From Acidisoma cellulosilyticum (GTDB lineage Bacteria > Pseudomonadota > Alphaproteobacteria > Acetobacterales > Acetobacteraceae): a stretch of DNA of 64,000 nucleotides. The notes under the pieces were generated by a model. The model was given only the letters and a program-made list of their open reading frames with translations. It was not told where the DNA came from and did not search any database. Of the stretch, positions 1 to 64,000 are shown in pieces. The position numbers and the translations under genes are program-made. Position 1 is the first letter of the stretch. Each line of letters starts with the position of its first letter. Where the stretch lies: the NCBI RefSeq assembly GCF_020621385.1, contig NZ_JAESVA010000002.1, forward strand, positions 310,001 through 374,000, written 5' to 3'.

Positions 1-2931
1 CGCGTCTTCCAGCATCTGCTGATACAGCTCGATGCCGACTTCGCGGATATGGCCGGACTGCTCGTCACCCAGCAGATTGCCCGCGCCGCGAATATCGAGA
101 TCGTGGCTGGCGAGCGTGAAGCCGGCACCCAGCGTATCCAGCGTCTGCATCACGTCCAGCCGCTTTTCGGCGGCGGCGGACAGGCGGAAGCTCGGCGGCC
201 AGGTCAGATAGGCGTAGCCACGCTGCTTACCGCGACCCACGCGGCCACGCAGCTGATACAACTGGCCGAGACCGAACATATCGGCGCGATGAATGATCAA
301 GGTATTCACCGCCGGCATGTCCAGCCCGCTTTCGACGATATTGGTCGAGAGCAGAACGTCGTATTTGCCGTCGCCGAACTCCGTCATCACGCGTTCCAGA
401 TCGGTCGGCGACAGCCGTCCATGGGCTTCGACGATGCGCAGATCGGGCACCAGTTCCAGCAGCCGCTTGCCGACACGCTCCATGTCTTCCAGGCGCGGAC
501 AGACGCAGAAGATCTGCCCGCCACGGAAGCGCTCGCGCTGAATCGCTTCACGAATGACCAGTCCGTCAAAGGGCATGATGAAGGTGCGGACGGCGAGCCT
601 GTCGACCGGCGGGGTGGCGATAATGCTCATCTCCCGCACGCCCGTCAGCGCCAATTGCAAGGTGCGCGGAATGGGGGTGGCGGTCAGCGTCAGCACATGG
701 ACATCGGCCTTGAGCGACTTCAGACGTTCCTTATGGGCGACGCCGAAATGCTGCTCCTCATCGACGATGACGAGGCTGATATCCGCGAAGCTGATGGATT
801 TGGCGAGAAGCGCATGGGTGCCGACAACGATATTGACGGTGCCGTCCGCAAGCCCCGCCTTCACCTGGCTGGCTTCCTTCGCCGTCACCATGCGCGACAA
901 TTGGGCGACGTTGATCGGCAATCCCGCGAAACGCGCCGAGAAGCTGCGAAAATGCTGGCGGGCGAGCAAGGTCGTCGGCACGACGACCGCGACCTGAGAG
1001 CCTGACATCGCGGCCACAAAAGCCGCGCGCAGAGCCACTTCCGTCTTGCCGAAGCCGACATCGCCGCAGATGAGCCGGTCCATCGGCCGGCCGGAGGCCA
1101 TGTCTTCCAGCACATCGGCAATGGCGCGGGACTGATCCTCCGTCTCCACGAACGGGAATTTCGCACAGAACTCGTCCCACATGCCTTCGGGCGGGGCCAG
1201 GCTCGGCGCCTCATGCAGCCGGCGTTCGGCCGCGATGCGGATAAGGCCGGCGGCCATATCGCGAATGCGGGTCTTGGCCTTGGCTTTCCGGTTCTGCCAG
1301 GAGGCACCGCCCAGCTTGTCCAGCGTAACGCCCGCCGTCTCGGTTCCGAAACGCGACAGAACCTCGATATTCTCGACCGGCAGGAACAGCTTGTGATCGC
1401 CGTCATAGATCAGCCGCAGACAGTCATGCGGCGCTTCGTTCACACGGATGGTGACCAGACCGTCGTAACGGCCGATGCCGTGATCCTCATGCACCACCAG
1501 ATCGCCCTCGGCGATGTCGGTCGCCTCGGCGATGAACTGGTCGGCGCGCTTGCGCTTCCGCGGCGGCCGGGCCAGGCGTCGGCCGAGCAGATCCTGCTCG
1601 CCCACAACCGCCATACGGTCGCCGACGAAGCCGCGTTCCATGCCCAAGGTAACGAGCGCAATGGCGTTCGGCGGCAGCTTGCGCACGGCATCCGCGTTGG
1701 CAGCGACCGTCAACTGGTCGAAACCGTGCTCGCGCAGCAGCCCGCCAAGACGCTCCCGCGATCCATCGGTCCAGGCCGCGATGACCAGCCGCTTCTTCTC
1801 GCCGGCCCAGGTCGCGGCCTGGGCGCGCAGCCTGTCATAGACATCCGGCTGAACGTCCCCGCCGGGCGCGAAGATCGGCGCAGGCCGGCCGCCACCGTCC
1901 ACGCCTTGGGCGCCGTCCGGCCGACCGAAGGTGCTAAAGGTGAAATTCGGCAGCTGCGCCAGCATACCGGACCAATCCTTGGCGTTCAGATAGAGCCGCT
2001 CGGCGGGAATGGGCCGATAGGGCGTCTCGCCGTCACGCGGCGGCACGCGGCGCGCCTGATAATGATCGGTGATCAGCTCCAGCCGGGATGCCAAGACCTC
2101 CTCGGCCTGATGATCCAGCGCGATGGAGACGCCCGGCATGTAATCGACCAGGGTTTCCATGGCGTCGTAAAACAACGGCACCCAGTGCTCCATGCCGGCA
2201 TGCCGGCGGCGCTCGGAGATGGAGAGATACAGCGGGTCTTCCGTCGCCGCCTGGCCGAAGAGCTCGCGCCAGCTGGTACGGAAGCGCGCGACCGATTCCG
2301 GGTCCAGCGGCACTTCCGAAACAGGGTGCAGCGTCAGACCCTTCACCGCGTCGCCGCTGCGCTGGCTGTCGGTATCGAAGCGGCGCATGCTCTCGATCGT
2401 ATCGCCGAACAGATCGAGGCGGATCGGATCAGGCTCGCCGGCCGGGAACAGATCGATGATGCCGCCGCGCATGGCGAACTCGCCCGGTTCCATCACGGTC
2501 GAGGCGCGGGCATAGCCGTGGGCTTCCAGGAAGATCGCCAGCTTCTCGGGCTCGACGGTGGCGCCGGGCTTGAGGTTGAGGCTGGTGCCCTGGAACATGC
2601 CGCGCGGCGGCACGCGCTGGATAAGGCCGTTGACGGTCGTCAGCACCACGCCGCGTTGAAAACCGCCGCCCGAAAGCTGGGCGAGTGCTGCAATGCGTTC
2701 CGAGACGATGGCCGGATTGGGCGAGACACGGTCGTAAGGCAGGCAGTCCCAGGCGCCGAAGCGCAGCACCGGCAGTTCCGGCGCGAAAAAGGCCAGCGCT
2801 TCCGCCATGCGGGCCAGACGCTGATCGTCCCGCGCGACATGAAGGATGGGGCCTTTGGCATCCAGCGCTTGCCGCACCAGCAGCGCGGCGTCCCAGCCTT
2901 CCGGCGCGCCATAGACGGTCAGACGGCTCAT
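1..2931 (-). CDS. mfd: Transcription-repair coupling factor Mfd (3' end outside window)
   Basis: Mfd removes RNA polymerase stalled at DNA lesions and recruits UvrA to the template strand. Reading down from ATG 2931, 977 codons are open to the window edge; the family is about 1150 residues, so the C-terminal regulatory part is missing here. Visible in order: a UvrB-like N-terminus, a CarD-like RNA-polymerase-interacting segment (GDLVVHEDHGIGRYDG, near residue 470), the Walker A motif GDVGFGKTE (near 622), the DEEQ box (near 720) and the helicase C motifs ending in QLRGRVGRG. The start overlaps the sdhE stop as ATGA, so the two are translationally coupled. The long plus-strand frame across the gene is an antisense artefact. 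Confidence 0.97.
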   Translation of the reverse strand, partial: MSRLTVYGAPEGWDAALLVRQALDAKGPILHVARDDQRLARMAEALAFFAPELPVLRFGAWDCLPYDRVSPNPAIVSERIAALAQLSGGGFQRGVVLTTVNGLIQRVPPRGMFQGTSLNLKPGATVEPEKLAIFLEAHGYARASTVMEPGEFAMRGGIIDLFPAGEPDPIRLDLFGDTIESMRRFDTDSQRSGDAVKGLTLHPVSEVPLDPESVARFRTSWRELFGQAATEDPLYLSISERRRHAGMEHWVPLFYDAMETLVDYMPGVSIALDHQAEEVLASRLELITDHYQARRVPPRDGETPYRPIPAERLYLNAKDWSGMLAQLPNFTFSTFGRPDGAQGVDGGGRPAPIFAPGGDVQPDVYDRLRAQAATWAGEKKRLVIAAWTDGSRERLGGLLREHGFDQLTVAANADAVRKLPPNAIALVTLGMERGFVGDRMAVVGEQDLLGRRLARPPRKRKRADQFIAEATDIAEGDLVVHEDHGIGRYDGLVTIRVNEAPHDCLRLIYDGDHKLFLPVENIEVLSRFGTETAGVTLDKLGGASWQNRKAKAKTRIRDMAAGLIRIAAERRLHEAPSLAPPEGMWDEFCAKFPFVETEDQSRAIADVLEDMASGRPMDRLICGDVGFGKTEVALRAAFVAAMSGSQVAVVVPTTLLARQHFRSFSARFAGLPINVAQLSRMVTAKEASQVKAGLADGTVNIVVGTHALLAKSISFADISLVIVDEEQHFGVAHKERLKSLKADVHVLTLTATPIPRTLQLALTGVREMSIIATPPVDRLAVRTFIMPFDGLVIREAIQRERFRGGQIFCVCPRLEDMERVGKRLLELVPDLRIVEAHGRLSPTDLERVMTEFGDGKYDVLLSTNIVESGLDMPAVNTLIIHRADMFGLGQLYQLRGRVGRGKQRGYAYLTWPPSFRLSAAAEKRLDVMQTLDTLGAGFTLASHDLDIRGAGNLLGDEQSGHIREVGIELYQQMLEDA

Positions 2932-3197
2932 TTTCCACCTGCGGCGATCATGGCCTGGAGCAGAGGATGGTCCAGTTCCGGGGGTACTGCTTGACGGCGG
3001 GTCAGCCACTCGGCCAGATCGGGCTCCGGCAATTCGAGGAGTCGCTCGATCGTCGTCAGTTCCTCGGCCGTGAAGGCAAGAAGCCGGGATGAGACGAAGC
3101 CACCGATCAGAAGGTCAAGCTCATGCGTGCCGCGATGGGTGGCTCGGAACAGAAGGCGCCGTCGGCGCTGGTCAAGGTCTGGGACGGAATCGCTCAT
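2928..3197 (-). CDS. sdhE: FAD assembly factor SdhE
   Basis: This 89-residue protein belongs to the SdhE/YgfY/Sdh5 family, which helps attach FAD covalently to the succinate dehydrogenase flavoprotein in the cytoplasm. The family signature RGTHELD (RGxxE type) is near residues 22-28, followed by the typical acidic helical C-terminal half with ELLELPEPDLAEWL. Size matches the family (80-100 residues). It lies directly upstream of mfd, overlapping it by ATGA, and is divergent from recG. This sdhE-mfd / recG arrangement is a common alphaproteobacterial neighbourhood. The ATG at 3197 lies almost back to back with the recG start region, so both promoters must be packed into or overlap the coding ends. 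Confidence 0.93.
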   Translation of the reverse strand: MSDSVPDLDQRRRRLLFRATHRGTHELDLLIGGFVSSRLLAFTAEELTTIERLLELPEPDLAEWLTRRQAVPPELDHPLLQAMIAAGGK

Positions 3198-3240
3198 GGG
3201 TGATCAAAGCTATAGCCACCCAAGCCCGAAGAGTCAGCCA

Positions 3241-5301
3241 GTGAGCGCCGATCCCCTCAGCCAAATTCGCGCGCCGCTGACCCTCCTTCCCGGCATAGGC
3301 CCGCGTCTGGCGACGCCCTTGGCGCGACTCGTCGGTGGCCCCCGCATTCGCGACCTGCTGCTGCATCTGCCGGATAGTTATGTGGACCGGCGGGAGCGGC
3401 CGAAACTGGCTCATGCAAGGCCGGGCGGCATCGTGACGCTGGAAGTCCAGGTGATGAGCCATGAAAGCCCGCGCACCCGCAGCCAGCCTTGGCGCGCCGT
3501 GGTGACGGACGGCTCGGCCTTCGCCGATATCGTGCTGTTTCATCAGGCAAGGCTCAGCCAGATGCCGGTCGGTGCCACAGTCATCGTCTCCGGCAGGCTG
3601 GAAAGCTTCGCGGACCGGCTGACCCTGCCGCATCCAGATTACGTGCTGCCGGTGGCGCGCGCGCATGAAATGCCGGCGATCGAGCCGGTCTGGCCGCTGA
3701 CCGCCGGCATCACCAACCGCACGGTCGGGAAAGCGATGTCAGGCGCCCTGATGCGCCTGACGGACTTGCCGGAATGGATCGAGCCGTCTCTGCTGACCCG
3801 CCGCCGCTGGTTGAGCTTTTCCGCCTGCCTGCGGCTGACCCAGGCGCCGGATACAGACGTAAAAGCGCGGGACCTGGCCCGGCTGCGCCTCGCCTATGAC
3901 GAATTGCTGGCCGAGCAGATCGCGCTTGGCCTGCGCCGCCTCGCCCGCCGCGAACGGCCGGGCCGGTCGCTGACCGGTGACGGGCATTTGCGCGCCGAAG
4001 CCCTGCGGCGTTTCGGCTTTCAGCCGACGGCAGGCCAGACCATGGCGCTGGCCGAGATCGAGGCCGATATGGCGGCCCCGCGCCCCATGGTGCGGCTGCT
4101 GCAAGGCGATGTCGGCTCCGGCAAGACGCTGGTGGCCCTTCTCGCCATGCTGCGCGCGGCCGAGGCCGGCACCCAGGCGGCCATCATGGCGCCGACCGAA
4201 ATTCTGGTGCAGCAGCATTTCCGGACCCTGACCGCACTTTCCCCCGTTCCGGTCGGGCTGCTGACCGGGTCCATGACGGCCGGCGCACGGCGGCAGGTGC
4301 TGGCGGGGCTGGCCGATGGCTCCATCCCGCTGGTCGTCGGCACCCACGCGCTGTTCCAGAAGACAGTGGAGTTTCACGACCTTGGTCTTGCCGTCATCGA
4401 CGAGCAGCACCGCTTCGGCGTCGATCAGCGCATCAGCCTGGGCGACAAGGGCGACAGGACCGATGTGCTGGTGATGACGGCGACGCCCATCCCGCGCTCC
4501 CTCCGTCTCACCCAATATGGCGAAATGGACCTCAGCCAACTGACCGAGAAGCCGCGCGGCCGTGGCAGCATCCGCACCACGCTGCATGGGCTGGGTGCGA
4601 TGGGTCAGGTCATCGGCGGCATCACCCGCGCGATGGAGCGCGGCGCGCGCATCTACTGGGTTTGCCCGCTGGTCAGCGAAAGCGAGGCGATGGACCTCTC
4701 TGCCGCCGAATTCCGCTTCGACATGCTCAACAAGCGCTTCCCCGGCCGCGTGGGCCTGGCGCATGGCCAGCAGGACGGCAAGGTCCGCGAGGACGCGCTG
4801 GCGGATTTCTCGGCCGGGCGCACGCAGTTGCTGGTGGCGACGACCGTCGTGGAAGTCGGCGTCGATGTGCCGGAAGCGACCGTCATGGTCATCGAACATG
4901 CCGAGCGCTTCGGCCTCGCCCAGCTGCATCAGCTGCGCGGGCGCGTGGGGCGCGGCGCGGAGGAGAGTTTCTGCCTGCTGCTGCATGAGGATGGGCTGAC
5001 CAAGATCGCGCAGGAGCGACTGATCCTGATGCGCGACACCACGGACGGTTTCGTCATCGCGGACGCCGATTTCCGCATCCGTGGCCATGGCGACGTCACC
5101 GGCACCAAGCAATCCGGCCTGCCCGGCTACCGCCTCGCCGATATTCCGGATCAGGAGAAGCTGCGGGAAGTGGCTGTGAAGGACGCCGCCATGCTGCTGG
5201 ATCACGACCCGCATTTGCGCTCGCCGCGCGGTCAGGCGGCGGATGTGCTGCTGCGGCTGTTCGACAAGGAAAACGCAGTGCGAAGGATGCAGGCCGGATG
5301 A
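3241..5301 (+). CDS. recG: ATP-dependent DNA helicase RecG
   Basis: RecG is a branch-migration helicase that remodels stalled replication forks and Holliday junctions. The 686-residue product has the N-terminal wedge/OB region (LLPGIGPRLA, then PDSYVDRRER), Walker A GDVGSGKT near residue 288, the DEQH box (IDEQHRFGV) near 386, TATPIPR and the C-terminal QLRGRVGRG. GTG 3241 gives the usual family N-terminus; an in-frame ATG at 3196 would add 15 poorly conserved residues and overlap sdhE on the other strand. The stop overlaps the Nudix start as ATGA, indicating co-translation. A long minus-strand frame across it is a shadow. Confidence 0.96.
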   Translation: MSADPLSQIRAPLTLLPGIGPRLATPLARLVGGPRIRDLLLHLPDSYVDRRERPKLAHARPGGIVTLEVQVMSHESPRTRSQPWRAVVTDGSAFADIVLFHQARLSQMPVGATVIVSGRLESFADRLTLPHPDYVLPVARAHEMPAIEPVWPLTAGITNRTVGKAMSGALMRLTDLPEWIEPSLLTRRRWLSFSACLRLTQAPDTDVKARDLARLRLAYDELLAEQIALGLRRLARRERPGRSLTGDGHLRAEALRRFGFQPTAGQTMALAEIEADMAAPRPMVRLLQGDVGSGKTLVALLAMLRAAEAGTQAAIMAPTEILVQQHFRTLTALSPVPVGLLTGSMTAGARRQVLAGLADGSIPLVVGTHALFQKTVEFHDLGLAVIDEQHRFGVDQRISLGDKGDRTDVLVMTATPIPRSLRLTQYGEMDLSQLTEKPRGRGSIRTTLHGLGAMGQVIGGITRAMERGARIYWVCPLVSESEAMDLSAAEFRFDMLNKRFPGRVGLAHGQQDGKVREDALADFSAGRTQLLVATTVVEVGVDVPEATVMVIEHAERFGLAQLHQLRGRVGRGAEESFCLLLHEDGLTKIAQERLILMRDTTDGFVIADADFRIRGHGDVTGTKQSGLPGYRLADIPDQEKLREVAVKDAAMLLDHDPHLRSPRGQAADVLLRLFDKENAVRRMQAG

Positions 5302-5738
5302 GCAGCGGACGCGACTATCCGGCAAGGCCGATCGTCGGCATCGGCATCGTATTGCTGAAGCCGCCGCACGAGGTGCTGCTCATTCGGCGCGGGCAAGCGC
5401 CGATGCTCGGCGCCTGGGGCCTGCCCGGCGGCGCGCAGGATGTGGGTGAGACGGCGGAGGATGCCGCGCGGCGGGAATTGCTGGAGGAGACCGGGCTGAC
5501 CGTCGGCGCGCTCAAACTCGCCGGCAATGTCGACAGTATCGACCGCGACGACGCGGGTCGCGTGCGCTACCACTATACGATTCTGGATTTCGCGGGACTG
5601 TGGGAAGGCGGTGACCCGCAGGCTTTATCGGACGCCGCCGATGTCACCTGGGCCGATTGTCGCGACCTAGGGCGCTACGATCTGTGGAGCGAGGCGCATC
5701 GGATTATCGCGCTGGCCCGGCAGGCTTTCGGGGTTTGA
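5298..5738 (+). CDS. Nudix hydrolase
   Basis: This 146-residue protein hydrolyses a nucleoside diphosphate linked to another moiety. The Nudix box is complete: G-x5-E-x7-REL-x-EE-x-G around GETAEDAARRELLEETG at residues 49-66, so the metal-binding glutamates are in place. The N-terminal strand PIVGIGIVLLK and the LPGG turn resemble ADP-ribose pyrophosphatase and NUDIX MutT-like enzymes, but the substrate cannot be read from the sequence. The start codon overlaps the recG stop (ATGA), so it is translated with recG; whether it shares a repair role is inference. The gene is followed by a palindromic dispersed repeat. Confidence 0.92.
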   Translation: MSSGRDYPARPIVGIGIVLLKPPHEVLLIRRGQAPMLGAWGLPGGAQDVGETAEDAARRELLEETGLTVGALKLAGNVDSIDRDDAGRVRYHYTILDFAGLWEGGDPQALSDAADVTWADCRDLGRYDLWSEAHRIIALARQAFGV

Positions 5739-5757
5739 CGCCCAAGCCCTAAACCAT

Positions 5758-5858
5758 CGTCATGCCCGGCTTCATGCCGGGCACCTACCCATGGCGGCGC
5801 CAAAACGGCCTTTGGGCGGCGCCACGGGTAGACCCGCGCAACAAGTGCGCGGGCGACC
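5758..5858. repeat. Dispersed multi-hairpin palindromic element, copy A
   Basis: The intergenic space between the Nudix and bactofilin genes carries a hairpin TGCCCGGC-ttcat-GCCGGGCA (5763-5783), a CTACCC/GGGTAG pairing enclosing a GGCGCC-containing segment, and a hairpin CCCGCGCA/TGCGCGGG (5833-5853). A second copy with the same layout is at 7761-7860. In the first stem the two copies differ on both arms with pairing kept. The arrangement fits a REP-like or small non-autonomous element lying between convergent genes, and it may also act as a bidirectional terminator. Confidence 0.75.
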
Positions 5859-5879
5859 GCTTAGTCTTGGTCGCGCGTC

Positions 5880-6602
5880 TCAGACTTCCGACGCAGGCAC
5901 ATCCGGACGGCCAATCTCACCCGGGGTCTGCAACCCGGTGGTCACGACCGGCGACGGCGCCGGGGAGGCTGCCGGCGGCGCATCGTTCAGCATTTCGATC
6001 TGGCCGGTGATCTGGCCACCATCCTCGACCTGCAGGCGGCGGCAGCGCGCCTTACCAAGCACGCGGCCGGTGGCGCGCACGATCAGGCTGGTACGGGCAG
6101 TCACGACGCCATCGATGATGCCGGCGATCTCAGCCTCCTCGACTTCGATCTCACCCTTGAAGATGCCGCCGTCGATGACGGAAAGCTCAGCAGCGTGGAT
6201 CAGCGTCGCTTCCACCTTGCCTTCGACGACAAGGCGCTCGGCATCATTGATGGTGCCCTGAACGCTGATGCCGCGACCGACGACGAGCGTACGGCGCTCG
6301 CTCGACTCCGGCAGGCCGGGCGTGCGGGTCTGCGGCGGCATGCCGGGACGCATGGCACCGGGCGCCGGCGGCATGGTCGGCACGGTCGATGAACTGGGAG
6401 CGAAAGGCGGTCGAGCCATATTGGGAAGATCCTTTTCCTTGGGCGGGGCTGGGCGGAAAGGCGGCACGCCAAGGCCATTATCGGCTGGTTTGGCGGCAGG
6501 TGCGCTCCCACCTTGTCCCACGGGTTTGAGACCGGAAAGCGGCGCCGGTGCGGCGGCCCCCTGGCTCTCGTCTTCGGGTTTGGTGCTGCGGCGTTTAAAC
6601 AC
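5880..6602 (-). CDS. Bactofilin family cytoskeletal protein
   Basis: Bactofilins polymerise without nucleotide into membrane-associated filaments that position cell-wall enzymes. The 240-residue product has a long Pro/Ala-rich disordered N-terminus (to about residue 100) and then a beta-helix bactofilin core with the repeating pattern VVGRGISVQGTIN, LVVEGKVEATL, GGIFKGEIEV and ARTSLIVRATGRVLGKARC. A second Pro/Ala-rich tail follows. I chose GTG 6602, preceded by GGACGAG, because it gives the common family N-terminus with FKRR; ATG 6644 would add 14 residues. It is convergent with the Nudix gene and divergent from adenosine kinase. Confidence 0.9.
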   Translation of the reverse strand: MFKRRSTKPEDESQGAAAPAPLSGLKPVGQGGSAPAAKPADNGLGVPPFRPAPPKEKDLPNMARPPFAPSSSTVPTMPPAPGAMRPGMPPQTRTPGLPESSERRTLVVGRGISVQGTINDAERLVVEGKVEATLIHAAELSVIDGGIFKGEIEVEEAEIAGIIDGVVTARTSLIVRATGRVLGKARCRRLQVEDGGQITGQIEMLNDAPPAASPAPSPVVTTGLQTPGEIGRPDVPASEV

Positions 6603-6760
6603 GGTCGTCTCGTCCCTGCCTTGACGGAGGCGTCGGCCTATCATGAACGCGGCAATATTAACAACCCGGGCGGGGGTTTTGTGAAGTCCTGGGCAGATCT
6701 AGCCCATTTGCGTCATGGTCAAGCCGCTGCTACCGGAACCTAAACTTATTGGGTAAGCGC

Positions 6761-7738
6761 ATGACCTCGCCTCGTTACGACATCCTTTCCATCGGCAATG
6801 CCATCGTCGATATCCTGGCCGAGGTCGATGAAGCTTTCCTGAGCGAGCAGGCGATGATCAAGGGCTCGATGGAGCTGATCGACGCCCGGCAGACGGACAG
6901 CCTTTATGCGCTGATGCCGCCGGCCGTGCAGACCAGCGGCGGATCGGTCGCCAATACGGCCGCCGTCGCCGGCCAGATGGGCGCGCGCGCGGCTTTCATC
7001 GGTGTCGTCGCGGATGATCAGTTCGGCGGCATCTTCCGTCATGATATCCACGGCTCGGGCGTGCATTACGCGACGCCGTCCGGCACCGGCGACACGCCCA
7101 CCGCGCGCTGCCTTATCCTGGTGACGCCGGACGGCCAGCGCACCATGAACACCTTCCTGGGCATTTCCAGCACGCTGGCGCCGCATTACCTGGACCATCA
7201 GCTGATTGCGGATTCAGCGGTCATCTATCTGGAAGGTTTCCTGATGTACGTGCCCGATTCGCAGGCGGCCAGCGCGGCCGCCGCCGTGATCGCGCATGCG
7301 GCCGGCCGCCGCGTCGCCATCAGCCTGTCGGACTTCCTCTGCGTCGAACGCAATCTGGAACCCTTCCGCGCGATGGTGCGGGACCATATCGATATTCTGT
7401 TCGCGAACGAGCTGGAATTGGCCGCGCTGACCGGTCTGGATGATTTCGAGGCCGGGGCGGAAGCGGTGCGCGGCCAGGTGGAGATCGCGGCGCTGACGCG
7501 CGGTGATCGGGGCAGCGTCATTCTGCGCGGTGCCGAGCGTGTGGATGTGCCGCCTGTCGCGACCAAGGTCGTGGATACGACCGGGGCCGGCGATGCCTAT
7601 GCGGCGGGCTTCATGACCGCCCTCTGCGCAGGTGAGAGCTTGGCGACCTGCGGTCTTTGGGCGTCACGCGCGGCCGCCGAGACGATCAGCCGCATGGGCG
7701 CCCGCCCGCCGGGCGATCTGTCCTATCTGCGGGCTTAA
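6761..7738 (+). CDS. Adenosine kinase, PfkB family
   Basis: This 325-residue PfkB-fold sugar kinase most resembles alphaproteobacterial adenosine kinases, which phosphorylate adenosine to AMP for purine salvage. It shows the N-terminal IGNAIVDILAEV strand, the GGSVANTA substrate loop, and the PfkB signature DTTGAGDAYAAG with the catalytic Asp at residue 278. ATG 6761 is preferred over an in-frame TTG at 6749, because it starts with the usual short N-terminus before YDILSIGNA. It stands alone between the bactofilin gene and a palindromic repeat. Other PfkB substrates cannot be fully excluded. Confidence 0.88.
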   Translation: MTSPRYDILSIGNAIVDILAEVDEAFLSEQAMIKGSMELIDARQTDSLYALMPPAVQTSGGSVANTAAVAGQMGARAAFIGVVADDQFGGIFRHDIHGSGVHYATPSGTGDTPTARCLILVTPDGQRTMNTFLGISSTLAPHYLDHQLIADSAVIYLEGFLMYVPDSQAASAAAAVIAHAAGRRVAISLSDFLCVERNLEPFRAMVRDHIDILFANELELAALTGLDDFEAGAEAVRGQVEIAALTRGDRGSVILRGAERVDVPPVATKVVDTTGAGDAYAAGFMTALCAGESLATCGLWASRAAAETISRMGARPPGDLSYLRA

Positions 7739-7760
7739 TCGAACCGCCCCCACCTCTTAT

Positions 7761-7860
7761 CGTGATCCGCGGCTTCATGCCGCGGACCTACCGGGCTCGG
7801 CGCCCAGCGGCCGTCATGGCACCAAAGCGGGTAGGCCCGCGCAACGAGTGCGCGGGTGAC
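7761..7860. repeat. Dispersed multi-hairpin palindromic element, copy B
   Basis: This is the second copy of the element at 5758-5858. It has hairpin TCCGCGGC-ttcat-GCCGCGGA (7766-7786), a CTACC/GGTAG pairing around a variable centre, and hairpin CCCGCGCA/TGCGCGGG (7836-7856). The last stem is identical to copy A, while the first stem has changed on both arms with pairing intact. It lies between the convergent ends of adenosine kinase and phoB. Confidence 0.75.
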
Positions 7861-7891
7861 TGCAGCTGATGAGCGGGCGGCTAAATGGGCC

Positions 7892-8611
7892 TCAGACGTT
7901 CTCGGTATCGAGCGCGTAACCGGCGGCGCGGACGGTGCGGACAACGTCCAGCTCATCCGGGCCGTTGATCGCCTTGCGCAGCCGGCGGATGTGAACGTCG
8001 ACCGTGCGCGGCTCGACATGGATGGACGGGCCCCAGATCGCGTCCAGCAGTTCTTCCCGCGAGAACACGCGGCGGGGGCGCTGCATCAGGAATTCCATCA
8101 AGCGGTATTCGGTCGGGCCCAGATGCAACTGGCGGCCGTTGCGGGTGATGCGATGGGCCGAGAGGTCCAGCGTAATGTCGTGAAAGCGCAGCTCGCCCTT
8201 CGCCGGCACCGTGTTCGAGCGGCGCATCAGCGCGCGCATGCGAGCGACCAGCGCCTCGGTGCTGAAGGGCTTGGTGACATAGTCGTCAGCGCCGGTATTC
8301 AGCCCGCGCACCGCGTCCTGATCTTCGCTGCGCGCCGTGATCATGATGACCGGCAGTTCGCGGGTCGCCGGACGGCGGCGGATCTGACGGCAGACCTCGA
8401 TCCCGGACAGATGCGGCAGCATCCAGTCCAGCAGCACCATATCGGGCTTCACTTCGGCGATGCGTGTCAGCGCTTCTTCGCCGTCACCCGCTTCCTCGAC
8501 GCGAAAACCCTGCTTTTCTAGGTTGTAGCGCAGCATGGTCATCAGCGCGGCCTCATCCTCGACGATGAGAACAAGCGGCTTATTCGAAAGAGAGACGCTG
8601 TCAGGGATCAC
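7892..8611 (-). CDS. phoB: Phosphate regulon response regulator PhoB
   Basis: PhoB is an OmpR-family regulator that activates phosphate-starvation genes when phosphorylated by PhoR. The 239-residue product has a receiver domain with acidic pair E18-D19, phosphoacceptor D62 (in LLDWMLP), T92 and K114 (in VTKPF). A C-terminal winged helix follows with LGPTEYRLMEFLMQRP and the recognition segment VDVHIRRLRKAI. It is the last gene of a pstB-phoU-phoB run, 17 bp after phoU. No phoR is visible beside it. I looked for a PHO box upstream of the run and did not see a convincing one. Confidence 0.96.
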   Translation of the reverse strand: MIPDSVSLSNKPLVLIVEDEAALMTMLRYNLEKQGFRVEEAGDGEEALTRIAEVKPDMVLLDWMLPHLSGIEVCRQIRRRPATRELPVIMITARSEDQDAVRGLNTGADDYVTKPFSTEALVARMRALMRRSNTVPAKGELRFHDITLDLSAHRITRNGRQLHLGPTEYRLMEFLMQRPRRVFSREELLDAIWGPSIHVEPRTVDVHIRRLRKAINGPDELDVVRTVRAAGYALDTENV

Positions 8612-8628
8612 TACGGTCTGCCTTTAAA

Positions 8629-9354
8629 TCAAGCGCCGTTATGGCGATTGACGGTAAAGCTGCTCTCGCCCTTCGGCCGGTCACTCGGCATGATGTCGCC
8701 GGTGATCGCGTAATAGACGGTCTCAGCGATGTTCGTCGCATGGTCGCCCATGCGTTCCAAATTCTTGGCCATGAACAGAAGATGCGTGCAGGGCGTGATG
8801 TTGCGCGGATCTTCCATCATATAGGTGATCTGCTCACGGAAGATGGCGGAATAGACATCATCGATCATGATGTCCGAACGCCAGACCTCCAAAGCGCGAT
8901 CGGCATTGCCCTCGCCCACGGCATCGACCGTGTTTTTGAGGTTTTCCTGTACCAGGCGGCACATATTGGCGACGCCGCTGAGCGAGAACGGGATCGCCAT
9001 TTCGTTCAGAACCAGGCTGCGCTTGGCGACATTGGCGGCATAGTCGCCGATGCGTTCCAGATCGCTCGCGATCTTCATGGACGACACGATCAGACGCAGG
9101 TCGGCGGCCATGGGCTGGCGCAGCGCCAGCATGCGGATCGCGAAATCGGTGATCTCACGCTCCAGCCGGTCGACCGCCAGATCGTCCTGCACGGCATAGC
9201 TGGCGGCGGTCGAATTGTGCTCGACCAGCGCACGGCTGGCATTGGCCGCCTGCGCTTCCACCATGCCGCCCATTTGAGTCAGGAGGGCTTTCAGCCGTCC
9301 CAGCTCCTGCTCGTAGCTTTTCACGATGTGCTCGCTCTCACCCTGATTGTCCAT
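8629..9354 (-). CDS. phoU: Phosphate signalling protein PhoU
   Basis: PhoU links the Pst transporter to PhoR and damps the regulon when phosphate is plentiful. The 241-residue protein has the two repeated three-helix units of the family, each with the metal-binding pattern: DLERIGDYAANVA in the first repeat and NLERMGDHATNIAE in the second. ATG 9354 gives the expected N-terminus, with SYEQELGRLK shortly after. A longer frame from 9486 runs through pstB and is not real. It sits 8 bp after pstB and 17 bp before phoB, so the three are one transcript. Confidence 0.96.
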   Translation of the reverse strand: MDNQGESEHIVKSYEQELGRLKALLTQMGGMVEAQAANASRALVEHNSTAASYAVQDDLAVDRLEREITDFAIRMLALRQPMAADLRLIVSSMKIASDLERIGDYAANVAKRSLVLNEMAIPFSLSGVANMCRLVQENLKNTVDAVGEGNADRALEVWRSDIMIDDVYSAIFREQITYMMEDPRNITPCTHLLFMAKNLERMGDHATNIAETVYYAITGDIMPSDRPKGESSFTVNRHNGA

Positions 9355-9362
9355 GTCAGCGC

Positions 9363-10178
9363 TCAACCAAAGCGACCGGTGATGTATTCTTGGGTGCGGC
9401 GTTCCTTCGGCGTCGTGAACATGGTCGCGGCAGCGTCCACTTCCACCAATTCGCCGAGATAGAAGAACGCCACGCGATCGGCGCAACGCGCCGCCTGCTG
9501 CATGTTGTGGGTCACGATGACGATCGTGAATTCCTTCTTCAGCTCGTCGATCAGCTCTTCGATCTTGAGTGTGCTGATCGGGTCAAGCGCGCTGGTCGGC
9601 TCGTCCAGCAGCAGGACTTCCGGACGCACGGCGATGGAGCGCGCGATGCACAGACGCTGCTGCTGACCGCCGGACATGCCGGTGGCCGGCGCCTTCAGAC
9701 GGTCCTTCACCTCATCCCACAGCGCCGCGCGGGTCAGCGACCACTGCACGCGCTCATCCATCTCAGCCCGGCTCAGCTTCTCATGCAGCTTCACGCCGAA
9801 GGCGACGTTGTCATAGATCGACATCTGGAAGGGCGTCGGCTTCTGGAACACCATGCCAACGCGACGGCGCAGCGTGTTGAGGTCCATGCTGGAGCCGACG
9901 ATATTCATATCGTCCAGCATGACCTCGCCCTCGGCGCGCTGGCCGGGATAGAGGTCATACATGCGGTTGATGACGCGCAGCAGCGTGGACTTGCCGCAGC
10001 CCGACGGGCCGATCATGGCGAGCACGCGCTTTTCGGCCACGTCCAGATTGATGCCCTTCAGGGCATGGGTATTGCCGTAATAAAAGTGCAGATCGCGGAT
10101 CACCATGCGCGGTGCCGCTTCCGCCGCACCCGTTTCCTGGTTCACCTCGATCGGTCTCGCCTGTTCCGTCACCGACAT
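9363..10178 (-). CDS. pstB: Phosphate ABC transporter ATP-binding protein PstB
   Basis: PstB is the ATPase of the high-affinity phosphate importer PstSCAB. The 271-residue product has Walker [10 protein letters not shown], the Q-loop segment [13 protein letters not shown]-like (here QKPTPFQM), the ABC signature SGGQQQRL, Walker B LLLDEP and the H-loop VTHNM, all typical of PstB. The start ATG 10178 follows a purine-rich AGGTGATGTGAG. It heads the pstB-phoU-phoB run. The substrate-binding and permease genes pstS, pstC and pstA, usually just upstream, are not here; the upstream neighbour is an unrelated peroxiredoxin. Confidence 0.96.
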
Positions 10179-10348
10179 CTCACATCACCTGCCTTTGGGT
10201 AACCGATCAAAACCAGATCGAATCTCAGCCGACCGAGCCCATTCACGAGCCCGCATAGCCGAGTGGCCCACGGGGAGCCATGGGCCTTGCGTGAAGGTTT
10301 AATGACGGCCCCTGCCGCCTTCCACGCGCGCGGTGTCGATCTTGGCAC

Positions 10349-10376
10349 AAAAAAGGGCTGCCGAAGCAGCCCTTTT
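10349..10376 (-). terminator. Rho-independent terminator of the peroxiredoxin gene
   Basis: A perfect 11-bp stem (AAAAGGGCTGC, 10351-10361, with its complement at 10366-10376) closes a four-base loop that reads TTCG on the minus strand. A T-run follows on the minus strand. It lies about 27 bp past the peroxiredoxin stop and in the right orientation. Confidence 0.9.
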
Positions 10377-10402
10377 GACGAAGATCGAATGACGTTACTG
10401 AT

Positions 10403-11053
<651 letters not shown>

Positions 11054-11261
11054 GACTTAGTCCCTTGTGGCGTTTTCCGGACCCAGATTGCATCCCGGAC
11101 TAGCCCGATCAAGCACCCGCCCGGAAGAAAGACAGTCTCTTCCCCGCATGACGTTCATGTGGTTGTTTTTTCTGCACCAACAGGCGTTCGTAGGAATTAA
11201 TTTTAGCGTCCCGTCAGAGCATCGGCTTGATGGAAAGACTTTGCCATGCGCGATAGAAGCG

Positions 11262-12269
11262 TCACGCCCGGTCGTCGCCTTCCGGCGCTGGCCCTGGCGT
11301 CGCGTCGCAGAGGGCGCTCGTCGCGCCGATCAGCCGATGCACATGGGACAAATGCGCGGCATACCAACTGTCCGCCGTAAAGGGCCGCAGCCATACCCCG
11401 GGCGGGATGGCGTTGCCTTGACCGTCCCGATGCCGGTGCTGGCTGCAATCGATCACGAGCGCGGCCGGCGCCTGGTCGGCGGTCTGACCGATCGCCCCCA
11501 CCCATAGGGCGACGTGCCTTATCCTGCCTTGCGGGTTGCGGAAATAGAGCAGATCGGCCGGCTGCAAGGCCGCGATCACCGCCGCAAACTGGTCGCGGAT
11601 GAGCTGCGCCGTCAGGCACCCTTCCCCGCCCGGCCCTGCCAAGCGGCGCAAGGCCGCCTGACGCCCGATCCCGGTCGGCAGTTTCACCCCCAGCGCATAG
11701 TTGAAGACGAAGGACGAGAAATTGCTGCAATCGAGACCGGGGCCATTGGCGCCGATCTTCACTGGCAACCAGGGCCAGCCGCCCGGCGGTTGCCAGGACG
11801 GCAGATGATGATGCTGGTAGGACAGCCCGATATGGCGCGCGGCGACGCTGATGACCCGCTCGCGTCGATAGCCAGCGTCACTGTGCGGCAGGCTGGGCGC
11901 CGGGTATTGCCGCGCCGGCGGCCCCCAGGCAGCGCCCAAGGCATGGGCATTCTGGTCCTGCCAGACCGCCGCCGAAAGATTGGATTCGGCATCCGGATCA
12001 TTCCACGGCGCGGCATCGAAACCCGCATCCAGCAGGGGCTGCGGGACAGAGAAGCGCAGCGCGTAGGGAGAGACATAGCCGCCACTATCGGTCCCATCCG
12101 CTGAGGCGGACTCTGGCGCCTGGACAGACGTAATCGGCGGCGACATTTGCGCTTGTGCGTCGTGAAGGGTAAATCGCTCAGTACAGACAAGGGCGGCCGT
12201 GCCGAGACAAGCGCGCCGGCTCAGCCCGACCGCTGCGCCCGCAAAGCGCTTACTGGCCAAGCCCATCAT
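11262..12269 (-). CDS. Exported NlpC/P60-like cysteine peptidase
   Basis: The 335-residue product begins with a Tat-like signal (LSRRACLGTAALV), followed by a Pro/Ser-rich linker and a C-terminal papain-like NlpC/P60 domain. The proposed nucleophile is C181 in GLDCSNFSSF, and the proposed catalytic His is H252 in RHVALWVG; a later IDCSQH could supply the third polar residue. Proteins of this family cut cell-wall peptides in the periplasm. ATG 12269 is chosen because GAGG lies just upstream and it leaves a sensible signal peptide; a frame from 12326 overlaps the divergent HAD gene. The exact substrate is unknown. Confidence 0.82.
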   Translation of the reverse strand: MMGLASKRFAGAAVGLSRRACLGTAALVCTERFTLHDAQAQMSPPITSVQAPESASADGTDSGGYVSPYALRFSVPQPLLDAGFDAAPWNDPDAESNLSAAVWQDQNAHALGAAWGPPARQYPAPSLPHSDAGYRRERVISVAARHIGLSYQHHHLPSWQPPGGWPWLPVKIGANGPGLDCSNFSSFVFNYALGVKLPTGIGRQAALRRLAGPGGEGCLTAQLIRDQFAAVIAALQPADLLYFRNPQGRIRHVALWVGAIGQTADQAPAALVIDCSQHRHRDGQGNAIPPGVWLRPFTADSWYAAHLSHVHRLIGATSALCDATPGPAPEGDDRA

Positions 12270-12301
12270 CCAACCTCGCCCAGGAAAGATCAGGACAAAA
12301 G

Positions 12302-12970
12302 ATGCGTTTTGAAAAGGGACGGACACTCACGGCGCGCGGGTTCCTCTTCGATATGGATGGTACCCTCGTCGATTCGGGACCCGTCGTCGAGCGGGTCTGG
12401 GGCAAATGGGCCGATGAGCAGGGGCTGGATTTTGCCGGGCTGATGCCGGTGGCCCACGGTCGCCGCGCGATCGAGACCATCGCCATGTTCGGCAAGACCG
12501 TCCTGGATATCGAAGCCGAGGCGCGCAGGCTGGAAGAGGCCGAACGGCTGGACATCGACGGATTGTCCGAAATTGCCGGCGCGCGCGCGCTGATCGCGGC
12601 CCTGCCCGCCGATCGCTGGGCGATCGTCACCTCGGCCGACGATTCCCTCGCCCGCACCCGCCTCGGTGCCTGCGGCTTCCCGATTCCCAAGGTCTTCATC
12701 ACCGCCGAGTCGGTGGAACAAGGCAAGCCCAACCCGCGCTGCTATCAACTGGGTGCCGAGGGTATTGGCTTCGATCCGAAGGATTGCTTCGTCTTTGAGG
12801 ATGCCGATGCTGGGCTTGCCGCCGGTCGCGCCGCCGGCGCGCAAGTGATTGCCGTCGCCTCCACCCAGTCCGCCGACAATCTCGACCGCAAGGGCGAGCT
12901 GTGGATTCCCGATATGGCGGGCCTGCGCGTGGTGTTAGACGGCGAATGGATCCATCTGACGCACGACTGA
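12302..12970 (+). CDS. HAD-superfamily phosphatase (sugar phosphatase-like)
   Basis: This 222-residue protein is a HAD subfamily IA phosphatase. Motif I is FDMDGTLVDS with nucleophile D17 and acid D19. Motif II is the IVTS strand and motif III/IV contains KPNPRCYQL and FEDADAGLAAGRAAG. The helical cap after motif I and overall similarity fit glycerol-3-phosphatase and 2-deoxyglucose-6-phosphatase-like enzymes that dephosphorylate small sugar phosphates. It is divergent from the NlpC/P60 gene with a promoter space of only about 30 bp. The precise substrate is not determinable. Confidence 0.88.
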   Translation: MRFEKGRTLTARGFLFDMDGTLVDSGPVVERVWGKWADEQGLDFAGLMPVAHGRRAIETIAMFGKTVLDIEAEARRLEEAERLDIDGLSEIAGARALIAALPADRWAIVTSADDSLARTRLGACGFPIPKVFITAESVEQGKPNPRCYQLGAEGIGFDPKDCFVFEDADAGLAAGRAAGAQVIAVASTQSADNLDRKGELWIPDMAGLRVVLDGEWIHLTHD

Positions 12971-13066
12971 TCGCCGAAGCTTGAGGGGCCGGTTAGCGCT
13001 CCGCCTCGATTTGGCCAAGGTTGCGGGCCCATAGTGGCGGGGATAGAGCGATCAGGAACGGCGACG

Positions 13067-13495
13067 ATGATGATCAGGGATCGCGTGATGACGGCGACAA
13101 GGTTGCGGGGCATGGCTTTTGCCCTGGTCGGTGGCCTGGCGCTGCTGGCCGCGAGCGGGGTTGTCGCGCCGAAACCGGCCTTGGCCTGGTGGCGTGGCGG
13201 TGTCTGGTACGGGGGCCCCGGCCCCGGCTATTACGGACCGCGACCCTATTACTACCCGCCGCCGATCGTGGTCGCACCGCCGCCCGTCTATTACGCGGCC
13301 CCACCGGTGATCTACGCGGCCCCGCCGCCACCGCCGACGGTCTATTACCCGCCGCAGACGCCTGCCCCCGTCGCTGCCGCCCGCGCCTGCTACACGCCGA
13401 CATCGACCTGCCCGATGGAAGTGCCGCGCGCCCCCGGCACCACCTGTTACTGCTCGGACAGCTCCGGCAACCGCATGTATGGCCGCGCCCAGTAG
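13067..13495 (+). CDS. Secreted Pro/Tyr-rich small protein
   Basis: I do not recognise a defined family. The product (about 142 residues) has a signal peptide (RLRGMAFALVGGLALLAAS, cleaved probably after PALA) and then a low-complexity region of YYPPPIVVAPPPVYYAAPP type up to about residue 105. A Cys-containing tail follows (ACYTPTSTCPM and TTCYCSDSSG), suggesting one or two disulfides in the periplasm. Many alphaproteobacteria encode such small YXPP proteins near the envelope; function unknown. ATG 13067 has AGGAACGG upstream; ATG 13088 is also possible. Confidence 0.7.
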   Translation: MMIRDRVMTATRLRGMAFALVGGLALLAASGVVAPKPALAWWRGGVWYGGPGPGYYGPRPYYYPPPIVVAPPPVYYAAPPVIYAAPPPPPTVYYPPQTPAPVAAARACYTPTSTCPMEVPRAPGTTCYCSDSSGNRMYGRAQ

Positions 13496-13588
13496 CCGGC
13501 TGAAATCCCCAGGACTTGAGCCGGCGCCGCTTCTGCTTCATGAGCCCCCTGCCGCGTGACTGTCCGCGGCCGGAGAGAGGCGAGTGAG

Positions 13589-14287
13589 ATGAGAGTGACC
13601 GCGCTGATCGTCTGTGCAGGGCGTGGCACGCGCATGGGACCGGGGGCGCCGAAGCAATACCGCGTGCTGGGGCCGCTGCCCGTGCTGCGGCACACGGCGA
13701 TCGCCTTCCTCAATCACAGCCGGATTTCCGATATCGCCGTCGTCATCCATAAGGAGGATCGCGCGCTGTACGAGGAAGCCGTGCGCGGTTTGCGATTGCT
13801 GCCGCCTGTCATCGGCGGCGCGACCCGCGACGAAAGCGTGCGCCTGGGTCTGGAAGCGCTGGCGGATACGGCGCCGGATCGCGCCCCGCCGGACCGCGTA
13901 CTTATCCACGACGGCGTCCGGCCCTTCGTGACGGAGGAGACGATCGGCGCAGTCATTTCGGCTTTGGATGAGGCCGAGGCGGCGATTGCCGCCATGCCGG
14001 TGTTCGACACCATCAAATCCGCCGCCGACGGTACCGTCACCGGCACCATCGACCGTTCCATCCTTTGGCGGGCGCAGACGCCGCAAGCCTTCCGCTTTCC
14101 CACGATCCTCGCCGCCCATCGCGCTGTCGCCGGACGCGGGGACCTGCCGCCGGTGACGGACGATGCCTCGGTCGCCGAGGCGCTCGGCATTCCCGTGCGG
14201 ATCGTTCAGGGGTCAGAGGATGCTTTCAAGATCACGACGGAGGCCGACCTCCGCCGTGCCGAACGGCATCTGCGCGGGGATGAGTAG
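13589..14287 (+). CDS. ispD: 2-C-methyl-D-erythritol 4-phosphate cytidylyltransferase IspD
   Basis: IspD makes CDP-ME from MEP and CTP in the non-mevalonate isoprenoid pathway. The 232-residue product has the CTP-binding loop CAGRGTRMGPGAPKQY with its Arg and Lys, the IHDGVRPF motif, TIDRSILWRAQTPQAF and the C-terminal DAFKITTEADL. ATG 13589 follows a good GAGAGGCG ribosome site; GTG 13556 is in frame but less likely. Many alphaproteobacteria carry IspD fused to IspF; here the frame ends with TAG right after the IspD domain and no ispF follows. Confidence 0.95.
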   Translation: MRVTALIVCAGRGTRMGPGAPKQYRVLGPLPVLRHTAIAFLNHSRISDIAVVIHKEDRALYEEAVRGLRLLPPVIGGATRDESVRLGLEALADTAPDRAPPDRVLIHDGVRPFVTEETIGAVISALDEAEAAIAAMPVFDTIKSAADGTVTGTIDRSILWRAQTPQAFRFPTILAAHRAVAGRGDLPPVTDDASVAEALGIPVRIVQGSEDAFKITTEADLRRAERHLRGDE

Positions 14288-14374
14288 CATAATCCCGATA
14301 TCGCCCGGCCTGATCTCATGATAGCATTTGCTCGTTGTTCTCAGACGTGAGGCGTCGGAAATGGGAGCGGTTAG

Positions 14375-14710
14375 GTGAAAACGGACTATTTTTCCACGTT
14401 TTTGACGGTTCTGAACGCGGATAAACTTCCCGCCCCAGGACCTGCGCCATCCCCTGGATTGCCTCAGGTTTCGGCGTTATCTCTTGCCGTATCTGTGTCA
14501 GTTAATCTCGACGAAATCCTTCTTAAGCTGACGCTGCAAAACGGAGAGTTGCCGATCGCCCAATTGGCGCGAACCGTCAAGCTCGGGCTAAATGATCTTG
14601 CCGCTGCTCTCAGCCAGTTGCAGCAATTTGGCTTGGTGACGGTAGAGTCTGGTTCCGTCCGGCTGACGGAGCAAGGCAAGGACTTTCCCACTAGCGCAGA
14701 GGTTGGCTAA
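14375..14710 (+). CDS. Small winged-helix-like protein
   Basis: The 111-residue product starts at GTG 14375, placed after GGGAGCGGTTAG. Residues 1-45 are Pro/Ala/Ser-rich with no clear fold. Residues about 46-108 read as a winged helix: helices around LDEILLKLTLQ, LPIAQLARTVKLGL and NDLAAALSQLQQFGLV, then a beta wing VTVESGSVRLTEQGKDF. That fits a DNA-binding or protein-binding wHTH of the MarR/DprA-C type. It is followed 141 bp later by an unknown membrane protein on the same strand; a functional link is plausible but unproven. Confidence 0.65.
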   Translation: MKTDYFSTFLTVLNADKLPAPGPAPSPGLPQVSALSLAVSVSVNLDEILLKLTLQNGELPIAQLARTVKLGLNDLAAALSQLQQFGLVTVESGSVRLTEQGKDFPTSAEVG

Positions 14711-14851
14711 CCGGCCCCAATCACGTTCGATAAGCCAAACGTCACGGGATCGTTATTTTTACGTTCCTATTTCGCAATAGAATATCTAGGCTGCTGTCAG
14801 GGTTTTGGCTTGATCTGAAGGGATCGCCCAGCTTGGATTGCAGGTAACTCC

Positions 14852-15727
14852 ATGACGAATTTTGAAATCGCGGCGGCAGCCGTATTCGCGTTCCTCATCG
14901 GACTATGGTTGTTTCTGGTCAGCATGCGCCGCTGGCATGGAATGACGGACATTGACGACCTTTCCATGCACAAGGGCTTGGTCGGCGCGGCCACTCTGAC
15001 CGCAATCGTGCTTCTGGGCATGGTGGGGGTGCTTGTCTTTACGCCCCAGCCGCCCTTGGCGGAGCGCGACGTCTTTATCGGTGTTGCCTTTGTCTCTCTA
15101 TTGTCAGGACTGGTCGGATTTACAGAAATAGCTCAGCGCTACCAAGACAGACCTGTCCATCTGATAACGGATTCACCCGCACTGCTTTACATCTATCTTA
15201 ATATCGCATCCGGCATCGGCGCTTATGGTCTTGTTCTCGCATTTAAGCTTTTCAACAATACGGCGCATGGGGAAGTCTATCAGGTTCTCTTTGCCAGCTT
15301 CGGCGCCGTCACCTTTTTTCGTTCGTCATTCTTTACGGCGCGCGTGAACGGTGTGGATGTCGATATCGGCCCGGCAACCTTGCTGAAGGGCCTGCTTACA
15401 CTCACCGATCAATCGATTAACCGTTGGCAAGGGGCCGCCAGAGCCGATTTGGCAGCCAAACTCATGAAAGACATCGCTTTCAGTAAAGCGAAAGGCAGTC
15501 TCACGGCTCTGTGTTTAACGACCATGCAGTATATCACCAAAGAACAGCAGGCAGACGTCGCTACCGCCATTCAACAGCTGGAAGCGCGATCAAAGCAAGA
15601 AGAAGAGCTCAGTATCCTTCTGGGTGCCTATCTGATTCAACTTGTCGGACCAGAGGTGGTGAAACAATCCGTAAGGGCATTGGGCTCTACAATTAAATCG
15701 ACACCTGTTCCTGATCCCCTTCAGTAA
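14852..15727 (+). CDS. Unknown integral membrane protein with cytoplasmic helical tail
   Basis: I do not recognise this 291-residue protein. The N-terminal half has about five hydrophobic segments (residues roughly 6-25, 44-64, 72-92, 106-131 and 140-158). The C-terminal 130 residues are soluble and helical, with charged stretches such as ARADLAAKLMKDIAFSKAK and QQLEARSKQEEEL. The codon use is less GC-biased than neighbours. Its 3' end overlaps the convergent dehydrogenase gene by 35 bp. It follows the winged-helix gene, and the pair may form a small regulatory or sensing unit. Confidence 0.65.
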   Translation: MTNFEIAAAAVFAFLIGLWLFLVSMRRWHGMTDIDDLSMHKGLVGAATLTAIVLLGMVGVLVFTPQPPLAERDVFIGVAFVSLLSGLVGFTEIAQRYQDRPVHLITDSPALLYIYLNIASGIGAYGLVLAFKLFNNTAHGEVYQVLFASFGAVTFFRSSFFTARVNGVDVDIGPATLLKGLLTLTDQSINRWQGAARADLAAKLMKDIAFSKAKGSLTALCLTTMQYITKEQQADVATAIQQLEARSKQEEELSILLGAYLIQLVGPEVVKQSVRALGSTIKSTPVPDPLQ

Positions 15728-16613
15728 GCGACACCCCGTTCGCCTCGGCGATGAAGTCCGCCAGCATCGGCACGTAATCCTCCCCCCTGCCCGCACCGAC
15801 GGCGGCGGCGAAGGAGTTGCGGACGGCCGCACCGACAGGATTGGCGAATTGCACGGCATTGGCATAGGCCGCCAGATAGCTCGTATCCTTCAGCGCATTG
15901 CGGATGGCGAACTTATGGGCGTCGCGGTCCCGCTCCAGCGTGTATTTCATGAAGGTCTGGTAAAAGCCGCAATCCATCCGCCCGCCACGGATGACGCTAT
16001 CGAAAACCTGCGGGCTGAGCCCGGCCTTCGCCCCCAGCGCTATCGCCTCCGCATAAAGCGCGGCATAGCCCATCGACAGGAAGTTGTTGAGCAGCTTCAT
16101 GGTATGCCCGGTCCCGACAGGCCCCGTCTGCAAGACGCGGCCTGCAAAGGCATCCAAAATCGGCCGCACGCGCTCAATCGTTTCAGCGTCACCGCCGACC
16201 ATGACGTCGAGCGTGCCGGCTTCGGCATCCTTCGGCGTGCGGCCAAGCGGCGCGTCGATCAGCGTGATACCAAGCGCGTCCAGCCGGGTTACCAGGGCGA
16301 CCGTCTGCGCCGGATCGGATGTTGAACAGTCAATGACGATCAGCGGCTTTCCGGCTGCCGCGAGCCCATCCGGCCCTTCGACGACCGCACTGACTTCCGG
16401 CGAGCCGGTGACGCAGAGCACGATGATGTCGGATGCCTCCGCCAGCGCCCGGGCGGAAGTGACTTCCGTCGCGCCATCCGCCACCAAAGCCTCCACCGCT
16501 GTGCGGCTGCGATGGGCCAGAACCGAAAGCGGCCAGCCTTTCCTTAAGATGTTGCGTGCCATGCCTTGGCCCATCAGGCCAAGGCCCACAAATCCCACGC
16601 GTTCTTGTGTCAA
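15693..16613 (-). CDS. NAD(P)-dependent beta-hydroxyacid dehydrogenase (HIBADH family)
   Basis: This 306-residue enzyme oxidises a 3-hydroxyacid such as 3-hydroxyisobutyrate, tartronate semialdehyde or glycerate derivatives. It has the Rossmann motif GLGLMGQGMA, the substrate-binding DAPLGRTPKDAEAGTL (variant of DAPVSGG), and the catalytic Lys K173 in GHTMKLLNN. The start is read as TTG 16613, with AGGAAAG upstream; there is no good ATG before the Rossmann strand. It lies downstream of the acetate transporter on the same strand, and its last 35 bp overlap the convergent membrane-protein gene. Confidence 0.85.
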   Translation of the reverse strand: MTQERVGFVGLGLMGQGMARNILRKGWPLSVLAHRSRTAVEALVADGATEVTSARALAEASDIIVLCVTGSPEVSAVVEGPDGLAAAGKPLIVIDCSTSDPAQTVALVTRLDALGITLIDAPLGRTPKDAEAGTLDVMVGGDAETIERVRPILDAFAGRVLQTGPVGTGHTMKLLNNFLSMGYAALYAEAIALGAKAGLSPQVFDSVIRGGRMDCGFYQTFMKYTLERDRDAHKFAIRNALKDTSYLAAYANAVQFANPVGAAVRNSFAAAVGAGRGEDYVPMLADFIAEANGVSLTEGDQEQVSI

Positions 16614-16662
16614 GGTTGGCTCACTTTCCTGGTCAATCGTCAGTCTTCAGTTAAAGCGCGGA

Positions 16663-17247
16663 TCAGATGATCCGGGCCGCACGCACGTCACTCGGCGACA
16701 GCCGCGCCCCCAAGGGCAGCACGACGCGGCCATGGGTTTCGTTGATCACTTCAGCGGCTGACACGTAGAAGGCGATGATTGCGGTCACAAGCCCGACATA
16801 GCCGCCGATCTTGGTCGCGGGCCCGATGCCCCAGGCGCCGAGTGCCAGCAGCCCGAAGGTAATCCACAGCGCGAGAAAGATATAGGAGACGGCGCGGTTC
16901 AGCGTCAGGCTGCCGATCCACATATAGAAGGTGAAAACGCCCCACATGAACAAGTACCAGCCGACGAAGGCCGCCGGCACATGGGCCGCGAAGAAGGCCA
17001 CGAATAGCGCGAAGGACCACCAGAAGGCGCCGTAGGAACAAAAGGCGACGAAGCCGAAGGTATTGCCGCGCGGCAGTTCCAGCAGCCCGGCGCAGAATTG
17101 CGCGGCCCCGCCGAAGGCGAAGGCGAGAGCCAGGACCATGGGCACCCCGGCTTCCGAATACCAGCCCGCATTGACCATGCTGAGCATCCAGGTGGTGAGA
17201 GCGAAACCGGCAAGTCCAAGCGGCGCCGGGTTGGCAAGCTTGTTCAT
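16663..17247 (-). CDS. satP: SatP/YaaH-type acetate-succinate transporter
   Basis: The 194-residue product is a member of the AceTr (GPR1/FUN34/YaaH) family of hexameric inner-membrane channels or symporters for acetate and succinate. The hallmark NPAPLGLAGFALTT opens the first of six hydrophobic helices. The family gate motif region FCSYGAFWWSFAL and the final segment IIAFYVSAAEVINE are also present. ATG 17247 follows GGGGAGACG and matches the usual N-terminus; an in-frame start at 17316 would add 23 hydrophilic residues. It is upstream of, and probably cotranscribed with, the hydroxyacid dehydrogenase. Confidence 0.92.
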   Translation of the reverse strand: MNKLANPAPLGLAGFALTTWMLSMVNAGWYSEAGVPMVLALAFAFGGAAQFCAGLLELPRGNTFGFVAFCSYGAFWWSFALFVAFFAAHVPAAFVGWYLFMWGVFTFYMWIGSLTLNRAVSYIFLALWITFGLLALGAWGIGPATKIGGYVGLVTAIIAFYVSAAEVINETHGRVVLPLGARLSPSDVRAARII

Positions 17248-17449
17248 CTGACGTCTCCCCTTGTCCGGCTTCTTGGCCGGATCTGTTGGTTGGTCGGCGG
17301 GCGTGAGCCCTGCCACATGAGAAGGTTACACCCACTTCCTCAGGTTTTGGAAGAGTCGGATCATTGCGAGCCCGGCGAAAATCGAGCCCCTGTTTCGCTT
17401 CAAGCGGCCCGTGTTAGGCTGCCGCCCGAAACCTTTCCTGGAGCATGAA

Positions 17450-18934
17450 ATGACGAGCCCGACCTGGCACGACAAAGCGGCAGACCTCAAATTCGAAACC
17501 CGCTCCTTCATCGGCGGTGAGATGGTTGAGCTGACGGGCGGCCATTTCGAGACCGTCAACCCGGCGGATGGCGCGGTGCTCGCCGCCATTTCCCAGGCGT
17601 CCCAGGCCGATGTCGACCGCGCCGTCGCCGACGGCCTGAAAGCATTCAAGGGCGGTGCCTGGTCGCGCATGGCGCCGCGCGACCGCATGACGGTCCTGTA
17701 TCGCTTTGCGGATCTGATCGAGGACTCGGCCGAACTCCTGTCGCTGCTCGACACGCTGGATATGGGCAAGCCGATCAATGACATGATGACGATCGACGTG
17801 CCCTCCGCCGCCCATACCATCCGTTTCTCGGCCGAATGCATCGACAAGATGACAGGCACGACGACGGCCACGCCTGACAATGTGCTGCATTACACGACGC
17901 GCGAACCGCTGGGCGTCGTCGCCTGCATCGTCCCCTGGAACTATCCCCTGCTGATGGCCGTCTGGAAGATCGCGCCGGCGCTCGCGGGCGGCAATTCGGT
18001 GGTGCTGAAACCGGCTGAGCAGTCACCGCTTTCGGCCGTGCATCTGGCCCGGCTTTTCGCCGAGGCCGGTGGCCCGCCGGGCGTGTTCAACGTCATCAAC
18101 GGCATGGGCGAAGTCGCGGGTAAAGGTCTGGCGCTGCACATGGACGTCGCGAAAGTCAGCTTCACCGGCTCGACCGAGGTCGGCAAGCTGATGATGATCT
18201 ATTCCGGCCAGTCCAATATGAAGAAGGTGGCGCTGGAATGCGGCGGCAAGACCCCGCAACTGCTGATGGGCGATCTGCCGGATATCGCGACCGCCGCCAA
18301 AACCGCTGCCTGGGGCATCTACAATAATATGGGCGAGGTCTGTAATGCAGGCTCCCGTCTGCTCGTCGACAAGAAGATCCACGACGAGTTCCTGTACAGC
18401 TTCATGCGCGAGGCGGAAGCCTGGGTTCCCGCCGACCCGCTGCTGGAAAGCACCAATATGGGTCCGCTGGTGACCTTCGAGCATCAGAAGCGCGTGCTGA
18501 ATTATATCGATATCGGCAAGCAGGACGGCGCGTCCCTCGCCTTCGGCGGCAATGTTCCGCAGGGTCTGGAAAAGGGGGCCTATGTCGCCCCGGCGCTGTT
18601 CACCGGCGTCGGCCCCAAAATGCGCATCGCCCAGGAAGAGATTTTCGGACCCGTCGCCGCCGTCATTCCGGTCGACGGCATCGAGAACGCCATCGAAGTC
18701 GCTAACGACACCATCTATGGCCTCGCCGCCGGGATCTGGACATCCGATCTCTCGACCGCGCACCGATTGGCGCGAGAAGTGGAAGCCGGCACGATCTGGG
18801 TGAACTGCTTCGATGAAGGCGACATGACCCAGCCTTTCGGCGGCTATAAGCAGTCCGGCAGTGCGCGCGACAAATGCATGGATGCCGTCCTGGCCTATAC
18901 GCAGTCGAAATCGACCTGGGTGAAGTTGGTCTGA
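17450..18934 (+). CDS. NAD(P)-dependent aldehyde dehydrogenase (PuuC-like)
   Basis: The 494-residue enzyme oxidises an aldehyde to its acid. It has the general base E263 in ALECGGK, the nucleophile C298 in GEVCNAGSR, the cofactor motif FTGSTEVGK and the C-terminal QEEIFGPV. The N-terminal WHDKAADLKFETR and overall pattern resemble E. coli PuuC/AldH, which acts on gamma-glutamyl-aminobutyraldehyde and other aldehydes. ATG 17450 has GGAG upstream; GTG 17411 is in frame but lacks support. It is divergent from satP. The real substrate cannot be fixed from sequence. Confidence 0.93.
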   Translation: MTSPTWHDKAADLKFETRSFIGGEMVELTGGHFETVNPADGAVLAAISQASQADVDRAVADGLKAFKGGAWSRMAPRDRMTVLYRFADLIEDSAELLSLLDTLDMGKPINDMMTIDVPSAAHTIRFSAECIDKMTGTTTATPDNVLHYTTREPLGVVACIVPWNYPLLMAVWKIAPALAGGNSVVLKPAEQSPLSAVHLARLFAEAGGPPGVFNVINGMGEVAGKGLALHMDVAKVSFTGSTEVGKLMMIYSGQSNMKKVALECGGKTPQLLMGDLPDIATAAKTAAWGIYNNMGEVCNAGSRLLVDKKIHDEFLYSFMREAEAWVPADPLLESTNMGPLVTFEHQKRVLNYIDIGKQDGASLAFGGNVPQGLEKGAYVAPALFTGVGPKMRIAQEEIFGPVAAVIPVDGIENAIEVANDTIYGLAAGIWTSDLSTAHRLAREVEAGTIWVNCFDEGDMTQPFGGYKQSGSARDKCMDAVLAYTQSKSTWVKLV

Positions 18935-18956
18935 CGTAAAAGAACGGAAAGTTTTT

Positions 18957-18978
18957 GCTTCTTTTCTCAAAAAGAAGC
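18957..18978. terminator. Terminator-like hairpin after the aldehyde dehydrogenase
   Basis: GCTTCTTTT (18957-18965), a four-base loop and AAAAGAAGC (18970-18978) form a perfect 9-bp stem, followed by a T-rich tract. It lies 22 bp after the aldehyde dehydrogenase stop and just before the histidine phosphatase start. Confidence 0.7.
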
Positions 18979-18998
18979 GCTTTCTATTCTTTTTAAAA

Positions 18999-19562
18999 AT
19001 GAACAAAAAAATTTCTATTCTTCACTATAGTTTGGTCCGCCATCCGGCTGTGTCGGGTGGCGCCGGCCGCTGCTACGGTCAGCTGGATTTGCGTCTGGCC
19101 GCGCCGAAGCGAGATATTCCGCTGCTCGTCAGCCAATTGGCGCCGATGCGCGGCGCCGTGATCCATACCAGCCCCCTGCATCGGTGCCGGCTGGTGGCCG
19201 AAGCGCTCGCCGCCGATTGGGGCGATGCCGCGCAAATCGATGACCGTCTGATCGAAATGAATTTCGGTACCTGGGAAGGTCTGAGCTGGGATGACGTCCC
19301 CCGTCACGCGCTGGACGCCTGGGCGGCCGACCTGCACGGTTTCACCCCGCCGCAGGGCGAAAGCGGTAACCAACTCATTGCCCGCGTCTCGGCCTTCTGG
19401 GCTGAGATCAAGGCCGAGGGCGGCCGTCATGTCATCATCACCCATGGCGGGCCGTTGAAGGTGCTGACGGCGCTGGCGGAAGGTCAGCCCGTCGATCTAT
19501 CGCGACCTCCACCATCCAAGGGCGCTGTAATACACGGGACGCAAAGCCTGTCCCGAGACTGA
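18999..19562 (+). CDS. Histidine phosphatase family protein (CobC-like)
   Basis: The 187-residue product has the phosphoglycerate-mutase-like core: RHPAV near residue 14 carries the catalytic His (variant of RHG), GRCYGQLDLRL is characteristic of alpha-ribazole phosphatases, EMNFGTWEGLSWDD holds the acid, and HVIITHGGPL has the second His. CobC acts late in cobalamin nucleotide-loop assembly, but no cobalamin gene is nearby, so the substrate is open. ATG 18999 has no clear ribosome site and lies in an AT-rich stretch after a terminator; the motif position rules out much later starts. The next gene starts 3 bp after its stop. Confidence 0.82.
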   Translation: MNKKISILHYSLVRHPAVSGGAGRCYGQLDLRLAAPKRDIPLLVSQLAPMRGAVIHTSPLHRCRLVAEALAADWGDAAQIDDRLIEMNFGTWEGLSWDDVPRHALDAWAADLHGFTPPQGESGNQLIARVSAFWAEIKAEGGRHVIITHGGPLKVLTALAEGQPVDLSRPPPSKGAVIHGTQSLSRD

Positions 19563-19565
19563 CCG

Positions 19566-20567
19566 ATGCCTGATCCTGCCCCGAACCGCATCCTGCGCGC
19601 GCTCCGCGATCCCCGCCTGCGCTACCGCCACGGTCGGCTGATCCATGCGCTGCGCTGTGCGCTGGGCATCTTCCTCGGCCTCGGCATCACCTACAGCGCG
19701 CATATCCCGAACGGGGAATGGACCTCGATCTCCTTCCTGATCGTCATGGTGGGCTTGCAGCATCACGGCAATATTCGGAGGCGAGCGGTGGAACGCGCGG
19801 CCGGCACGCTGCTGGGGGCGGCAGCCGGGCTGGTCATCATCGGCATGCAGAGCACGATCGGCATCACCCCGCTGACCTTCATGGTGATGGCCTTGTTCTG
19901 CGGTGCCTGCGGCTATCATGCCATCAGCCGCGGCGGCTATGTCGCCCAGCTATCGGCCATCACGCTGATGATCGTCGCGGGCTATGGCCTGGACCCGATC
20001 ACGGTCGGGCTGTGGCGGACGGTGAATGTGCTGATCGGCATCGTCATCGCGTTGGCCCTATCCTTCGCCCTGCCGATCTATGCGCGGGATTACTGGCGGT
20101 TCGGCATGGCCGATGCGCTGCGCCGCTGTGCCGAGCTGATCCTGCCCGCCAAGGCCGACGATCAAACCCAGCCGCGTGCGAGCGTGGAGACCATCAGCCC
20201 TGTCCTCAACCGGTTGCGGCCGCTGATGCCGCCGGTGGCGCGGGAGACGAAACTGCCCATGGCGCAGCTGGAAAGCATCCAGCGCAGCCTGCGCCTGTTC
20301 CTCAGCCTGCTGGAACTGGCGACCAGCCCGGAGCCCGCCGCCCATGGCGCCTTGCCCGGCACCACCGATTGGAACCTGGCCGACGCTGAAGCCGAGCGTC
20401 TGGCCGCCCGGCTGATCGCCGTCGCGGAAGGGTTGGAGACCGGGGCCTGGGCGCTGCCCTGGTCCGCGCCGGTGGCATCCGAAAGCCTGGCCGCCCGCAT
20501 GACGGGTGCGGAGTTGCAGAGTTTGCGCCGGCATCTTCTCGCCGCCCCGCCACTGTGGTCGGTTTAG
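19566..20567 (+). CDS. FUSC-family inner membrane protein
   Basis: The 333-residue protein has about six hydrophobic helices in its first 175 residues (for example ALGIFLGLGI, FLIVMVGLQHHG, GTLLGAAAGLVIIGM, FMVMALFCGACGY, LSAITLMIVAG, VNVLIGIVIALALSFALPIY), then a soluble helical domain. The GEWTSISFLIVMV and RAVERAAGTLLGA motifs match FUSC/YccS-type proteins, related to aromatic acid exporters. It follows the histidine phosphatase by 3 bp, so the pair is an operon. The transported compound is unknown. Confidence 0.78.
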   Translation: MPDPAPNRILRALRDPRLRYRHGRLIHALRCALGIFLGLGITYSAHIPNGEWTSISFLIVMVGLQHHGNIRRRAVERAAGTLLGAAAGLVIIGMQSTIGITPLTFMVMALFCGACGYHAISRGGYVAQLSAITLMIVAGYGLDPITVGLWRTVNVLIGIVIALALSFALPIYARDYWRFGMADALRRCAELILPAKADDQTQPRASVETISPVLNRLRPLMPPVARETKLPMAQLESIQRSLRLFLSLLELATSPEPAAHGALPGTTDWNLADAEAERLAARLIAVAEGLETGAWALPWSAPVASESLAARMTGAELQSLRRHLLAAPPLWSV

Positions 20568-20646
20568 GGAAAGCGCTGGGTGATCCTTGCCAGGGCAGAC
20601 CATTGCAGCGCGCGCTTGACCCTGCACCAGCCCCGCCCCTAGCCTC

Positions 20647-21417
20647 ATGGCTATGTCAGATCTTGAACCGCCGGATGACGCTGAGACGGGGTCGCTGCCT
20701 GCCCTGGAAGCCCCCGAAGACCAGCTCATCTCCATCACGCGGGAAACGCTGAGCGACGGCAGCATTCTGGCGCGGATCATCGCCGAAGCCCCGGTCGACA
20801 TGAAATTCATGTCCGAGACGGAATTGGCGGCAAGCCAGGCCAAGTTCATGGCAGCCCATCCGGCCGGCGAGGATCTTTGGCTGTTCGGCTATGGCTCGCT
20901 GATGTGGAATCCGGTCATCGATTTCGCCGAGCGGCGGGTTGCCACCATCTACGGTTTTCACCGCGCCTATTGCATCTGGCTGCTGCTCGGCCGTGGCTCT
21001 CCCGCTCATCCCGGACTGATGCTGGCGCTGGACCGTGGCGGGTCCTGCGCCGGGCTCGCCTATCGCATCCCGGCGCATCTGCTGGAACATGAGATGCCGC
21101 TGCTGTGGCGGCGGGAGATGGCGGGCTATACCTATCGTGCGCAATGGGTGACGGCGCATTCCGCCGACGGCCCGGTGCGGGCGCTGACCTTTGTGGTTGA
21201 CCGTCGATCCCCTCGCTATGCCAGCAAACTCTCGGATGATGAAATCGCGAGCCGCGTTGCCACCGCATCCGGCATTCTGGGCAGTTGCACGTCCTACCTC
21301 AAGGATACGCTGGAAACCTTGCAATCCCTCGGGTTGAAAGACCAGCGTCTGAGCCGTATCGCGACACTGGTGGCGGCCCGTAAGGCACAGCGCGCGTCCG
21401 TCCCCGTCGAAGGCTGA
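20647..21417 (+). CDS. chaC: Gamma-glutamylcyclotransferase ChaC
   Basis: ChaC-type enzymes cleave glutathione to 5-oxoproline and Cys-Gly in the cytosol. The 256-residue product shows the signature LWLFGYGSLMWNP near residues 77-89, the GFHRAYCIW segment, and the catalytic-Glu region EMPLLWRREM. ChaC proteins are typically 180-230 residues; this one has an extra acidic N-terminus of about 60 residues. Two close in-frame ATGs (20647 and 20653) are both possible, and neither has a strong ribosome site. Confidence 0.9.
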   Translation: MAMSDLEPPDDAETGSLPALEAPEDQLISITRETLSDGSILARIIAEAPVDMKFMSETELAASQAKFMAAHPAGEDLWLFGYGSLMWNPVIDFAERRVATIYGFHRAYCIWLLLGRGSPAHPGLMLALDRGGSCAGLAYRIPAHLLEHEMPLLWRREMAGYTYRAQWVTAHSADGPVRALTFVVDRRSPRYASKLSDDEIASRVATASGILGSCTSYLKDTLETLQSLGLKDQRLSRIATLVAARKAQRASVPVEG

Positions 21418-21706
21418 TCGCGCAAGATCGCGTTGAGGCACGCGACGGATATCGGATGTCGGCTTTCGACCCAAGTAAGACGTTGAGCAAGGGACAGCGC
21501 CTGTCTGAAAGCAGACGTGCAAGGCTCGTCCGTACCAGTCTCAGGTCGTAAGCTCATTAAGCGAGCCGCGACAGCATGGTCAAACGCCCACTGGGCGCAT
21601 TGTCAGAACGTAACGAATTCATGAAATGTTTCAGTTTAATGTATAAACAAAATAATGTAGATCTACTGAAGCTTAGAATGAAAGCATCGCCAGAGGGACA
21701 ACTTCC

Positions 21707-23590
21707 ATGATCTCATTGATTTGGCTTTTCAGGTTTTCAATCTTTATCGTCGTGGTTTTTCAATTAGCTTATCCCTTTAACATCGTAGCCAAAGCACAAA
21801 CGGCCGTTGGTACCGCGGGTGTGTCTAAAATACAGCATTCCGACGAAGCGGCTGCGGTAAAGTTAGGAAAATTCAAAACTTTAATGGTTCATACAAAATT
21901 GCCGGGTAGCGGGTGCTTTGCTGCGCACTATCCCTTAACAAAATGGCAGAAAGTCAAATGCGTTGAGGCTCCCAACCAACCTTATCCACTAGCGATTAGC
22001 AAAGCCAAGCCCGCTTATGTCGGAAATGGATCCGATTGGTTTTCTACAGTTACGTCAGGTGTCATTTCGTCCGTAACGGCATCCTTCCCAACGGAAAACG
22101 GAGTTACTGACGAATATGGATTTCGAGGAGCAAACTCGGCAACTGTTTATCCTAACACGTATTCGCTTCAGATCAATTCGAATACTTTTACCACTACCGC
22201 CTGTGGAGGCGCGATGAGTTGCTATGGTTGGCAGCAGTTCATTTTTACCAATAGTGGATGTGTTCCGGGCCTTCAGGCTTGCATCTTCATGCAATATTGG
22301 CTGATCGGACATGGAGAGCCTTGTCCTAGTAGTAGTTGGAATTATTATCCAGGGCAGCCTGGCATATCCGCTAGCGGCTGCTATATGAATAGCAAAGCGA
22401 CAGTGGTTCCTAGCCAGCCGATTACGAATTTGAACGCGATCAATCTCATCGGCACAGCTCAATCATCAGCACTAGATTCTCTAATTATGACATCGAATAA
22501 TATTAATACTCCTTTGGCAACTTCAGGGCCAAGCAACACCCTTGGTCTTGGACAAGATTGGAAATCTTCGGAGTTTAACATATTTGGTGACTGCTGTTCA
22601 TCTGAAGCTTATTTCAATCCAGGCGTTAATTTATCTGTTCGCATTGCTGAGACGAATGGATCCACTAGTGCTCCTCAATGCGTGGTAACAGCGAGCGGCT
22701 CGACCGCAGGAGGTGGCGCGACTGCGGAAACCAATAATCTCGCATTGGGGGCATGCTCCGCTAACGGCGGTGCCTCGCCGAACATTACTTTCTTGGAAAC
22801 GGGAGGAGGCCATTTGCCGAAAGGTGTTAGCATCGGCGACACACATCTCACGACTTTTGCCCGATCACATTACGATTTTCAAGCGTCCGGCGACTTCGAA
22901 CTACTTGAGGCAGACCCCGATCTCGAAGTTCAGGTTCGGCAGCAACCAGTCAATCCCCCCAGCGTATCAGTGAACACCGAAGTTGGCATTAAAATGGGAA
23001 GTGCGCGTGTCGCGATTTGTGAAAACAGTGTTTTGCTAAATGGCGCGCTCACCCAAATGACTGATGGAAACGGCATTATGCTGTCGGGGAATGTCCTGGT
23101 TTCCCGCAGAGGCCCCATATACACTATTTCGCGGCCGAGTGGTGACGTCGTTCAAGCCGCTAGAGCTGGAGATATAATAAATTTAACTGTGAATTTGGGC
23201 GCGACGAACCCAAGCACAATTCGGGGTCTTCTTGGAAGTAGCGTAGATGACTCTCATAGTCTCGTCATGAGAAACGGACATGTGCTTAAAACGCCATTCA
23301 CATATAGTCAGTTTCAGCAATATGCAGAAAGTTGGCGCATAGATAAAAAAAACTCCCTACTTTGCGATGCCCCCATTGGCTTCAGTATGCCACCTAAAGC
23401 TATAAATGTTTCTGATCTTTCTCCCCCTGAGCAGGAGCATGCTAGATCAATCTGCCAGCAGGCAGCAGTGTCCAACAAGGAGCTGTTAAAAGATTGTATT
23501 CTCGACGTAAGCCTTCTTCGAAGCAATAATGCTGCAGATGTATTTGTGTTTGCTCCCGTGCCAAAACAAATGCTGGCGCCATCCCCATGA
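21707..23590 (+). CDS. Secreted protein with unknown N-terminal domain and C-terminal VWD-like domain
   Basis: This 627-residue protein starts at ATG 21707 (AGAGGGA upstream) with a signal peptide of about 30 residues. Residues about 110-230 hold a Cys-rich module with SCYGWQQFIF, ACIFMQYWLI and a GCYMNS end, a layout I have no family name for. Residues about 376-545 resemble a von Willebrand factor type D domain: GDTHLTTFARSHYDFQASG, FEVQVRQQP-like LEVQVRQQP, VSVNTEVGIKMG, then RGLLGSS and AESWRI. The gene is clearly more AT-rich than the core around it, suggesting acquisition. It stands alone, ending before a perfect inverted repeat. Surface adhesion or matrix role is inference. Confidence 0.75.
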   Translation: MISLIWLFRFSIFIVVVFQLAYPFNIVAKAQTAVGTAGVSKIQHSDEAAAVKLGKFKTLMVHTKLPGSGCFAAHYPLTKWQKVKCVEAPNQPYPLAISKAKPAYVGNGSDWFSTVTSGVISSVTASFPTENGVTDEYGFRGANSATVYPNTYSLQINSNTFTTTACGGAMSCYGWQQFIFTNSGCVPGLQACIFMQYWLIGHGEPCPSSSWNYYPGQPGISASGCYMNSKATVVPSQPITNLNAINLIGTAQSSALDSLIMTSNNINTPLATSGPSNTLGLGQDWKSSEFNIFGDCCSSEAYFNPGVNLSVRIAETNGSTSAPQCVVTASGSTAGGGATAETNNLALGACSANGGASPNITFLETGGGHLPKGVSIGDTHLTTFARSHYDFQASGDFELLEADPDLEVQVRQQPVNPPSVSVNTEVGIKMGSARVAICENSVLLNGALTQMTDGNGIMLSGNVLVSRRGPIYTISRPSGDVVQAARAGDIINLTVNLGATNPSTIRGLLGSSVDDSHSLVMRNGHVLKTPFTYSQFQQYAESWRIDKKNSLLCDAPIGFSMPPKAINVSDLSPPEQEHARSICQQAAVSNKELLKDCILDVSLLRSNNAADVFVFAPVPKQMLAPSP

Positions 23591-23615
23591 ATTGAATGGA
23601 TGCAGGCCGCCCATA

Positions 23616-23652
23616 ATGCGTGACTAGTGAAGCACGTTTACTAGTCACGCAT
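23616..23652. terminator. Perfect 13-bp inverted repeat after the VWD gene
   Basis: ATGCGTGACTAGT (23616-23628) and ACTAGTCACGCAT (23640-23652) are exact inverse complements with an 11-base spacer. It sits 25 bp past the VWD-protein stop. It may be a terminator, although no T-run follows directly, or the end of a mobile segment. Confidence 0.6.
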
Positions 23653-24195
23653 GAAAATGAATTTTCTTGGAATTATTGCTTGGTCGTGACTTTTAAAAAA
23701 GTCAAACAACCGAGAGACCCGTCAGTGCGGGCAAGTGTGAGGCAGCAATTCCTTCCACTGGTGGCTGTGAGAAATGGCAAAATAGACTGAAATGGAAAAT
23801 GGATTGCGCACACAGGTGACTGTTGGCTTTCTGCTCCCCAATGCTAGAAGCCGACATTCGGCCTTCCCCCGAAGACCCATCACCGGCGTGCTGGCAGCCG
23901 ACCCTTCCACGGCATAGCGAGGCTGGGAAGGCTATCCCAGAAGCGGACGCTCCCCCGTCATGGCGAACGGGTGGCTCAACGCCTATCACGACCAAAAGCG
24001 TAACCACGCCGAATTCCTGACGGTGGACACCGGGAATGGCGGGATTGGAACGGCCACGATACCGTGTTGATTTCCTGCCAATCTTTCTTGTATCTGACTA
24101 AAAGTCGGCTAATAACGAATCTTGCTGTTCGACTTCTGTTCCTCCATAAATATCTCGCGCAATTCTCGAGTTTGAACATAGCAGGGTGATTTGAG
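23653..24195. other. Non-coding gap between VWD and OLD genes
   Basis: About 540 bp with no convincing gene. Part of it (about 23850-24060) is distinctly more GC-rich than its flanks and contains no long frame with recognisable motifs; it could be a remnant. The last 130 bp, AT-rich, should hold the promoter of the OLD gene. No tRNA or attachment site was found. Confidence 0.5.
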
Positions 24196-26166
24196 ATGAT
24201 GCTGAAGGAATACAGGGTTCGCGAGTTCCGCAGCATCTGGGACACCGGCCCCATCAAGGTAGACGACCAGACGACCTGCTTCGTAGGCAAAAATGAGGCC
24301 GGGAAGACCACTGTTCTGACAGCCCTTTATCGCACCAACCCGATTCGACCTAGTGAGGCCGTTTTCGACGAAACTTACGATTACCCCAAGCGCGAAGTAG
24401 AGGACTACCGGTACTCGGTCGAAAGTCGCGAGCGCGAGAAAGCTGTGGTTGTCAGTTGCACTTACGAACTCGAACAGGATGACTTCGACGCGATATCGAA
24501 TGTCTTCGGACCAAAAGCATTCATCGGCCCGACATTCACCCGTGATTGCTATTATGGCAAAAACAACAGCATGGGTTATCTGACTTGCGATGACGCTGCG
24601 GCAAGGAAGCACCTTGCTGACAACGCAGCCTTAAACGATGACTTGAAGACAAAGCTGCTCGAAGCAACGGACTGGCGGGCATTTGCTGCGGCGCTCAATG
24701 GGGCAGAAGTTACTGAAGCTGTCACGGCACTCAAAGCCTTAGTCACTAAGGCCGTCAAGAGCGATACTGTTCGCTCTTACATCTATCACGACTTGATCTG
24801 GCCCCGGGTGCCCAAATTCCTCTACTTCGATGAATACTACCAAATGGAGGGGCAGGCCAATCTAAACGCCCTCATCTCGCGCGAAGACAACGACCAGCTC
24901 CTGAATTCGGACTATCCGCTTATTGGCCTCATCAACCTCGCGCGCCTTGACCATCGCAAGCTCGTGGCCACCAACAATACGGTGGAACTGAAGAATAAGC
25001 TGCAAGGTGCCGGGAACCATCTGACCCAGCGTATCATCAAATACTGGTCTCAAAACAGACACATACAGATGCGCTTCGACGTGCGTGACGCCAAAGCTGG
25101 AGACCCCGCGGGGATGCAGCAAGGGGTCAACGTGTGGGGTGAAGTGTATGACTCCGTGCACTGGGCCACAACGCCGCTGAGCCACCGGTCGAGGGGATTT
25201 GTGTGGTTCTTCTCGTTCTTGGCTTGGTACGAGGACGTGAAACGCAAGAAGCAGAATGTCATCTTGCTACTGGATGAGCCTGGCCTATCGTTACACGGTC
25301 GTGCACAAGCTGACCTGCTCCGCTATTTCGATTCGGAGTTGTCGGGCCACCAGCTCCTGTACACTACGCATTCGCCCTTCATGATTGACCCGACTAAGTT
25401 CGAAAGGGTTCGCATCGTGCAGGACCTAGGCATTGACGCCCCAGATGCATTGCCCAAGGCCGAAGACGGCACTAAGGTGCTCGCCAATGTCTTCGACGCC
25501 ACCGACGACAGCTTGTTTCCCTTGCAGGGTGCGCTCGGCTACGAAATCCAGCAGACCCTGTTCATCGGACCGAACGCACTTATCGTGGAGGGTGTCGCCG
25601 ACATGCTCTACCTGCGCGCCGTGGCAGCCCAACTGGCGCGCGAAGGCCGCGAGGGGTTATCTGAGGATTGGGTCATCACACCCGTCGGTGGCAGCGGGAA
25701 AGTGCCCACGTTTGTGGCACTCCTCGGCTCGCAAAAGGGTATCAACGTGGCCACGCTGCTGGACATCCAAAACAGCGACAAGCAGCTCATCGAAGACTTA
25801 TACAAGAAGAATTTGCTCACCAAGAAACAGGTGTCGACCTACGCGGACTTCACCGGCACTGCTGAAGCTGATGTCGAGGACATGTTTGAGCGGTCGTTCT
25901 ATATTGAGCTGGTCAACAACGAATATGGCAAGCAGCTTGCGTCGAAGATCACGCCGGTAAATCTCAATCAGAACGTGCCCCGGACGCTTCGGGCGATTGA
26001 TGCTTGGCTGGCCGACAACCCCATGAAGTCTGGCTCTTTCGGCCACTACAGGCCCGCGCGCTACTTCACCGAGCAGCTAGGCACGCTTTGGCCGAAGGTG
26101 TCGGACGAGACGAGGAACCGTTTCGAGGCGGCATTCAAGCATCTGAACGGGCTCTTACGTAAATAA
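24196..26166 (+). CDS. OLD-family ATPase/Toprim endonuclease
   Basis: The 656-residue protein has an SMC-like ABC ATPase with Walker A GKNEAGKTT (residues 31-39), Walker B LLLDEPGLSLHG (D360, E361) and TTHSPFMID. A C-terminal Toprim nuclease domain follows: LIVEGVADMLYL with the metal-binding E465, TPVGGSGKV, and LLDIQNSD with D523. This is the OLD (overcoming lysogenization defect) architecture; relatives such as P2 Old and GajA act in phage defence. No UvrD-like GajB partner or other defence gene is beside it, so it would be a stand-alone class 1 type. ATG 24196 and ATG 24199 are both possible. Base composition is lower in GC than flanking core genes. Confidence 0.88.
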   Translation: MMLKEYRVREFRSIWDTGPIKVDDQTTCFVGKNEAGKTTVLTALYRTNPIRPSEAVFDETYDYPKREVEDYRYSVESREREKAVVVSCTYELEQDDFDAISNVFGPKAFIGPTFTRDCYYGKNNSMGYLTCDDAAARKHLADNAALNDDLKTKLLEATDWRAFAAALNGAEVTEAVTALKALVTKAVKSDTVRSYIYHDLIWPRVPKFLYFDEYYQMEGQANLNALISREDNDQLLNSDYPLIGLINLARLDHRKLVATNNTVELKNKLQGAGNHLTQRIIKYWSQNRHIQMRFDVRDAKAGDPAGMQQGVNVWGEVYDSVHWATTPLSHRSRGFVWFFSFLAWYEDVKRKKQNVILLLDEPGLSLHGRAQADLLRYFDSELSGHQLLYTTHSPFMIDPTKFERVRIVQDLGIDAPDALPKAEDGTKVLANVFDATDDSLFPLQGALGYEIQQTLFIGPNALIVEGVADMLYLRAVAAQLAREGREGLSEDWVITPVGGSGKVPTFVALLGSQKGINVATLLDIQNSDKQLIEDLYKKNLLTKKQVSTYADFTGTAEADVEDMFERSFYIELVNNEYGKQLASKITPVNLNQNVPRTLRAIDAWLADNPMKSGSFGHYRPARYFTEQLGTLWPKVSDETRNRFEAAFKHLNGLLRK

Positions 26167-26376
26167 CAACATTAGTCGTCTTCTTAGCGGTCAAATACTC
26201 GACTTCACAACATTGGAACCGTGAATGGGAAAGGCCGCTTCCGACCCACTCCAGCTATGGGCGGTAAAAGCCGATGTCTGCTTTTGATCTCTCGCCGTCC
26301 CAGTGCGGACAGCCCGCTATCCCACCCCCAACTCGGCCCTGGAGCAAACAACCGCTTATCGATCGGGAGCAAAGCT

Positions 26377-27927
26377 TCAGCTGGCGGCCTCGGCCTCGCC
26401 ATAGGTCGTGGGCGCCGGATGGGGCGTGTCGCTCGCATCCAGCGCGGCCAGCGCCATGATCCGCTCCTCCGACGCGTCATCGAAGGCGATCTCACCGGCC
26501 AATTGGCCGGATCGCATGACCAGGATACGGTCCGAAATCGTCAGCACTTCCGGCAGATCGCTGGAAATGACGAGGATCGCCAATCCGTCCCGCGCCAATT
26601 CGCGCATCAGCGCGTATATCTCAGCCTTGGTCGATACATCGACGCCGCGCGTCGGCTCATCCACGATCAGCACGCGCGGCTTGGCCGCCAGCCATTTGGC
26701 CAGCACGACCTTCTGTTGATTGCCGCCCGACAGCAGCCCGACCAATTGCTCGGTCGAAGGCGTCTTGACGCGAAAGCGATCGACATAGCCGTCGATCATG
26801 CGGTTTTCGGCAATAGGTTTCACGAAGTTGCCGTTCGACAAGCGGCCGAGGCTCAGCGCCGCGAGCGAGAGATTGGACCCCACGCTCATACCCAGAACCA
26901 GACCCTGCTGCTTGCGGTCTTCCGGCACCAGCCCGATGCCCAGCCGCATGGCGTCACCCGGCTTGCGGATGCGTACGGGCTTGCCGTCCAGCACGATCTC
27001 GCCGCGCGGCGCCGATGGCGCGCCGAAAATGCCGAGCGCCATTTCGGACCGTCCGGCGCCGATCAGCCCGGCGACGCCGACAATCTCACCCGCCCGCAGA
27101 TCGAAGGAAATGTCATGGTAGCGCTTGCCGTCCGACAGGCCACGGACGGACAGCATCACCGGCTTGTCGTCATTCATCGGGCGAATGCGCTGCACGCCCG
27201 CCAGGTCCCGGCCGACCATGAGGCGGACGACCTCCTCCGGATCGGTATCCGACAGCCGCGTTGTCTTCACATGCCGACCGTCCCGCAGCACGGTGACATA
27301 ATCGCAATTGTCGAAAACCTCGCGCATGCGGTGCGAGATGTACAAAATGGTGACGCCGCTGGCCTTCAGGTCATGCACGACGCGGAACAGGACAAGGCTG
27401 TCGGCTTCGGACAGGCTGGATGTCGGCTCATCCAGAATCAGCAAACGCGGCTCATGCACCAGGGATTTGCAGATTTCGATGAGTTGCTGCTGCGCGATCG
27501 TCAACTCGCCCAGGCGAATATCGGGGTCGATATCGATGCCCATACGGCGCAAAGCCGCGCGCGCCTGCGACCGCTGTGCGGCACGATCCACCATGACGCC
27601 CGCAACCCTTGGCTCGGCGCCCAGAAAGATATTCTCGGCGACCGACATATTCGGCGCCAGCATCAATTCCTGAAAGACGATGGATATGCCTTTGGACGCG
27701 GCATCGCGCGTGCCGGACAGCTGCAATTGATTGCCGTCGAAGATCAGCCGCCCGGTATCGGGCTTCAGCGCCCCCGCGATGACCTGCATCAGGGTCGATT
27801 TGCCGGCGCCGTTTTCGCCCATGATGGCGTGGATGGTGCCGGTCTCGACATGAAAGGTCACGTCCCGCAGCGCCTGCACACCGGGGAATCCCTTGGAAAT
27901 CTCTTCCACCGTCAGCAGCACGGGCAT
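26377..27927 (-). CDS. Sugar ABC transporter ATP-binding protein (RbsA/MglA type)
   Basis: This 516-residue protein is a duplicated ATPase that powers uptake of a monosaccharide or polyol. The N-terminal half has Walker A GENGAGKST, signature-like LTIAQQQLIEI and Walker B LLILDEPTSSLS. The C-terminal half has the degenerate AGLIGAGRSE, signature LSGGNQQKV and VLIVDEPTRGVD. ATG 27927 has GGGGA upstream and fits the family start; an upstream frame start at 27954 is less likely. It is the last gene of a permease, binding protein, ATPase run on the minus strand, separated from the binding-protein gene by a hairpin. Confidence 0.93.
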   Translation of the reverse strand: MPVLLTVEEISKGFPGVQALRDVTFHVETGTIHAIMGENGAGKSTLMQVIAGALKPDTGRLIFDGNQLQLSGTRDAASKGISIVFQELMLAPNMSVAENIFLGAEPRVAGVMVDRAAQRSQARAALRRMGIDIDPDIRLGELTIAQQQLIEICKSLVHEPRLLILDEPTSSLSEADSLVLFRVVHDLKASGVTILYISHRMREVFDNCDYVTVLRDGRHVKTTRLSDTDPEEVVRLMVGRDLAGVQRIRPMNDDKPVMLSVRGLSDGKRYHDISFDLRAGEIVGVAGLIGAGRSEMALGIFGAPSAPRGEIVLDGKPVRIRKPGDAMRLGIGLVPEDRKQQGLVLGMSVGSNLSLAALSLGRLSNGNFVKPIAENRMIDGYVDRFRVKTPSTEQLVGLLSGGNQQKVVLAKWLAAKPRVLIVDEPTRGVDVSTKAEIYALMRELARDGLAILVISSDLPEVLTISDRILVMRSGQLAGEIAFDDASEERIMALAALDASDTPHPAPTTYGEAEAAS

Positions 27928-27963
27928 TGTTTTGGTCCCCAGCAACAAAGGCAAGCCGATAAA

Positions 27964-27998
27964 ATCCTCACCCGCGGGCCAGTTCCGCGGGTGAGGAT
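27964..27998 (-). promoter_or_regulatory. Intercistronic hairpin between binding-protein and ATPase genes
   Basis: ATCCTCACCCGCGG (27964-27977) pairs perfectly with CCGCGGGTGAGGAT (27985-27998) over a 7-base loop. It lies between the binding-protein stop and the ATPase start within one operon. Such stems often protect the binding-protein message or weaken readthrough, giving more binding protein than ATPase; that role is inferred. Confidence 0.7.
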
Positions 27999-28020
27999 GA
28001 TAGCAAGACGGATCGGAGGC

Positions 28021-28983
28021 TTACTTCGACGCCTTGGCGATGAAGCTGTCGACATTGTCCTTGGTCACGACGTCGGTTCCGGTATCGGTCACCTTGGGAA
28101 CCGTGCCGCCGCTGGACAGCGTGTTGAGCATGTCGATCGAGCCGGTGCCCATGGCATAGGGGCGCTGGCCGACGAGCACGGTCGCATCGCCTTCCTTAAG
28201 CAGCTTCAGCTGCGGCAGCAGCGTATCGAAGCTGACGACCACGAACTTGCCGTCCATGATGTCAGCCTTGCGGCTTTTCACGGCGCGGGCATAGGCGGCG
28301 GGGGCGAACATCGGCCAGCCGCCCGAGAAGTAGATGCCGTCCAGATGCGGGTATTTCGACAGCACGTCCTGAATGATCTGTACGGCGGCATTGGAATCAT
28401 CGTTGCAGGAATAGGGCGAACCCGCGACTTCCTTGAAGTTCGGACCCAGCTGCTTCTTGAAACCGGCGATGCGGTCATTCAGGTTGGCGGCCGACAGGCC
28501 GCCGGTCAGCACGGCATAGGTGCCGCCATTGGGCAGGGCGGCGGCGAAAGCCTTGCCGGCCGTCTCACCGCCACCTTCGTTATTGGTGCCGATGAAGCCG
28601 ATGCGCTGCGAATCCGGCGAATCGGAATCGAAGGTGATGACGGGAATGCCGGCCTTGATGGCATCCGCAATCACGCCCTTGATGCTGTCCGGATTGTTCG
28701 GCGCCACGGAAATGCCGGCGACATGCTTGGTGATCAGATCGCGCATGATGCTGATCTGGGCGGCATCATCCAGCTGCGACGGGCCGGTGAAATCGCACTT
28801 GGCGCCGATCTTGGCGGCTTCGGCTTCGCAGCCCGTTTCGGCATCGGCATAGAAGGGAATGCCGAGCGCCTTGGGCACCATGGCGAAAGTCTTCTCCGCC
28901 GCATGGGCGCGGCCGCTTCCGAGGCTGGCGAAACCAAGGCCGACCACCATAACGGCGGCCGTCGTCATCAGAATTTTCTTCAT
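28021..28983 (-). CDS. Sugar ABC transporter periplasmic binding protein
   Basis: The 320-residue product is a periplasmic-binding-protein-I fold of the ribose/galactose type. A signal peptide (MKKILMTTAAVMVVGLGF, cut near AHA/AEK) precedes the mature domain. Typical strands are visible: FAMVPKALGIPFY, HVAGISVAPNNPDS, GIPVITFDSDSPDS, RIGFIGTNNEGGG and LDGIYFSGGWPMF. The Asp-rich ligand cleft supports a sugar or polyol ligand, but not which one. It lies between its permease (45 bp upstream in transcription) and the ATPase gene. Confidence 0.92.
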   Translation of the reverse strand: MKKILMTTAAVMVVGLGFASLGSGRAHAAEKTFAMVPKALGIPFYADAETGCEAEAAKIGAKCDFTGPSQLDDAAQISIMRDLITKHVAGISVAPNNPDSIKGVIADAIKAGIPVITFDSDSPDSQRIGFIGTNNEGGGETAGKAFAAALPNGGTYAVLTGGLSAANLNDRIAGFKKQLGPNFKEVAGSPYSCNDDSNAAVQIIQDVLSKYPHLDGIYFSGGWPMFAPAAYARAVKSRKADIMDGKFVVVSFDTLLPQLKLLKEGDATVLVGQRPYAMGTGSIDMLNTLSSGGTVPKVTDTGTDVVTKDNVDSFIAKASK

Positions 28984-29027
28984 TGTTTCGTTCCCTGTTT
29001 TTTTGTTCTAGGGGCCCTTACGCACGT

Positions 29028-30026
29028 CTATCGTGTTCGCCAGAAGCCCTTGCGGAGCTGATCGATGAACACCGCCAGCACGATGACCGAGCCGACGAAA
29101 ACGCCCTGCCAATAGGCATCGGTGCCGAGCAGCACGAGACCGTTACGCAGAACTTCCAGAATGACCGCACCGACGAAGACGCCCAGAATGGTGCCCTCGC
29201 CGCCGGTCAGCGCCGTGCCGCCGATGACGGCCGCCGCAATGACGCTCAACTCCTTGCCCAGACCCTGATTGGAAATGGCGGAGGAGAGATAGCTCACTTC
29301 GATGATGCCGGCGATGCCCGCCGTCACCGCCGAGATGACATAGACGCTGATCTTGAGTCGGTCGACTTCAAGACCGGTCAACCTTGCCGCCCGCTCATTG
29401 CCGCCGATGGCATAAAGCTGGCGGCCGTAGACCGTGCGACTCAACGCAATGCCGGCGATCACCGACAGCACAACGAAGACGATGAAAGGATTGGGCAGGC
29501 CGAAGGTCTGGCCGCCACCGAGATTGAAGAAGATACTATCATCCGGCAGGAAGCCGTCGATGGAATGGCCGCGCGTGATAACAAGCGCGAGCGCGCGGGC
29601 GATCGACATCGTGGCCAGGGTCGGCACGAAGGGCGGCATGCGCAGTTTGGTGACGCAAAGCCCGTTGAACAGCCCGATAGCAGCCGAAATCAGCAAGGCC
29701 AGGGTGCAGCCCAGAATGGGCCCGAAGCCGAGGTTCATGAAGGCGGCGGAGGATACCGCCGCCAAGCCCCAAACGGACCCGACGGACAGGTCAATACCGC
29801 CCGTGATCATCACCATCGCCTGGCCGAGCACGACGATGCCGACGAAGGAGAAGTTGCGCGCGTCATTGAGCATATTATTGGGCGAAGCGAAGTCCGGCGC
29901 AAAAAAGGACAGGCCCACCACCATGATGGCGAGCGCAGAGATGATGCCCGTCTCCCGGGACCGCAGCATGCGGCCAAGAAACGACTTCTGCCCGGGTGCC
30001 GCCGCCGTCTTGTCGGCCGCGCTCAT
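29028..30026 (-). CDS. Sugar ABC transporter permease (RbsC type)
   Basis: This 332-residue inner-membrane permease belongs to the BPD_transp_2/RbsC family. Hydrophobic helices run from about residue 30 onward, and the EAA-like cytoplasmic loop is represented by the GRQLYAIGGNERAARLTGL segment; GGIDLSVGSVWGLAAV is the family hallmark. ATG 30026 follows AGGCAGGA; the frame extends to 30197, but that part lacks family similarity and would overlap the promoter region. It is the first gene of the permease, binding protein, ATPase operon and is divergent from the ribitol-dehydrogenase-like gene. Confidence 0.93.
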   Translation of the reverse strand: MSAADKTAAAPGQKSFLGRMLRSRETGIISALAIMVVGLSFFAPDFASPNNMLNDARNFSFVGIVVLGQAMVMITGGIDLSVGSVWGLAAVSSAAFMNLGFGPILGCTLALLISAAIGLFNGLCVTKLRMPPFVPTLATMSIARALALVITRGHSIDGFLPDDSIFFNLGGGQTFGLPNPFIVFVVLSVIAGIALSRTVYGRQLYAIGGNERAARLTGLEVDRLKISVYVISAVTAGIAGIIEVSYLSSAISNQGLGKELSVIAAAVIGGTALTGGEGTILGVFVGAVILEVLRNGLVLLGTDAYWQGVFVGSVIVLAVFIDQLRKGFWRTR

Positions 30027-30258
30027 GCGCAATCCTGCCTGACGCCCGTATCGCGATCTTGACCGCCCAATATTGCCTCCATCCCTGCCCGGCCAAGCCG
30101 GCTTTATCCGTCCGCGCTTGATGTCGCGGTATCGTTCGGCGCCGGATTGGTCCGACCACCTAATGAGACGGTATAGCGCCCCTGCGCAGCGCGGCAAGCC
30201 CGCAAGTTGAAAACAATGTTAAAGCTGGTGGCAGAACAAAAATCCTAGGGAGGAACAG
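30027..30258. promoter_or_regulatory. Divergent control region between ABC operon and SDR gene
   Basis: About 230 bp separate the two divergent starts. The SDR side ends in the strong ribosome site AGGGAGGAACAG just before ATG 30259. TTGAAAACAATGTTAAAG near 30206 is AT-rich and could be part of a promoter. No regulator gene or clear operator is visible here. Confidence 0.45.
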
Positions 30259-30987
30259 ATGAGCGAAGATATTTCAGGCAAAGTTATTGTCATTACCGGC
30301 GCCAGTTCCGGCATCGGTCGGGCCGCCGCCCGGCTTCTGGCCGATAAGGGCGCGCGCCTGGCCCTGGTCGCGCGGGAGAGCCCGCGCCTGACGGCGCTGA
30401 CCGAAAGCCTGGGTGACGCCGCCATCGCCGTGCCGGCCGATCTGTCGCAGCCCGCCGATACCGATGCCATGATCGCGCGGACGCTCGCCCATTACGGCCG
30501 GATCGATGTGCTGTTCGCCAATGCCGGCGTCTATATTCCGGGCAACGTGGCGGAAGGCGACCCCGACGACTGGGAGCGGATGATGGCGATCAACGTCACC
30601 AGCGTCTTCCGCGCGGCACAGCGGGTATTGCCCGGCATGATCGCGCAGGGCAGTGGCGACATCATCGTCACCAGCTCAATCTCCGGCCATCAGGCACTGC
30701 ATTGGGAGCCGATCTATAGCGCCAGCAAACACGCCATCCGCTCCTTCGTGCATGGGCTGCGGCGCCAGGCCCTGCCGCATGGCATTCGGGTCGGCTCGAT
30801 CTCACCGGGCGTCGTGTTGAACGAGCTTTGGGGCATCGACGATCCGGCGGAAATCACGCGCCGGGTTGCCGATAGAACCGGTTTGATGTCTGAAGACATT
30901 GCCGACGCACTGCTCTACAGCCTGACGCGGTCGCGTCATGTCACCATCCGCGACATGGTCATCCTGCCGGCGGGGCAGGACATCTAG
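30259..30987 (+). CDS. Short-chain dehydrogenase, ribitol 2-dehydrogenase-like
   Basis: The 242-residue SDR has the cofactor motif TGASSGIG, NAG in LFANAGVYIPG, and the catalytic Y153-x3-K157 in YSASK. The stretches VAEGDPDDWERM, GDIIVTSSISG, LHWEPIYSASK and the C-terminal TRSRHVTIRDMVILP strongly recall bacterial ribitol 2-dehydrogenases, which oxidise ribitol to D-ribulose. It sits between two sugar-type ABC importers, which suggests that one of them imports a pentitol. A near-perfect ribosome site precedes the ATG. Confidence 0.87.
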   Translation: MSEDISGKVIVITGASSGIGRAAARLLADKGARLALVARESPRLTALTESLGDAAIAVPADLSQPADTDAMIARTLAHYGRIDVLFANAGVYIPGNVAEGDPDDWERMMAINVTSVFRAAQRVLPGMIAQGSGDIIVTSSISGHQALHWEPIYSASKHAIRSFVHGLRRQALPHGIRVGSISPGVVLNELWGIDDPAEITRRVADRTGLMSEDIADALLYSLTRSRHVTIRDMVILPAGQDI

Positions 30988-30998
30988 CCTCAGCCAAT

Positions 30999-31040
30999 AG
31001 CCCTGTCCCAACCGGCCTGGCCAACGGATGGGACAGGGCT
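30999..31040 (+). terminator. Terminator-like hairpin after the SDR gene
   Basis: AGCCCTGTCCCA (30999-31010) and TGGGACAGGGCT (31029-31040) are a perfect 12-bp inverted repeat with an 18-base loop, just past the SDR stop. No T-run follows, so factor-independent termination is uncertain. Confidence 0.6.
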
Positions 31041-31199
31041 GAGACCGCAATCATCATTTGACAGCCGCCGCACGCCCTTCCTAACCTCGGCCTGCATTGT
31101 TCTGATCAATGCTGCAGCTGCGAAACGTCCCAAAGGGTAGAACCTCTCCAAGAAAAGACGCAGGACAACAAAAACGAGAAAAACTGGGGGCAATCCAGA

Positions 31200-32000
31200 A
31201 TGGACAAGCAGTCTGACACCGGGTCTGACTATGCGCATATCGTCCGTGCCGAGGGCATCAGTCTCTCCTACGGCAAAATCCGCGCCCTGCAGGGGATCAA
31301 TCTGGCAATCGGGCGCAACGAGATCGTGGGGTTGATCGGCGATAACGGCGCCGGAAAATCGACGCTGATCAAGGTGCTGACGGGGGTGGTGCGACCGACC
31401 TCGGGCAAGCTTTACATTCGCGACAAGCCGGTTGACTGGACCCATTACTCAGTGCGGGAAGCGCATCGGCTGAGATTCGAGACGGTCTATCAGGAAAAAT
31501 CGCTCGGCGAGAAACAGCCTTTGTGGCGCAATATTTTCGTCGGGCGACAAATCACCAACCGTTTCGGTTTCATCAAGGTGGCCGAAGAACGTCGTATCGC
31601 CAACGATATCCTCAAAAGACAGCTTGGCTTTCGCGGCGTCGGCATCGATGCCGATTCGACCATTTCCAAACTATCGGGTGGGGAACGCCAAGGCATCGCC
31701 ATCGGCCGCGCGATGCATTTCGACAGCGACCTCATCATTCTCGACGAACCGACCGTGGCCCTGGCGATCAGCGAGGTGCGCAAGGTTCTTGATTTCGTGC
31801 GTTCGATCAAGAATTCCGGACGCGCCTGCATCTATATCGAGCACAACCTCGCCCATGTTCACGCTCTGGCGGACAGGCTCATCGTACTCGACCGTGGACG
31901 CATCGTCGCCGATATCAAATCCGGCGAGATGACGCTGGAGGAACTGACAAAATTCCTCATCGATCTCCAGAAAAGCGGCCATGCTGCGGGGATCGGCTGA
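31200..32000 (+). CDS. Sugar ABC transporter ATP-binding protein, single-domain (FrcA type)
   Basis: The 266-residue ATPase has one nucleotide-binding domain: Walker A GDNGAGKST, signature LSGGERQG, Walker B LIILDEPTVAL and H-loop IYIEHN. Sugar importers of the RbsA class usually have a double-length ATPase; single-domain forms such as FrcA exist. It is followed 1 bp later by its permease and then by a binding protein, so a complete importer is encoded in the order ATPase, permease, binding protein. Substrate unknown; a polyol is inferred from the neighbouring SDR. Confidence 0.92.
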   Translation: MDKQSDTGSDYAHIVRAEGISLSYGKIRALQGINLAIGRNEIVGLIGDNGAGKSTLIKVLTGVVRPTSGKLYIRDKPVDWTHYSVREAHRLRFETVYQEKSLGEKQPLWRNIFVGRQITNRFGFIKVAEERRIANDILKRQLGFRGVGIDADSTISKLSGGERQGIAIGRAMHFDSDLIILDEPTVALAISEVRKVLDFVRSIKNSGRACIYIEHNLAHVHALADRLIVLDRGRIVADIKSGEMTLEELTKFLIDLQKSGHAAGIG

Positions 32001-32001
32001 T

Positions 32002-33048
32002 ATGAGCACGCATCTCTCCTCCCCGCCCTCCCCGGCCGGCCGGCGCACGGCATCCTGGCCGCAGATCACGCAGGTCGAGGGCCTGCCCATCATCCTGGTT
32101 TTCCTGGTCCTGGTCGGCCTGTTCATCGTCACCGCGCCCGAGGTCTTCCTGCATTGGCCGATCTATCTGTCCTTCCTCACGACCGTGCCGCCGATGCTGG
32201 TGCTCGCCATCGGCCTGACTTTGGTCGTCGCCGCCGGCGAGATCGACTTGTCTTTTCCCTCCACGCTCGCCTTTTCGGGTTTCCTGTTTTCCGTCTGTGA
32301 AAGCAGTCTCGGCAATCCCTGGCTCGGCCTCATCGCGGCGCTGGCCGGCGGCGCGCTGATCGGCCTGGTCAATGGATTGCTGGTGGCCTGTATCGGCGTG
32401 CCCTCGATCATCATTACCATCGGCACGCAGTTCTTCTGGGCGGGTGCCGCCTCCATCCTCTCGGGGGGGCAGTCCGATGCCCTTCAGGAGCTGGACGGCA
32501 GCGCCATCTATGATGTTTTCGCCGGCAATCTCTTCGGCTTTCTGCCCATGCAGTCGCTCTGGGCCGTCGGGCTCGCGGTCTTTATGTGGTTCATTCTCAA
32601 CCGCCACCGCTTCGGCGAGCATATCCTGTTCATCGGCGACAATCGCCAGGTCGCGCGTGTCGCCGGCATCAATGTGATGCGCGAGACGGTGAAGCTTTTC
32701 GTGCTGATGGGCGTGCTGGGCGGCTTCGCCGCCGTGCTGCTGACGGTTGAAAACCTCAACTACTTCTCGACCCAGGGGCAAGGCTATCTTTTGCCGGCAC
32801 TGGCCGGCGTCTTCATCGGTGGCACCTCCGTCTTCGGCGGCACCGCCACGATCGTCGGTACCTTTTTCGGCACCTTCATTATCGGCATGCTGGAAGCGGG
32901 CATCGTCGCCACCGGCATTGCCGGTTTCTGGGTGCAGGCCATCGAAGGCATCGTCTTCGTCGCGGCCGTCACCCTGCATCTTCTCATGGAAAGCCCGGGC
33001 AAGCTGCGACAGCTGCGTGCGCTCGCGGGCCTGGGCGGCCGCCCATGA
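32002..33048 (+). CDS. Sugar ABC transporter permease
   Basis: The 348-residue inner-membrane permease is of the BPD_transp_2 family. After a hydrophilic N-terminus come about nine hydrophobic helices, including LPIILVFLVLVGLFIV, PPMLVLAIGLTLVVAAGEIDLS and FVLMGVLGGFAAVLL. The cytoplasmic coupling loop reads HILFIGDNRQVARVAGI, and GGTSVFGGTATIVGTFFG matches the C-terminal family motif. ATG 32002 lies 1 bp after the ATPase stop; a longer frame from 31981 would overlap that gene. Confidence 0.93.
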   Translation: MSTHLSSPPSPAGRRTASWPQITQVEGLPIILVFLVLVGLFIVTAPEVFLHWPIYLSFLTTVPPMLVLAIGLTLVVAAGEIDLSFPSTLAFSGFLFSVCESSLGNPWLGLIAALAGGALIGLVNGLLVACIGVPSIIITIGTQFFWAGAASILSGGQSDALQELDGSAIYDVFAGNLFGFLPMQSLWAVGLAVFMWFILNRHRFGEHILFIGDNRQVARVAGINVMRETVKLFVLMGVLGGFAAVLLTVENLNYFSTQGQGYLLPALAGVFIGGTSVFGGTATIVGTFFGTFIIGMLEAGIVATGIAGFWVQAIEGIVFVAAVTLHLLMESPGKLRQLRALAGLGGRP

Positions 33049-33106
33049 GCTGATCCGACAGCGGCCAATTGTGCCGCCAAGACAATCATCAACGAGAGGA
33101 AAGAAA

Positions 33107-34114
33107 ATGACCAAAGTAAAGGCGTCCCTTCTCGCCAGCGTCGCTTTTGGGTTCGCGGCGCTGCTCGCCCGCCCGGCTCTGGCCACGCAGCCCACGACCA
33201 ACGGGCCGCTCGGCCAGGGCATGACGATCTATATGCAAATGGGCGGCAATCCCGGCGACGGCGCCACCCTTGCCCGGCAGACCGGCGCGGCCGACGCCGG
33301 ACATGCCTTCGGCATCAAGGTGGTGGAGCAATTTTCCGCCTGGAATCCGGAGACGATGCTGACGCAGTTCCGTCAGGCCCTGGCCGCGCGCCCGACCTGC
33401 ATCGCGGTCACCGGCCATCCCGGTGACCCTGCCTTCGCGCCTCTCATCGCCAAGGCCGAAGCCCAAGGCACCATCGTCACGGTCGGCAATACGCCCCTGC
33501 CTGAGGCCGAGAAGGCTTATGGCGAAAAGGGTACCGGCTATGCTGGCGTCGATCTTTATGTCGGCGGAGAGATCACGGCCCAGGCGATGCTCGCGGCCGG
33601 TCTGAAATCCGGTGACGAGGCTTTGGAATATGGCGTCTTCAACGAGACGACTCGCAGCCAAAGCGATCGCGGCTTAGCCGATACTTTGGAGAAAGCGGGC
33701 GTCAAGGTGACCAAGCTCAATATCTCACCGCAAGTTGATTCCGACTCCTCGCTCGCGGTACCGATCCTCGTCGCTTTTCTGGAATCGCACCCCAATCTGC
33801 GCGCCATAGGCACGCAGCATGGCGGGGTCACCGGCTTCATCCCGCAAGCGCTGCGCCAGGTCGGCAAAAAACCCGGTCAGATCATCGTCGGCGGCATCGA
33901 TTTAGCGCCGTCGACGATCGCCGGCCTGCAGCAAAAATATATCACGGCGACGCTCGATCAGCAGCTTTACTTGCAGGGTTTCCTGCCGGTGACACAATGC
34001 GTTCTATCCGCAAAATACAACTTCGCTGGTCTGAACATCAATACTGGTGCAGGCGTTCAGACGCCGGCGACGATCGATGCGCTGATCCCGCTGATCAAAC
34101 GCGGCATCCGCTAA
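33107..34114 (+). CDS. Sugar ABC transporter periplasmic binding protein
   Basis: The 335-residue protein has a signal peptide (KASLLASVAFGFAALLA, cut near PALA/TQ) and a periplasmic-binding-protein-I fold with TIYMQMGGNPGD, CIAVTGHPGDPAF, GTIVTVGNTPLPEA and QIIVGGIDLAPSTI. It differs clearly from the binding protein at 28021-28983, so the two importers likely bind different ligands. GAGAGGA lies just upstream of ATG 33107; a longer frame starting at 32747 overlaps the permease and is a shadow. It closes the ATPase-permease-binding protein operon. Confidence 0.91.
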   Translation: MTKVKASLLASVAFGFAALLARPALATQPTTNGPLGQGMTIYMQMGGNPGDGATLARQTGAADAGHAFGIKVVEQFSAWNPETMLTQFRQALAARPTCIAVTGHPGDPAFAPLIAKAEAQGTIVTVGNTPLPEAEKAYGEKGTGYAGVDLYVGGEITAQAMLAAGLKSGDEALEYGVFNETTRSQSDRGLADTLEKAGVKVTKLNISPQVDSDSSLAVPILVAFLESHPNLRAIGTQHGGVTGFIPQALRQVGKKPGQIIVGGIDLAPSTIAGLQQKYITATLDQQLYLQGFLPVTQCVLSAKYNFAGLNINTGAGVQTPATIDALIPLIKRGIR

Positions 34115-34125
34115 GCAAGACGCGA

Positions 34126-34163
34126 CGAGGCGGTGCGGCTGGCTGTCTTGGCCGCCCCCCTCG
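34126..34163 (+). terminator. Possible terminator after second ABC operon
   Basis: An imperfect GC-rich stem (CGAGGCGGTGCGGC at 34126-34139 against GCCGCCCCCCTCG at 34151-34163) is followed by a T-rich stretch, 12 bp past the binding-protein stop. Confidence 0.4.
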
Positions 34164-34474
34164 TTTGCCTTTCGATTTCTCAATTATGCGCTTCTCGTCT
34201 GGACCAAATAAAACTCGCGCATTATACGCCCCAATCCTTGCACCCCCATAAGACTTCACGTTTTTGTGAGATCGCATCCAAAAGGGGCGTTTTTGCGTAA
34301 CACCAATATTGGTGTTCGAGATTCCATTTTCATTCTGTTCCCCGTCCAAAATTGCGTGATTTCTTGCACTTTTACCTTGCGGATGTCATTTGGGTTGAGG
34401 CCGATAGCTTAGTCGGTCCGGCCTGCTCCAGCCTTACCGCCGGATCGATGCGCCTTATGTGAGGATTGATTAGA
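34164..34474. promoter_or_regulatory. AT-rich region upstream of first LuxR-type gene
   Basis: About 310 bp without a gene. It contains an 18-bp perfect palindrome AACACCAATATTGGTGTT at 34299-34316, a candidate operator for a dimeric regulator, about 160 bp before the LuxR-type start. GAGGA at 34461-34465 is the ribosome site for GTG 34475. Confidence 0.6.
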
Positions 34475-35221
34475 GTGACTGATTTCTACCTGGCATCCGC
34501 GGCCAATCTGGGCACCCTCACTTCGGTTGCAGTCTCGCCGCCCAAGATTGGGGCTGCGGTCAATCTTCTTTGCGTCGGTTGGATTGACGACAATCAACTG
34601 ACCCGCGAATGCTTTGCCAATGCCGCTGGCGCGATGCAATCGCTCCTGGTCATTGTGCCGTTTCATTCCCCGCGGGAGTTTCTGGCCAATCCGCCGCCGA
34701 CGGTCGATCTTGTCGTCTATCATCAGCACGGGGACGACACGGCGGGGCTCAATATACTGACGGCCGGCAATGGTGTCATGCCGCCCAATAACCCCTTCGT
34801 CATCCTCTCGGATAGCGCATCCGACAGCATTCATGAGGCCGTTGCACGCTTCCCCCAAGGCTCCGCCACGCTGCTCAATACAAAGCGTACGAGCCTGCAA
34901 ATGGTGGTCGCCTCGCTATTCCTGATCCATCATGGACGCGAGGTCGTACCGCCCGCGCAGCCGGCGGCATCGGCACCACCCCCGCCCCCTATCCCCGCCG
35001 AGAACAGCGCCGAGGCCGGAAATCTGACGAAGCGGGAGCGGTCGGTTCTGGAACTCGTCCGCCAGGGTTACGCGAATAAGGATATAGCGACTGACCTTCA
35101 GATGAGCGTCAGCACGGTCAAAGCGCATATCCGTAACATTATGCAGAAGAAACGTGCCAGCAATCGCACGCAGCTCGCACTCGGTGCCGAGCGCCAATTG
35201 CGCCGTTCCGCCGCAAAGTAA
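34475..35221 (+). CDS. LuxR-type regulator with receiver-like N-terminus, paralogue 1
   Basis: The 248-residue product has a C-terminal LuxR helix-turn-helix (LTKRERSVLELVRQGYANKD, then MSVSTVKAHIRNIMQK) and an N-terminal domain of about 150 residues shaped like a response-regulator receiver. The segment LCVGWIDDNQLTRECF begins the fold, but where the phosphoacceptor Asp should follow a beta strand the sequence reads VDLVVYHQHGDD with no clear acceptor. A Pro-rich linker separates the domains. GTG 34475 follows GAGGA; TTG 34466 lies too close to that site. A paralogue lies at 44399-45148, at the other edge of the surface locus. Confidence 0.82.
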   Translation: MTDFYLASAANLGTLTSVAVSPPKIGAAVNLLCVGWIDDNQLTRECFANAAGAMQSLLVIVPFHSPREFLANPPPTVDLVVYHQHGDDTAGLNILTAGNGVMPPNNPFVILSDSASDSIHEAVARFPQGSATLLNTKRTSLQMVVASLFLIHHGREVVPPAQPAASAPPPPPIPAENSAEAGNLTKRERSVLELVRQGYANKDIATDLQMSVSTVKAHIRNIMQKKRASNRTQLALGAERQLRRSAAK

Positions 35222-35257
35222 AATCGTCGATCACATCTGCATGTCAGCGTTTTGTCT

Positions 35258-38200
35258 TCATGCCGCCGCCTGAGTTGATGATACGACATTGCACAGCGCC
35301 TGGATGATGCGCCGTGGCGGCAGGCTCAAGGGTAGCAGCACGCCACCGCCATTGCTTTTGATGCGTTCGGCCTGCGCCCCGATATCGAAAGCGACCACCG
35401 GCAGTTCCGCCTGCCAAAGCTGGCTCAAAACATAGGACCAGGTCTCCGGCCAAAGCGCCGGCAAAAAAGCCAGATCGGCGTTCTGCGCCTTGATGAGGGC
35501 GATGGCCTCGCTTTCCTCGTAGCGGCCGGTGATCGTCACTTTGCCGGTCTCCAGAAGCCGTTCGTCATCGCAGGTAAAACCGACAATCTGGAACAGGATC
35601 GGCAAATCCTCCGCTTGCGCCAGCCGCGCGCAATCCAGCAGGATCTGATAGCCCTTTTCGTATCCGATCGCCCCGGCGATACAGACTTCACGCGCCCCGC
35701 CGGGCGTAATCGGCCGAATAGGCTTGCCTTGCAGACGCAGATGATCCGTCTCCCATGGTCGCACCTGGGGCTGCACGCCGAAGCGGCGCCGGAAGCGCAG
35801 GGCCGTGTCGGCCGTTGGCGCAATCACGACGCGGGCCCGGTCGAAGATATCCTGCGACCATGCGATGAGCGCGCCGGGCTGGATATCGCGATCGAGCGCG
35901 CCGCCGCGATCACGCACGCAATCTTCGCAAACCTTAAGTTCGGGCTCGCCGCAATAGCGGTTGCCCTGCGCGGTGAGCGTAATGCGCGGGCAGAACCACG
36001 CATAGTCATGCAGATGCAGATCGAACGGGATCCCAAGCGCCGTCACCATGGCGATCGTTTCCGGCTCATGCCCGATGAAGTGATGCAGTTCGATATTGTC
36101 CAGCCGACAGGCACGCAGGAATTGCTCCAGAAGCGGGCGCTCGGACCCCGCGTGGAACTGCAGATTGGGCAAGGCCAGGGACGGTGTCTTGACTTCGCAC
36201 AGCGCCCCGCCTGTGCGATCTTTCGTCGCTCTGACGATCAAGGCAAGAAACCCAGCCTCCTCAGCCTGCCTTGCCCGCGCCAGAACGTGGCGCTGCACAC
36301 CGCCCTCCCGGTTATGGGTGACAAAGCCGATGGCGCGCCGATCCCGCTGGATTGCCCGCAGGCGCGCTTGATCCACCAGGCGACGATGCGGGAACAAAGG
36401 GTCTGCCTTCTCCCAGTCCGCGATGAGAGAATCATAGCCCGGATGCAAAGTATTGAGCATCTTCAGATTGCGCCGGACCAGACTTTCCTTCGCGGCGGCG
36501 AAGGACTGTCCTTCGAGATGGCCGATATAGCAGCCCGTGGCCGCCACATGCCGCCAGCCGAGATGCCGGGCGCGCATGCAGAAGTCGTTCTCCTCACCAT
36601 AGCCTTGCGCAAAGACATCCTCGCGCAGAATCCCGGTCTCGACCAGACAAGCATGGCGGATATAGAGGCAGAAGCCGTGTCCGGTCGGGATCTCGGCCAC
36701 TGCTTCGCCATTCTCGGCGGCGAAGGCGGCGGCCAGTTCCGCCGTCTCCTCCTCGGTCGGAATGGCATTGGCATGCCAGGGGTCCGGATAGCTCAGGATC
36801 GTCGCGGCGTTCGAGAAGGGCGTCGCCGTGCCGATGTCGCTCTCGGCATAGGTCGCGCGCCGCAGACCCGCGACCCAGTGCGGCGCCACCAGCGTATCGC
36901 TGTTCAGAAGAACGATATCCTGCCCGGCCTCGGCCGCCTGCCGCATAGCGAGGTTAACCGTGCCCGGAAAGCCGCGATTGACGGTCTCCAACCGCAGCTG
37001 AATATCCTCCTTCCGCGCCATATTCGTCAAAGCCTCGACCAGAGCGGGCTCGGGCGATGCGTCCGAGATGACCAGGATCACCTCATCCGGCCCGCGATGC
37101 TCCAACACGGACCGCACGCAGTCGATGGTCGAGCGCAATCCGCGATAGACCGGAATCGCGATCAGGGTCTGGCGGAGGACCGGCTGCGGCGGCGGCCCCG
37201 CGCGACGGCCGCGATGGGCTGCCGGAATGCTGATCTCGGCCGCGACATCGCTATCCTCGGCCTCGGCTTTACCCAGAGCCGGAAAGCGGCGACGGAGGCG
37301 CGAGGCGGCGACCATGCCGCTGTCGACGCCGCCCGTGGGCCTCAACGGACTGCCGTAAAGCGGGCGTCCGTGCGGCCCCGCCAAGGCCAGTTGCCCGTCG
37401 GGCAGCTCCGCGAAAGGCACCGAAAACCCTCGTTGCCATATCAAACGCTCAAGATTGGCGGCGGTCTCGATCATCGCCTCCGCCGTCAGGTCGATCGCAC
37501 TGGACAAGCCGCGCACCTGCAGCCGGGGTTGAACGTCGGGCGCACCCGGCAGCCAGCACCAACCCGCGATGCCAGCCTCGGTCCGCTCGACGAAACCTTC
37601 GCACCGGATCACCGATTGCGGCTTGAGACGACTGCCGACCAGCGGCACGCCGCCGGACGTGACCTCGATCGTCTCGGCACCCAAAGCCGCCTGCCCGAGG
37701 GCGAAGCGCACAAAACCTGGCTCGCGCGCACGCGCGCCCAGACGCAAGGGCATGCCGTCCGCCGTCACGGACAGCATCGGCGCCCCACGCCGGATGACAG
37801 GTCCACCCACAAACAAGTCGCCCCGCGTGTTCAGCCCGCACCAGCCGCGCGCACCGGTCGCTTGCAGAATATCGTCCAGCAAAGCGATCGCCGGCTGGTC
37901 CAGAATCGGTGCATTGCGGCTGAGGGTTTCATGAATCTCGATCGCCGCGAGGTCCGGCCGGCTGGCCCGCATCCTTGTCAGCGCGAGGCGATACCACACG
38001 GCATTCCACCCGCTGCGCCGTGCCAGAAGATCAAACGGCTCGGCCGCTTCGGCAAGGCCCAGATGCAAGCGCAGATCCCCGATGAGAAGGGTGATCAGGC
38101 TACTGGATGGTGCCTGACGCTGTGCGTAAAGTAGGTGCGACAGCGCTACCTCGGTGGAATCCTCCCGCAAGGCCGCCCCGGCACGCAGCAAGGCCTCAGC

Positions 38201-38314
38201 CGCCCGGGGATTGGCCTCCATTCCGGCAATGACGCAAGTCTGCTCGGCCAGGCCGGCCAAGCCAGCCTCACCCTTGGCCCAGGACGTCAGCAGTGCTTCG
38301 ACAACGCTTGCCAT
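35258..38314 (-). CDS. Large bifunctional glycosyltransferase (GT2 + GT4)
   Basis: This 1018-residue protein joins two transferases. An N-terminal helical, Ala/Leu-rich region (to about 150) and a beta-rich segment come first. A GT2 (GT-A) domain starts near residue 383 (TLIAIPVYRG), with LLNSDTLV as the DxD-like metal site near 470 and GYGEENDFCMRA near 560. A GT4 (GT-B) domain starts near 655 (IGFVTHNREGGVQRH) and ends with PETWSYVLSQLW near 953. It is probably cytoplasmic and builds a surface glycan or glycosylates the neighbouring secreted proteins. It is divergent from the RTX-like gene across an AT-rich control region and convergent with the LuxR-type gene. Confidence 0.88.
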   Translation of the reverse strand: MASVVEALLTSWAKGEAGLAGLAEQTCVIAGMEANPRAAEALLRAGAALREDSTEVALSHLLYAQRQAPSSSLITLLIGDLRLHLGLAEAAEPFDLLARRSGWNAVWYRLALTRMRASRPDLAAIEIHETLSRNAPILDQPAIALLDDILQATGARGWCGLNTRGDLFVGGPVIRRGAPMLSVTADGMPLRLGARAREPGFVRFALGQAALGAETIEVTSGGVPLVGSRLKPQSVIRCEGFVERTEAGIAGWCWLPGAPDVQPRLQVRGLSSAIDLTAEAMIETAANLERLIWQRGFSVPFAELPDGQLALAGPHGRPLYGSPLRPTGGVDSGMVAASRLRRRFPALGKAEAEDSDVAAEISIPAAHRGRRAGPPPQPVLRQTLIAIPVYRGLRSTIDCVRSVLEHRGPDEVILVISDASPEPALVEALTNMARKEDIQLRLETVNRGFPGTVNLAMRQAAEAGQDIVLLNSDTLVAPHWVAGLRRATYAESDIGTATPFSNAATILSYPDPWHANAIPTEEETAELAAAFAAENGEAVAEIPTGHGFCLYIRHACLVETGILREDVFAQGYGEENDFCMRARHLGWRHVAATGCYIGHLEGQSFAAAKESLVRRNLKMLNTLHPGYDSLIADWEKADPLFPHRRLVDQARLRAIQRDRRAIGFVTHNREGGVQRHVLARARQAEEAGFLALIVRATKDRTGGALCEVKTPSLALPNLQFHAGSERPLLEQFLRACRLDNIELHHFIGHEPETIAMVTALGIPFDLHLHDYAWFCPRITLTAQGNRYCGEPELKVCEDCVRDRGGALDRDIQPGALIAWSQDIFDRARVVIAPTADTALRFRRRFGVQPQVRPWETDHLRLQGKPIRPITPGGAREVCIAGAIGYEKGYQILLDCARLAQAEDLPILFQIVGFTCDDERLLETGKVTITGRYEESEAIALIKAQNADLAFLPALWPETWSYVLSQLWQAELPVVAFDIGAQAERIKSNGGGVLLPLSLPPRRIIQALCNVVSSTQAAA

Positions 38315-38783
38315 AGATTATTCACCACATTCGGAAATGCTTCGTCCTGCCGGATAGTCTCACAGGATAGATCCTCACCATCAACTTGCCATAAGGATTT
38401 TAAAACGAATGTCTAACCAATTTTGTTTCATAATTTTATGCAACCCATCCCAAGGTTAGGCTCCACCAGGCCGACGCTTCATGAGAGTCTGGCCGACAGC
38501 GAAAATTCGATTTGTTTCATAATAATTAGTTAAAATTTCCTGTCTGGAACTAGAAGTTAATAGTTCTCACAGGCTAATTCCTCTAGTCAGGCTAACCCTG
38601 CCAAAAGATAAATAGACCTTGCAAAAAGGTCTAGAGGTTCCTCTCCGCTCTCATACAATCCTTGCTATAAACCGCGTCAATCCTACCTTTTGTTAGGATT
38701 GCATTCATAATTTGACTGTACCCTTCTGCAATGCGTTTAGCACTGGCGCTCGACGTTTGACCTTTTTGCAGGAGACGGGATAG
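38315..38783. promoter_or_regulatory. AT-rich divergent control region of the surface locus
   Basis: About 470 bp with no gene and a sharp drop in GC. A 13-bp direct repeat TTTGTTTCATAAT occurs at 38422-38434 and 38511-38523. A hairpin TAGACCTT/AAGGTCTA lies at 38613-38633, and an inverted repeat CAATCCTA/TAGGATTG at 38678-38701. The plus-strand gene has a good ribosome site (GGAGACGGG) before ATG 38784. Both divergent promoters must be here, and the LuxR-type neighbours are candidate regulators. Confidence 0.65.
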
Positions 38784-39644
38784 ATGTCAGATACCGCCAC
38801 CATACCGAGCGGCGTGCAACCGGCAAACTACTCTAGTGCCACGGGATCGAGCCAGATTTTCGAGGCCAATTTCGGGCCCGGCACGATCTATTCAGTGGTG
38901 ATTGACAGTAGCGTCAATACCGTTCCCGGCGCGCTCGTCGTCGGCGGGACTGGTACATCGCAAACCATCTCTGGCGCCAGCATCGTCAGCGATTCGAACG
39001 CGACCGGCAACAATGCCTTTACGGTGACGAGCCCGACGGTCGTTCTTGCGGCGCCAAGCGACACGATCACCGCTGCCACCGCCGCCACCACGGTTTACGG
39101 CGGTTGGGCCGGCATCACGCAATTCTCCCTCGGCGGCAGCGGCAGTTCCGTGACGGGCGGTCCCGGCGACATCACCGGCGTTTCGACCGGTGCCAATACA
39201 ACCCTGATCGGTGGCGGCGGCAATAGCATCTTCACCGTCACGGGCGCCAATTCGCTGGCCGTCGCCGGAGCCTCCGGCATTACCGGCATCGACGCCAGCA
39301 GTTCGACCGGACCGCTGACGATCGCGACCAATCCGCTGGCAAATTCCGGCACGCTGGTAGCCACTTTGGGATCCGGCGCCGATACCTTTATCGGCGGTGC
39401 GGGTGCCTCCACCGTCACGGCCGGTTCCGGCAATGATGTATTCGGCTTCGTCAACGGCCATGCCGGCGGCACTGTCGTCATCATCGGCTTCAATGCGTCC
39501 GACAATATCGCCTTCGGCGGCTACGGCTATACCGGCACCAATCTGCCTGTCGAAACCGTGACGGCGGCGGGCGATGTGATGACACTCAACGACGGCACGA
39601 AGATCCTCTTCGCCGGTCTCGATCACAAACTCTTCAACAACTGA
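38784..39644 (+). CDS. Secreted RTX-like Gly/Ser/Thr-rich protein
   Basis: The 286-residue product is Cys-free and consists of beta-prone repeats rich in Gly, Ala, Ser and Thr. The C-terminal part reads like degenerate RTX repeats: LGSGADTFIGGAGASTVTAG and GSGNDVFGFVNGHAG, followed by VVIIGFNASDNIAF, the usual strand after RTX units. There is no Sec signal, so export by a type I system is likely, though no such exporter is in the window. It heads a plus-strand run into the Hint protein (30 bp gap). A matrix or adhesin role is inferred. Confidence 0.75.
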   Translation: MSDTATIPSGVQPANYSSATGSSQIFEANFGPGTIYSVVIDSSVNTVPGALVVGGTGTSQTISGASIVSDSNATGNNAFTVTSPTVVLAAPSDTITAATAATTVYGGWAGITQFSLGGSGSSVTGGPGDITGVSTGANTTLIGGGGNSIFTVTGANSLAVAGASGITGIDASSSTGPLTIATNPLANSGTLVATLGSGADTFIGGAGASTVTAGSGNDVFGFVNGHAGGTVVIIGFNASDNIAFGGYGYTGTNLPVETVTAAGDVMTLNDGTKILFAGLDHKLFNN

Positions 39645-39674
39645 GACAATATATTCGTAGAGGAGGATTAGACC

Positions 39675-41048
39675 ATGACGAACTTTACCAATGGCAATGG
39701 CGTCACCTACGGACTTACGCTAAGCGGCTCAACCTATACGCTTGTCATCACCTATCCTGCGGGCGGCGGCAGCCCCCAAACCATCACCGGCATCCCTGCA
39801 GCCAATGTTCTAACCGCGAGCGGAAATCTGACCGTCGCGACATCTTTGGGGCAAACAGCCAATTACGTGATCGCCCCCGGCGCTAGCGCGGCGATCACGA
39901 TGAACGTAGCGATCCTGAGCACGAGCAATATCCATGTCGGCGGTTCCGCGACGATCGGCTCCACAGTCAGTCTTGCTTCGACCACGAATATCTATGTCGA
40001 TGGCGGTGCGGTCACCGCCGCCACGGGCCAGCTGGCAGGGTTGTTGAGCGGCACGAATGTCTATCTCGACAATGGCGGCACATTCGGCAATGGTCCGGCT
40101 CTCCTGTCCGCGCTGAACGGCACCGCTGTCAATTTCGGATCGAACGGCGGCACATTCGTCGCCACCGGGACGGGCAATCCTGGTTCCGTCATTGATCTAT
40201 CCTCGCTGACGATCAACGGATTCAGCAATCTCAAAGACAATATCGAATTTCTTAATCTTGCCTCGCAGGTCACCTCCTACAGCATAGCCGGAACGACCAA
40301 TCAGACGATCACGCTCTTCAACGGAAGCACCCAAATCGGCAATGTCACCGTCAACGGCACAGCTTTCCCGACAGGCACCGTCATAGAAGGCCAAAGCGGA
40401 CCGCTGACCTTTACCTATAGCGGCGGGAATGTCTTTGTTTCGGCCGGCACGTCCACCTTCTTCTGCTTCCTGGCCGGCACGCGTATTCTGACACCTCAGG
40501 GTGAGGTTGCGATCGAAGACTTGCATGACGGCGATCTGGTCATGACCGCCGCCGGCATGGCGGCACCGATCACGTCCCTCGCCGTCACCCGCATCTCGAC
40601 CCAGTTTACCAATCATGCCCAGATCATGCCTGTGAAAATCTCCGCCGGCGCCTTTGCCGATGGTCTGCCGAAGCGCGATCTTTATGTCTCGCCCGATCAT
40701 TCCTTTTTCTTCGACGGCGTCCTGGTGCCGGCGCAGCTTCTGATCAACGACAGCACCATTCGCCAGATCAGCCGGGCGGGTGAGATCGTCTATTATCATC
40801 TTGAGCTGGAGCCGCATGATCTTATCATCGCGGAGGGGGTCGCCACCGAATCCTTCCTCGATACCGGCGGCCAGCCAAGGGCCGCGCAAGGCGTCGTCAA
40901 TCTGCTGCCGCTCGCGGAGCCCAAGACCTGGGACGACGCTTGCGCCCCGCTGCTTCTCGCCGGCCCGCAGCTTGAGAGCATCCGCGCAAGGCTGCAGGAA
41001 CGGGCCGAGACCGTCGGGATCACCGCTGTCTACACCGTAGCCGCCTGA
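39675..41048 (+). CDS. Hint-domain protein with beta-rich passenger
   Basis: The 457-residue protein has an N-terminal Gly/Thr/Asn-rich passenger (about 1-263) and a C-terminal Hint_2 domain that starts at C264 in CFLAGTRILTPQG. The block continues with IEDLHDGDLVMT, the SPDHSFFFDGVLVPA block (with the TxxH-like His), YYHLELEPHDLIIAEG and a C-terminal tail. Hint domains cleave their own N-terminal bond through the Cys, releasing or transferring the passenger. GAGGAGGATTAG precedes the ATG. It is in a probable operon with the RTX-like gene and the repeat proteins. Similar Hint proteins are common in this bacterial group but poorly understood. Confidence 0.85.
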   Translation: MTNFTNGNGVTYGLTLSGSTYTLVITYPAGGGSPQTITGIPAANVLTASGNLTVATSLGQTANYVIAPGASAAITMNVAILSTSNIHVGGSATIGSTVSLASTTNIYVDGGAVTAATGQLAGLLSGTNVYLDNGGTFGNGPALLSALNGTAVNFGSNGGTFVATGTGNPGSVIDLSSLTINGFSNLKDNIEFLNLASQVTSYSIAGTTNQTITLFNGSTQIGNVTVNGTAFPTGTVIEGQSGPLTFTYSGGNVFVSAGTSTFFCFLAGTRILTPQGEVAIEDLHDGDLVMTAAGMAAPITSLAVTRISTQFTNHAQIMPVKISAGAFADGLPKRDLYVSPDHSFFFDGVLVPAQLLINDSTIRQISRAGEIVYYHLELEPHDLIIAEGVATESFLDTGGQPRAAQGVVNLLPLAEPKTWDDACAPLLLAGPQLESIRARLQERAETVGITAVYTVAA

Positions 41049-41119
41049 CCGGCCGCTTACGATGCCTCAGACACTCTTTCCCCGCCCGATTGCACTGGGT
41101 GTCTGAGGCGCCTTGCTTC

Positions 41120-42223
41120 ATGATTTACGATCACGCCGCGGCGATCGCGGCCGACATTGCGGCCCTCGCCGATTGCAGACTGTTCGATGCCGACTGGTAT
41201 CTGTCTCACTATCCCGAATCCGTCGCCGATGGTCGCGACCCGCTGATCTATTTTTGTGAAATCGGCTGGCGCCAGGGCCAAAAGCCCAATCCTTGGTTCG
41301 ACCCCTCGTTCTATCTTGAGCAGAACGGTGACGTGGCGGAAGCCGGGATCAATCCGCTGCGCCATTACCTGCAAGACGGCGAGGCCGAAGGCCGCTGGCC
41401 GAGCGATGCTTTCGACCCCGGCTGGTACCGGGATTTTCATTCCGATATCCAGGATGCCGGCATTAGTCCGCTTGGCCATTTCCTGGCCTTCGGTGCGGCC
41501 GAGGGCCGGCATCCCCTCCCCAGTCCCGAGACAGCGGTGCCCGCAGTCGCCGAAGCCGAGCCGGCTTCCGCACGCGATTGCATAGAGGCATCCGGACTAT
41601 TCGATGTCGATTTCTACCTCGCCAGCTATCCCGATGTGCGCGGCGACGGCCAGGACCCTCTCACCCATTTTCTGGATTTCGGCTGGCGGGAAGGACGACG
41701 ACCCAATGCCTATTTCGACCCGACCTGGTATTGCGGCCAGTATCTCAACCGAACGACCGGAATCGAAATTAATCCCTTGGTCCATTATGCCCTCCATGGA
41801 GAGGAAAGGGCCTTCCGGCCCATCATCTATTTCGAGACGGAGTGGTATCGGCGGACCTATCGGCTGAGCGGCACCACCTCCCCCTTGCTGCATTATTTGC
41901 GCCATCGGCGTTCGCAACGCTTTAGCCCAATCTCCTATTTCGATGTAGATTTCTATATGCGCCAGCGGGGGCAAGCCGTGGGTCCCAATCGGGATCCCTT
42001 CGCACATTTTCTGCGCGTCGGCCTCTATTACGATATAGATCCATCGCCGGCTTTCAATACGGCGCAGTATCGTGCTGCCATGATGCCCGAGCTGATCCCT
42101 GCGGCCAATCCTCAGCCCGGAGCGGCTTTTTTAGAAAAAATGCGGCGCGAGAAATTTAATCCGCTGATTCACTTTCTATTGCGACAAAATACACCGCATT
42201 CTGTGCCTAATATCGCAAGCTGA
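41120..42223 (+). CDS. FDxxWY-repeat protein
   Basis: The 367-residue product is built of about seven copies of a unit of roughly 45 residues, with the consensus FDxxWYxxxxxDVxxxGxNPLxHYLxxGxxEGRxP. Clear copies include FDADWYLSHYPESVADG, FDPSFYLEQNGDVAEAG with NPLRHYLQDG, FDPGWYRDFHSDIQDAG and FDVDFYLASYPDVRGDG. Such units occur in glycosyltransferases and exopolysaccharide-associated proteins of alphaproteobacteria; their role is not known to me. ATG 41120 is preferred over TTG 41090 upstream. It lies 71 bp after the Hint gene on the same strand. Confidence 0.8.
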   Translation: MIYDHAAAIAADIAALADCRLFDADWYLSHYPESVADGRDPLIYFCEIGWRQGQKPNPWFDPSFYLEQNGDVAEAGINPLRHYLQDGEAEGRWPSDAFDPGWYRDFHSDIQDAGISPLGHFLAFGAAEGRHPLPSPETAVPAVAEAEPASARDCIEASGLFDVDFYLASYPDVRGDGQDPLTHFLDFGWREGRRPNAYFDPTWYCGQYLNRTTGIEINPLVHYALHGEERAFRPIIYFETEWYRRTYRLSGTTSPLLHYLRHRRSQRFSPISYFDVDFYMRQRGQAVGPNRDPFAHFLRVGLYYDIDPSPAFNTAQYRAAMMPELIPAANPQPGAAFLEKMRREKFNPLIHFLLRQNTPHSVPNIAS

Positions 42224-42267
42224 CAATCTCATTCCAGATCCGATGATTGAACGTAGTTTTGCGCAGT

Positions 42268-42295
42268 CCCTTCACGACAGACCCTTCACGACAGA
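42268..42295. repeat. Tandem 14-bp duplication
   Basis: CCCTTCACGACAGA is repeated twice in direct succession (42268-42281 and 42282-42295), just before the start of the small repeat-protein gene at 42302. It looks like a recent slippage or small duplication in the leader. Confidence 0.85.
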
Positions 42296-42301
42296 CAAGG
42301 C

Positions 42302-42736
42302 ATGGACATGCATATGCTTCCATTCAAGCTTCTGAACTCACTTTTTCCTGCGTCTCCCGAAAACCGCGTCACCATTCCTGCGGTTCTTTTCCGGTTTCTA
42401 TTGTCTGAGGCTGCAAGGCATACAAAACTGGACGAGGAGGACTATATGCGTTGCAATCCTGACGTTGCGCTGGCGATTCGTCAGGGCCTTTGGGCCAGCG
42501 CCCGTGATCATTATGCCAAGAACGGCTATTTCGAGGGTCGAACCGGCACCGGCATGATGGTTTCGGAAAGCTGGTATTTGAAGACTAACCCAGACGTCGC
42601 AAAGGCTGTGAAGGATGGCGCATGGAAATCAGCTGAGGACCATTACTTCCGTCAGGGACTATTCGAATGGCGTATCCCTAACAAGGATCTCCAGGATGAT
42701 ATCACGGCATGGAAACATATGGTCAGCGAGCCCTAG
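42302..42736 (+). CDS. Small NPDV-repeat protein
   Basis: The 144-residue protein has two copies of a unit related to those in the preceding protein: YMRCNPDVALAIRQG with YAKNGYFEGR, and YLKTNPDVAKAVKDG with YFRQGLFEWR. The N-terminus (MLPFKLLNSLFPASP) is not a clear signal peptide. Three in-frame ATGs lie within 12 bp (42302, 42308, 42314); AAGG upstream suits the second better in spacing. Function is unknown, but its position between a repeat protein and a transferase places it in the surface-locus run. Confidence 0.72.
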   Translation: MDMHMLPFKLLNSLFPASPENRVTIPAVLFRFLLSEAARHTKLDEEDYMRCNPDVALAIRQGLWASARDHYAKNGYFEGRTGTGMMVSESWYLKTNPDVAKAVKDGAWKSAEDHYFRQGLFEWRIPNKDLQDDITAWKHMVSEP

Positions 42737-42789
42737 CCGAAATTGATAGCAACTTTAAGTTTCGGGCAACCGAGGTTGGGATCTGATGC

Positions 42790-43689
42790 ATGAAATGGTA
42801 TTTGGCGCTGAACGAAGGCGGCACGCGCGGCGATATCGGCCTTCATACAAAACTAGCCGTTCTCTCCGCGCTCCAGCATACGGACCTCGCGCCGCATTTG
42901 CTTTATACAGGCAATCGCAACGGCTTTACGGAATGGCTGGAAGCCCGCGGGGTTAATATCATCAACTCCCGCCTTCCCTACTTATCGGTCATTGAGGAAC
43001 TGGCGGCCGCCGGGCGTTATCATATGCTGACGGTCGGTCATTGGCTACGCACCAATGTCTGCCTGGAAGAGCGAGAGGATGAGCATGTCTTCTACACGGA
43101 TGTCGATGTTCTCTTTTTGAAGCGACCCGAACTGGCGGCGATCCAACCGCGATATTTTGCAGCGGCCCCCGAATTCGACCCGACGAGCTGGAACTACTTC
43201 AATGCCGGCGTCATGGTGCTGAGCCCGCAAGCGATGCGCGATGATTATGCGGGTTTCGAACGCTATCTGGTCGAGACGTTGCGCGAGAAAACCCATAATT
43301 TTCATGATCAGATCGCCTATAACGTCTTCTACCGTGGGCGGTGGGACCGGCTGCCTTTGGAATTGAATTGGAAACCCTATTGGGGCTTGAACGATGCCGC
43401 AGCCTTGCTGCATTTTCATGGCCCGAAGCTCGGCGCGATTTCGGCTATCGTCGAGGACCGCTGGCATTGGGATAGCAATCACGGCCGGCAGATCGGCAGC
43501 CTGTTCATCCGGCATTTCGAAAGCTATCTGCACGCCTTTCAGAATATCGAAGCCTATATCCCCGCTTTGGATGCCGCCGAGCAGGACTACCTGGGCCATC
43601 TTCTTGCCAGGCTAAGATCCTTCGACCCTACGCCCCATATGCAGGGGGTCGATGTCAAATTCATGGATTTTCGTATGTTCCCTGAATGA
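42790..43689 (+). CDS. GT8-like glycosyltransferase
   Basis: The 299-residue protein resembles GT-A fold nucleotide-sugar transferases. It has an N-terminal strand with KWYLALNEGG, a VFYTDVDVLFL segment whose DVD (near residues 104-106) fits a metal-binding DxD, NYFNAGVMVLSP (GT8/GT77-like) and a late HFHGPKLG. It shares no obvious domain with the large transferase at 35258. It ends the plus-strand run of the surface locus and probably adds a sugar to a glycan or to one of the secreted proteins. The donor sugar is unknown. Confidence 0.78.
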   Translation: MKWYLALNEGGTRGDIGLHTKLAVLSALQHTDLAPHLLYTGNRNGFTEWLEARGVNIINSRLPYLSVIEELAAAGRYHMLTVGHWLRTNVCLEEREDEHVFYTDVDVLFLKRPELAAIQPRYFAAAPEFDPTSWNYFNAGVMVLSPQAMRDDYAGFERYLVETLREKTHNFHDQIAYNVFYRGRWDRLPLELNWKPYWGLNDAAALLHFHGPKLGAISAIVEDRWHWDSNHGRQIGSLFIRHFESYLHAFQNIEAYIPALDAAEQDYLGHLLARLRSFDPTPHMQGVDVKFMDFRMFPE

Positions 43690-44398
43690 TGCGGTGCAGC
43701 AAAAAAATGCTCGTCGTTGATATATCAGGATGTGTGATCTCAAAAAACCGTTCTTGTCAGAAATTTTGGAAGTCTTTTCTAGACGATGCCATTTTGTCAG
43801 CAGGTTTTTTGCGATTTGGCTAGAGACTAGTTTTCGAATCCGCAATCATACTTGTCTCTTTTGCAGTCGGGCTAGGCCAGCAATGCCAGATACCCTATGG
43901 TTTTTGTTTTGTCTGATTTATGTAATTGCCTAGTCACTCCCCGACCTGTAGGTTTTATCAATTCAGTTTGAGGATCGCAGATAACTTTAACCCTTACCCT
44001 GGCTAAGTCTGGGACAAGCCCGGGCGTTGAGAAGGTTTCGCAAAATCCCGGCTTAAAGATCTAATTCTTTCGTCCAGCGTTTCCGAAAAACTAAGCCGTT
44101 TGGCGTCACTCTCTCGTGAGTCTCCTGGCTTAGTGACGGCTCTTGCTTGACGCATCGATACGATAAGGCATCCTAAGGAAAGGGAACTTTAACACTCAAA
44201 ATCAATTGCAACCGAATCAGCCTCAAGCAAGTAAGACTAATGCAGAGCCTGGCCTTCGCCGGTAATTGATAGTTTGACCTGTGCCGTTCTCTGACCGGAC
44301 TCACCTTAATCGATCGTTGGACGGCGATAGGTGGTCCAAAGCCCAGGCGGTTTATCGACTTGATGCCGGCCGTACGTTTTGTTCCAAGGATCACGATA
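43690..44398. promoter_or_regulatory. Long non-coding region upstream of second LuxR-type gene
   Basis: About 710 bp without a convincing gene and AT-rich in its first third. A stem ACTAAGCC (44090-44097) with GGCTTAGT (44127-44134) encloses a shorter ACTC/GAGT pairing, and could be a terminator or regulatory structure. AAGGA at 44386-44390 is the likely ribosome site for TTG 44399. Its length invites a search for a small RNA; I could not identify one. Confidence 0.5.
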
Positions 44399-45148
44399 TT
44401 GAACGAATTTTTTCAAGCCATCGTGTCGCCGCAAAATCAGGTGAGCGCCGCTGCGCCCTCATCCGACCGGATGGCATCGGCAGCGCAGATTCTCTGCGTG
44501 GCCCTGATTGACAGCCACCAGTTCACGCGGGAATGTTTCATCAGCGCCGCATTCTCGATGCAGCCGCTGATTGCCTTCACGCCTTTCTCATCCGTGGGCG
44601 ATTTCGCCGGCGGCTCAACCCAGTCGATCGATCTGGTCGTTTATGTTCATCACGGTCCGGCCTCGGCTGGGCTTGAGGATGTGACCGCCATCCTTCGCTA
44701 TGTTCCGCCGCGCTGCCTGATTATCATCTCCGACTGGCTGTCCGAAGAAAGCGGGCATCTGCTGCGGGAGTTCGAAGCGCGCTGCGCGGCCGTCGTTCAA
44801 GCCAGGAATTCCAGCCTGCAGAAGACCGTCTCGACGTTTTACCTCATCCATCACGGTCGCCAAGGTCGGAGGGTGCCACAGCAAGACCCGTGGATGCTGC
44901 AGCGCGAAACCCCGCCCATTCGCCCAGCATTTCCCTCTCGATCCGAAATTGCCGATCTGACAAGACGCGAACGTATGGTGCTGGAGCATGTCTGTCAGGG
45001 TCAATCGAATAAGGAGATTGCTGAGGCCCTGGTGATGAGCATCAGCACCGTCAAAGCGCATGTCCGCAATATCATGCAAAAAACCGGCGCAAGTAACCGG
45101 ATACAACTGGCGCTGAACGCGGACCGTCATAACGGTCAGCCGAGCTGA
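44399..45148 (+). CDS. LuxR-type regulator with receiver-like N-terminus, paralogue 2
   Basis: This 249-residue protein is a paralogue of the product of 34475-35221. The N-terminal LCVALIDSHQFTRECF and IDLVVYVHHG and the C-terminal LTRRERMVLEHVCQGQSNKE with MSISTVKAHVRNIMQK match in order and spacing. As in its paralogue, the receiver-like domain lacks an evident phosphoacceptor Asp after VVYVHHG. I chose TTG 44399 because AAGGA is 8 bp upstream and the first codons align with those of the paralogue; ATG 44363 is an alternative giving 12 more residues. A regulatory role in the surface locus is inferred. Confidence 0.8.
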   Translation: MNEFFQAIVSPQNQVSAAAPSSDRMASAAQILCVALIDSHQFTRECFISAAFSMQPLIAFTPFSSVGDFAGGSTQSIDLVVYVHHGPASAGLEDVTAILRYVPPRCLIIISDWLSEESGHLLREFEARCAAVVQARNSSLQKTVSTFYLIHHGRQGRRVPQQDPWMLQRETPPIRPAFPSRSEIADLTRRERMVLEHVCQGQSNKEIAEALVMSISTVKAHVRNIMQKTGASNRIQLALNADRHNGQPS

Positions 45149-45271
45149 CTTGACGAGCCTTTACGTGGTTTGATCCTGGCTTCTGCGCGGACCCTCTCCG
45201 GTTTTGGTCCAGGTTTTGCTTGCCTGTTGCGGATGCTAAAAAAACGCATTGGCATTCCGGCCGACCAAGAC

Positions 45272-46666
45272 ATGGTGCAATGGGCACCGAACCTGATCGG
45301 CCGAACCGGGCCGATCTACCGCGAATTGGCGGCGGCCATTGCCGCTGCCATCCGGGACGGGCGGTTGCTGCCCGGCGACCGCTTACCCACCCAGCGCGTT
45401 CTGGCCCAGAAAATCGGTGTCGACCTTGCGACCGTGACCCGCGGCTATGCCGAAGCGCATCGCCAGGGCCTGGTTTCGGCGACCGTCGGCCGCGGTACCT
45501 TCGTGCGCGCAGATGCGCCTCTTCTGCGACAATTGAGTCGCGGCCATCCGGTCATCGACATGACGATGAACCTGCCGCCTTTGCCGGCAGAGCCCGCCTT
45601 GCACGGCATGCTTCAGGACGGTTTGGCGCGAGTCTTACGCCGGCAGGATATTGCCGCCCTCATGACCTATCATTGGGACACGGGCAGCGCCGAGGACCGA
45701 GAGGCCGGCCTGTCCTGGCTTCTCCCCACGATGGGCCGGATAGACCCGCAGCGTCTATTGCTTTGCCCCGGCGCGCAGAGCGGCATGATCAGCGTCATCA
45801 CCAGCCTGGCGCGCGCGGGGGATATGATCGCGACCGAGCAGATGGCCTATCCCGGCCTAAGGGCGGCGGCCGCTCAGCTTGGTATTACGCTTCTCGGCGT
45901 CGGCATGGATGATGAGGGCATGCTGCCCGAGGAGCTGGACCGCATCTGTCATGAAAGCCGACCGAGGCTGATTTTCTGCACGCCGACCATCCAGAACCCG
46001 ACAACGGCGACCATGTCCATTGCCCGGCGGCAGGCGATCGCCGATATCGCGCGGCTGCATGAATTGCCCATTCTGGAAGACGACGCCTATGGCCTTTTCC
46101 CGACCGAGCCGCTGCCGGCCTTGGCGCAGTTCGCGCCGGAGCTTGTCTTTCATCTCGCGACTTTCGCGAAGACGCTGACCCCCGGACTACGCCTCGCCTA
46201 TCTTGTCGTGCCGACCTTAAGCCATGTCGACCGGCTGACGGCCGCTTTGCGGGCGACAGCGCAAATGGGCTCGGCGCTGATGGCCTCGCTCGTCACGGGA
46301 TGGATCAGAGACGGTGATGCTCAACGCCTGTTCAAGGCGATCCGGCAGGAGACGGCCGCCCGGCAGGAAATGGCCGATACGATCCTTGCCGGTCTGGACG
46401 GGGCGCGTCATCCGCATGGTTTGCATCTTTGGCTCAGGATGCCGCCGCATTGGCATTCTTCCGATTTCACGGCCTATGCCCGGCGGCATGGATTGGCTTT
46501 GGTGGCGGAAGACAGTTTCGCGGTTGATGGCACGACCCATGCCGGCGAGCATGTCCGCATCGCCCTTGGTGCGGCGGCGGATCGCGGTGCGCTCGCACAG
46601 GCCTTGATGGCCATCGAAGCGGCGCTGCGACGCCCCGTGCCGCAAGCCTATACGACCGTTATTTAA
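45272..46666 (+). CDS. MocR-type GntR/aminotransferase-like regulator
   Basis: This is a fusion of a GntR winged helix to a fold-type I PLP domain. In the 464-residue form the wHTH lies at about residues 15-80 (IYRELAAAIAAAIRDGRLLP, LPTQRVLAQKIGVDLATVTR). The aminotransferase-like domain has PLP Lys K300 in FAKTLTPG, and LEDDAYGLF supplies the Asp. MocR regulators sense PLP or an amino compound and bind direct repeats. ATG 45272 gives the usual MVQWAPNL start; ATG 45233 is also in frame. It lies just before the Nit1C cluster and is the prime candidate for its control. Confidence 0.88.
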   Translation: MVQWAPNLIGRTGPIYRELAAAIAAAIRDGRLLPGDRLPTQRVLAQKIGVDLATVTRGYAEAHRQGLVSATVGRGTFVRADAPLLRQLSRGHPVIDMTMNLPPLPAEPALHGMLQDGLARVLRRQDIAALMTYHWDTGSAEDREAGLSWLLPTMGRIDPQRLLLCPGAQSGMISVITSLARAGDMIATEQMAYPGLRAAAAQLGITLLGVGMDDEGMLPEELDRICHESRPRLIFCTPTIQNPTTATMSIARRQAIADIARLHELPILEDDAYGLFPTEPLPALAQFAPELVFHLATFAKTLTPGLRLAYLVVPTLSHVDRLTAALRATAQMGSALMASLVTGWIRDGDAQRLFKAIRQETAARQEMADTILAGLDGARHPHGLHLWLRMPPHWHSSDFTAYARRHGLALVAEDSFAVDGTTHAGEHVRIALGAAADRGALAQALMAIEAALRRPVPQAYTTVI

Positions 46667-46959
46667 CCGTTTCGAGACCTTGATATCACGAACACGTGAA
46701 CAACGCTGCCGCAATTTTAGTCAGCATCTCTGAGTGTGTTTATAAGGCAATTGCTTAATATATGATCTGTTGTGGTTCATAATTAATGCAACTCTTGTCC
46801 AGAGATCATTCAAATGCGGAAAATTGTCTGTACTCCTCATAAAATTGTCTGGGCTTGTCTGGCTTTTTTGCCCCACAATTGCCCTTCATTGTCGCGTTGC
46901 GGCGAAATTTTTCCGCGTGCTTATCTCCCCTCCGGAAACGGTGTCAGAGGAGACAAGAC
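46667..46959. promoter_or_regulatory. Promoter region of the Nit1C cluster
   Basis: About 290 bp, AT-rich, between the MocR gene and the cluster. AAAATTGTCTG occurs at 46820-46830 and again at 46841-46851, exactly 21 bp apart, and TTGTCTG recurs at 46855-46861, 10 bp further. Spacing in whole helical turns on the same strand is what a MocR dimer would need. A hairpin-forming GCGGCGAAATTTTTCCGC lies near 46910. The strong ribosome site CAGAGGAGACAAG precedes ATG 46960. Confidence 0.7.
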
Positions 46960-47442
46960 ATGCCGGTTGTCGAGAAGCCCAAGAATGAAATCGGTGATCA
47001 TCTCGTCGATTTCGAAGAGAAAGTCTTTGAAGATGTAAAGGCCGAGCCCGGGCAAAAGGCTTTGGTCACCTTCCATACGGTGGCGTTTGAGGGGTCAATC
47101 GGCCTCGTCAACCTGCTGCAGGCAACAAGGTTGCAGCGTAAAGGGTATGAAACCTCGGTTCTGCTCTATGGCCCTGGCGTCACCCTCGGCGTCATGCGCG
47201 GCTTTCCCCGCCTGGGTGACGAAGCTTTCCCCGGCCATCAGAACTTCAACAACCAGATCAAGAAGTTCATGGCCGAGGGCGGCAAGGTCTATGCCTGCCG
47301 CTTCGCGCTGCAGGCGCTATACGGCCATGGCGAAGGCGCGCTGATCGAAGGTATCCGCCCCATTAGCCCGCTGGATGTGCTGGACTGCGTGCTGCTGCAC
47401 AAGCGGGACAATGCCGTCGTCATCGATACCTGGACATTGTGA
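46960..47442 (+). CDS. MSMEG_0572/Sll0783 family protein
   Basis: The 160-residue protein matches the MSMEG_0572/Sll0783 family, the first member of Nit1 clusters. It has [36 protein letters not shown] and [15 protein letters not shown], a DsrE-like alpha/beta pattern. In Synechocystis, Sll0783 is tied to nitrogen starvation and polyhydroxybutyrate accumulation; its biochemical role is unresolved. ATG 46960 follows GAGGAGACAAG. The nitrilase gene begins 22 bp after its stop. Confidence 0.9.
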
Positions 47443-47464
47443 TCAAGGTATAGGGATCAACGCC

Positions 47465-48529
47465 ATGCCGCGCATCATCCGCGCTGCCGCCGCCCAACTG
47501 GCCCCAGTATTGGACAATGCAGACGGCACCGTCGAAAAGGTGCTGAATGCCATCGCGGATGCGGCGCGGCAGGGCGTGCAGTTCATCGTCTTTCCGGAAA
47601 CGATTATTCCGTACTACCCTTATTTCTCCTTCGTGCAGCCGCCGGTGCTGATGGGCCGCGAGCATATGCGGCTCTATGACAATGCCCCGACGGTGCCGGG
47701 TCCGGTGACGGAGGCTGTGGCCGCCGCCGCACGACAGCATGGCGTCGTGGTGGTCCTGGGCGTGAATGAACGCGACCACGGTACCTTATATAATGCGCAG
47801 CTGATTTTCGATGCCGACGGCAGCATGGTTCTGAAGCGCCGCAAGATCACGCCGACCTTTCATGAACGTATGATCTGGGGCCAGGGCGATGGGTCGGGTC
47901 TGCGCGCCGCGCAAACCGCCGTCGGTCGCGTCGGTGCGCTGGCCTGCTGGGAACATTACAACCCCCTCGCCCGCTACGCCCTGATGGCCGATCATGAGGA
48001 AATTCATGCGAGCCAATTCCCGGGCTCGATGGTCGGGCCCATTTTTGCCGATCAGATCGAAGTGACGATCCGCCATCATGCGCTGGAAAGCGGCTGTTTC
48101 GTCGTCAACGCGACGGGCTGGCTGACGGATGAGCAGATCAAAAGCATCACGCCCGATGCCGGTTTGCAGCGGGCTCTGCGCGACGGTTGCAATACCGCCA
48201 TCATCTCCCCCGAAGGCGTCCATCTCGCGCCGGCCCTGCGAGAAGGCGAAGGCCTGGTCATCGCCGATCTGGATATGACCCTCATCACCAAGCGCAAGCG
48301 CATGATGGATAGTGTCGGGCATTACGCGCGGCCCGAGCTTCTGCACCTCGTGCTGCGCGACGCGCCGGCCAATCCTATCGCGCGTGCAAGCGACGATTCC
48401 TTATCCTCTGCCGATTCATGGAGCAGCACCGATGCAGAACAGCCTTTCGGAACTCCGTCCCCCCTCTCTCCCGCCGTCGAACCGTCACCTGATTACCGAT
48501 CTGCAATCACTCGGGCTGCGGCTGGCTGA
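47465..48529 (+). CDS. Nit1-type nitrilase (Nit1C cluster)
   Basis: The 354-residue protein is a carbon-nitrogen hydrolase with the catalytic triad E45 ([10 protein letters not shown]), K127 ([10 protein letters not shown]) and C161 ([12 protein letters not shown]). The [11 protein letters not shown] loop and the ASQFPGSM segment are typical of Nit1/Sll0784 nitrilases. In Pseudomonas fluorescens NCIMB 11764 a homologous cluster is linked to growth on cyanide as a nitrogen source. Its last 98 bp overlap the radical SAM gene, in another frame; the C-terminal tail rich in Ser/Pro may be a result of that overlap. Confidence 0.93.
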
Positions 48530-49562
48530 TCCGGACGCGGGTGCGGCTGGCAGGCGCGGCGGCGCGGGACCTTCCGACCACAAGGCGATCACGCTCGGCG
48601 GGCAGACGGTGATGGTGCCGATCTATACCGGTCAGGCAGCGTCCTCACCTTTCGAGGCTGGTCTGCCGGATGATCTGGGGCGGCGCATCCTGCTGCGGGA
48701 CGGTGCGCCGGTCGGGCGTATCACCTTTCCCCGGCCGCCACGCTTCTATGGCATGCAGACGCCGGAAGGGATTCCCTATTGGAAGATCGCGGTTCTGCAC
48801 GGCGCGGATGTGCTGGCGACGACCGTGATGCAGACCTGTATTCGCTATACCGACCGGCGCACCGCCTGCCAGTTTTGCGCCATCGGCCAGTCGCTGGACG
48901 CCGGTCGCACCATCGCCCATAAGACGCCAGCGCAACTGGCGGAGGTCGCGCGCGCCGCTGTCATGCTCGACGGTGTCAAGCATATGGTGATGACGACCGG
49001 CACGCCGAATGTCATCGACCGTGGCGCCGGCCTGCTGTGCGACAGCGCCCTTGCCATCAAGGCTGCCGTCGATCTGCCCATCCAGGGCCAGTGCGAGCCG
49101 CCGCGCGACCATGCCTGGTTCGGCCGCATGCGTGAATCCGGCATCGATACTTTGGGCATGCATCTGGAAGCCGCGACCCAGGCCGTGCGCGCCCGCATCA
49201 TGCCGGGCAAAGCGACCGTCACGGTCGATCGGTATAAGGAGGCTTTCGCGGAAGCCGTGCCGGTCTTCGGGCGCGGTCAGGTCAGCACCTATATTCTGGC
49301 CGGTCTGGGCGATACGGCCGCCGAGATCCTGGCTCTGTGCGAAACGCTTGTGGCGATGGGCGTCTATCCCTTTGTCGTGCCCTTCATCCCCATCACCGGC
49401 ACACCTTTGCAAAACCACGCGCCGCCGCCACCGGAGTTCATGCATAGCGTCCTGGCGCCACTCGGCCGCATGCTGACGGAAGCCGGGTTGCGCGCCACAA
49501 ACGTGAAGGCCGGCTGCGCCAAATGCAGCGCCTGTTCCTCCATCGCCAGCTACGGGGGCTGA
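48432..49562 (+). CDS. MSMEG_0568 family radical SAM protein
   Basis: The 376-residue product has a radical SAM barrel whose cluster motif is C136-x9-C146-x2-C149 ([16 protein letters not shown]) in place of the classical Cx3Cx2C. Supporting segments are [21 protein letters not shown] and TLGMHLEA. A second triad C362-x2-C365-x2-C368 ([10 protein letters not shown]) closes the protein and may bind an extra cluster. It would generate a 5'-deoxyadenosyl radical to modify an unknown substrate in the Nit1 pathway. ATG 48432 lies inside the nitrilase 3' end; the upstream frame is shadow. Confidence 0.9.
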
Positions 49563-50110
49563 TGCGCATGTTCGACGGTCCCATCCCCCTCTTCATGCCC
49601 GGCGAATACCGCTTCACGCTGGCCTTGGACCCCTGGCAGATCGCGGCGCATCACGCCTTGCGCCGGCAAGTCTTCTGCACCGAGCAGCAGATCTTCAAAG
49701 ATGACGATCGGGACGCGACCGATGATGTCGCGACCCATATCATCGCCTATAGCTGCATTGCGGGCGCGCCGGATGAGATTGTCGGCACGGTGCGTATTCA
49801 TCAGCCCGAGCCCGGCCTGTGGTGGGGTTCTCGGCTCGCCGTCGCCGAAGAGCATCGCCGCCTTGGCCGGCTGGGGGCGGAGCTTATCCGGCTTGCAGTC
49901 TGCACCGCCCATGCGCGCGGTTGCCATACCTTCCTGGCCCATGTGCAAGCGCAGAACTTCTCCTTCTTCAGGCGCCTGCATTGGGATGGGCTGGAAAGCG
50001 TGATGCTGCATGGCCGACCGCACCACGTCATGCGGGCACAGCTGAACCATTACCCGCCGCATGGCCGCCCGGTCACTCATCTGCTGCGCCCTGTGAAGCA
50101 GGCCGCGTGA
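49562..50110 (+). CDS. MSMEG_0567 family GNAT N-acetyltransferase
   Basis: The 182-residue product is a GNAT-fold acyltransferase of the Nit1-cluster type. The N-terminal FTLALDPWQIAAHHALRRQVF, IVGTVRIHQPEPG strand and WGSRLAVAEEHRRLGRLGAELI (acetyl-CoA pyrophosphate loop with RRLGRLG) are clear. A His-rich C-terminus follows (GRPHHVMRAQLNHYPPHG). ATG 49562 overlaps the radical SAM stop by one base (TGATG), and its own stop overlaps the AIR-synthase-like start in the same way, so the genes are translated in sequence. The acyl acceptor is unknown. Confidence 0.9.
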   Translation: MRMFDGPIPLFMPGEYRFTLALDPWQIAAHHALRRQVFCTEQQIFKDDDRDATDDVATHIIAYSCIAGAPDEIVGTVRIHQPEPGLWWGSRLAVAEEHRRLGRLGAELIRLAVCTAHARGCHTFLAHVQAQNFSFFRRLHWDGLESVMLHGRPHHVMRAQLNHYPPHGRPVTHLLRPVKQAA

Positions 50111-51069
50111 TGCTGACGCAATCCCTGGCCCAATCGCTCCGCAATCTGCGGGGGCTGGCCCATAAGACCGATATCGCGGCTGTCGCGCGGCATCTGGGCA
50201 AGGCGCCGGAGGGCATTCGCCTCGGCGATGATTGTGCTGCCATCCCGGACGGTGACGGCTTTTTGCTCCTCGCGATCGAGGGTTTCGTGCCTGACTTTCT
50301 GAAGGCAGAGCCCTGGTTCGCCGGCTGGTGCGGTGTCATGGTCAATGCCAGCGATATTGCGGCCATGGGCGGCCGACCCATCGCCGTGGTCGATGCGCTA
50401 TGGAGCGCCGGTAATGCCGAGGCCGAGCCGGTGCTGGCCGGGTTGAAGGCAGCGGCGGATGCCTATCGCATCCCCGTCATCGGCGGCCATACCAATGCGC
50501 GCGCAAGCTCGGCCCAGCTCGCGGTCGCGATCCTCGGTCGCGCGACGAAGCTGCTGACCAGTTTTGACGCAAAGCCCGGTGAGGTCATCCTGGCCGCGAT
50601 CGATCTGCGCGGCGCCTATCATGACCCCTTACCCTATTGGGACGCGGCGACGCGCGGCGCCGACGCCGAGCGCTTGCGTGGCGATCTTGATACCCTTGCG
50701 CAGATCGCCGAAAGCGGGTTGAGCAAGGCGGCCAAGGATATCAGCATGGCCGGGCTAGTCGGCACGGCGCTGATGCTGGCCGAATGCTCTGGCATCGGCA
50801 TGCTGATCGATCCTCTCGCCGTCCCCCGGCCCGAAGGGGTCGCGCTGGATCGCTGGCTGAGCAGTTTCCCGAGTTTCGGCTTTATTCTCACCGCCACAGC
50901 AGACAAGGTTCCCGGCGTCATCGCGGCCTTCGCGGGTCGTGGCATCGCTTGCGCCGCGATCGGGCAATGCACGCCCGGCACAAAGCTTGATCTGCTGAAT
51001 GCGGACGGCACGACAGAGACTTTCTGGGACCTGGCGGACGCGCCCTTGATCGGCTGTGCGCCGATATGA
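50110..51069 (+). CDS. Sll0787 family AIR synthase-like protein
   Basis: The 319-residue protein belongs to the PurM/AIR-synthase superfamily, whose members bind ATP and phosphorylate amides or acids (PurM, PurL, ThiL, SelD, HypE). It shows the N-terminal RLGDDCAAI Asp-rich motif, VNASDIAAMGGRPIAV typical of PurM-like domain 1, GGHTNARA and a C-terminal domain with DISMAGLVGTALMLAECSG. The family role in Nit1 clusters is unproven; an ATP-dependent activation step is a reasonable inference. TGATG coupling joins it to the GNAT gene, and ATGA coupling joins it to the glycosyltransferase. Confidence 0.9.
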   Translation: MLTQSLAQSLRNLRGLAHKTDIAAVARHLGKAPEGIRLGDDCAAIPDGDGFLLLAIEGFVPDFLKAEPWFAGWCGVMVNASDIAAMGGRPIAVVDALWSAGNAEAEPVLAGLKAAADAYRIPVIGGHTNARASSAQLAVAILGRATKLLTSFDAKPGEVILAAIDLRGAYHDPLPYWDAATRGADAERLRGDLDTLAQIAESGLSKAAKDISMAGLVGTALMLAECSGIGMLIDPLAVPRPEGVALDRWLSSFPSFGFILTATADKVPGVIAAFAGRGIACAAIGQCTPGTKLDLLNADGTTETFWDLADAPLIGCAPI

Positions 51070-52202
51070 CCCGGCGCATCGCCATCCTTACCCATTCCAC
51101 CAATCCGCGCGGCGGCGTGGTCCATGCCATGCAATTGGCCGAGGCGCTTTGCCGGCAGGGCGAGGACGCAACACTCATCGCGCCCGCCCTGCCCGGTCAG
51201 CGCTTCTTTCGCGCGCCGCATTGCGAAACCCTGCTGATTCCCGCGGCGCCTGCCCAGACCACGGTCGCGATGGTGGAGACCCGCATCGGGGAAATTGCGG
51301 CCGCGATGCGCGGTCAGCGCTTTGACATCTATCACGCGCAGGACCCGATCAGCGCCAATGCGCTCGCCAATCTTCGAGCCGATGGCGCCATTCCGGGCTT
51401 TATCCGCACGGTGCATCATTTGGATGATTTCGCCGATGCGCGTCTGGCGCGTTGGCAGGACCGTGGCTGGCAGGCGGCGGCGATGCTGCTGACGGTCAGC
51501 CGGTTGTGGCAGGAAAAGCTTTCCCGCCTGTCAGGCCGTCATGTGCATCAGACCAGCAATGGTGTGGACCATCGGCGCTTCACGCCGCAGGGCGACCAAG
51601 GCGGTCAGGCATTGGGACTTCCCGACGGAAAATTCTTCCTCAGCCTGGGCGGGATCGAGCACCGCAAGAATACGCTCGGCGTGCTGCACGCCTTTCTGGA
51701 ACTGCATGCCACGCGCCCGGATGTGCGGCTTGTCATTGCCGGTGGCGCGTCGCTCCTCGATCACAGCTTTGCACACGGCGCCTTCGCGACCGTGTTGCGA
51801 GACGCGACACCGGAAGCGCGAGCGGCGGTGCGGGTTCTGGGCGTCATCGATGACAGCGCCATGCCGGCCCTCTATCGCGCTGCCCATGCGCTGGTCGCCC
51901 CCGCCTTCATGGAAGGGTTCGGGCTTTGCCCGCTGGAGGCGATGGCCTGCGGCACGCCCGCCATCGTCTCGGCCATTCGTCCCTTCACCGATCATATGGC
52001 GTATGATGAAGCGCTATTCGTCGATCCGCATGACCCGTCATCCATCGCCCAGGCCATGGCGCGGTCTTTGGACGAGGCCGAACATCGCCGCTTGTCGCAA
52101 CTGGGACCACAGACGGCCGCGCGTTTCAGCTGGGATCGTGTCGCCGAAGATCATCGCTGCCTTTATGAGGTTTTTGCCGAGGAGCACCTCTCCCATGCCT
52201 GA
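51066..52202 (+). CDS. MSMEG_0565 family glycosyltransferase
   Basis: This 378-residue GT4 (GT-B fold) protein starts with the nucleotide-sugar strand RRIAILTHSTNPRGGVVHAM. It continues with the KNTLGVLHAFLEL segment, and the donor-site motif EGFGLCPLEAMACGTPAIVS holds the EX7E pattern. It is the member found in extended Nit1 clusters. The start overlaps the AIR-synthase-like stop (ATGA), and its 3' end overlaps the next small gene by 8 bp. A sugar-conjugated intermediate or product of the pathway is suggested, but none is known to me. Confidence 0.9.
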   Translation: MTRRIAILTHSTNPRGGVVHAMQLAEALCRQGEDATLIAPALPGQRFFRAPHCETLLIPAAPAQTTVAMVETRIGEIAAAMRGQRFDIYHAQDPISANALANLRADGAIPGFIRTVHHLDDFADARLARWQDRGWQAAAMLLTVSRLWQEKLSRLSGRHVHQTSNGVDHRRFTPQGDQGGQALGLPDGKFFLSLGGIEHRKNTLGVLHAFLELHATRPDVRLVIAGGASLLDHSFAHGAFATVLRDATPEARAAVRVLGVIDDSAMPALYRAAHALVAPAFMEGFGLCPLEAMACGTPAIVSAIRPFTDHMAYDEALFVDPHDPSSIAQAMARSLDEAEHRRLSQLGPQTAARFSWDRVAEDHRCLYEVFAEEHLSHA

Positions 52203-52488
52203 AATGGAATTCTCCCTGCGCTGGCCGGATGGCAGCGAAAGCCGCTGCTATTCGCCGTCCCTGGTCGTCGAGGATCATCTGACCGTCGGCGAAACCTATC
52301 CGGTTCCTGACCTTGTCGCCCGCAGCCGCGCCGCCATGACCGAAGCCAGCCGCCGCGTCGCCGTCAAATTCGGTTTTCCCTGCAGCCGCGCCATGGCGAC
52401 GCTGTCGACCATCGAGCAGCGCGCCGCACAATGGCAGGCCGAGCCTGCCGCGGCAGTCACTGTCCTTTCCTTTCATCGCCTGACGTGA
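52195..52488 (+). CDS. MSMEG_0570 family small protein
   Basis: The 97-residue protein matches the MSMEG_0570 family, linked to nitrogen-starvation clusters. It begins with MEFSLRWPDGSESRCYSPS, followed by DHLTVGETYPVPDLVARSRAAM and a helical C-terminal half with CSRAMATLSTIEQRA. It may be a carrier or accessory factor. The start lies within the glycosyltransferase 3' end, and the flavoprotein gene follows 13 bp later. Confidence 0.88.
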   Translation: MPEMEFSLRWPDGSESRCYSPSLVVEDHLTVGETYPVPDLVARSRAAMTEASRRVAVKFGFPCSRAMATLSTIEQRAAQWQAEPAAAVTVLSFHRLT

Positions 52489-52501
52489 TGGATCAACAAT
52501 C

Positions 52502-53785
52502 ATGAATGCGCTTTCCCGCCTGTCTTCAGGCTCTGATCTGCCGCCCCATGTCTCCGTCGCCATTATCGGCGGCGGCCAGGCCGGGCTTTCCATGAGCTGG
52601 CATCTGCATCAAGCCGATATCGACCATGTCGTGTTGGAGCGGCACAGCGCCGGGCATAGCTGGCGGCATGAACGCTGGGATACCTTCTGTCTCGTCACCC
52701 CAAATTGGCAATGCCAGCTGCCGGGCTATCCCTATGCCGGGTCGGACCCGGACGGGTTCATGCTGCGCGATGAGATCGTCCGCTATATCGAAGGCTTCGT
52801 GGCCTCCTTCCCTGTGCCTCTGCATCAGGGCGTTTCCGTCCGCCGTCTGTCGCAAAACGGAGACGGCTATCTGTTGCAGACGGATCACGGCACCATGACC
52901 GCCGATCAGGTTGTAGTCGCGACCGGCGGCTATCATGACCCGGTGCGGCCGGACTGGTCCTACGCGATCGACCCGGCGATCACGCAGATCCATTCGCAGG
53001 AATATCTGAGGCCAGCGCAATTGCCGGAAGGTGCGACACTCGTTATCGGTAGCGGGCAATCCGGCTGTCAGATCGCCGAGGATCTGCATATCGCTGGCCG
53101 CGCAGTTCATCTTTGCCTGGGCGACGCACCGCGCGTCGCGCGTCGCTATCGCGGCCGCGATGTCGTCGCATGGCTGGACAGCATGGGCTATTACGACATG
53201 CCGGTGGATGCGCATCCGCTGAAGGAAGGCGTGCGCGACAATACCAATCACTATGTCACCGGGCGCGACGGCGGGCGGGATATCGATCTGCGCCAGCGTG
53301 CGCTGGAAGGCATGCTGCTGTATGGCCGTGCGGAAGGTCATGAGGCGGGTCGACTGGTCATCCGCCCCGGTCTGGCGGGCCTGCTGGATTCGGCCGACGC
53401 GACCTCCGAAAGCATCAAGACCAGCATCGATCGTTTCATCGACAAAGCGGGTGTCGAGGCACCGGCCGAGGCCCGCTATACGCCGGTCTGGACCCCGCAG
53501 ACGGATGTCTTGTCATTGGATCTGAAGGCCGCCGGCATTACCAGCATCGTCTGGTGCATCGGCTTCCGCTCCAACTTCCGGTGGGTGGATGTGCCGGTCT
53601 TCGACGGTCGCGGCATGCCGGGCCATAGACGTGGCGTCTCGACAACGCCGGGCCTTTATTTCCTCGGCCTGCCCTGGCTGCACACCTGGGGGTCAGGCCG
53701 CTTCTCGGGTGTCGCGCGGGACGCGGGTTTTCTGGCGGAGCGCATCGCGGAGCACGCGAGCGCGTCGGTCAGCGTCGATGCCTGA
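52502..53785 (+). CDS. MSMEG_0569 family flavin-dependent oxidoreductase
   Basis: The 427-residue protein is a class B-type flavin monooxygenase relative. It has an FAD-binding GGGQAGLSMSWHLHQ (GxGxxG variant) at the N-terminus, a second dinucleotide site VIGSGQSGCQIAEDL for NAD(P)H, and WRHERWDTFCLVTPNW near the FAD. The MSMEG_0569 family belongs to the extended Nit1 cluster and may oxidise an intermediate. The last 8 bp overlap the acyl-CoA synthetase start at 53778, giving translational coupling. Confidence 0.9.
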   Translation: MNALSRLSSGSDLPPHVSVAIIGGGQAGLSMSWHLHQADIDHVVLERHSAGHSWRHERWDTFCLVTPNWQCQLPGYPYAGSDPDGFMLRDEIVRYIEGFVASFPVPLHQGVSVRRLSQNGDGYLLQTDHGTMTADQVVVATGGYHDPVRPDWSYAIDPAITQIHSQEYLRPAQLPEGATLVIGSGQSGCQIAEDLHIAGRAVHLCLGDAPRVARRYRGRDVVAWLDSMGYYDMPVDAHPLKEGVRDNTNHYVTGRDGGRDIDLRQRALEGMLLYGRAEGHEAGRLVIRPGLAGLLDSADATSESIKTSIDRFIDKAGVEAPAEARYTPVWTPQTDVLSLDLKAAGITSIVWCIGFRSNFRWVDVPVFDGRGMPGHRRGVSTTPGLYFLGLPWLHTWGSGRFSGVARDAGFLAERIAEHASASVSVDA

Positions 53786-55583
53786 CGACACCCGCTACGA
53801 CAAAGCCATCGCCGCCTGGCGGTCGGATCCCGCCGGCTATTGGCTCGGTGCGGCGCGGGATATCGCCTGGCGGTGGGCACCGGAAACGGCCTTCCGTTTG
53901 CGCCCGAACGGCATGGCGGATTGGTTCGCCGATGGCGTGCTCAACATCACCGAAAGCGCTCTGGACAGACATGTCGCGGATGGGCGTGGCGCGCAGACAG
54001 CGCTGATCTGGGAAAGCCCGGCCTCGGGCGAGGCCGCCCGCTACAGCTACGCGGACCTGCTGGATGCCGTCGCCCGTTGTGCCGGTGCCTTCGCGTCCCT
54101 TGGTGTCACCAGGGGCGACCGCGTTCTGATCACCATGCCGCCGGTGCCGGAAACCGTCATCGCCATGCTCGCCTGCGCCAGACTGGGTGCGGTGCATGTG
54201 GTGGCCTTCGCCGGTTTCGCGGGGCCGGAACTCGCCAGCCGCATTGACGATGCAAGGCCGCGCCTGATCGTCACCGCAACCTGCTGCTACACTGGCAAGC
54301 GGCCGACAGCGCTATTGCCCTCCGTCACCGAAGCGCTTCTGCGTGCCGACCACAAGCCGGACGCCTGCCTGTTGCTGCAGCGCGCTGGCGCTCCCGCCAC
54401 GCCGCTGCCGATCCCAGTACATGATTTCGCAACCACGGTCGCTGGCGCAGCACCGCTCGGCGCTGTGCCGCTGCCGGCCACGTATCCGCTCTATATCCTG
54501 CATACATCCGGCACGACCGGTGCGCCGAAGGGCGTGCTGCGGGACCAGGGCGGCCATGCGGTCGCGCTGATGCGGTCCATGCGCGACGTCTATGACATGA
54601 AGCCTGGCGAGGTCTTTTTCTCGACCGCCGATCTCGGCTGGGTCGTGGGCCATTCCTACGGCGTCTATGCCCCGCTGCTCGCCGGCTGCACCAGCCTTCT
54701 CTATGAAGGCAGTGCCACGGCCACGCCCGACGCGGGGACGATCTGGCGCTTGGCCGCCCGCCATAAAGCGCGGATTTTGTTCACCGCACCCAGCCTTTTG
54801 CGGGCCCTGCGCGCCAGCGACCCCGATGGGCTTCACCCGGCCCGGGCCGATCTGTCGAATCTCGCCGCTATTTTCGTGGCCGGTGAGCGGGCGGAGACCC
54901 CGCTGCTCGACTGGGCGCGCGACGTCACTGGCCTGCCCGTGCATGACCATTGGTGGCAGACCGAAACCGGCTCGGCCATCGCCGGCAGCCTGCGCGGCTT
55001 CGGCATTGTAGCCGCCCAAGGCATCGGCCGCGCCTTGCCCGGCGCCGATCTCTGCGTTCTGTCACCCGAAGGCGAGACGCTGGCGCCGGACGAGGAGGGA
55101 GAACTCGCGCTGCGCCTGCCCTTGCCGCCCGGCTGCCTCACGACGCTATGGCAGGCGGAGGCGCGGATGGAGCAGACTTATCTCGACCGGTTTCCGGGAT
55201 TCTACCGGACCTTCGACCATGGGCTGATCAGTGCGGATGGCGAGGTCAAGGTGCTCGCCCGACTGGACGATGTTCTGAAGGTCGCGGGGCGCCGCATTTC
55301 CACCGGGCGGATCGAGGAAGTGCTGGCCCGCCACCCTTCCGTCATCGAATGCGCGGTCACAGCCAGGCCGGACGGACAGCGGGGCGAAGTGCCGGTCGCC
55401 TATATCGTGCGTCGTGACGACGCAATTTCCGAAAATACGCTGCGCGTCACGCTGATCGCGGCCGTGCGGGATGAGATCGGCGCGCTGGCGACGCTGCGCC
55501 AGATCGTCTTTTTGGACGAATTACCGCGCACCCGCTCAGGCAAGGTCCTGCGTCGCTTGCTGGCCGAACAGCCCGCAGCCTAA
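53778..55583 (+). CDS. Acyl-CoA/acetyl-CoA synthetase family (AMP-forming ligase)
   Basis: The 601-residue AMP-forming enzyme activates a carboxylate with ATP and CoA. It has the phosphate loop LHTSGTTGAPKGVLRD, STADLGWVVGHSYGVYAPLL (as in acetyl- and propionyl-CoA synthetases), HDHWWQTETGSAI, the GLISADGEVK hinge region and the catalytic C-terminal Lys in TRSGKVLRRL. ATG 53778 lies inside the flavoprotein 3' end, so it is part of the Nit1C transcript. I know of no standard role in Nit1; it might activate the acid produced by the nitrilase. A longer frame from 53589 is shadow. Confidence 0.92.
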   Translation: MPDDTRYDKAIAAWRSDPAGYWLGAARDIAWRWAPETAFRLRPNGMADWFADGVLNITESALDRHVADGRGAQTALIWESPASGEAARYSYADLLDAVARCAGAFASLGVTRGDRVLITMPPVPETVIAMLACARLGAVHVVAFAGFAGPELASRIDDARPRLIVTATCCYTGKRPTALLPSVTEALLRADHKPDACLLLQRAGAPATPLPIPVHDFATTVAGAAPLGAVPLPATYPLYILHTSGTTGAPKGVLRDQGGHAVALMRSMRDVYDMKPGEVFFSTADLGWVVGHSYGVYAPLLAGCTSLLYEGSATATPDAGTIWRLAARHKARILFTAPSLLRALRASDPDGLHPARADLSNLAAIFVAGERAETPLLDWARDVTGLPVHDHWWQTETGSAIAGSLRGFGIVAAQGIGRALPGADLCVLSPEGETLAPDEEGELALRLPLPPGCLTTLWQAEARMEQTYLDRFPGFYRTFDHGLISADGEVKVLARLDDVLKVAGRRISTGRIEEVLARHPSVIECAVTARPDGQRGEVPVAYIVRRDDAISENTLRVTLIAAVRDEIGALATLRQIVFLDELPRTRSGKVLRRLLAEQPAA

Positions 55584-55625
55584 AGCAGATCCCGGCCGAA
55601 TTAATCCATCCGACTGTGACCTGCT

Positions 55626-55788
55626 CTAGAGTTTGTCTGATTTTAACTGAAGCTTGTCCCTAATATCGTCATGCCCGGCCCCCGAGCCGGGCATCCATTC
55701 GTTGGGGCGCCCAAGGACTGGATGACCGGGTCAAGCCCGGCCATGACGGGGCAAGGGGTCGTTTCAACCTAAACCTGACGGACTCTAG
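55626..55788. mobile_element. MITE-like element with nested palindromes
   Basis: The left end CTAGAGTTTGTCTGATTTT (from 55626) and the right end, read inverted as CTAGAGTCCGTCAGGTTT (ending 55788), form imperfect terminal inverted repeats. Inside is a palindrome bounded by CGTCATG (55667-55673) and CATGACG (55742-55748), which holds hairpin TGCCCGGC/GCCGGGCA (55672-55693) and a CCGGG/CCCGG stem. No gene lies within. The 163-bp size, ends and folding fit a non-autonomous element. The right end supplies the stop codon of the short minus-strand frame that follows. Confidence 0.6.
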
Positions 55789-56045
55789 CTTTTCGGGTAG
55801 GCCGATACGGGCACTAATTTGGGCGCCAGATACAGGATAGGCCCTTGGATCTGAGGATAGTCGAATAAAGCTGCGCGAGCACCCAGATCATCCCGCGTCA
55901 CGATGCACTGGGCGGGAAATTGGTTGGGATCCCAATTGAAATCCCCGAGGTATGTTATCGTTCCCGGCTTTACAACAAATTCGACGATGGCCTTCCAAAA
56001 CCTTTCTGGGCAAAGGTTGAATGAGGACAAGGCCGAACAACTCAT
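55785..56045 (-). pseudogene. Possible truncated gene next to the MITE-like element
   Basis: A minus-strand frame of about 86 codons, from ATG 56045 to a TAG formed by the MITE-like element end, reads VVKPGTITYLGDFNW and QCIVTRDDLGARAALFDYP. The PGTITYLGDF part resembles small secreted or lipoprotein domains, but I cannot name a family. There is no signal peptide, and the sequence stops at the element edge, so it looks like a remnant cut at its 3' end. It could equally be a spurious frame. Confidence 0.35.
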
Positions 56046-56163
56046 CCCTCTCCACGACGCCAAAGCCGCGTGGAATTACACAACACCGCCCAGGCCGCCA
56101 AGCTTGCGCAATGCCGGCTCATCCTGCAGCCTGCCCTTCAGCGACTGCCTGAAGGATGGCGTT

Positions 56164-57552
56164 TTGACTGATCCGAGCCTGCTTTCCGCCCAAGAGCTTG
56201 CCCAAGCCTATCGCAGCCGGGCCTTTTCGCCGGTTGACGCCATCGACGCGCTATTGGCGCGCATCACCCGTCTTAACCCCAAGCTGCATGCCTTTATCGA
56301 CCTCTATGCCGATGATGCGCGATTGGCAGCGGAAGGCGCGGACCGCCTGCTGCGGGCCGGGCATGATCTTGGGCCGCTGCACGGCATTCCTTTCGCCATC
56401 AAGGATCTGATCGCGGTCGCGGGCAGGCCCTATGCCGCCGGGTCCAAGATCCATCTCGGGCGCCCGGCCCGCGAGACGGCGCAGGTGGTGCGCAAGCTGG
56501 TGGCCGCCGGCGCCATCATGCTCGGCAAGGTCCATACGGTGGAATTCGCCTTCGGCGGCTGGGGCACCAATCCCCATCTGGGCACGCCGCGAAACCCTTG
56601 GGCAATGGATGTGCATCACACGCCCGGCGGCTCCTCCAGCGGATCGGGCGTCGCGGTCGGCGCGCGGCTGGCGCCGCTCGCCATCGGCACGGATACCGGC
56701 GGATCGGTGCGAATCCCCGCGTCCTTCAACGGCGTGACCGGGCTGAAGGTCACGCGCGGGCGGATCAGCAATCACGGGATCGAGCCGCTGAGCCCGACGC
56801 TGGATACGCCCGGCCCCTTGGCCCGTAGCGTGGAAGACGCGGCGATCATGTATCGCGCCATGCAGGGGCCGGATGAGGCTGACCCAATGACCTTCGGCAT
56901 TTTGCCCGAGGATCCTTTGCCTGGCCTGAAACGCGGCATCGCCGCGCTGCGCCTCGGCCGGATCACCGAAGCCGATAGCGGTAACATGTGGGACGCGGAG
57001 GTCGCGGCCGCGTACGAGGCTGCCATCGAGACTCTGGCGCGGCTGGGTGCGACCATTGTGCCGATCAGCCTGCCCGGCCCGTTTTCGGATTATGCCAGAC
57101 TGTCCCATGTCGTGATGGCGGCCGAAGCCTATGCGCTTCATGGGTCATTGGCGGAGGACGCGGCCAGGCCGATGGGTCCCCATGTCCGGGCCAGGATCAT
57201 GGCGGGCAAGGTCTCGGCCCAGGATTATCTGCAACTGCTCTGGCGTCTCCCCGCGATGCAAGCGGAATTTCTGGCGGCGATGGCGGGTGTCGACGCGCTA
57301 CTGACGCCGACCACGCGCTATCCCGCGCGCCCGGTGGAGGGGGTCGACGAAGCGACGGCGCCGAGCGACTTCACCCGCGTGGTAAACCTGCTCGGCCTTT
57401 GCGCATTGGCCCTGCCCGACGGGTTTTCGGCCGGCGGCCTGCCGCTGTCCCTGCAGATCATCGGCCGTCCCTTCGCCGAAGCCGAGGTGCTGCGCATCGG
57501 CTGGGCCTATCAGCAAGCGACGGATTGGCATCTGCGCACCCCGAACCTATGA
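56164..57552 (+). CDS. Amidase signature-family amidase
   Basis: The 462-residue enzyme hydrolyses an amide. It has K80 in [11 protein letters not shown], a Ser-rich [21 protein letters not shown] loop, and nucleophile S181 in [14 protein letters not shown]: the Ser-cisSer-Lys triad of the family. I chose TTG 56164, preceded by GAAGGATGG at proper spacing; a frame reaching back to 55903 has no family similarity. The stop overlaps the alkyltransferase-like start (ATGA). An amidase near a nitrilase cluster could finish nitrile breakdown, but the MITE-like element separates the two transcripts. Confidence 0.87.
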
Positions 57553-57905
57553 CGGCCGCAAAGCCCAAACCGGTTCAAACCGTGCCCGTTCAAGGCGATG
57601 AAGCGGCGGCGGCAATTTGCGACGTCATCCGCCGCATCCCCCGCGGTTGGGTCGCGACCTACGGCCAGATCGCGGCCATGGCCGGTCTGCCGCGCCGCGC
57701 CCGGCTGGTCGGTCATGTGCTGCAGAATCTCGGAACGGGAACGAAAATTCCCTGGCATCGCGTTGTCAATGCACGCGGTGAAATCTCGGCCAGCCCCTCG
57801 CGCAACGGCGGCGATGCCTTGCAGCGGCAAAGGCTGGAGAAGGAAGGCGTCGAATTTGATGACAATGGCCGCTTCAATCTGGAACGATTTCGCTGGCGTG
57901 ACTAG
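57549..57905 (+). CDS. Alkyltransferase-like protein (ATL, MGMT family)
   Basis: The 118-residue protein has the DNA-binding fold of O6-methylguanine-DNA methyltransferase: VIRRIPRGWVATYGQIAAM, LPRRARLVGHVL and IPWHRVVNARGEIS. The active-site Cys of PCHRV is replaced by Trp (W69), which is the hallmark of ATL proteins. These flip and bind alkylated guanines and hand them to nucleotide excision repair without removing the alkyl group. It overlaps the amidase stop by ATGA, so the two are cotranslated; the functional reason is not obvious. Confidence 0.93.
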   Translation: MTAAKPKPVQTVPVQGDEAAAAICDVIRRIPRGWVATYGQIAAMAGLPRRARLVGHVLQNLGTGTKIPWHRVVNARGEISASPSRNGGDALQRQRLEKEGVEFDDNGRFNLERFRWRD

Positions 57906-57941
57906 AAGCAGACGAGATGACGATTAGCTTGACCGTTCGAG

Positions 57942-59234
57942 GTGAAATTTTCCGTGCCAGCCAGCTCTCCGCCTAACCCGCCCACACCACCTGACAGCGA
58001 CCGCTCCTCATCCGTGCAATGGCTGATGACGACCACGGCCGCAGATTTGCAGGACCCGCCGGCGTCCGTCGCACCGACGGCACCGGTCATGCCCAAGCGC
58101 AGGCCCGGCCGCACTATCTATCGCGCGGGCATCGCCGCACTGGTGGTGGTGGCGATCGGGGAGGTCGTTCTTTGGGCAAAGCCTGGATTGCGGGCGGATT
58201 TGTTCGGCTCGGCATCCAAAACAGGCGGCCAATCCCATCCCGGTGCGGCCGAACCGGCTATTGTGAAGCCCAAGCCGGTTTTGGCCGAACCCGCGACCCC
58301 CGCGCCGAAAATCCTGCTTGTCGGTCCTAAGGCACCGCCCAAGACAGAGGTGGCACCGCCCAAGCCTGTGCCGCCGCCGGTGATTGTCACGCCCCCGCCG
58401 CCGCCACCGCCGCCGGCCAAGCCCATCGTCCAGCCTCAGGCCGAGGCGACGCCGAAACCTGACACGATGCCCAAGCCTGATGCGACGACAAAGCCTGATA
58501 CGTCGGCAAAGCCCGTCGCAAAAACCTCAGCGCTGCCGCCATTGCCGGTTGCGGCACCGCCGCCGGCCCAGGTGCCCTTCTTCGACACGACCACGACCAC
58601 GACCACGACAACGGTCAAGCCGCCGCCGGCCGCCCCATCCGAACCGGCTCAGCCCCAGGCCGAATTGGCAGCGCCAAAGACAAGTGCCGCGCCAAAGCCT
58701 GAAGCGCCCGCTTCCGCCACGACCGTTGCACCCGCGCCCGCACCCTTGGCGGAAGCGAAACCTGTCTCTGTCGTCGTGGCTTTGGTCAAGCCCGCGCCGC
58801 CGCCACCCGCCGCACCGGCTGCACAGCCCGCACCGCTCAAGACCGTCGCGGCAGCCGCGCCGCAAGTCGTGCCCGCTTCCGCTGCCGTCGATCTGCATTT
58901 CAACGTCAGGCTGAGCTTCACGGCGGATGAGCAGCAAAAAGCGACGGCCTTCGTGGACCGCCTGCGCCGCGAAGGCTTCACGGTCACGACCGTCGTCATC
59001 GCCCCCAACCCCAACCGCTGGCCGGGGGTCGCCTTCTTCTTCGACAGCGACGTCGATAAGGCGGCCTTGATCGCCCGACAATTGTCAGAAGCCACCGGCA
59101 GAACCGAACATGCGCGGCTCAGCGACCGCCACCCCTATCCGCAGGCCGGAACGGTTGAGGTCTCGTTGCTCGACCACGCCAAGCCCAAGCCGGAGAAGGC
59201 AGAAAAGCGAAGCCATAGCCATCATTCATCATGA
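57942..59234 (+). CDS. Pro/Lys/Ala-rich membrane-anchored protein
   Basis: The 430-residue protein has a short cytoplasmic N-terminus and one TM helix (RAGIAALVVVAIGEVVLW, about residues 60-80). A very long low-complexity Pro/Ala/Lys/Thr region (about 100-310) follows, with repeated PKPD/KPDT motifs and a poly-Thr stretch of ten or so residues. A folded C-terminal domain (about 313-410) has LHFNVRLSFTADEQQKATAF and VAFFFDSDVDKAALIARQ. TonB-like topology is possible, but no TonB C-terminus is recognisable. GTG 57942 is the start read here; ATG 58026 is an alternative. Confidence 0.72.
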   Translation: MKFSVPASSPPNPPTPPDSDRSSSVQWLMTTTAADLQDPPASVAPTAPVMPKRRPGRTIYRAGIAALVVVAIGEVVLWAKPGLRADLFGSASKTGGQSHPGAAEPAIVKPKPVLAEPATPAPKILLVGPKAPPKTEVAPPKPVPPPVIVTPPPPPPPPAKPIVQPQAEATPKPDTMPKPDATTKPDTSAKPVAKTSALPPLPVAAPPPAQVPFFDTTTTTTTTTVKPPPAAPSEPAQPQAELAAPKTSAAPKPEAPASATTVAPAPAPLAEAKPVSVVVALVKPAPPPPAAPAAQPAPLKTVAAAAPQVVPASAAVDLHFNVRLSFTADEQQKATAFVDRLRREGFTVTTVVIAPNPNRWPGVAFFFDSDVDKAALIARQLSEATGRTEHARLSDRHPYPQAGTVEVSLLDHAKPKPEKAEKRSHSHHSS

Positions 59235-59275
59235 CGGAACGGAGATGATTTCGCCTTAGCCTCAGCATCGCCGGT

Positions 59276-60577
59276 TTAGTTTCTCTCGCGGGCGCCGATC
59301 TGCTGGCGCTTGGCGGCGACCTGATCGGCGGTCACCGGGCCAGCGGCATTGCCCCAGCTATTGCGCAGATAGGTGGTGACGGCCGCGATCTGCGCGTCGC
59401 TCAGCTTCCAGTCGAAGGCCGGCATGGCCGCACCGGTCGGGTTGGTTTCCGTCACCGCGACATGGCCGCCGGCCAGGATGGTGCGGATCATATTTTCCGG
59501 ATTCTGCGCCTGGACCGAGGGGCTAAGCACGAAGGCCGGTGCCATGCCGGGCACGCCGGTCGCGTTCAGCACGTGGCAGGCGGCGCAGTTGTCACCGTAG
59601 ATCGCGCGACCCGCCACCATCTGCGGATCGGTCGGCGGCACAGGGGTCAGCCCAGTATCGTCAGACGCCGGAATGCTCTTGAGATAGACCGCCATGGCGT
59701 GCAGGTCCGGCACCGTCAGATGCTGGGTAGAATTCGTCACCGCTTCCGCCATCGGGCCAGCCGCGACCATACGGTCATTCGCGCCGGTCTTGAGGAAGGT
59801 GACGATATCGTCTTCGGACCAGGAGCCGAGGCCGATGCGTGTATTGGACGTCAGATCCGGCGCCCACCAACCGTCCAGATCGGTACCGTGCAGGAATTTG
59901 CCGGCTTCGTCGGCACCGAGGAAATTCTTCGTCGTATGGCAGGTCGAGCAATGTTCGAGACCTTGGACCAGATAGGCGCCACGGTTCCATTCCGCCGTCT
60001 GCGTCGGGTCCGCCTTGTATTCGGCCCCGCCGAAATCAAAGAACAGCATGTTCCAGCCGATCATCATCAGGCGGATATTGAACGGGAACGGCATCTGATT
60101 GGCGATGACCGCGTGGTTCACAGGCGGCAGTGTATCGAGATAGGCCTTGATATCGGTAAGGTCGGCGTCCGAGACCTTGGCATAGGCCGTGTAAGGCATG
60201 GCCGGATAAAGCCGCTTGCCGTGATCGCCGATGCCGCGATGCATCGCCAGGATGAATTGCTTGGTCGTCCAGCCGCCGATGCCGGTATCGCGGTCGGGCG
60301 TGATATTGCTGGCGGCGACAATGCCGAAACCGGTATTGAGCTGCAATCCGCCGGCATAGGGCGCGCCGCCGGGTGCTGTGTGGCAGGCGACGCAGTCACC
60401 GGCCAGCGCCAGATAATGGCCGCGCTTGATCTGATCGGCGGTCGGCGCCGGCACAGTTGTTTCCGCAATCTGGTTCGCATAGGTGACGCGATTGAAGGCA
60501 TAAAGTCCGCCCGCGCCCAGGCAGCCGAGAACGGCCAATGCGATGACGAGAAGGGCAATGCGGCGAAAGGTAAACAT
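59276..60577 (-). CDS. Tri-haem cytochrome c subunit of a GMC dehydrogenase
   Basis: The 433-residue protein has an N-terminal membrane anchor (IALLVIALAVLGCLGAG) and three CxxCH haem sites: CVACH (C62-H66), CSTCH and CAACH. This matches the membrane cytochrome subunit of alcohol, gluconate and fructose dehydrogenases in acetic acid bacteria, which passes electrons from the flavoprotein to ubiquinone. ATG 60577 gives the proper leader; the longer frame to 60655 overlaps the flavoprotein gene. It is the last gene of the dehydrogenase operon. Confidence 0.93.
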   Translation of the reverse strand: MFTFRRIALLVIALAVLGCLGAGGLYAFNRVTYANQIAETTVPAPTADQIKRGHYLALAGDCVACHTAPGGAPYAGGLQLNTGFGIVAASNITPDRDTGIGGWTTKQFILAMHRGIGDHGKRLYPAMPYTAYAKVSDADLTDIKAYLDTLPPVNHAVIANQMPFPFNIRLMMIGWNMLFFDFGGAEYKADPTQTAEWNRGAYLVQGLEHCSTCHTTKNFLGADEAGKFLHGTDLDGWWAPDLTSNTRIGLGSWSEDDIVTFLKTGANDRMVAAGPMAEAVTNSTQHLTVPDLHAMAVYLKSIPASDDTGLTPVPPTDPQMVAGRAIYGDNCAACHVLNATGVPGMAPAFVLSPSVQAQNPENMIRTILAGGHVAVTETNPTGAAMPAFDWKLSDAQIAAVTTYLRNSWGNAAGPVTADQVAAKRQQIGARERN

Positions 60578-60591
60578 GCTCTCGCCCTCTC

Positions 60592-62364
60592 TCACAGCGC
60601 CACAAGAGGGCCGGGCGACTTCAGGTATTTCGTCTTGATCGCTTCCGCCGCCCAAAGCGTCAGCGCGCCGACCGTGCCGGTCGGGTTATAGCCGCCGTTA
60701 TTGGCGAAGGCGCTGGCGCCGCAGACGAAGGTATTCGGCACGTCCCAGCTTTGCAGATAGCGGTTGATCGCGCTTGTTGTCGGGTCATCGCCCATCACGG
60801 CGCCGCCCGTGGTGTGAGACGAAAGGTTATCCATCGGCGAATAGGGTTTTGCCGTCGGCTCGCTGCGCACCACCAGGGACGCCTTCATGGCATGGCCCAT
60901 TTCGACCGAGCGGTCGGCGATGAAATGCGCCATGCGCTTGTCGTTCTCGTTCCAGTCATAGGTCACGCGCAGCAGCGGCCGGCCGAAGCGATCAGTATAG
61001 GTCGGGTCCAGATCGAGAAAGACATCCTGATGCGGCGTGCTTGACCCCATGCAGTAGATGGAATTCGCGGTCTGATAGCTCTCCTGATACGCCTTCTTCC
61101 ATGCGCTGCCCCAGCGCGGCGTGCCGGGCGGCACGGCATTGCCGAGGCCGATCGGCCGCCCATTGGTGGAATGGATCAGCATGTTGGAGCCACCGATGAA
61201 ATCGACATTGGCATGGTCGAAATTATCGCTGTTGAAATCATCCACGGCTTGCGCCAGCGCACCCGCCCCGATGAAGGGATTGAGATGCTCGTCCTTGAAG
61301 AAGACGCTGGCGCCCGCAATCGTCTGGTTCGCATAGTTGCGGCCGACGACGCCGGTCAGCGAGGCACGGTCATAGGGTTTGCCGATGCCGGAGAGCAGCA
61401 TCAGGCGGACATTGTCCATCTGATAGGCCGAGATCACGACGATATCGGCAGGCTGTTCCCATTCGCGGCCGGACTTGTCGACATAGGTGACGCCCGTTGC
61501 CAGTTTTTTGTCGGGCGTCAGGTTCACCTTCATCACTTCGCTTTCGGTGATGAGGGTGAAACTCGGGCGGTTCATCAGCGCGGGCAGGATGCAGGCATTC
61601 GGGCTGCTTTTAGACCAGTTGCCGCAGCCGAAGAATTCGCAATAACCGCAATAGGTGCAAGGCGCCATGTGAACGCCGAGGGGATTGGTATAGGCGCCGG
61701 AGGTATTGCCGGCCGGCACGGGGAAGGAATGCCAACCGAGTTCCTTCGCACCGGCATCGAACAGCATGGCGGCCTGCGTGCGTTCCAGCGGCGGCAGCGG
61801 ATAGTCACGTGCGCGCGCGCCTTCAAAGGGATTGCCGCCGGGCTGGATGACACCCTGAATATTGCCGGCCTTGCCGGACGTGCCCGCCAGGCGCTCGAAC
61901 TTATCGTAGAAGGGTTCCAGGTTGTCATAGGTGACACCCCAGTCCTGCACCGTCATGCCCGGCAGGATCTTGTTCGCGCCGTATTTTTTGACCGTGTTCG
62001 AATAGAGCTGGAAATCGTTCGGCAGGAAGCGCCAGGTCATGCCGTTCCAATGCGAGCCCGCGCCGCCCGCGCCCCAGCCGAACTGATAGGTATTGAAATC
62101 GCGCAAAGGCCGCGCTGACTGGCTCGGGTTATCGCGGAAGCTCATCGTTTCCACAGACAGCGGCTGCAACAATTCGCGCCGCGTCGCGTAGCGCAATTCG
62201 TCCGTATCCATGCTGGTCGGGAAATCGCCGCTGGTATCGCGCCAGCCGCCACGCTCGATGGCGACGACATTCAGGCCGGCCAGCGTCAGTTCATTCGCCA
62301 TCAAGGAACCGGCCCAGCCGAGACCGATGATGACCGCGTCGGCCTTGGGGCGTTTCATAGCCAT
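60592..62364 (-). CDS. GMC oxidoreductase large subunit (FAD, Fe-S type)
   Basis: The 590-residue flavoprotein belongs to the gluconate 2-dehydrogenase/fructose dehydrogenase branch of GMC oxidoreductases. FAD site IIGLGWAGSLMANELTLAG is at the N-terminus. A Cys cluster near residue 236, CTYCGYCEFFGC then C later, fits the 3Fe-4S centre of FAD-glucose dehydrogenases. SSHTTGGAVMGDDP and NPTGTVGALTLWAAE form the C-terminal His/Asn active-site part. It works in the periplasm with the gamma subunit and the cytochrome. Sugar or polyol substrate undefined. A second in-frame ATG lies 6 bp in. Confidence 0.93.
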   Translation of the reverse strand: MAMKRPKADAVIIGLGWAGSLMANELTLAGLNVVAIERGGWRDTSGDFPTSMDTDELRYATRRELLQPLSVETMSFRDNPSQSARPLRDFNTYQFGWGAGGAGSHWNGMTWRFLPNDFQLYSNTVKKYGANKILPGMTVQDWGVTYDNLEPFYDKFERLAGTSGKAGNIQGVIQPGGNPFEGARARDYPLPPLERTQAAMLFDAGAKELGWHSFPVPAGNTSGAYTNPLGVHMAPCTYCGYCEFFGCGNWSKSSPNACILPALMNRPSFTLITESEVMKVNLTPDKKLATGVTYVDKSGREWEQPADIVVISAYQMDNVRLMLLSGIGKPYDRASLTGVVGRNYANQTIAGASVFFKDEHLNPFIGAGALAQAVDDFNSDNFDHANVDFIGGSNMLIHSTNGRPIGLGNAVPPGTPRWGSAWKKAYQESYQTANSIYCMGSSTPHQDVFLDLDPTYTDRFGRPLLRVTYDWNENDKRMAHFIADRSVEMGHAMKASLVVRSEPTAKPYSPMDNLSSHTTGGAVMGDDPTTSAINRYLQSWDVPNTFVCGASAFANNGGYNPTGTVGALTLWAAEAIKTKYLKSPGPLVAL

Positions 62365-62413
62365 TGGGTAACCTCACGTGCAGTCGGATAGGAAACGCAA
62401 GACAGGTCGCGCA

Positions 62414-63160
62414 TCACGCAGGATTCCAGCCGGGCCGGCCCATCAGGCTGACCGGTTCCAGATCAAGCTTTTCGCCGCGGCGGCCGATGACGTCGCGATA
62501 ATCGTAGCGCGCGCCAGGGAAGCCGAGCAGCTTCCAGCCGGCCATGTCCTTGTTGCCGCCATAGATGGGATCGGCGAAATAGCCTTCACGGACATTCTGG
62601 ATCAGCTGATTGAAGAAGACCGAGCTGGGTACTGGGCCGGTATAGAAGGCGCCGCCCTCCATCTCATGCAGCAGCGCGTCCTGATCATCGGCCGAGAGGG
62701 CGATGAAGGCCTTGCCGCTATGCTTTGACGCGCAATAGGCAACCATGGCCGCGAGGCCCTGGCGATAGCGCTGCGCGAACGTCTCCAAAGTCTGCGGTCC
62801 CTGTTGCGGCGTGCCGGGGCGATAGGGACCTTTCAGATAATAATTGGTGCCTTGCCCGTACTGACCGGCCAGTTGCTTGTCGATGAAGACGGCGCAGCCG
62901 GCTTCCTTCCCGCCGATGCTGAGTTCATCGGCGGGAATGATGCGGTCGGCGATCGCACCCACCAGCGCCGCTTCATCGGCCGTGAAGAACTCCCAAACAT
63001 AGGGCTCGGCCGGTGCGGCCGGCGGCGGCGTTCCCGCACTCGCCGACCAGGGCAGATGGCCGGAAATCTCTGCGGCTTCACTCACGGGCAGCGTCGCCGC
63101 TGTGCCAACCAGCGCAGCCGCCGTTCCCAGAAGATCGCGACGCGGAATGGGAGATGTCAC
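62414..63160 (-). CDS. Gluconate 2-dehydrogenase gamma-type subunit (Tat)
   Basis: The 248-residue protein starts with a Tat signal (IPRRDLLGTAAALVGTAA), which would carry the folded partner flavoprotein across the membrane. The mature part matches gluconate 2-dehydrogenase subunit 3: YVWEFFTADEAALVGAIADR, IIPADELSIGGKEAG and FFNQLIQNVREGYFADPIYG. It is 49 bp upstream of the large subunit gene and overlaps the isomerase stop by ATGA, so all four genes form an operon. Confidence 0.92.
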   Translation of the reverse strand: MTSPIPRRDLLGTAAALVGTAATLPVSEAAEISGHLPWSASAGTPPPAAPAEPYVWEFFTADEAALVGAIADRIIPADELSIGGKEAGCAVFIDKQLAGQYGQGTNYYLKGPYRPGTPQQGPQTLETFAQRYRQGLAAMVAYCASKHSGKAFIALSADDQDALLHEMEGGAFYTGPVPSSVFFNQLIQNVREGYFADPIYGGNKDMAGWKLLGFPGARYDYRDVIGRRGEKLDLEPVSLMGRPGWNPA

Positions 63161-63999
63161 GGTTTGGCACCTTCGCTTGTGAAAGACGTATCGACACTGC
63201 GACGAAGCGCCAGCATCGCACGCGCCGCGACTTTTGCAGGATCGAGACTTTTCAATTCATCGTTAAAGACTTCGAGACCGATCGGTCCGGCGTAGCCGAT
63301 ATCTGCAAGCTTTCTGAGAAGCGCGCCGATGGGGAATGCACCTTCGCCCGGCAGCAGACGGCTATGCCGCGCCACCTGCCGATACGCGCCCGGCGCGATC
63401 GGCTTGCCATAGTCCGAGAGCTGGACAAGCGCGATGCGATCCGCCGCAATTCCTGACAGATCCACGACCGTGCGTTCGCGTGCAAAAATATGAAAGGCGT
63501 CGATGACAAAAAGAAGATTCGGGCGGTTCGCCGCGTCCAGAATCTCCACGGCCGATGGCAATGTATGGATATACTTGCTCCAGGCCATCGGCTCATAGGC
63601 GATGCGCATACCCATCTCCGCCGCACGGTCCGCCAGCCAGCCGATGTCCTCCACAATGCGCGACGGATCGCAGGCGCTGTCGGTCGATGCGGGCGCCAGC
63701 AGCGTATGCGCACCCAGAGCACGCCCCGTCTCCAGCATCGCCAGCGCCTCGGCCCGTTTGGCTGCGCGCTTGTCATCCGCTGCGCCATCGAAATCGAGCA
63801 GGACCTGATAATCGATCAGGCCCAAAGCGCGTTCGGCGAGTGCCGCGCGGACAGGCGCGACGCCACCCGCCGCGTCCACGTCCTGACGCCAGACCTCGAT
63901 CGCGTCGAATCCGGCCGCACCAGCGGCGGCGATCTTCGCGTCCACCGAACCGCCCAGAAGAATTGTGTTGATGAACAGCGCGTTGAGTGGCGGGGCCAA
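63157..63999 (-). CDS. Sugar phosphate isomerase/epimerase (5' end at window edge)
   Basis: This TIM-barrel protein of the xylose-isomerase-like AP endonuclease 2 family has the strands GFDAIEVWRQDVD, MRIAYEPMAWSKYIHT, LLFVIDAFHIFARE and IGLEVFNDELKSLDP, whose Glu/Asp/His residues fit the metal site. 280 codons are visible; the frame continues to the window edge, and the first start-like codon (TTG 63999) may not be the true start. It is first in the dehydrogenase operon as seen here, so it may process the sugar handled by the GMC enzyme. Substrate unknown. Confidence 0.85.
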   Translation of the reverse strand: MAPPLNALFINTILLGGSVDAKIAAAGAAGFDAIEVWRQDVDAAGGVAPVRAALAERALGLIDYQVLLDFDGAADDKRAAKRAEALAMLETGRALGAHTLLAPASTDSACDPSRIVEDIGWLADRAAEMGMRIAYEPMAWSKYIHTLPSAVEILDAANRPNLLFVIDAFHIFARERTVVDLSGIAADRIALVQLSDYGKPIAPGAYRQVARHSRLLPGEGAFPIGALLRKLADIGYAGPIGLEVFNDELKSLDPAKVAARAMLALRRSVDTSFTSEGAKP

Positions 64000-64000
64000 G

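Follow-up and report, generated by a model that had tools for sequence, protein, structure and literature searches.

A Nit1C operon of Acidisoma cellulosilyticum with a PrpE-type ligase that may supply an acyl donor

The stretch of Acidisoma cellulosilyticum DNA analyzed here (64,000 nucleotides; hereafter, the window) contains a Nit1C operon that is probably controlled by a MocR-type regulator and that ends with a gene encoding an AMP-forming ligase. In our preferred reading, to which we assign a probability of about 0.5, this is a dedicated C3 ligase supplying an acyl donor to the pathway, with the GNAT N-acyltransferase of the cluster as the likeliest acceptor enzyme. Nit1C clusters were described in 2005 and range from cyanobacteria to Klebsiella plasmids; the processes with which they have been associated are the use of cyanide, nitrogen starvation, the balance of NADPH and PHB. 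In the part of the open-access PMC literature that was covered, no reaction is assigned to the core enzymes beyond the nitrilase step. The new point is that a homologue of LnmK replaces the ligase at its slot in other genomes, which hints at the input needed by Nit1C chemistry. The interchangeable end-of-operon modules single out a propionyl thioester as a concrete candidate substrate that is open to testing.

A search with NCBIfam models (hmmscan), a check that had been set beforehand, placed all eight gene products (seven core families plus the glycosyltransferase) above the curated cut-offs, and the cluster is therefore not a chance assemblage. This confirms the complete extended Nit1C cluster proposed in the first-pass annotation, and its span is also right: nine genes, including that of the ligase, at 46960-55583 on the + strand. 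The features are as follows.

45170 to 46666, + strand (same as the operon): MocR-type regulator, GntR HTH plus aminotransferase-like PLP domain (PF00392, PF00155)
46820 to 46851, no strand assigned: direct repeat, two copies of AAAATTGTCTG at a 21-bp pitch, candidate MocR operator
46960 to 47442, + strand: MSMEG_0572/Sll0783 (NitB), TIGR04044, 275.7 bits (cut-off 109.85)
47465 to 48529, + strand: Nit6803-family nitrilase (NitC), TIGR04048, 567.3 bits (cut-off 502.6), best match genome-wide
48432 to 49562, + strand: MSMEG_0568 radical SAM protein (NitD), TIGR04043, 571.7 bits (cut-off 303.7), match from 48495
49562 to 50110, + strand: MSMEG_0567 GNAT N-acyltransferase (NitE), TIGR04045, 223.6 bits (cut-off 68.45)
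50110 to 51069, + strand: Sll0787 AIR-synthase-like protein (NitF), TIGR04049, 438.4 bits (cut-off 321.3)
51066 to 52202, + strand: MSMEG_0565 glycosyltransferase, TIGR04047, 404.7 bits (cut-off 259.85)
52195 to 52488, + strand: MSMEG_0570 (NitG), small alpha/beta protein, TIGR04042, 123.2 bits (cut-off 79.85)
52502 to 53785, + strand: MSMEG_0569 flavin-dependent oxidoreductase (NitH), TIGR04046, 644.7 bits (cut-off 498.35)
53778 to 55583, + strand: PrpE-type AMP-forming acyl-CoA ligase (PF00501, PF13193, PF16177), pocket V289, V290, A368, W393
55903 to 57552, + strand: amidase-signature protein (PF01425, 332.9 bits), true start probably near 56165

The genes follow the conserved Nit1C order with junctions of -98 to +22 bp. 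Read from the sequence, gaps of 22 bp and 13 bp separate MSMEG_0572 from the nitrilase gene and MSMEG_0570 from MSMEG_0569, respectively. The nitrilase and radical SAM genes overlap by 98 bp, or by less, as the start of the latter is uncertain; the next four overlaps, up to that between the glycosyltransferase gene and MSMEG_0570, are of 1, 1, 4 and 8 bp. The AMP-forming ligase does overlap the last gene, MSMEG_0569, by 8 bp (53778-53785), as had been annotated. Apart from the glycosyltransferase gene, this order is common to the family and phylum loci, and in one locus (L183) among the named ones, the best-scoring 80 of at least 582, MSMEG_0569 is relocated.

Inspection of the nitrilase by eye revealed the Glu, Lys and Cys that we take to form its catalytic triad. 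MSMEG_0568 contains a CX9CX2C and a C-terminal CX2CX2C motif, whose six cysteines are invariant in an alignment of 14 rows. The AlphaFold model of MSMEG_0567 (pLDDT 93.2) gave GNAT acetyltransferases, one of them CoA-bound, as the top Foldseek matches. MSMEG_0570 has an invariant YSPS motif in the alignment; its AlphaFold model (pLDDT 96.5) is alpha/beta and not a helical bundle, for which reason we rejected it as an acyl carrier protein, and Foldseek detected no fold in the PDB at E<=0.001. MSMEG_0572 is named DsrE-like in the literature; a PDB search by sequence gave no convincing match, and a mechanistic reading based on this protein was dropped.

The regulator contains PF00392 and PF00155 within a single protein, as is characteristic of the MocR subfamily, and its nearest NCBIfam model is EhuR (420.9 bits, below the cut-off of 480). 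A MocR match adjoins Nit1C in 105 of the 110 non-identical loci showing MSMEG_0569 (101 upstream, 4 downstream), and the operon is probably under its control. This MocR/GntR-PLP regulator is a conserved member that is absent from the first-pass annotation. The direct repeat AAAATTGTCTG is a possible MocR operator. Pairs of TTGTCTG (at most one mismatch) are spaced at 22 bp in 18 and at 21 bp in 3 of the 32 ligase-type upstream regions, and pairs of TTGATCG at 11 bp in 38 and at 13 bp in 20 of the 83 other upstream regions; letter-shuffling gives an expected mean of about 0.03-0.04 per spacing.

None of the 25 NCBIfam models listed for the ligase reaches its cut-off. Among the best, together with acetate--CoA ligase models, is the propionate--CoA ligase PRK10524 (515.2 bits, cut-off 955); the scores for the PrpE model TIGR02316 (483.3 versus 827.4) and the Acs model TIGR02188 (484.2 versus 724.95) are likewise too low. 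By sequence, its closest structure is 5gxd (551.9 bits), which we take to be D. shibae PrpE. Pocket residues V310, T311, V386 and W414 of Acs (numbered from the alignment to Acs structures, presumably those of Salmonella) align to V, V, A and W in both the ligase and 5gxd, and the pocket thus differs from that of Acs (VTVW) at two of four positions. VVAW was found in 31/31 Nit1C ligases and 26/26 unlinked PrpE proteins of the tree set (58 ligases compared), and VTVW in the Acs-like protein of the host genome itself. The ligase resembles PrpE and its pocket is of C3 type; its most likely substrate is propionate, possibly acrylate. The Trp of the pocket sets the acyl size, according to the available part of PMC10455477.

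A first ligase tree omitted 8 of the 39 linked ligases, of which one was interrupted and the other seven were identical or nearly identical to others, and a second contained 12 Acetobacteraceae and two betaproteobacterial Nit1C ligases, 9 of the 26 PrpE proteins of the family and 8 further PrpE proteins. In the second tree, the Acetobacteraceae Nit1C ligases form their own clade (12/12 rows, 100/100) on a long stem apart from unlinked PrpE, and the two betaproteobacterial ones group with four unlinked betaproteobacterial PrpE proteins (100/100). As judged from these trees, PrpE was recruited to the slot twice, separately in Acetobacteraceae and in betaproteobacteria.

That the ligase is not a random neighbour in related genomes is borne out by its conservation in one large clade: it is intact at the slot in 43 of the 54 Nit1C-bearing Acetobacteraceae genomes, and it lies directly after MSMEG_0569 across genera. 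Acetobacter pasteurianus is of the ligase type, and Methylorubrum extorquens AM1 carries both Nit1C and Pnap_2097 on a megaplasmid. It is not a general Nit1C member, being present in 34 of 105 judgeable non-identical loci, 32 of them from Acetobacteraceae. The slot of the others contains Pnap_2097 (14), Pnap_2097 plus a methylmalonyl-CoA mutase (13) or neither module (44), and the ligase and Pnap_2097 were found together in none of the 105. Twelve of the 117 loci surveyed were left unjudged, 7 because they lack MSMEG_0569 and 5 because the sequence beyond it was too short, and 22 loci examined alongside the second ligase tree are outside these counts. The mutual exclusion is confounded by phylogeny, with 3 changes on the radical SAM tree for the ligase, 10 for Pnap_2097 alone and 5 for Pnap_2097 with the mutase. 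The named loci, as the best-scoring ones, lean to close relatives; Pnap_2097 was sought in them by tblastn with one query, by which distant copies may be missed, and HMM search agreed with tblastn on Pnap_2097 in the family and phylum samples. Neighbour search by ORF clustering was noisy in high-GC DNA, with partly antisense frames, and was replaced by mapping homologues of selected proteins; other recurring partners may therefore be missed.

Pnap_2097, whose gene is not in the 64-kb window, is a homologue of the methylmalonyl-CoA acyltransferase/decarboxylase LnmK (TIGR04099, 301.7 bits; TIGR04098, 266.4 bits; LnmK structure 4hzo, E 1.3e-13). Among 398 phylum and 299 family genomes, strong matches (>250 bits) occur in 3 and 1, respectively, and each of the four belongs to a Nit1C locus. 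Three remoter relatives that are not associated with Nit1C are located in carrier-protein, polyketide-like or polysaccharide loci. Tyr 62 of LnmK (6x7l numbering), to which we presume a functional role, corresponds in the alignment to a Tyr that 15 of 16 rows conserve. A His occupies this position in another Acidisoma genome (G053) that has Pnap_2097 in its Nit1C. Three alphaproteobacterial genomes with Pnap_2097 and no linked mutase (G388, G404 and G448) have a mutase elsewhere in the genome. The Burkholderiaceae mutases of the slot are matched by methylmalonyl-CoA mutase models. Of three that were scanned, two score above the cut-off of PRK09426, and the third (L140) is broken. A Tyr and an Arg, which we take to be methylmalonyl-specific residues, are kept in 13/13, and together with the PRK09426 matches this led us to reject a 2-hydroxyisobutyryl-CoA mutase. 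The route of that rejected reading would run from acetone cyanohydrin via 2-hydroxyisobutyrate to 3-hydroxybutyryl-CoA.

In our preferred reading, the ligase would convert propionate (possibly acrylate) into its CoA ester, which would be fed into the Nit1C pathway as acyl donor. MSMEG_0567, the only acyl-CoA-type transferase of the cluster, would be the likeliest acceptor enzyme; the acylated intermediate would be the substrate of the AIR-synthase-like protein, the radical SAM protein and the flavoenzyme, and the nitrilase would hydrolyse a nitrile, yielding an acid and ammonia. The LnmK homologue, with or without the mutase, would be expected to yield a propionyl thioester from methylmalonyl-CoA and not to activate a nitrilase product. 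Because the ligase, the LnmK homologue and the LnmK homologue plus mutase all point to a propionyl thioester, the ligase would supply propionyl-CoA; a supply role fits all three slot variants, whereas a capping role fits the ligase alone. The first-pass annotation had read the ligase as a sign that the pathway ends in a carboxylate that is converted to its CoA ester; the PrpE-like C3 pocket and the LnmK-type replacements point elsewhere. In the host genome, no methylmalonyl-CoA mutase was found, and no other PrpE at E<=1e-40 beside one Acs-like homologue (37%); a route through an LnmK homologue and a mutase therefore appears unavailable to this genome.

Several results argue against a supply role. 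Neither module is present in 44 of the 105 loci, and three such Acetobacteraceae genomes (G086, G178 and G250) lack a PrpE-level match. In G053, with its His at the conserved Tyr, neither methylmalonyl-CoA mutase nor PrpE was found, so that no source of methylmalonyl-CoA is evident for its Pnap_2097. LnmK uses an acyl carrier protein, as its PDB name (methylmalonyl-CoA:ACP) indicates, whereas none was seen in the cluster, the modelled MSMEG_0570 being unlike a helical carrier. In G187, a ligase belonging to the Nit1C clade is intact beside a 71-residue MSMEG_0569 remnant, with no radical SAM match in the genome; this ligase outlives the cluster and may serve a separate purpose. PrpE-type genes outside Nit1C are also common in the family: counting the linked ones, 170 of 299 genomes match the ligase at E<=1e-130. 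The wider proposal that Nit1C is at heart a biosynthetic and not a cyanide-degrading pathway, with the nitrile as an internal intermediate and with a required propionyl unit provided by non-homologous slot enzymes (the twice-recruited ligase, the LnmK homologue, or the LnmK homologue with a B12-dependent mutase), is tentative and more doubtful than the supply role itself.

The reading of the first-pass annotation would amount to disposal: besides ammonia, the nitrilase would release a short carboxylate such as propionate or acrylate, which the ligase would turn into a CoA ester for carbon use or detoxification. The overlap of the ligase gene with the operon agrees with this, as does a C3-type pocket that would take propionate or acrylate, provided that one of these is the nitrilase product; D. 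shibae PrpE was used to convert acrylate into acryloyl-CoA (PMC5651017, in the part available), and the host has a PrpB above cut-off, so propionyl-CoA could be burned. We nevertheless consider it unlikely, as it leaves unexplained an LnmK homologue at the slot that would run methylmalonyl-CoA back to propionyl. Moreover, the Pseudomonas nitrilase is said, in the accessible part of PMC11049912, to act on a 2-hydroxynitrile, the acid of which would exceed the size expected for a C3 pocket capped by Trp.

It is improbable that the operon took in a housekeeping PrpE whose function remains general propionate use. The persistence of the G187 ligase after cluster loss would fit, as would the single match at E<=1e-130 reported for each of the 21 family genomes whose linked ligase is intact, with only 4 candidates per genome scored. 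Against this stand the long-stemmed clade apart from unlinked PrpE, the place directly after MSMEG_0569 kept across genera, the second recruitment in betaproteobacteria and the occupation of the slot by Pnap_2097 in other genomes. Even less probable is an N-acyl group serving as a temporary mask, from which a C-N hydrolase or amidase frees propionate for reactivation by the ligase. It would accommodate both ligase and GNAT; two carbon-nitrogen hydrolases are present in a Rhodococcus version, a putative amidase in the mycobacterial one (PMC6039565, part of the text), and in two Acidisoma genomes an amidase gene is next to that of the ligase, the copy directly after the ligase in G179 being 85% identical. 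However, the amidase is absent from the span examined in 37 of 38 ligase loci, including that of Acidisoma sp. PAMC 29798, and is probably a genus-level add-on, and an LnmK homologue plus mutase would have no role.

Compared with PrpE (5gxd and unlinked Acetobacteraceae proteins), the Acidisoma ligase shares the four pocket residues but is shorter (601 aa), scores below the PrpE cut-offs, forms its own clade and is operon-bound. The nit1C cluster (nitABCDEFGH) of Pseudomonas pseudoalcaligenes CECT5344 and P. fluorescens NCIMB 11764 has the same seven core families in the common order 0572-nitrilase-rSAM-GNAT-AIRS-0570-0569, into which the glycosyltransferase gene is inserted in Acidisoma, where the ligase gene is added. 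As far as the part of PMC11049912 consulted goes, Nit1C is required for cyanide or nitrile assimilation in Pseudomonas, and the sigma54 regulator NitA stands where Acidisoma has the MocR regulator. The gpr cluster of Mycobacterium smegmatis (MSMEG_0565-0572) consists of homologous families; the portion of PMC6039565 available describes nitrogen-starvation control, GlnR control, an effect on NADPH/NADP and a putative amidase gene, and names no ligase. The glycosyltransferase variant was already known from Burkholderia and Rubrivivax in the original Nit1C paper (PMC1199592, partial text).

The Nit1C operon of the window is real and complete, and it carries a conserved ligase. All eight genes at 46960-53785, which the first-pass annotation had assigned to Nit1C families, scored over the curated cut-offs in an NCBIfam profile search. 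The junctions read from the sequence confirmed a tight operon, in which MSMEG_0569 and the gene for the PrpE-type AMP-forming ligase (53778-55583) share an 8 bp overlap. The genome holding the window is 6.0 Mb. Alignment of the radical SAM (rSAM) protein MSMEG_0568 revealed a CX9CX2C motif, which we take to be atypical, and a second motif, CX2CX2C. A structure search with the predicted fold of the following product returned no PDB counterpart at E<=0.001:

52195-52488, MSMEG_0570; fold predicted with very high confidence (pLDDT 96.5), with invariant WPD and YSPS motifs

The ligase is not a random neighbour, which would have refuted the first-pass annotation: 43 of the 54 Nit1C-bearing Acetobacteraceae genomes have an intact ligase at this position. 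In the family sample, the rSAM gene scored over the cut-off in 32 of 299 genomes; the surroundings of 31 were mapped and the window was added. An intact ligase gene lies directly 3' of MSMEG_0569 in 21 of these 32, none was found in seven despite visible downstream DNA, and in three the sequence ends too early to judge. In the remaining locus, L038, the gene is broken by an insertion of ~1.6 kb (10789-14084, in the orientation of the cluster). At the level of the order, 200 genomes were searched and yielded 22 more Nit1C genomes, every one belonging to the Acetobacteraceae and having the ligase in this slot (22/22), with some of their rSAM genes identical to those of loci already mapped. Among plasmids, the rSAM-bearing records are the ligase-bearing records for 17 Acetobacter, 8 Komagataeibacter and 1 Acidisoma, many of them being near-identical A. 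pasteurianus strains. The annotation of an A. oryzifermentans plasmid lists an AMP-binding protein besides the eight core genes and a PLP-type regulator, and the Acidisoma sp. PAMC 29798 plasmid NZ_CP126995.1 (204,534 bp) bears the Nit1C rSAM gene. The Nit1C rSAM gene also occurs on plasmids of Klebsiella (373 records) and Escherichia (30 records); among the rows listed, many came from patients. One sampled genome, G187, contains a decayed cluster (L241:3301-5261) in which an intact ligase gene of the Nit1C clade directly follows a 71-residue MSMEG_0569 remnant; no rSAM match was found in this genome.

By sequence, the closest solved structure to the ligase is 5gxd (551.9 bits), which we take to be D. 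shibae PrpE, and acetyl-CoA synthetases (Acs) reached at most ~334 bits. Residues V310, T311, V386 and W414 of Acs align with V289, V290, A368 and W393 of the ligase. This VVAW pocket is present in 31/31 Nit1C ligases and 26/26 unlinked PrpE proteins; the Acs-like protein of the window genome (37%), its only other ligase homologue at E<=1e-40, has VTVW. A 100/99 branch in a tree of 58 ligases separates all 29 Acetobacteraceae Nit1C rows from the 26 unlinked PrpE proteins of the family. The placement of the ligases of L179 (Oxalicibacterium faecigallinarum) and L154 (Burkholderiales bacterium) was unsafe there, because they joined the long Acs branch. In a second tree, with eight more unlinked PrpE proteins and without Acs, these two cluster with four betaproteobacterial PrpE proteins (100/100), and the Acetobacteraceae Nit1C ligases remain a separate clade (100/100). 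The L154 ligase also exceeds the cut-off of the PrpE model (899.5 vs 827.4). Since the clusters of L154 and L179 fall among betaproteobacteria in the rSAM tree as well, the phylogenies indicate that a PrpE-type ligase entered the slot at least twice.

Slot contents were compared in a pool of 126 loci (31 from the family, 15 from the phylum and the best 80 of 582 named loci), of which 117 have non-identical rSAM genes and 105 were judgeable. The Nit1C cluster was present in 16 of 398 phylum genomes, including the window's. The 105 loci judged from this pool comprised 34 with the ligase (32 in Acetobacteraceae, 2 elsewhere), 14 with Pnap_2097 alone and 13 with Pnap_2097 plus methylmalonyl-CoA mutase (Pnap_2097 in 1 Acetobacteraceae locus and 26 others, 13 of the latter with mutase), and 44 with neither module (7 and 37); ligase and Pnap_2097 never occurred together (0/105). 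Still in this pool, at most 160 bp separate the last core gene from the start of Pnap_2097 in 25 of 27 loci (1.1 and 1.5 kb in the other two), and the mutase-bearing loci are all from Burkholderiaceae according to record titles (13/13). One named case is Caballeronia zhejiangensis, where the two genes are annotated as Pnap_2097 family protein and scpA. Profile and structure comparisons identify Pnap_2097 as an LnmK homologue. LnmK reportedly specifies (2R)-methylmalonyl-CoA, and lnmKLM homologues are reported to be tied to propionyl-derived branches. Methylmalonyl-CoA mutase converts succinyl-CoA into the same R isomer of methylmalonyl-CoA.

Whole-genome searches with TIGR04099 gave matches in 5 of 398 phylum genomes: three above 280 bits, all inside Nit1C (G388, G404 and G448), and two of ~131 bits in genomes without Nit1C. 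By our own arithmetic, which ignores kinship, the chance of 3/3 given 16 Nit1C genomes among 398 is ~5e-5. On plasmids, an rSAM match was among those listed within 7 kb of Pnap_2097 in 36 of 40 listed records, out of 55 in all. Three of the other four were inspected, and their stretches lacked Nit1C genes; Pnap_2097 was accompanied by a fatty acyl-AMP ligase together with an acyl carrier protein, by a polyketide-like locus with a phosphopantetheine-binding protein, or by a polysaccharide locus.

Methylmalonyl-CoA mutase was found in 11 of 47 Nit1C genomes tested: 1/32 Acetobacteraceae (G220, 467 bits), 9/9 other Alphaproteobacteria and 1/6 further genomes. Thus, the three alphaproteobacterial Pnap_2097 genomes have a mutase elsewhere. 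A genome search found none in the window genome. Two module-less Burkholderiaceae genomes (G546 and G617) have none, which fits with Burkholderiaceae Pnap_2097 bringing its own mutase. Of the 15 Nit1C genomes outside the Acetobacteraceae, 14 gave PrpE-type matches above 650 bits, and these include carriers of Pnap_2097. Three module-less genomes (G027, G028 and G199) have an unlinked PrpE-type gene, and three others (G086, G178 and G250) have neither module nor PrpE-level match. Running against the complementarity pattern, neither mutase nor PrpE was found in G053, a second genome of the window's genus and the only one of 299 family genomes with a TIGR04099 match (inside Nit1C). Its Pnap_2097, standing in the ligase's place (L035), has His at a position that is Tyr in the other 15 aligned rows. 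In the rSAM tree, the G053 cluster falls together with clusters of Rhizobium type and is therefore of a different lineage, so that two Nit1C versions exist within the window's genus.

The gene identities, gene order, clades, pocket and replacement modules suggest that the end-of-operon gene would secure a propionyl thioester. The GNAT protein MSMEG_0567 is the sole core enzyme of the CoA-dependent acyltransferase kind. An N-acyl amide might be formed first and a nitrile later, a reasonable order because the AIR-synthase superfamily uses ATP to activate amide-like oxygens and has the nitrile-making HypE among its members. A biosynthetic role is an idea not confined to this analysis, since the feature notes of several Nit1C genes in named records already read “biosynthetic process”. 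Nit1C itself is known; the point of interest is the convergent propionyl modules in the slot. No report of the ligase, Pnap_2097 or mutase with Nit1C was found in the open-access PMC literature, nor was the term “Pnap_2097” in the open-access PMC papers among the matches listed.

Cytochrome bd genes adjoin Nit1C in 8 of 117 loci (pool with the best 80 of 582 named), all from acetic acid bacteria: 3' of the ligase in five (L112, L122, L041, L043 and L044) and divergently 5' of the MocR gene in three Gluconacetobacter loci (L121, L125 and L126). CydA is ~56% identical between the two arrangements. Judging from length (CydA 477 aa and CydB 339 aa in L122), these are presumably of the cyanide-insensitive type. 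Their position points to exposure to cyanide or to internal cyanide, and supports the cyanide reading.

A MocR-type gene flanks Nit1C in 105 of 110 loci showing MSMEG_0569 (pool with the best 80 of 582 named), placed upstream and divergent in 69, upstream and co-directional in 32 and downstream in four; it is absent in four and its status was not settled in one. As a rule, MocR proteins use PLP to bind amino compounds; an amine or amino acid, instead of cyanide itself, may therefore act as inducer. A different regulator, NitA, is described for Nit1C of P. pseudoalcaligenes (PMC11049912), where MocR is reported to govern the cio/nit4 cluster. Direct repeats lie upstream of MSMEG_0572, and their statistics over groups of loci used mononucleotide shuffles as control and compared related sequences. 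The window has this repeat:

46820 and 46841, direct repeat AAAATTGTCTG, upstream of MSMEG_0572

A LuxR-type regulator gene upstream of MocR (window 44360-45148) was not seen in the remaining mapped loci besides that of the related genome G179, which has it too (77%). An amidase-signature gene directly trails the ligase in G179, and its window counterpart (55903-57552) is set further away.
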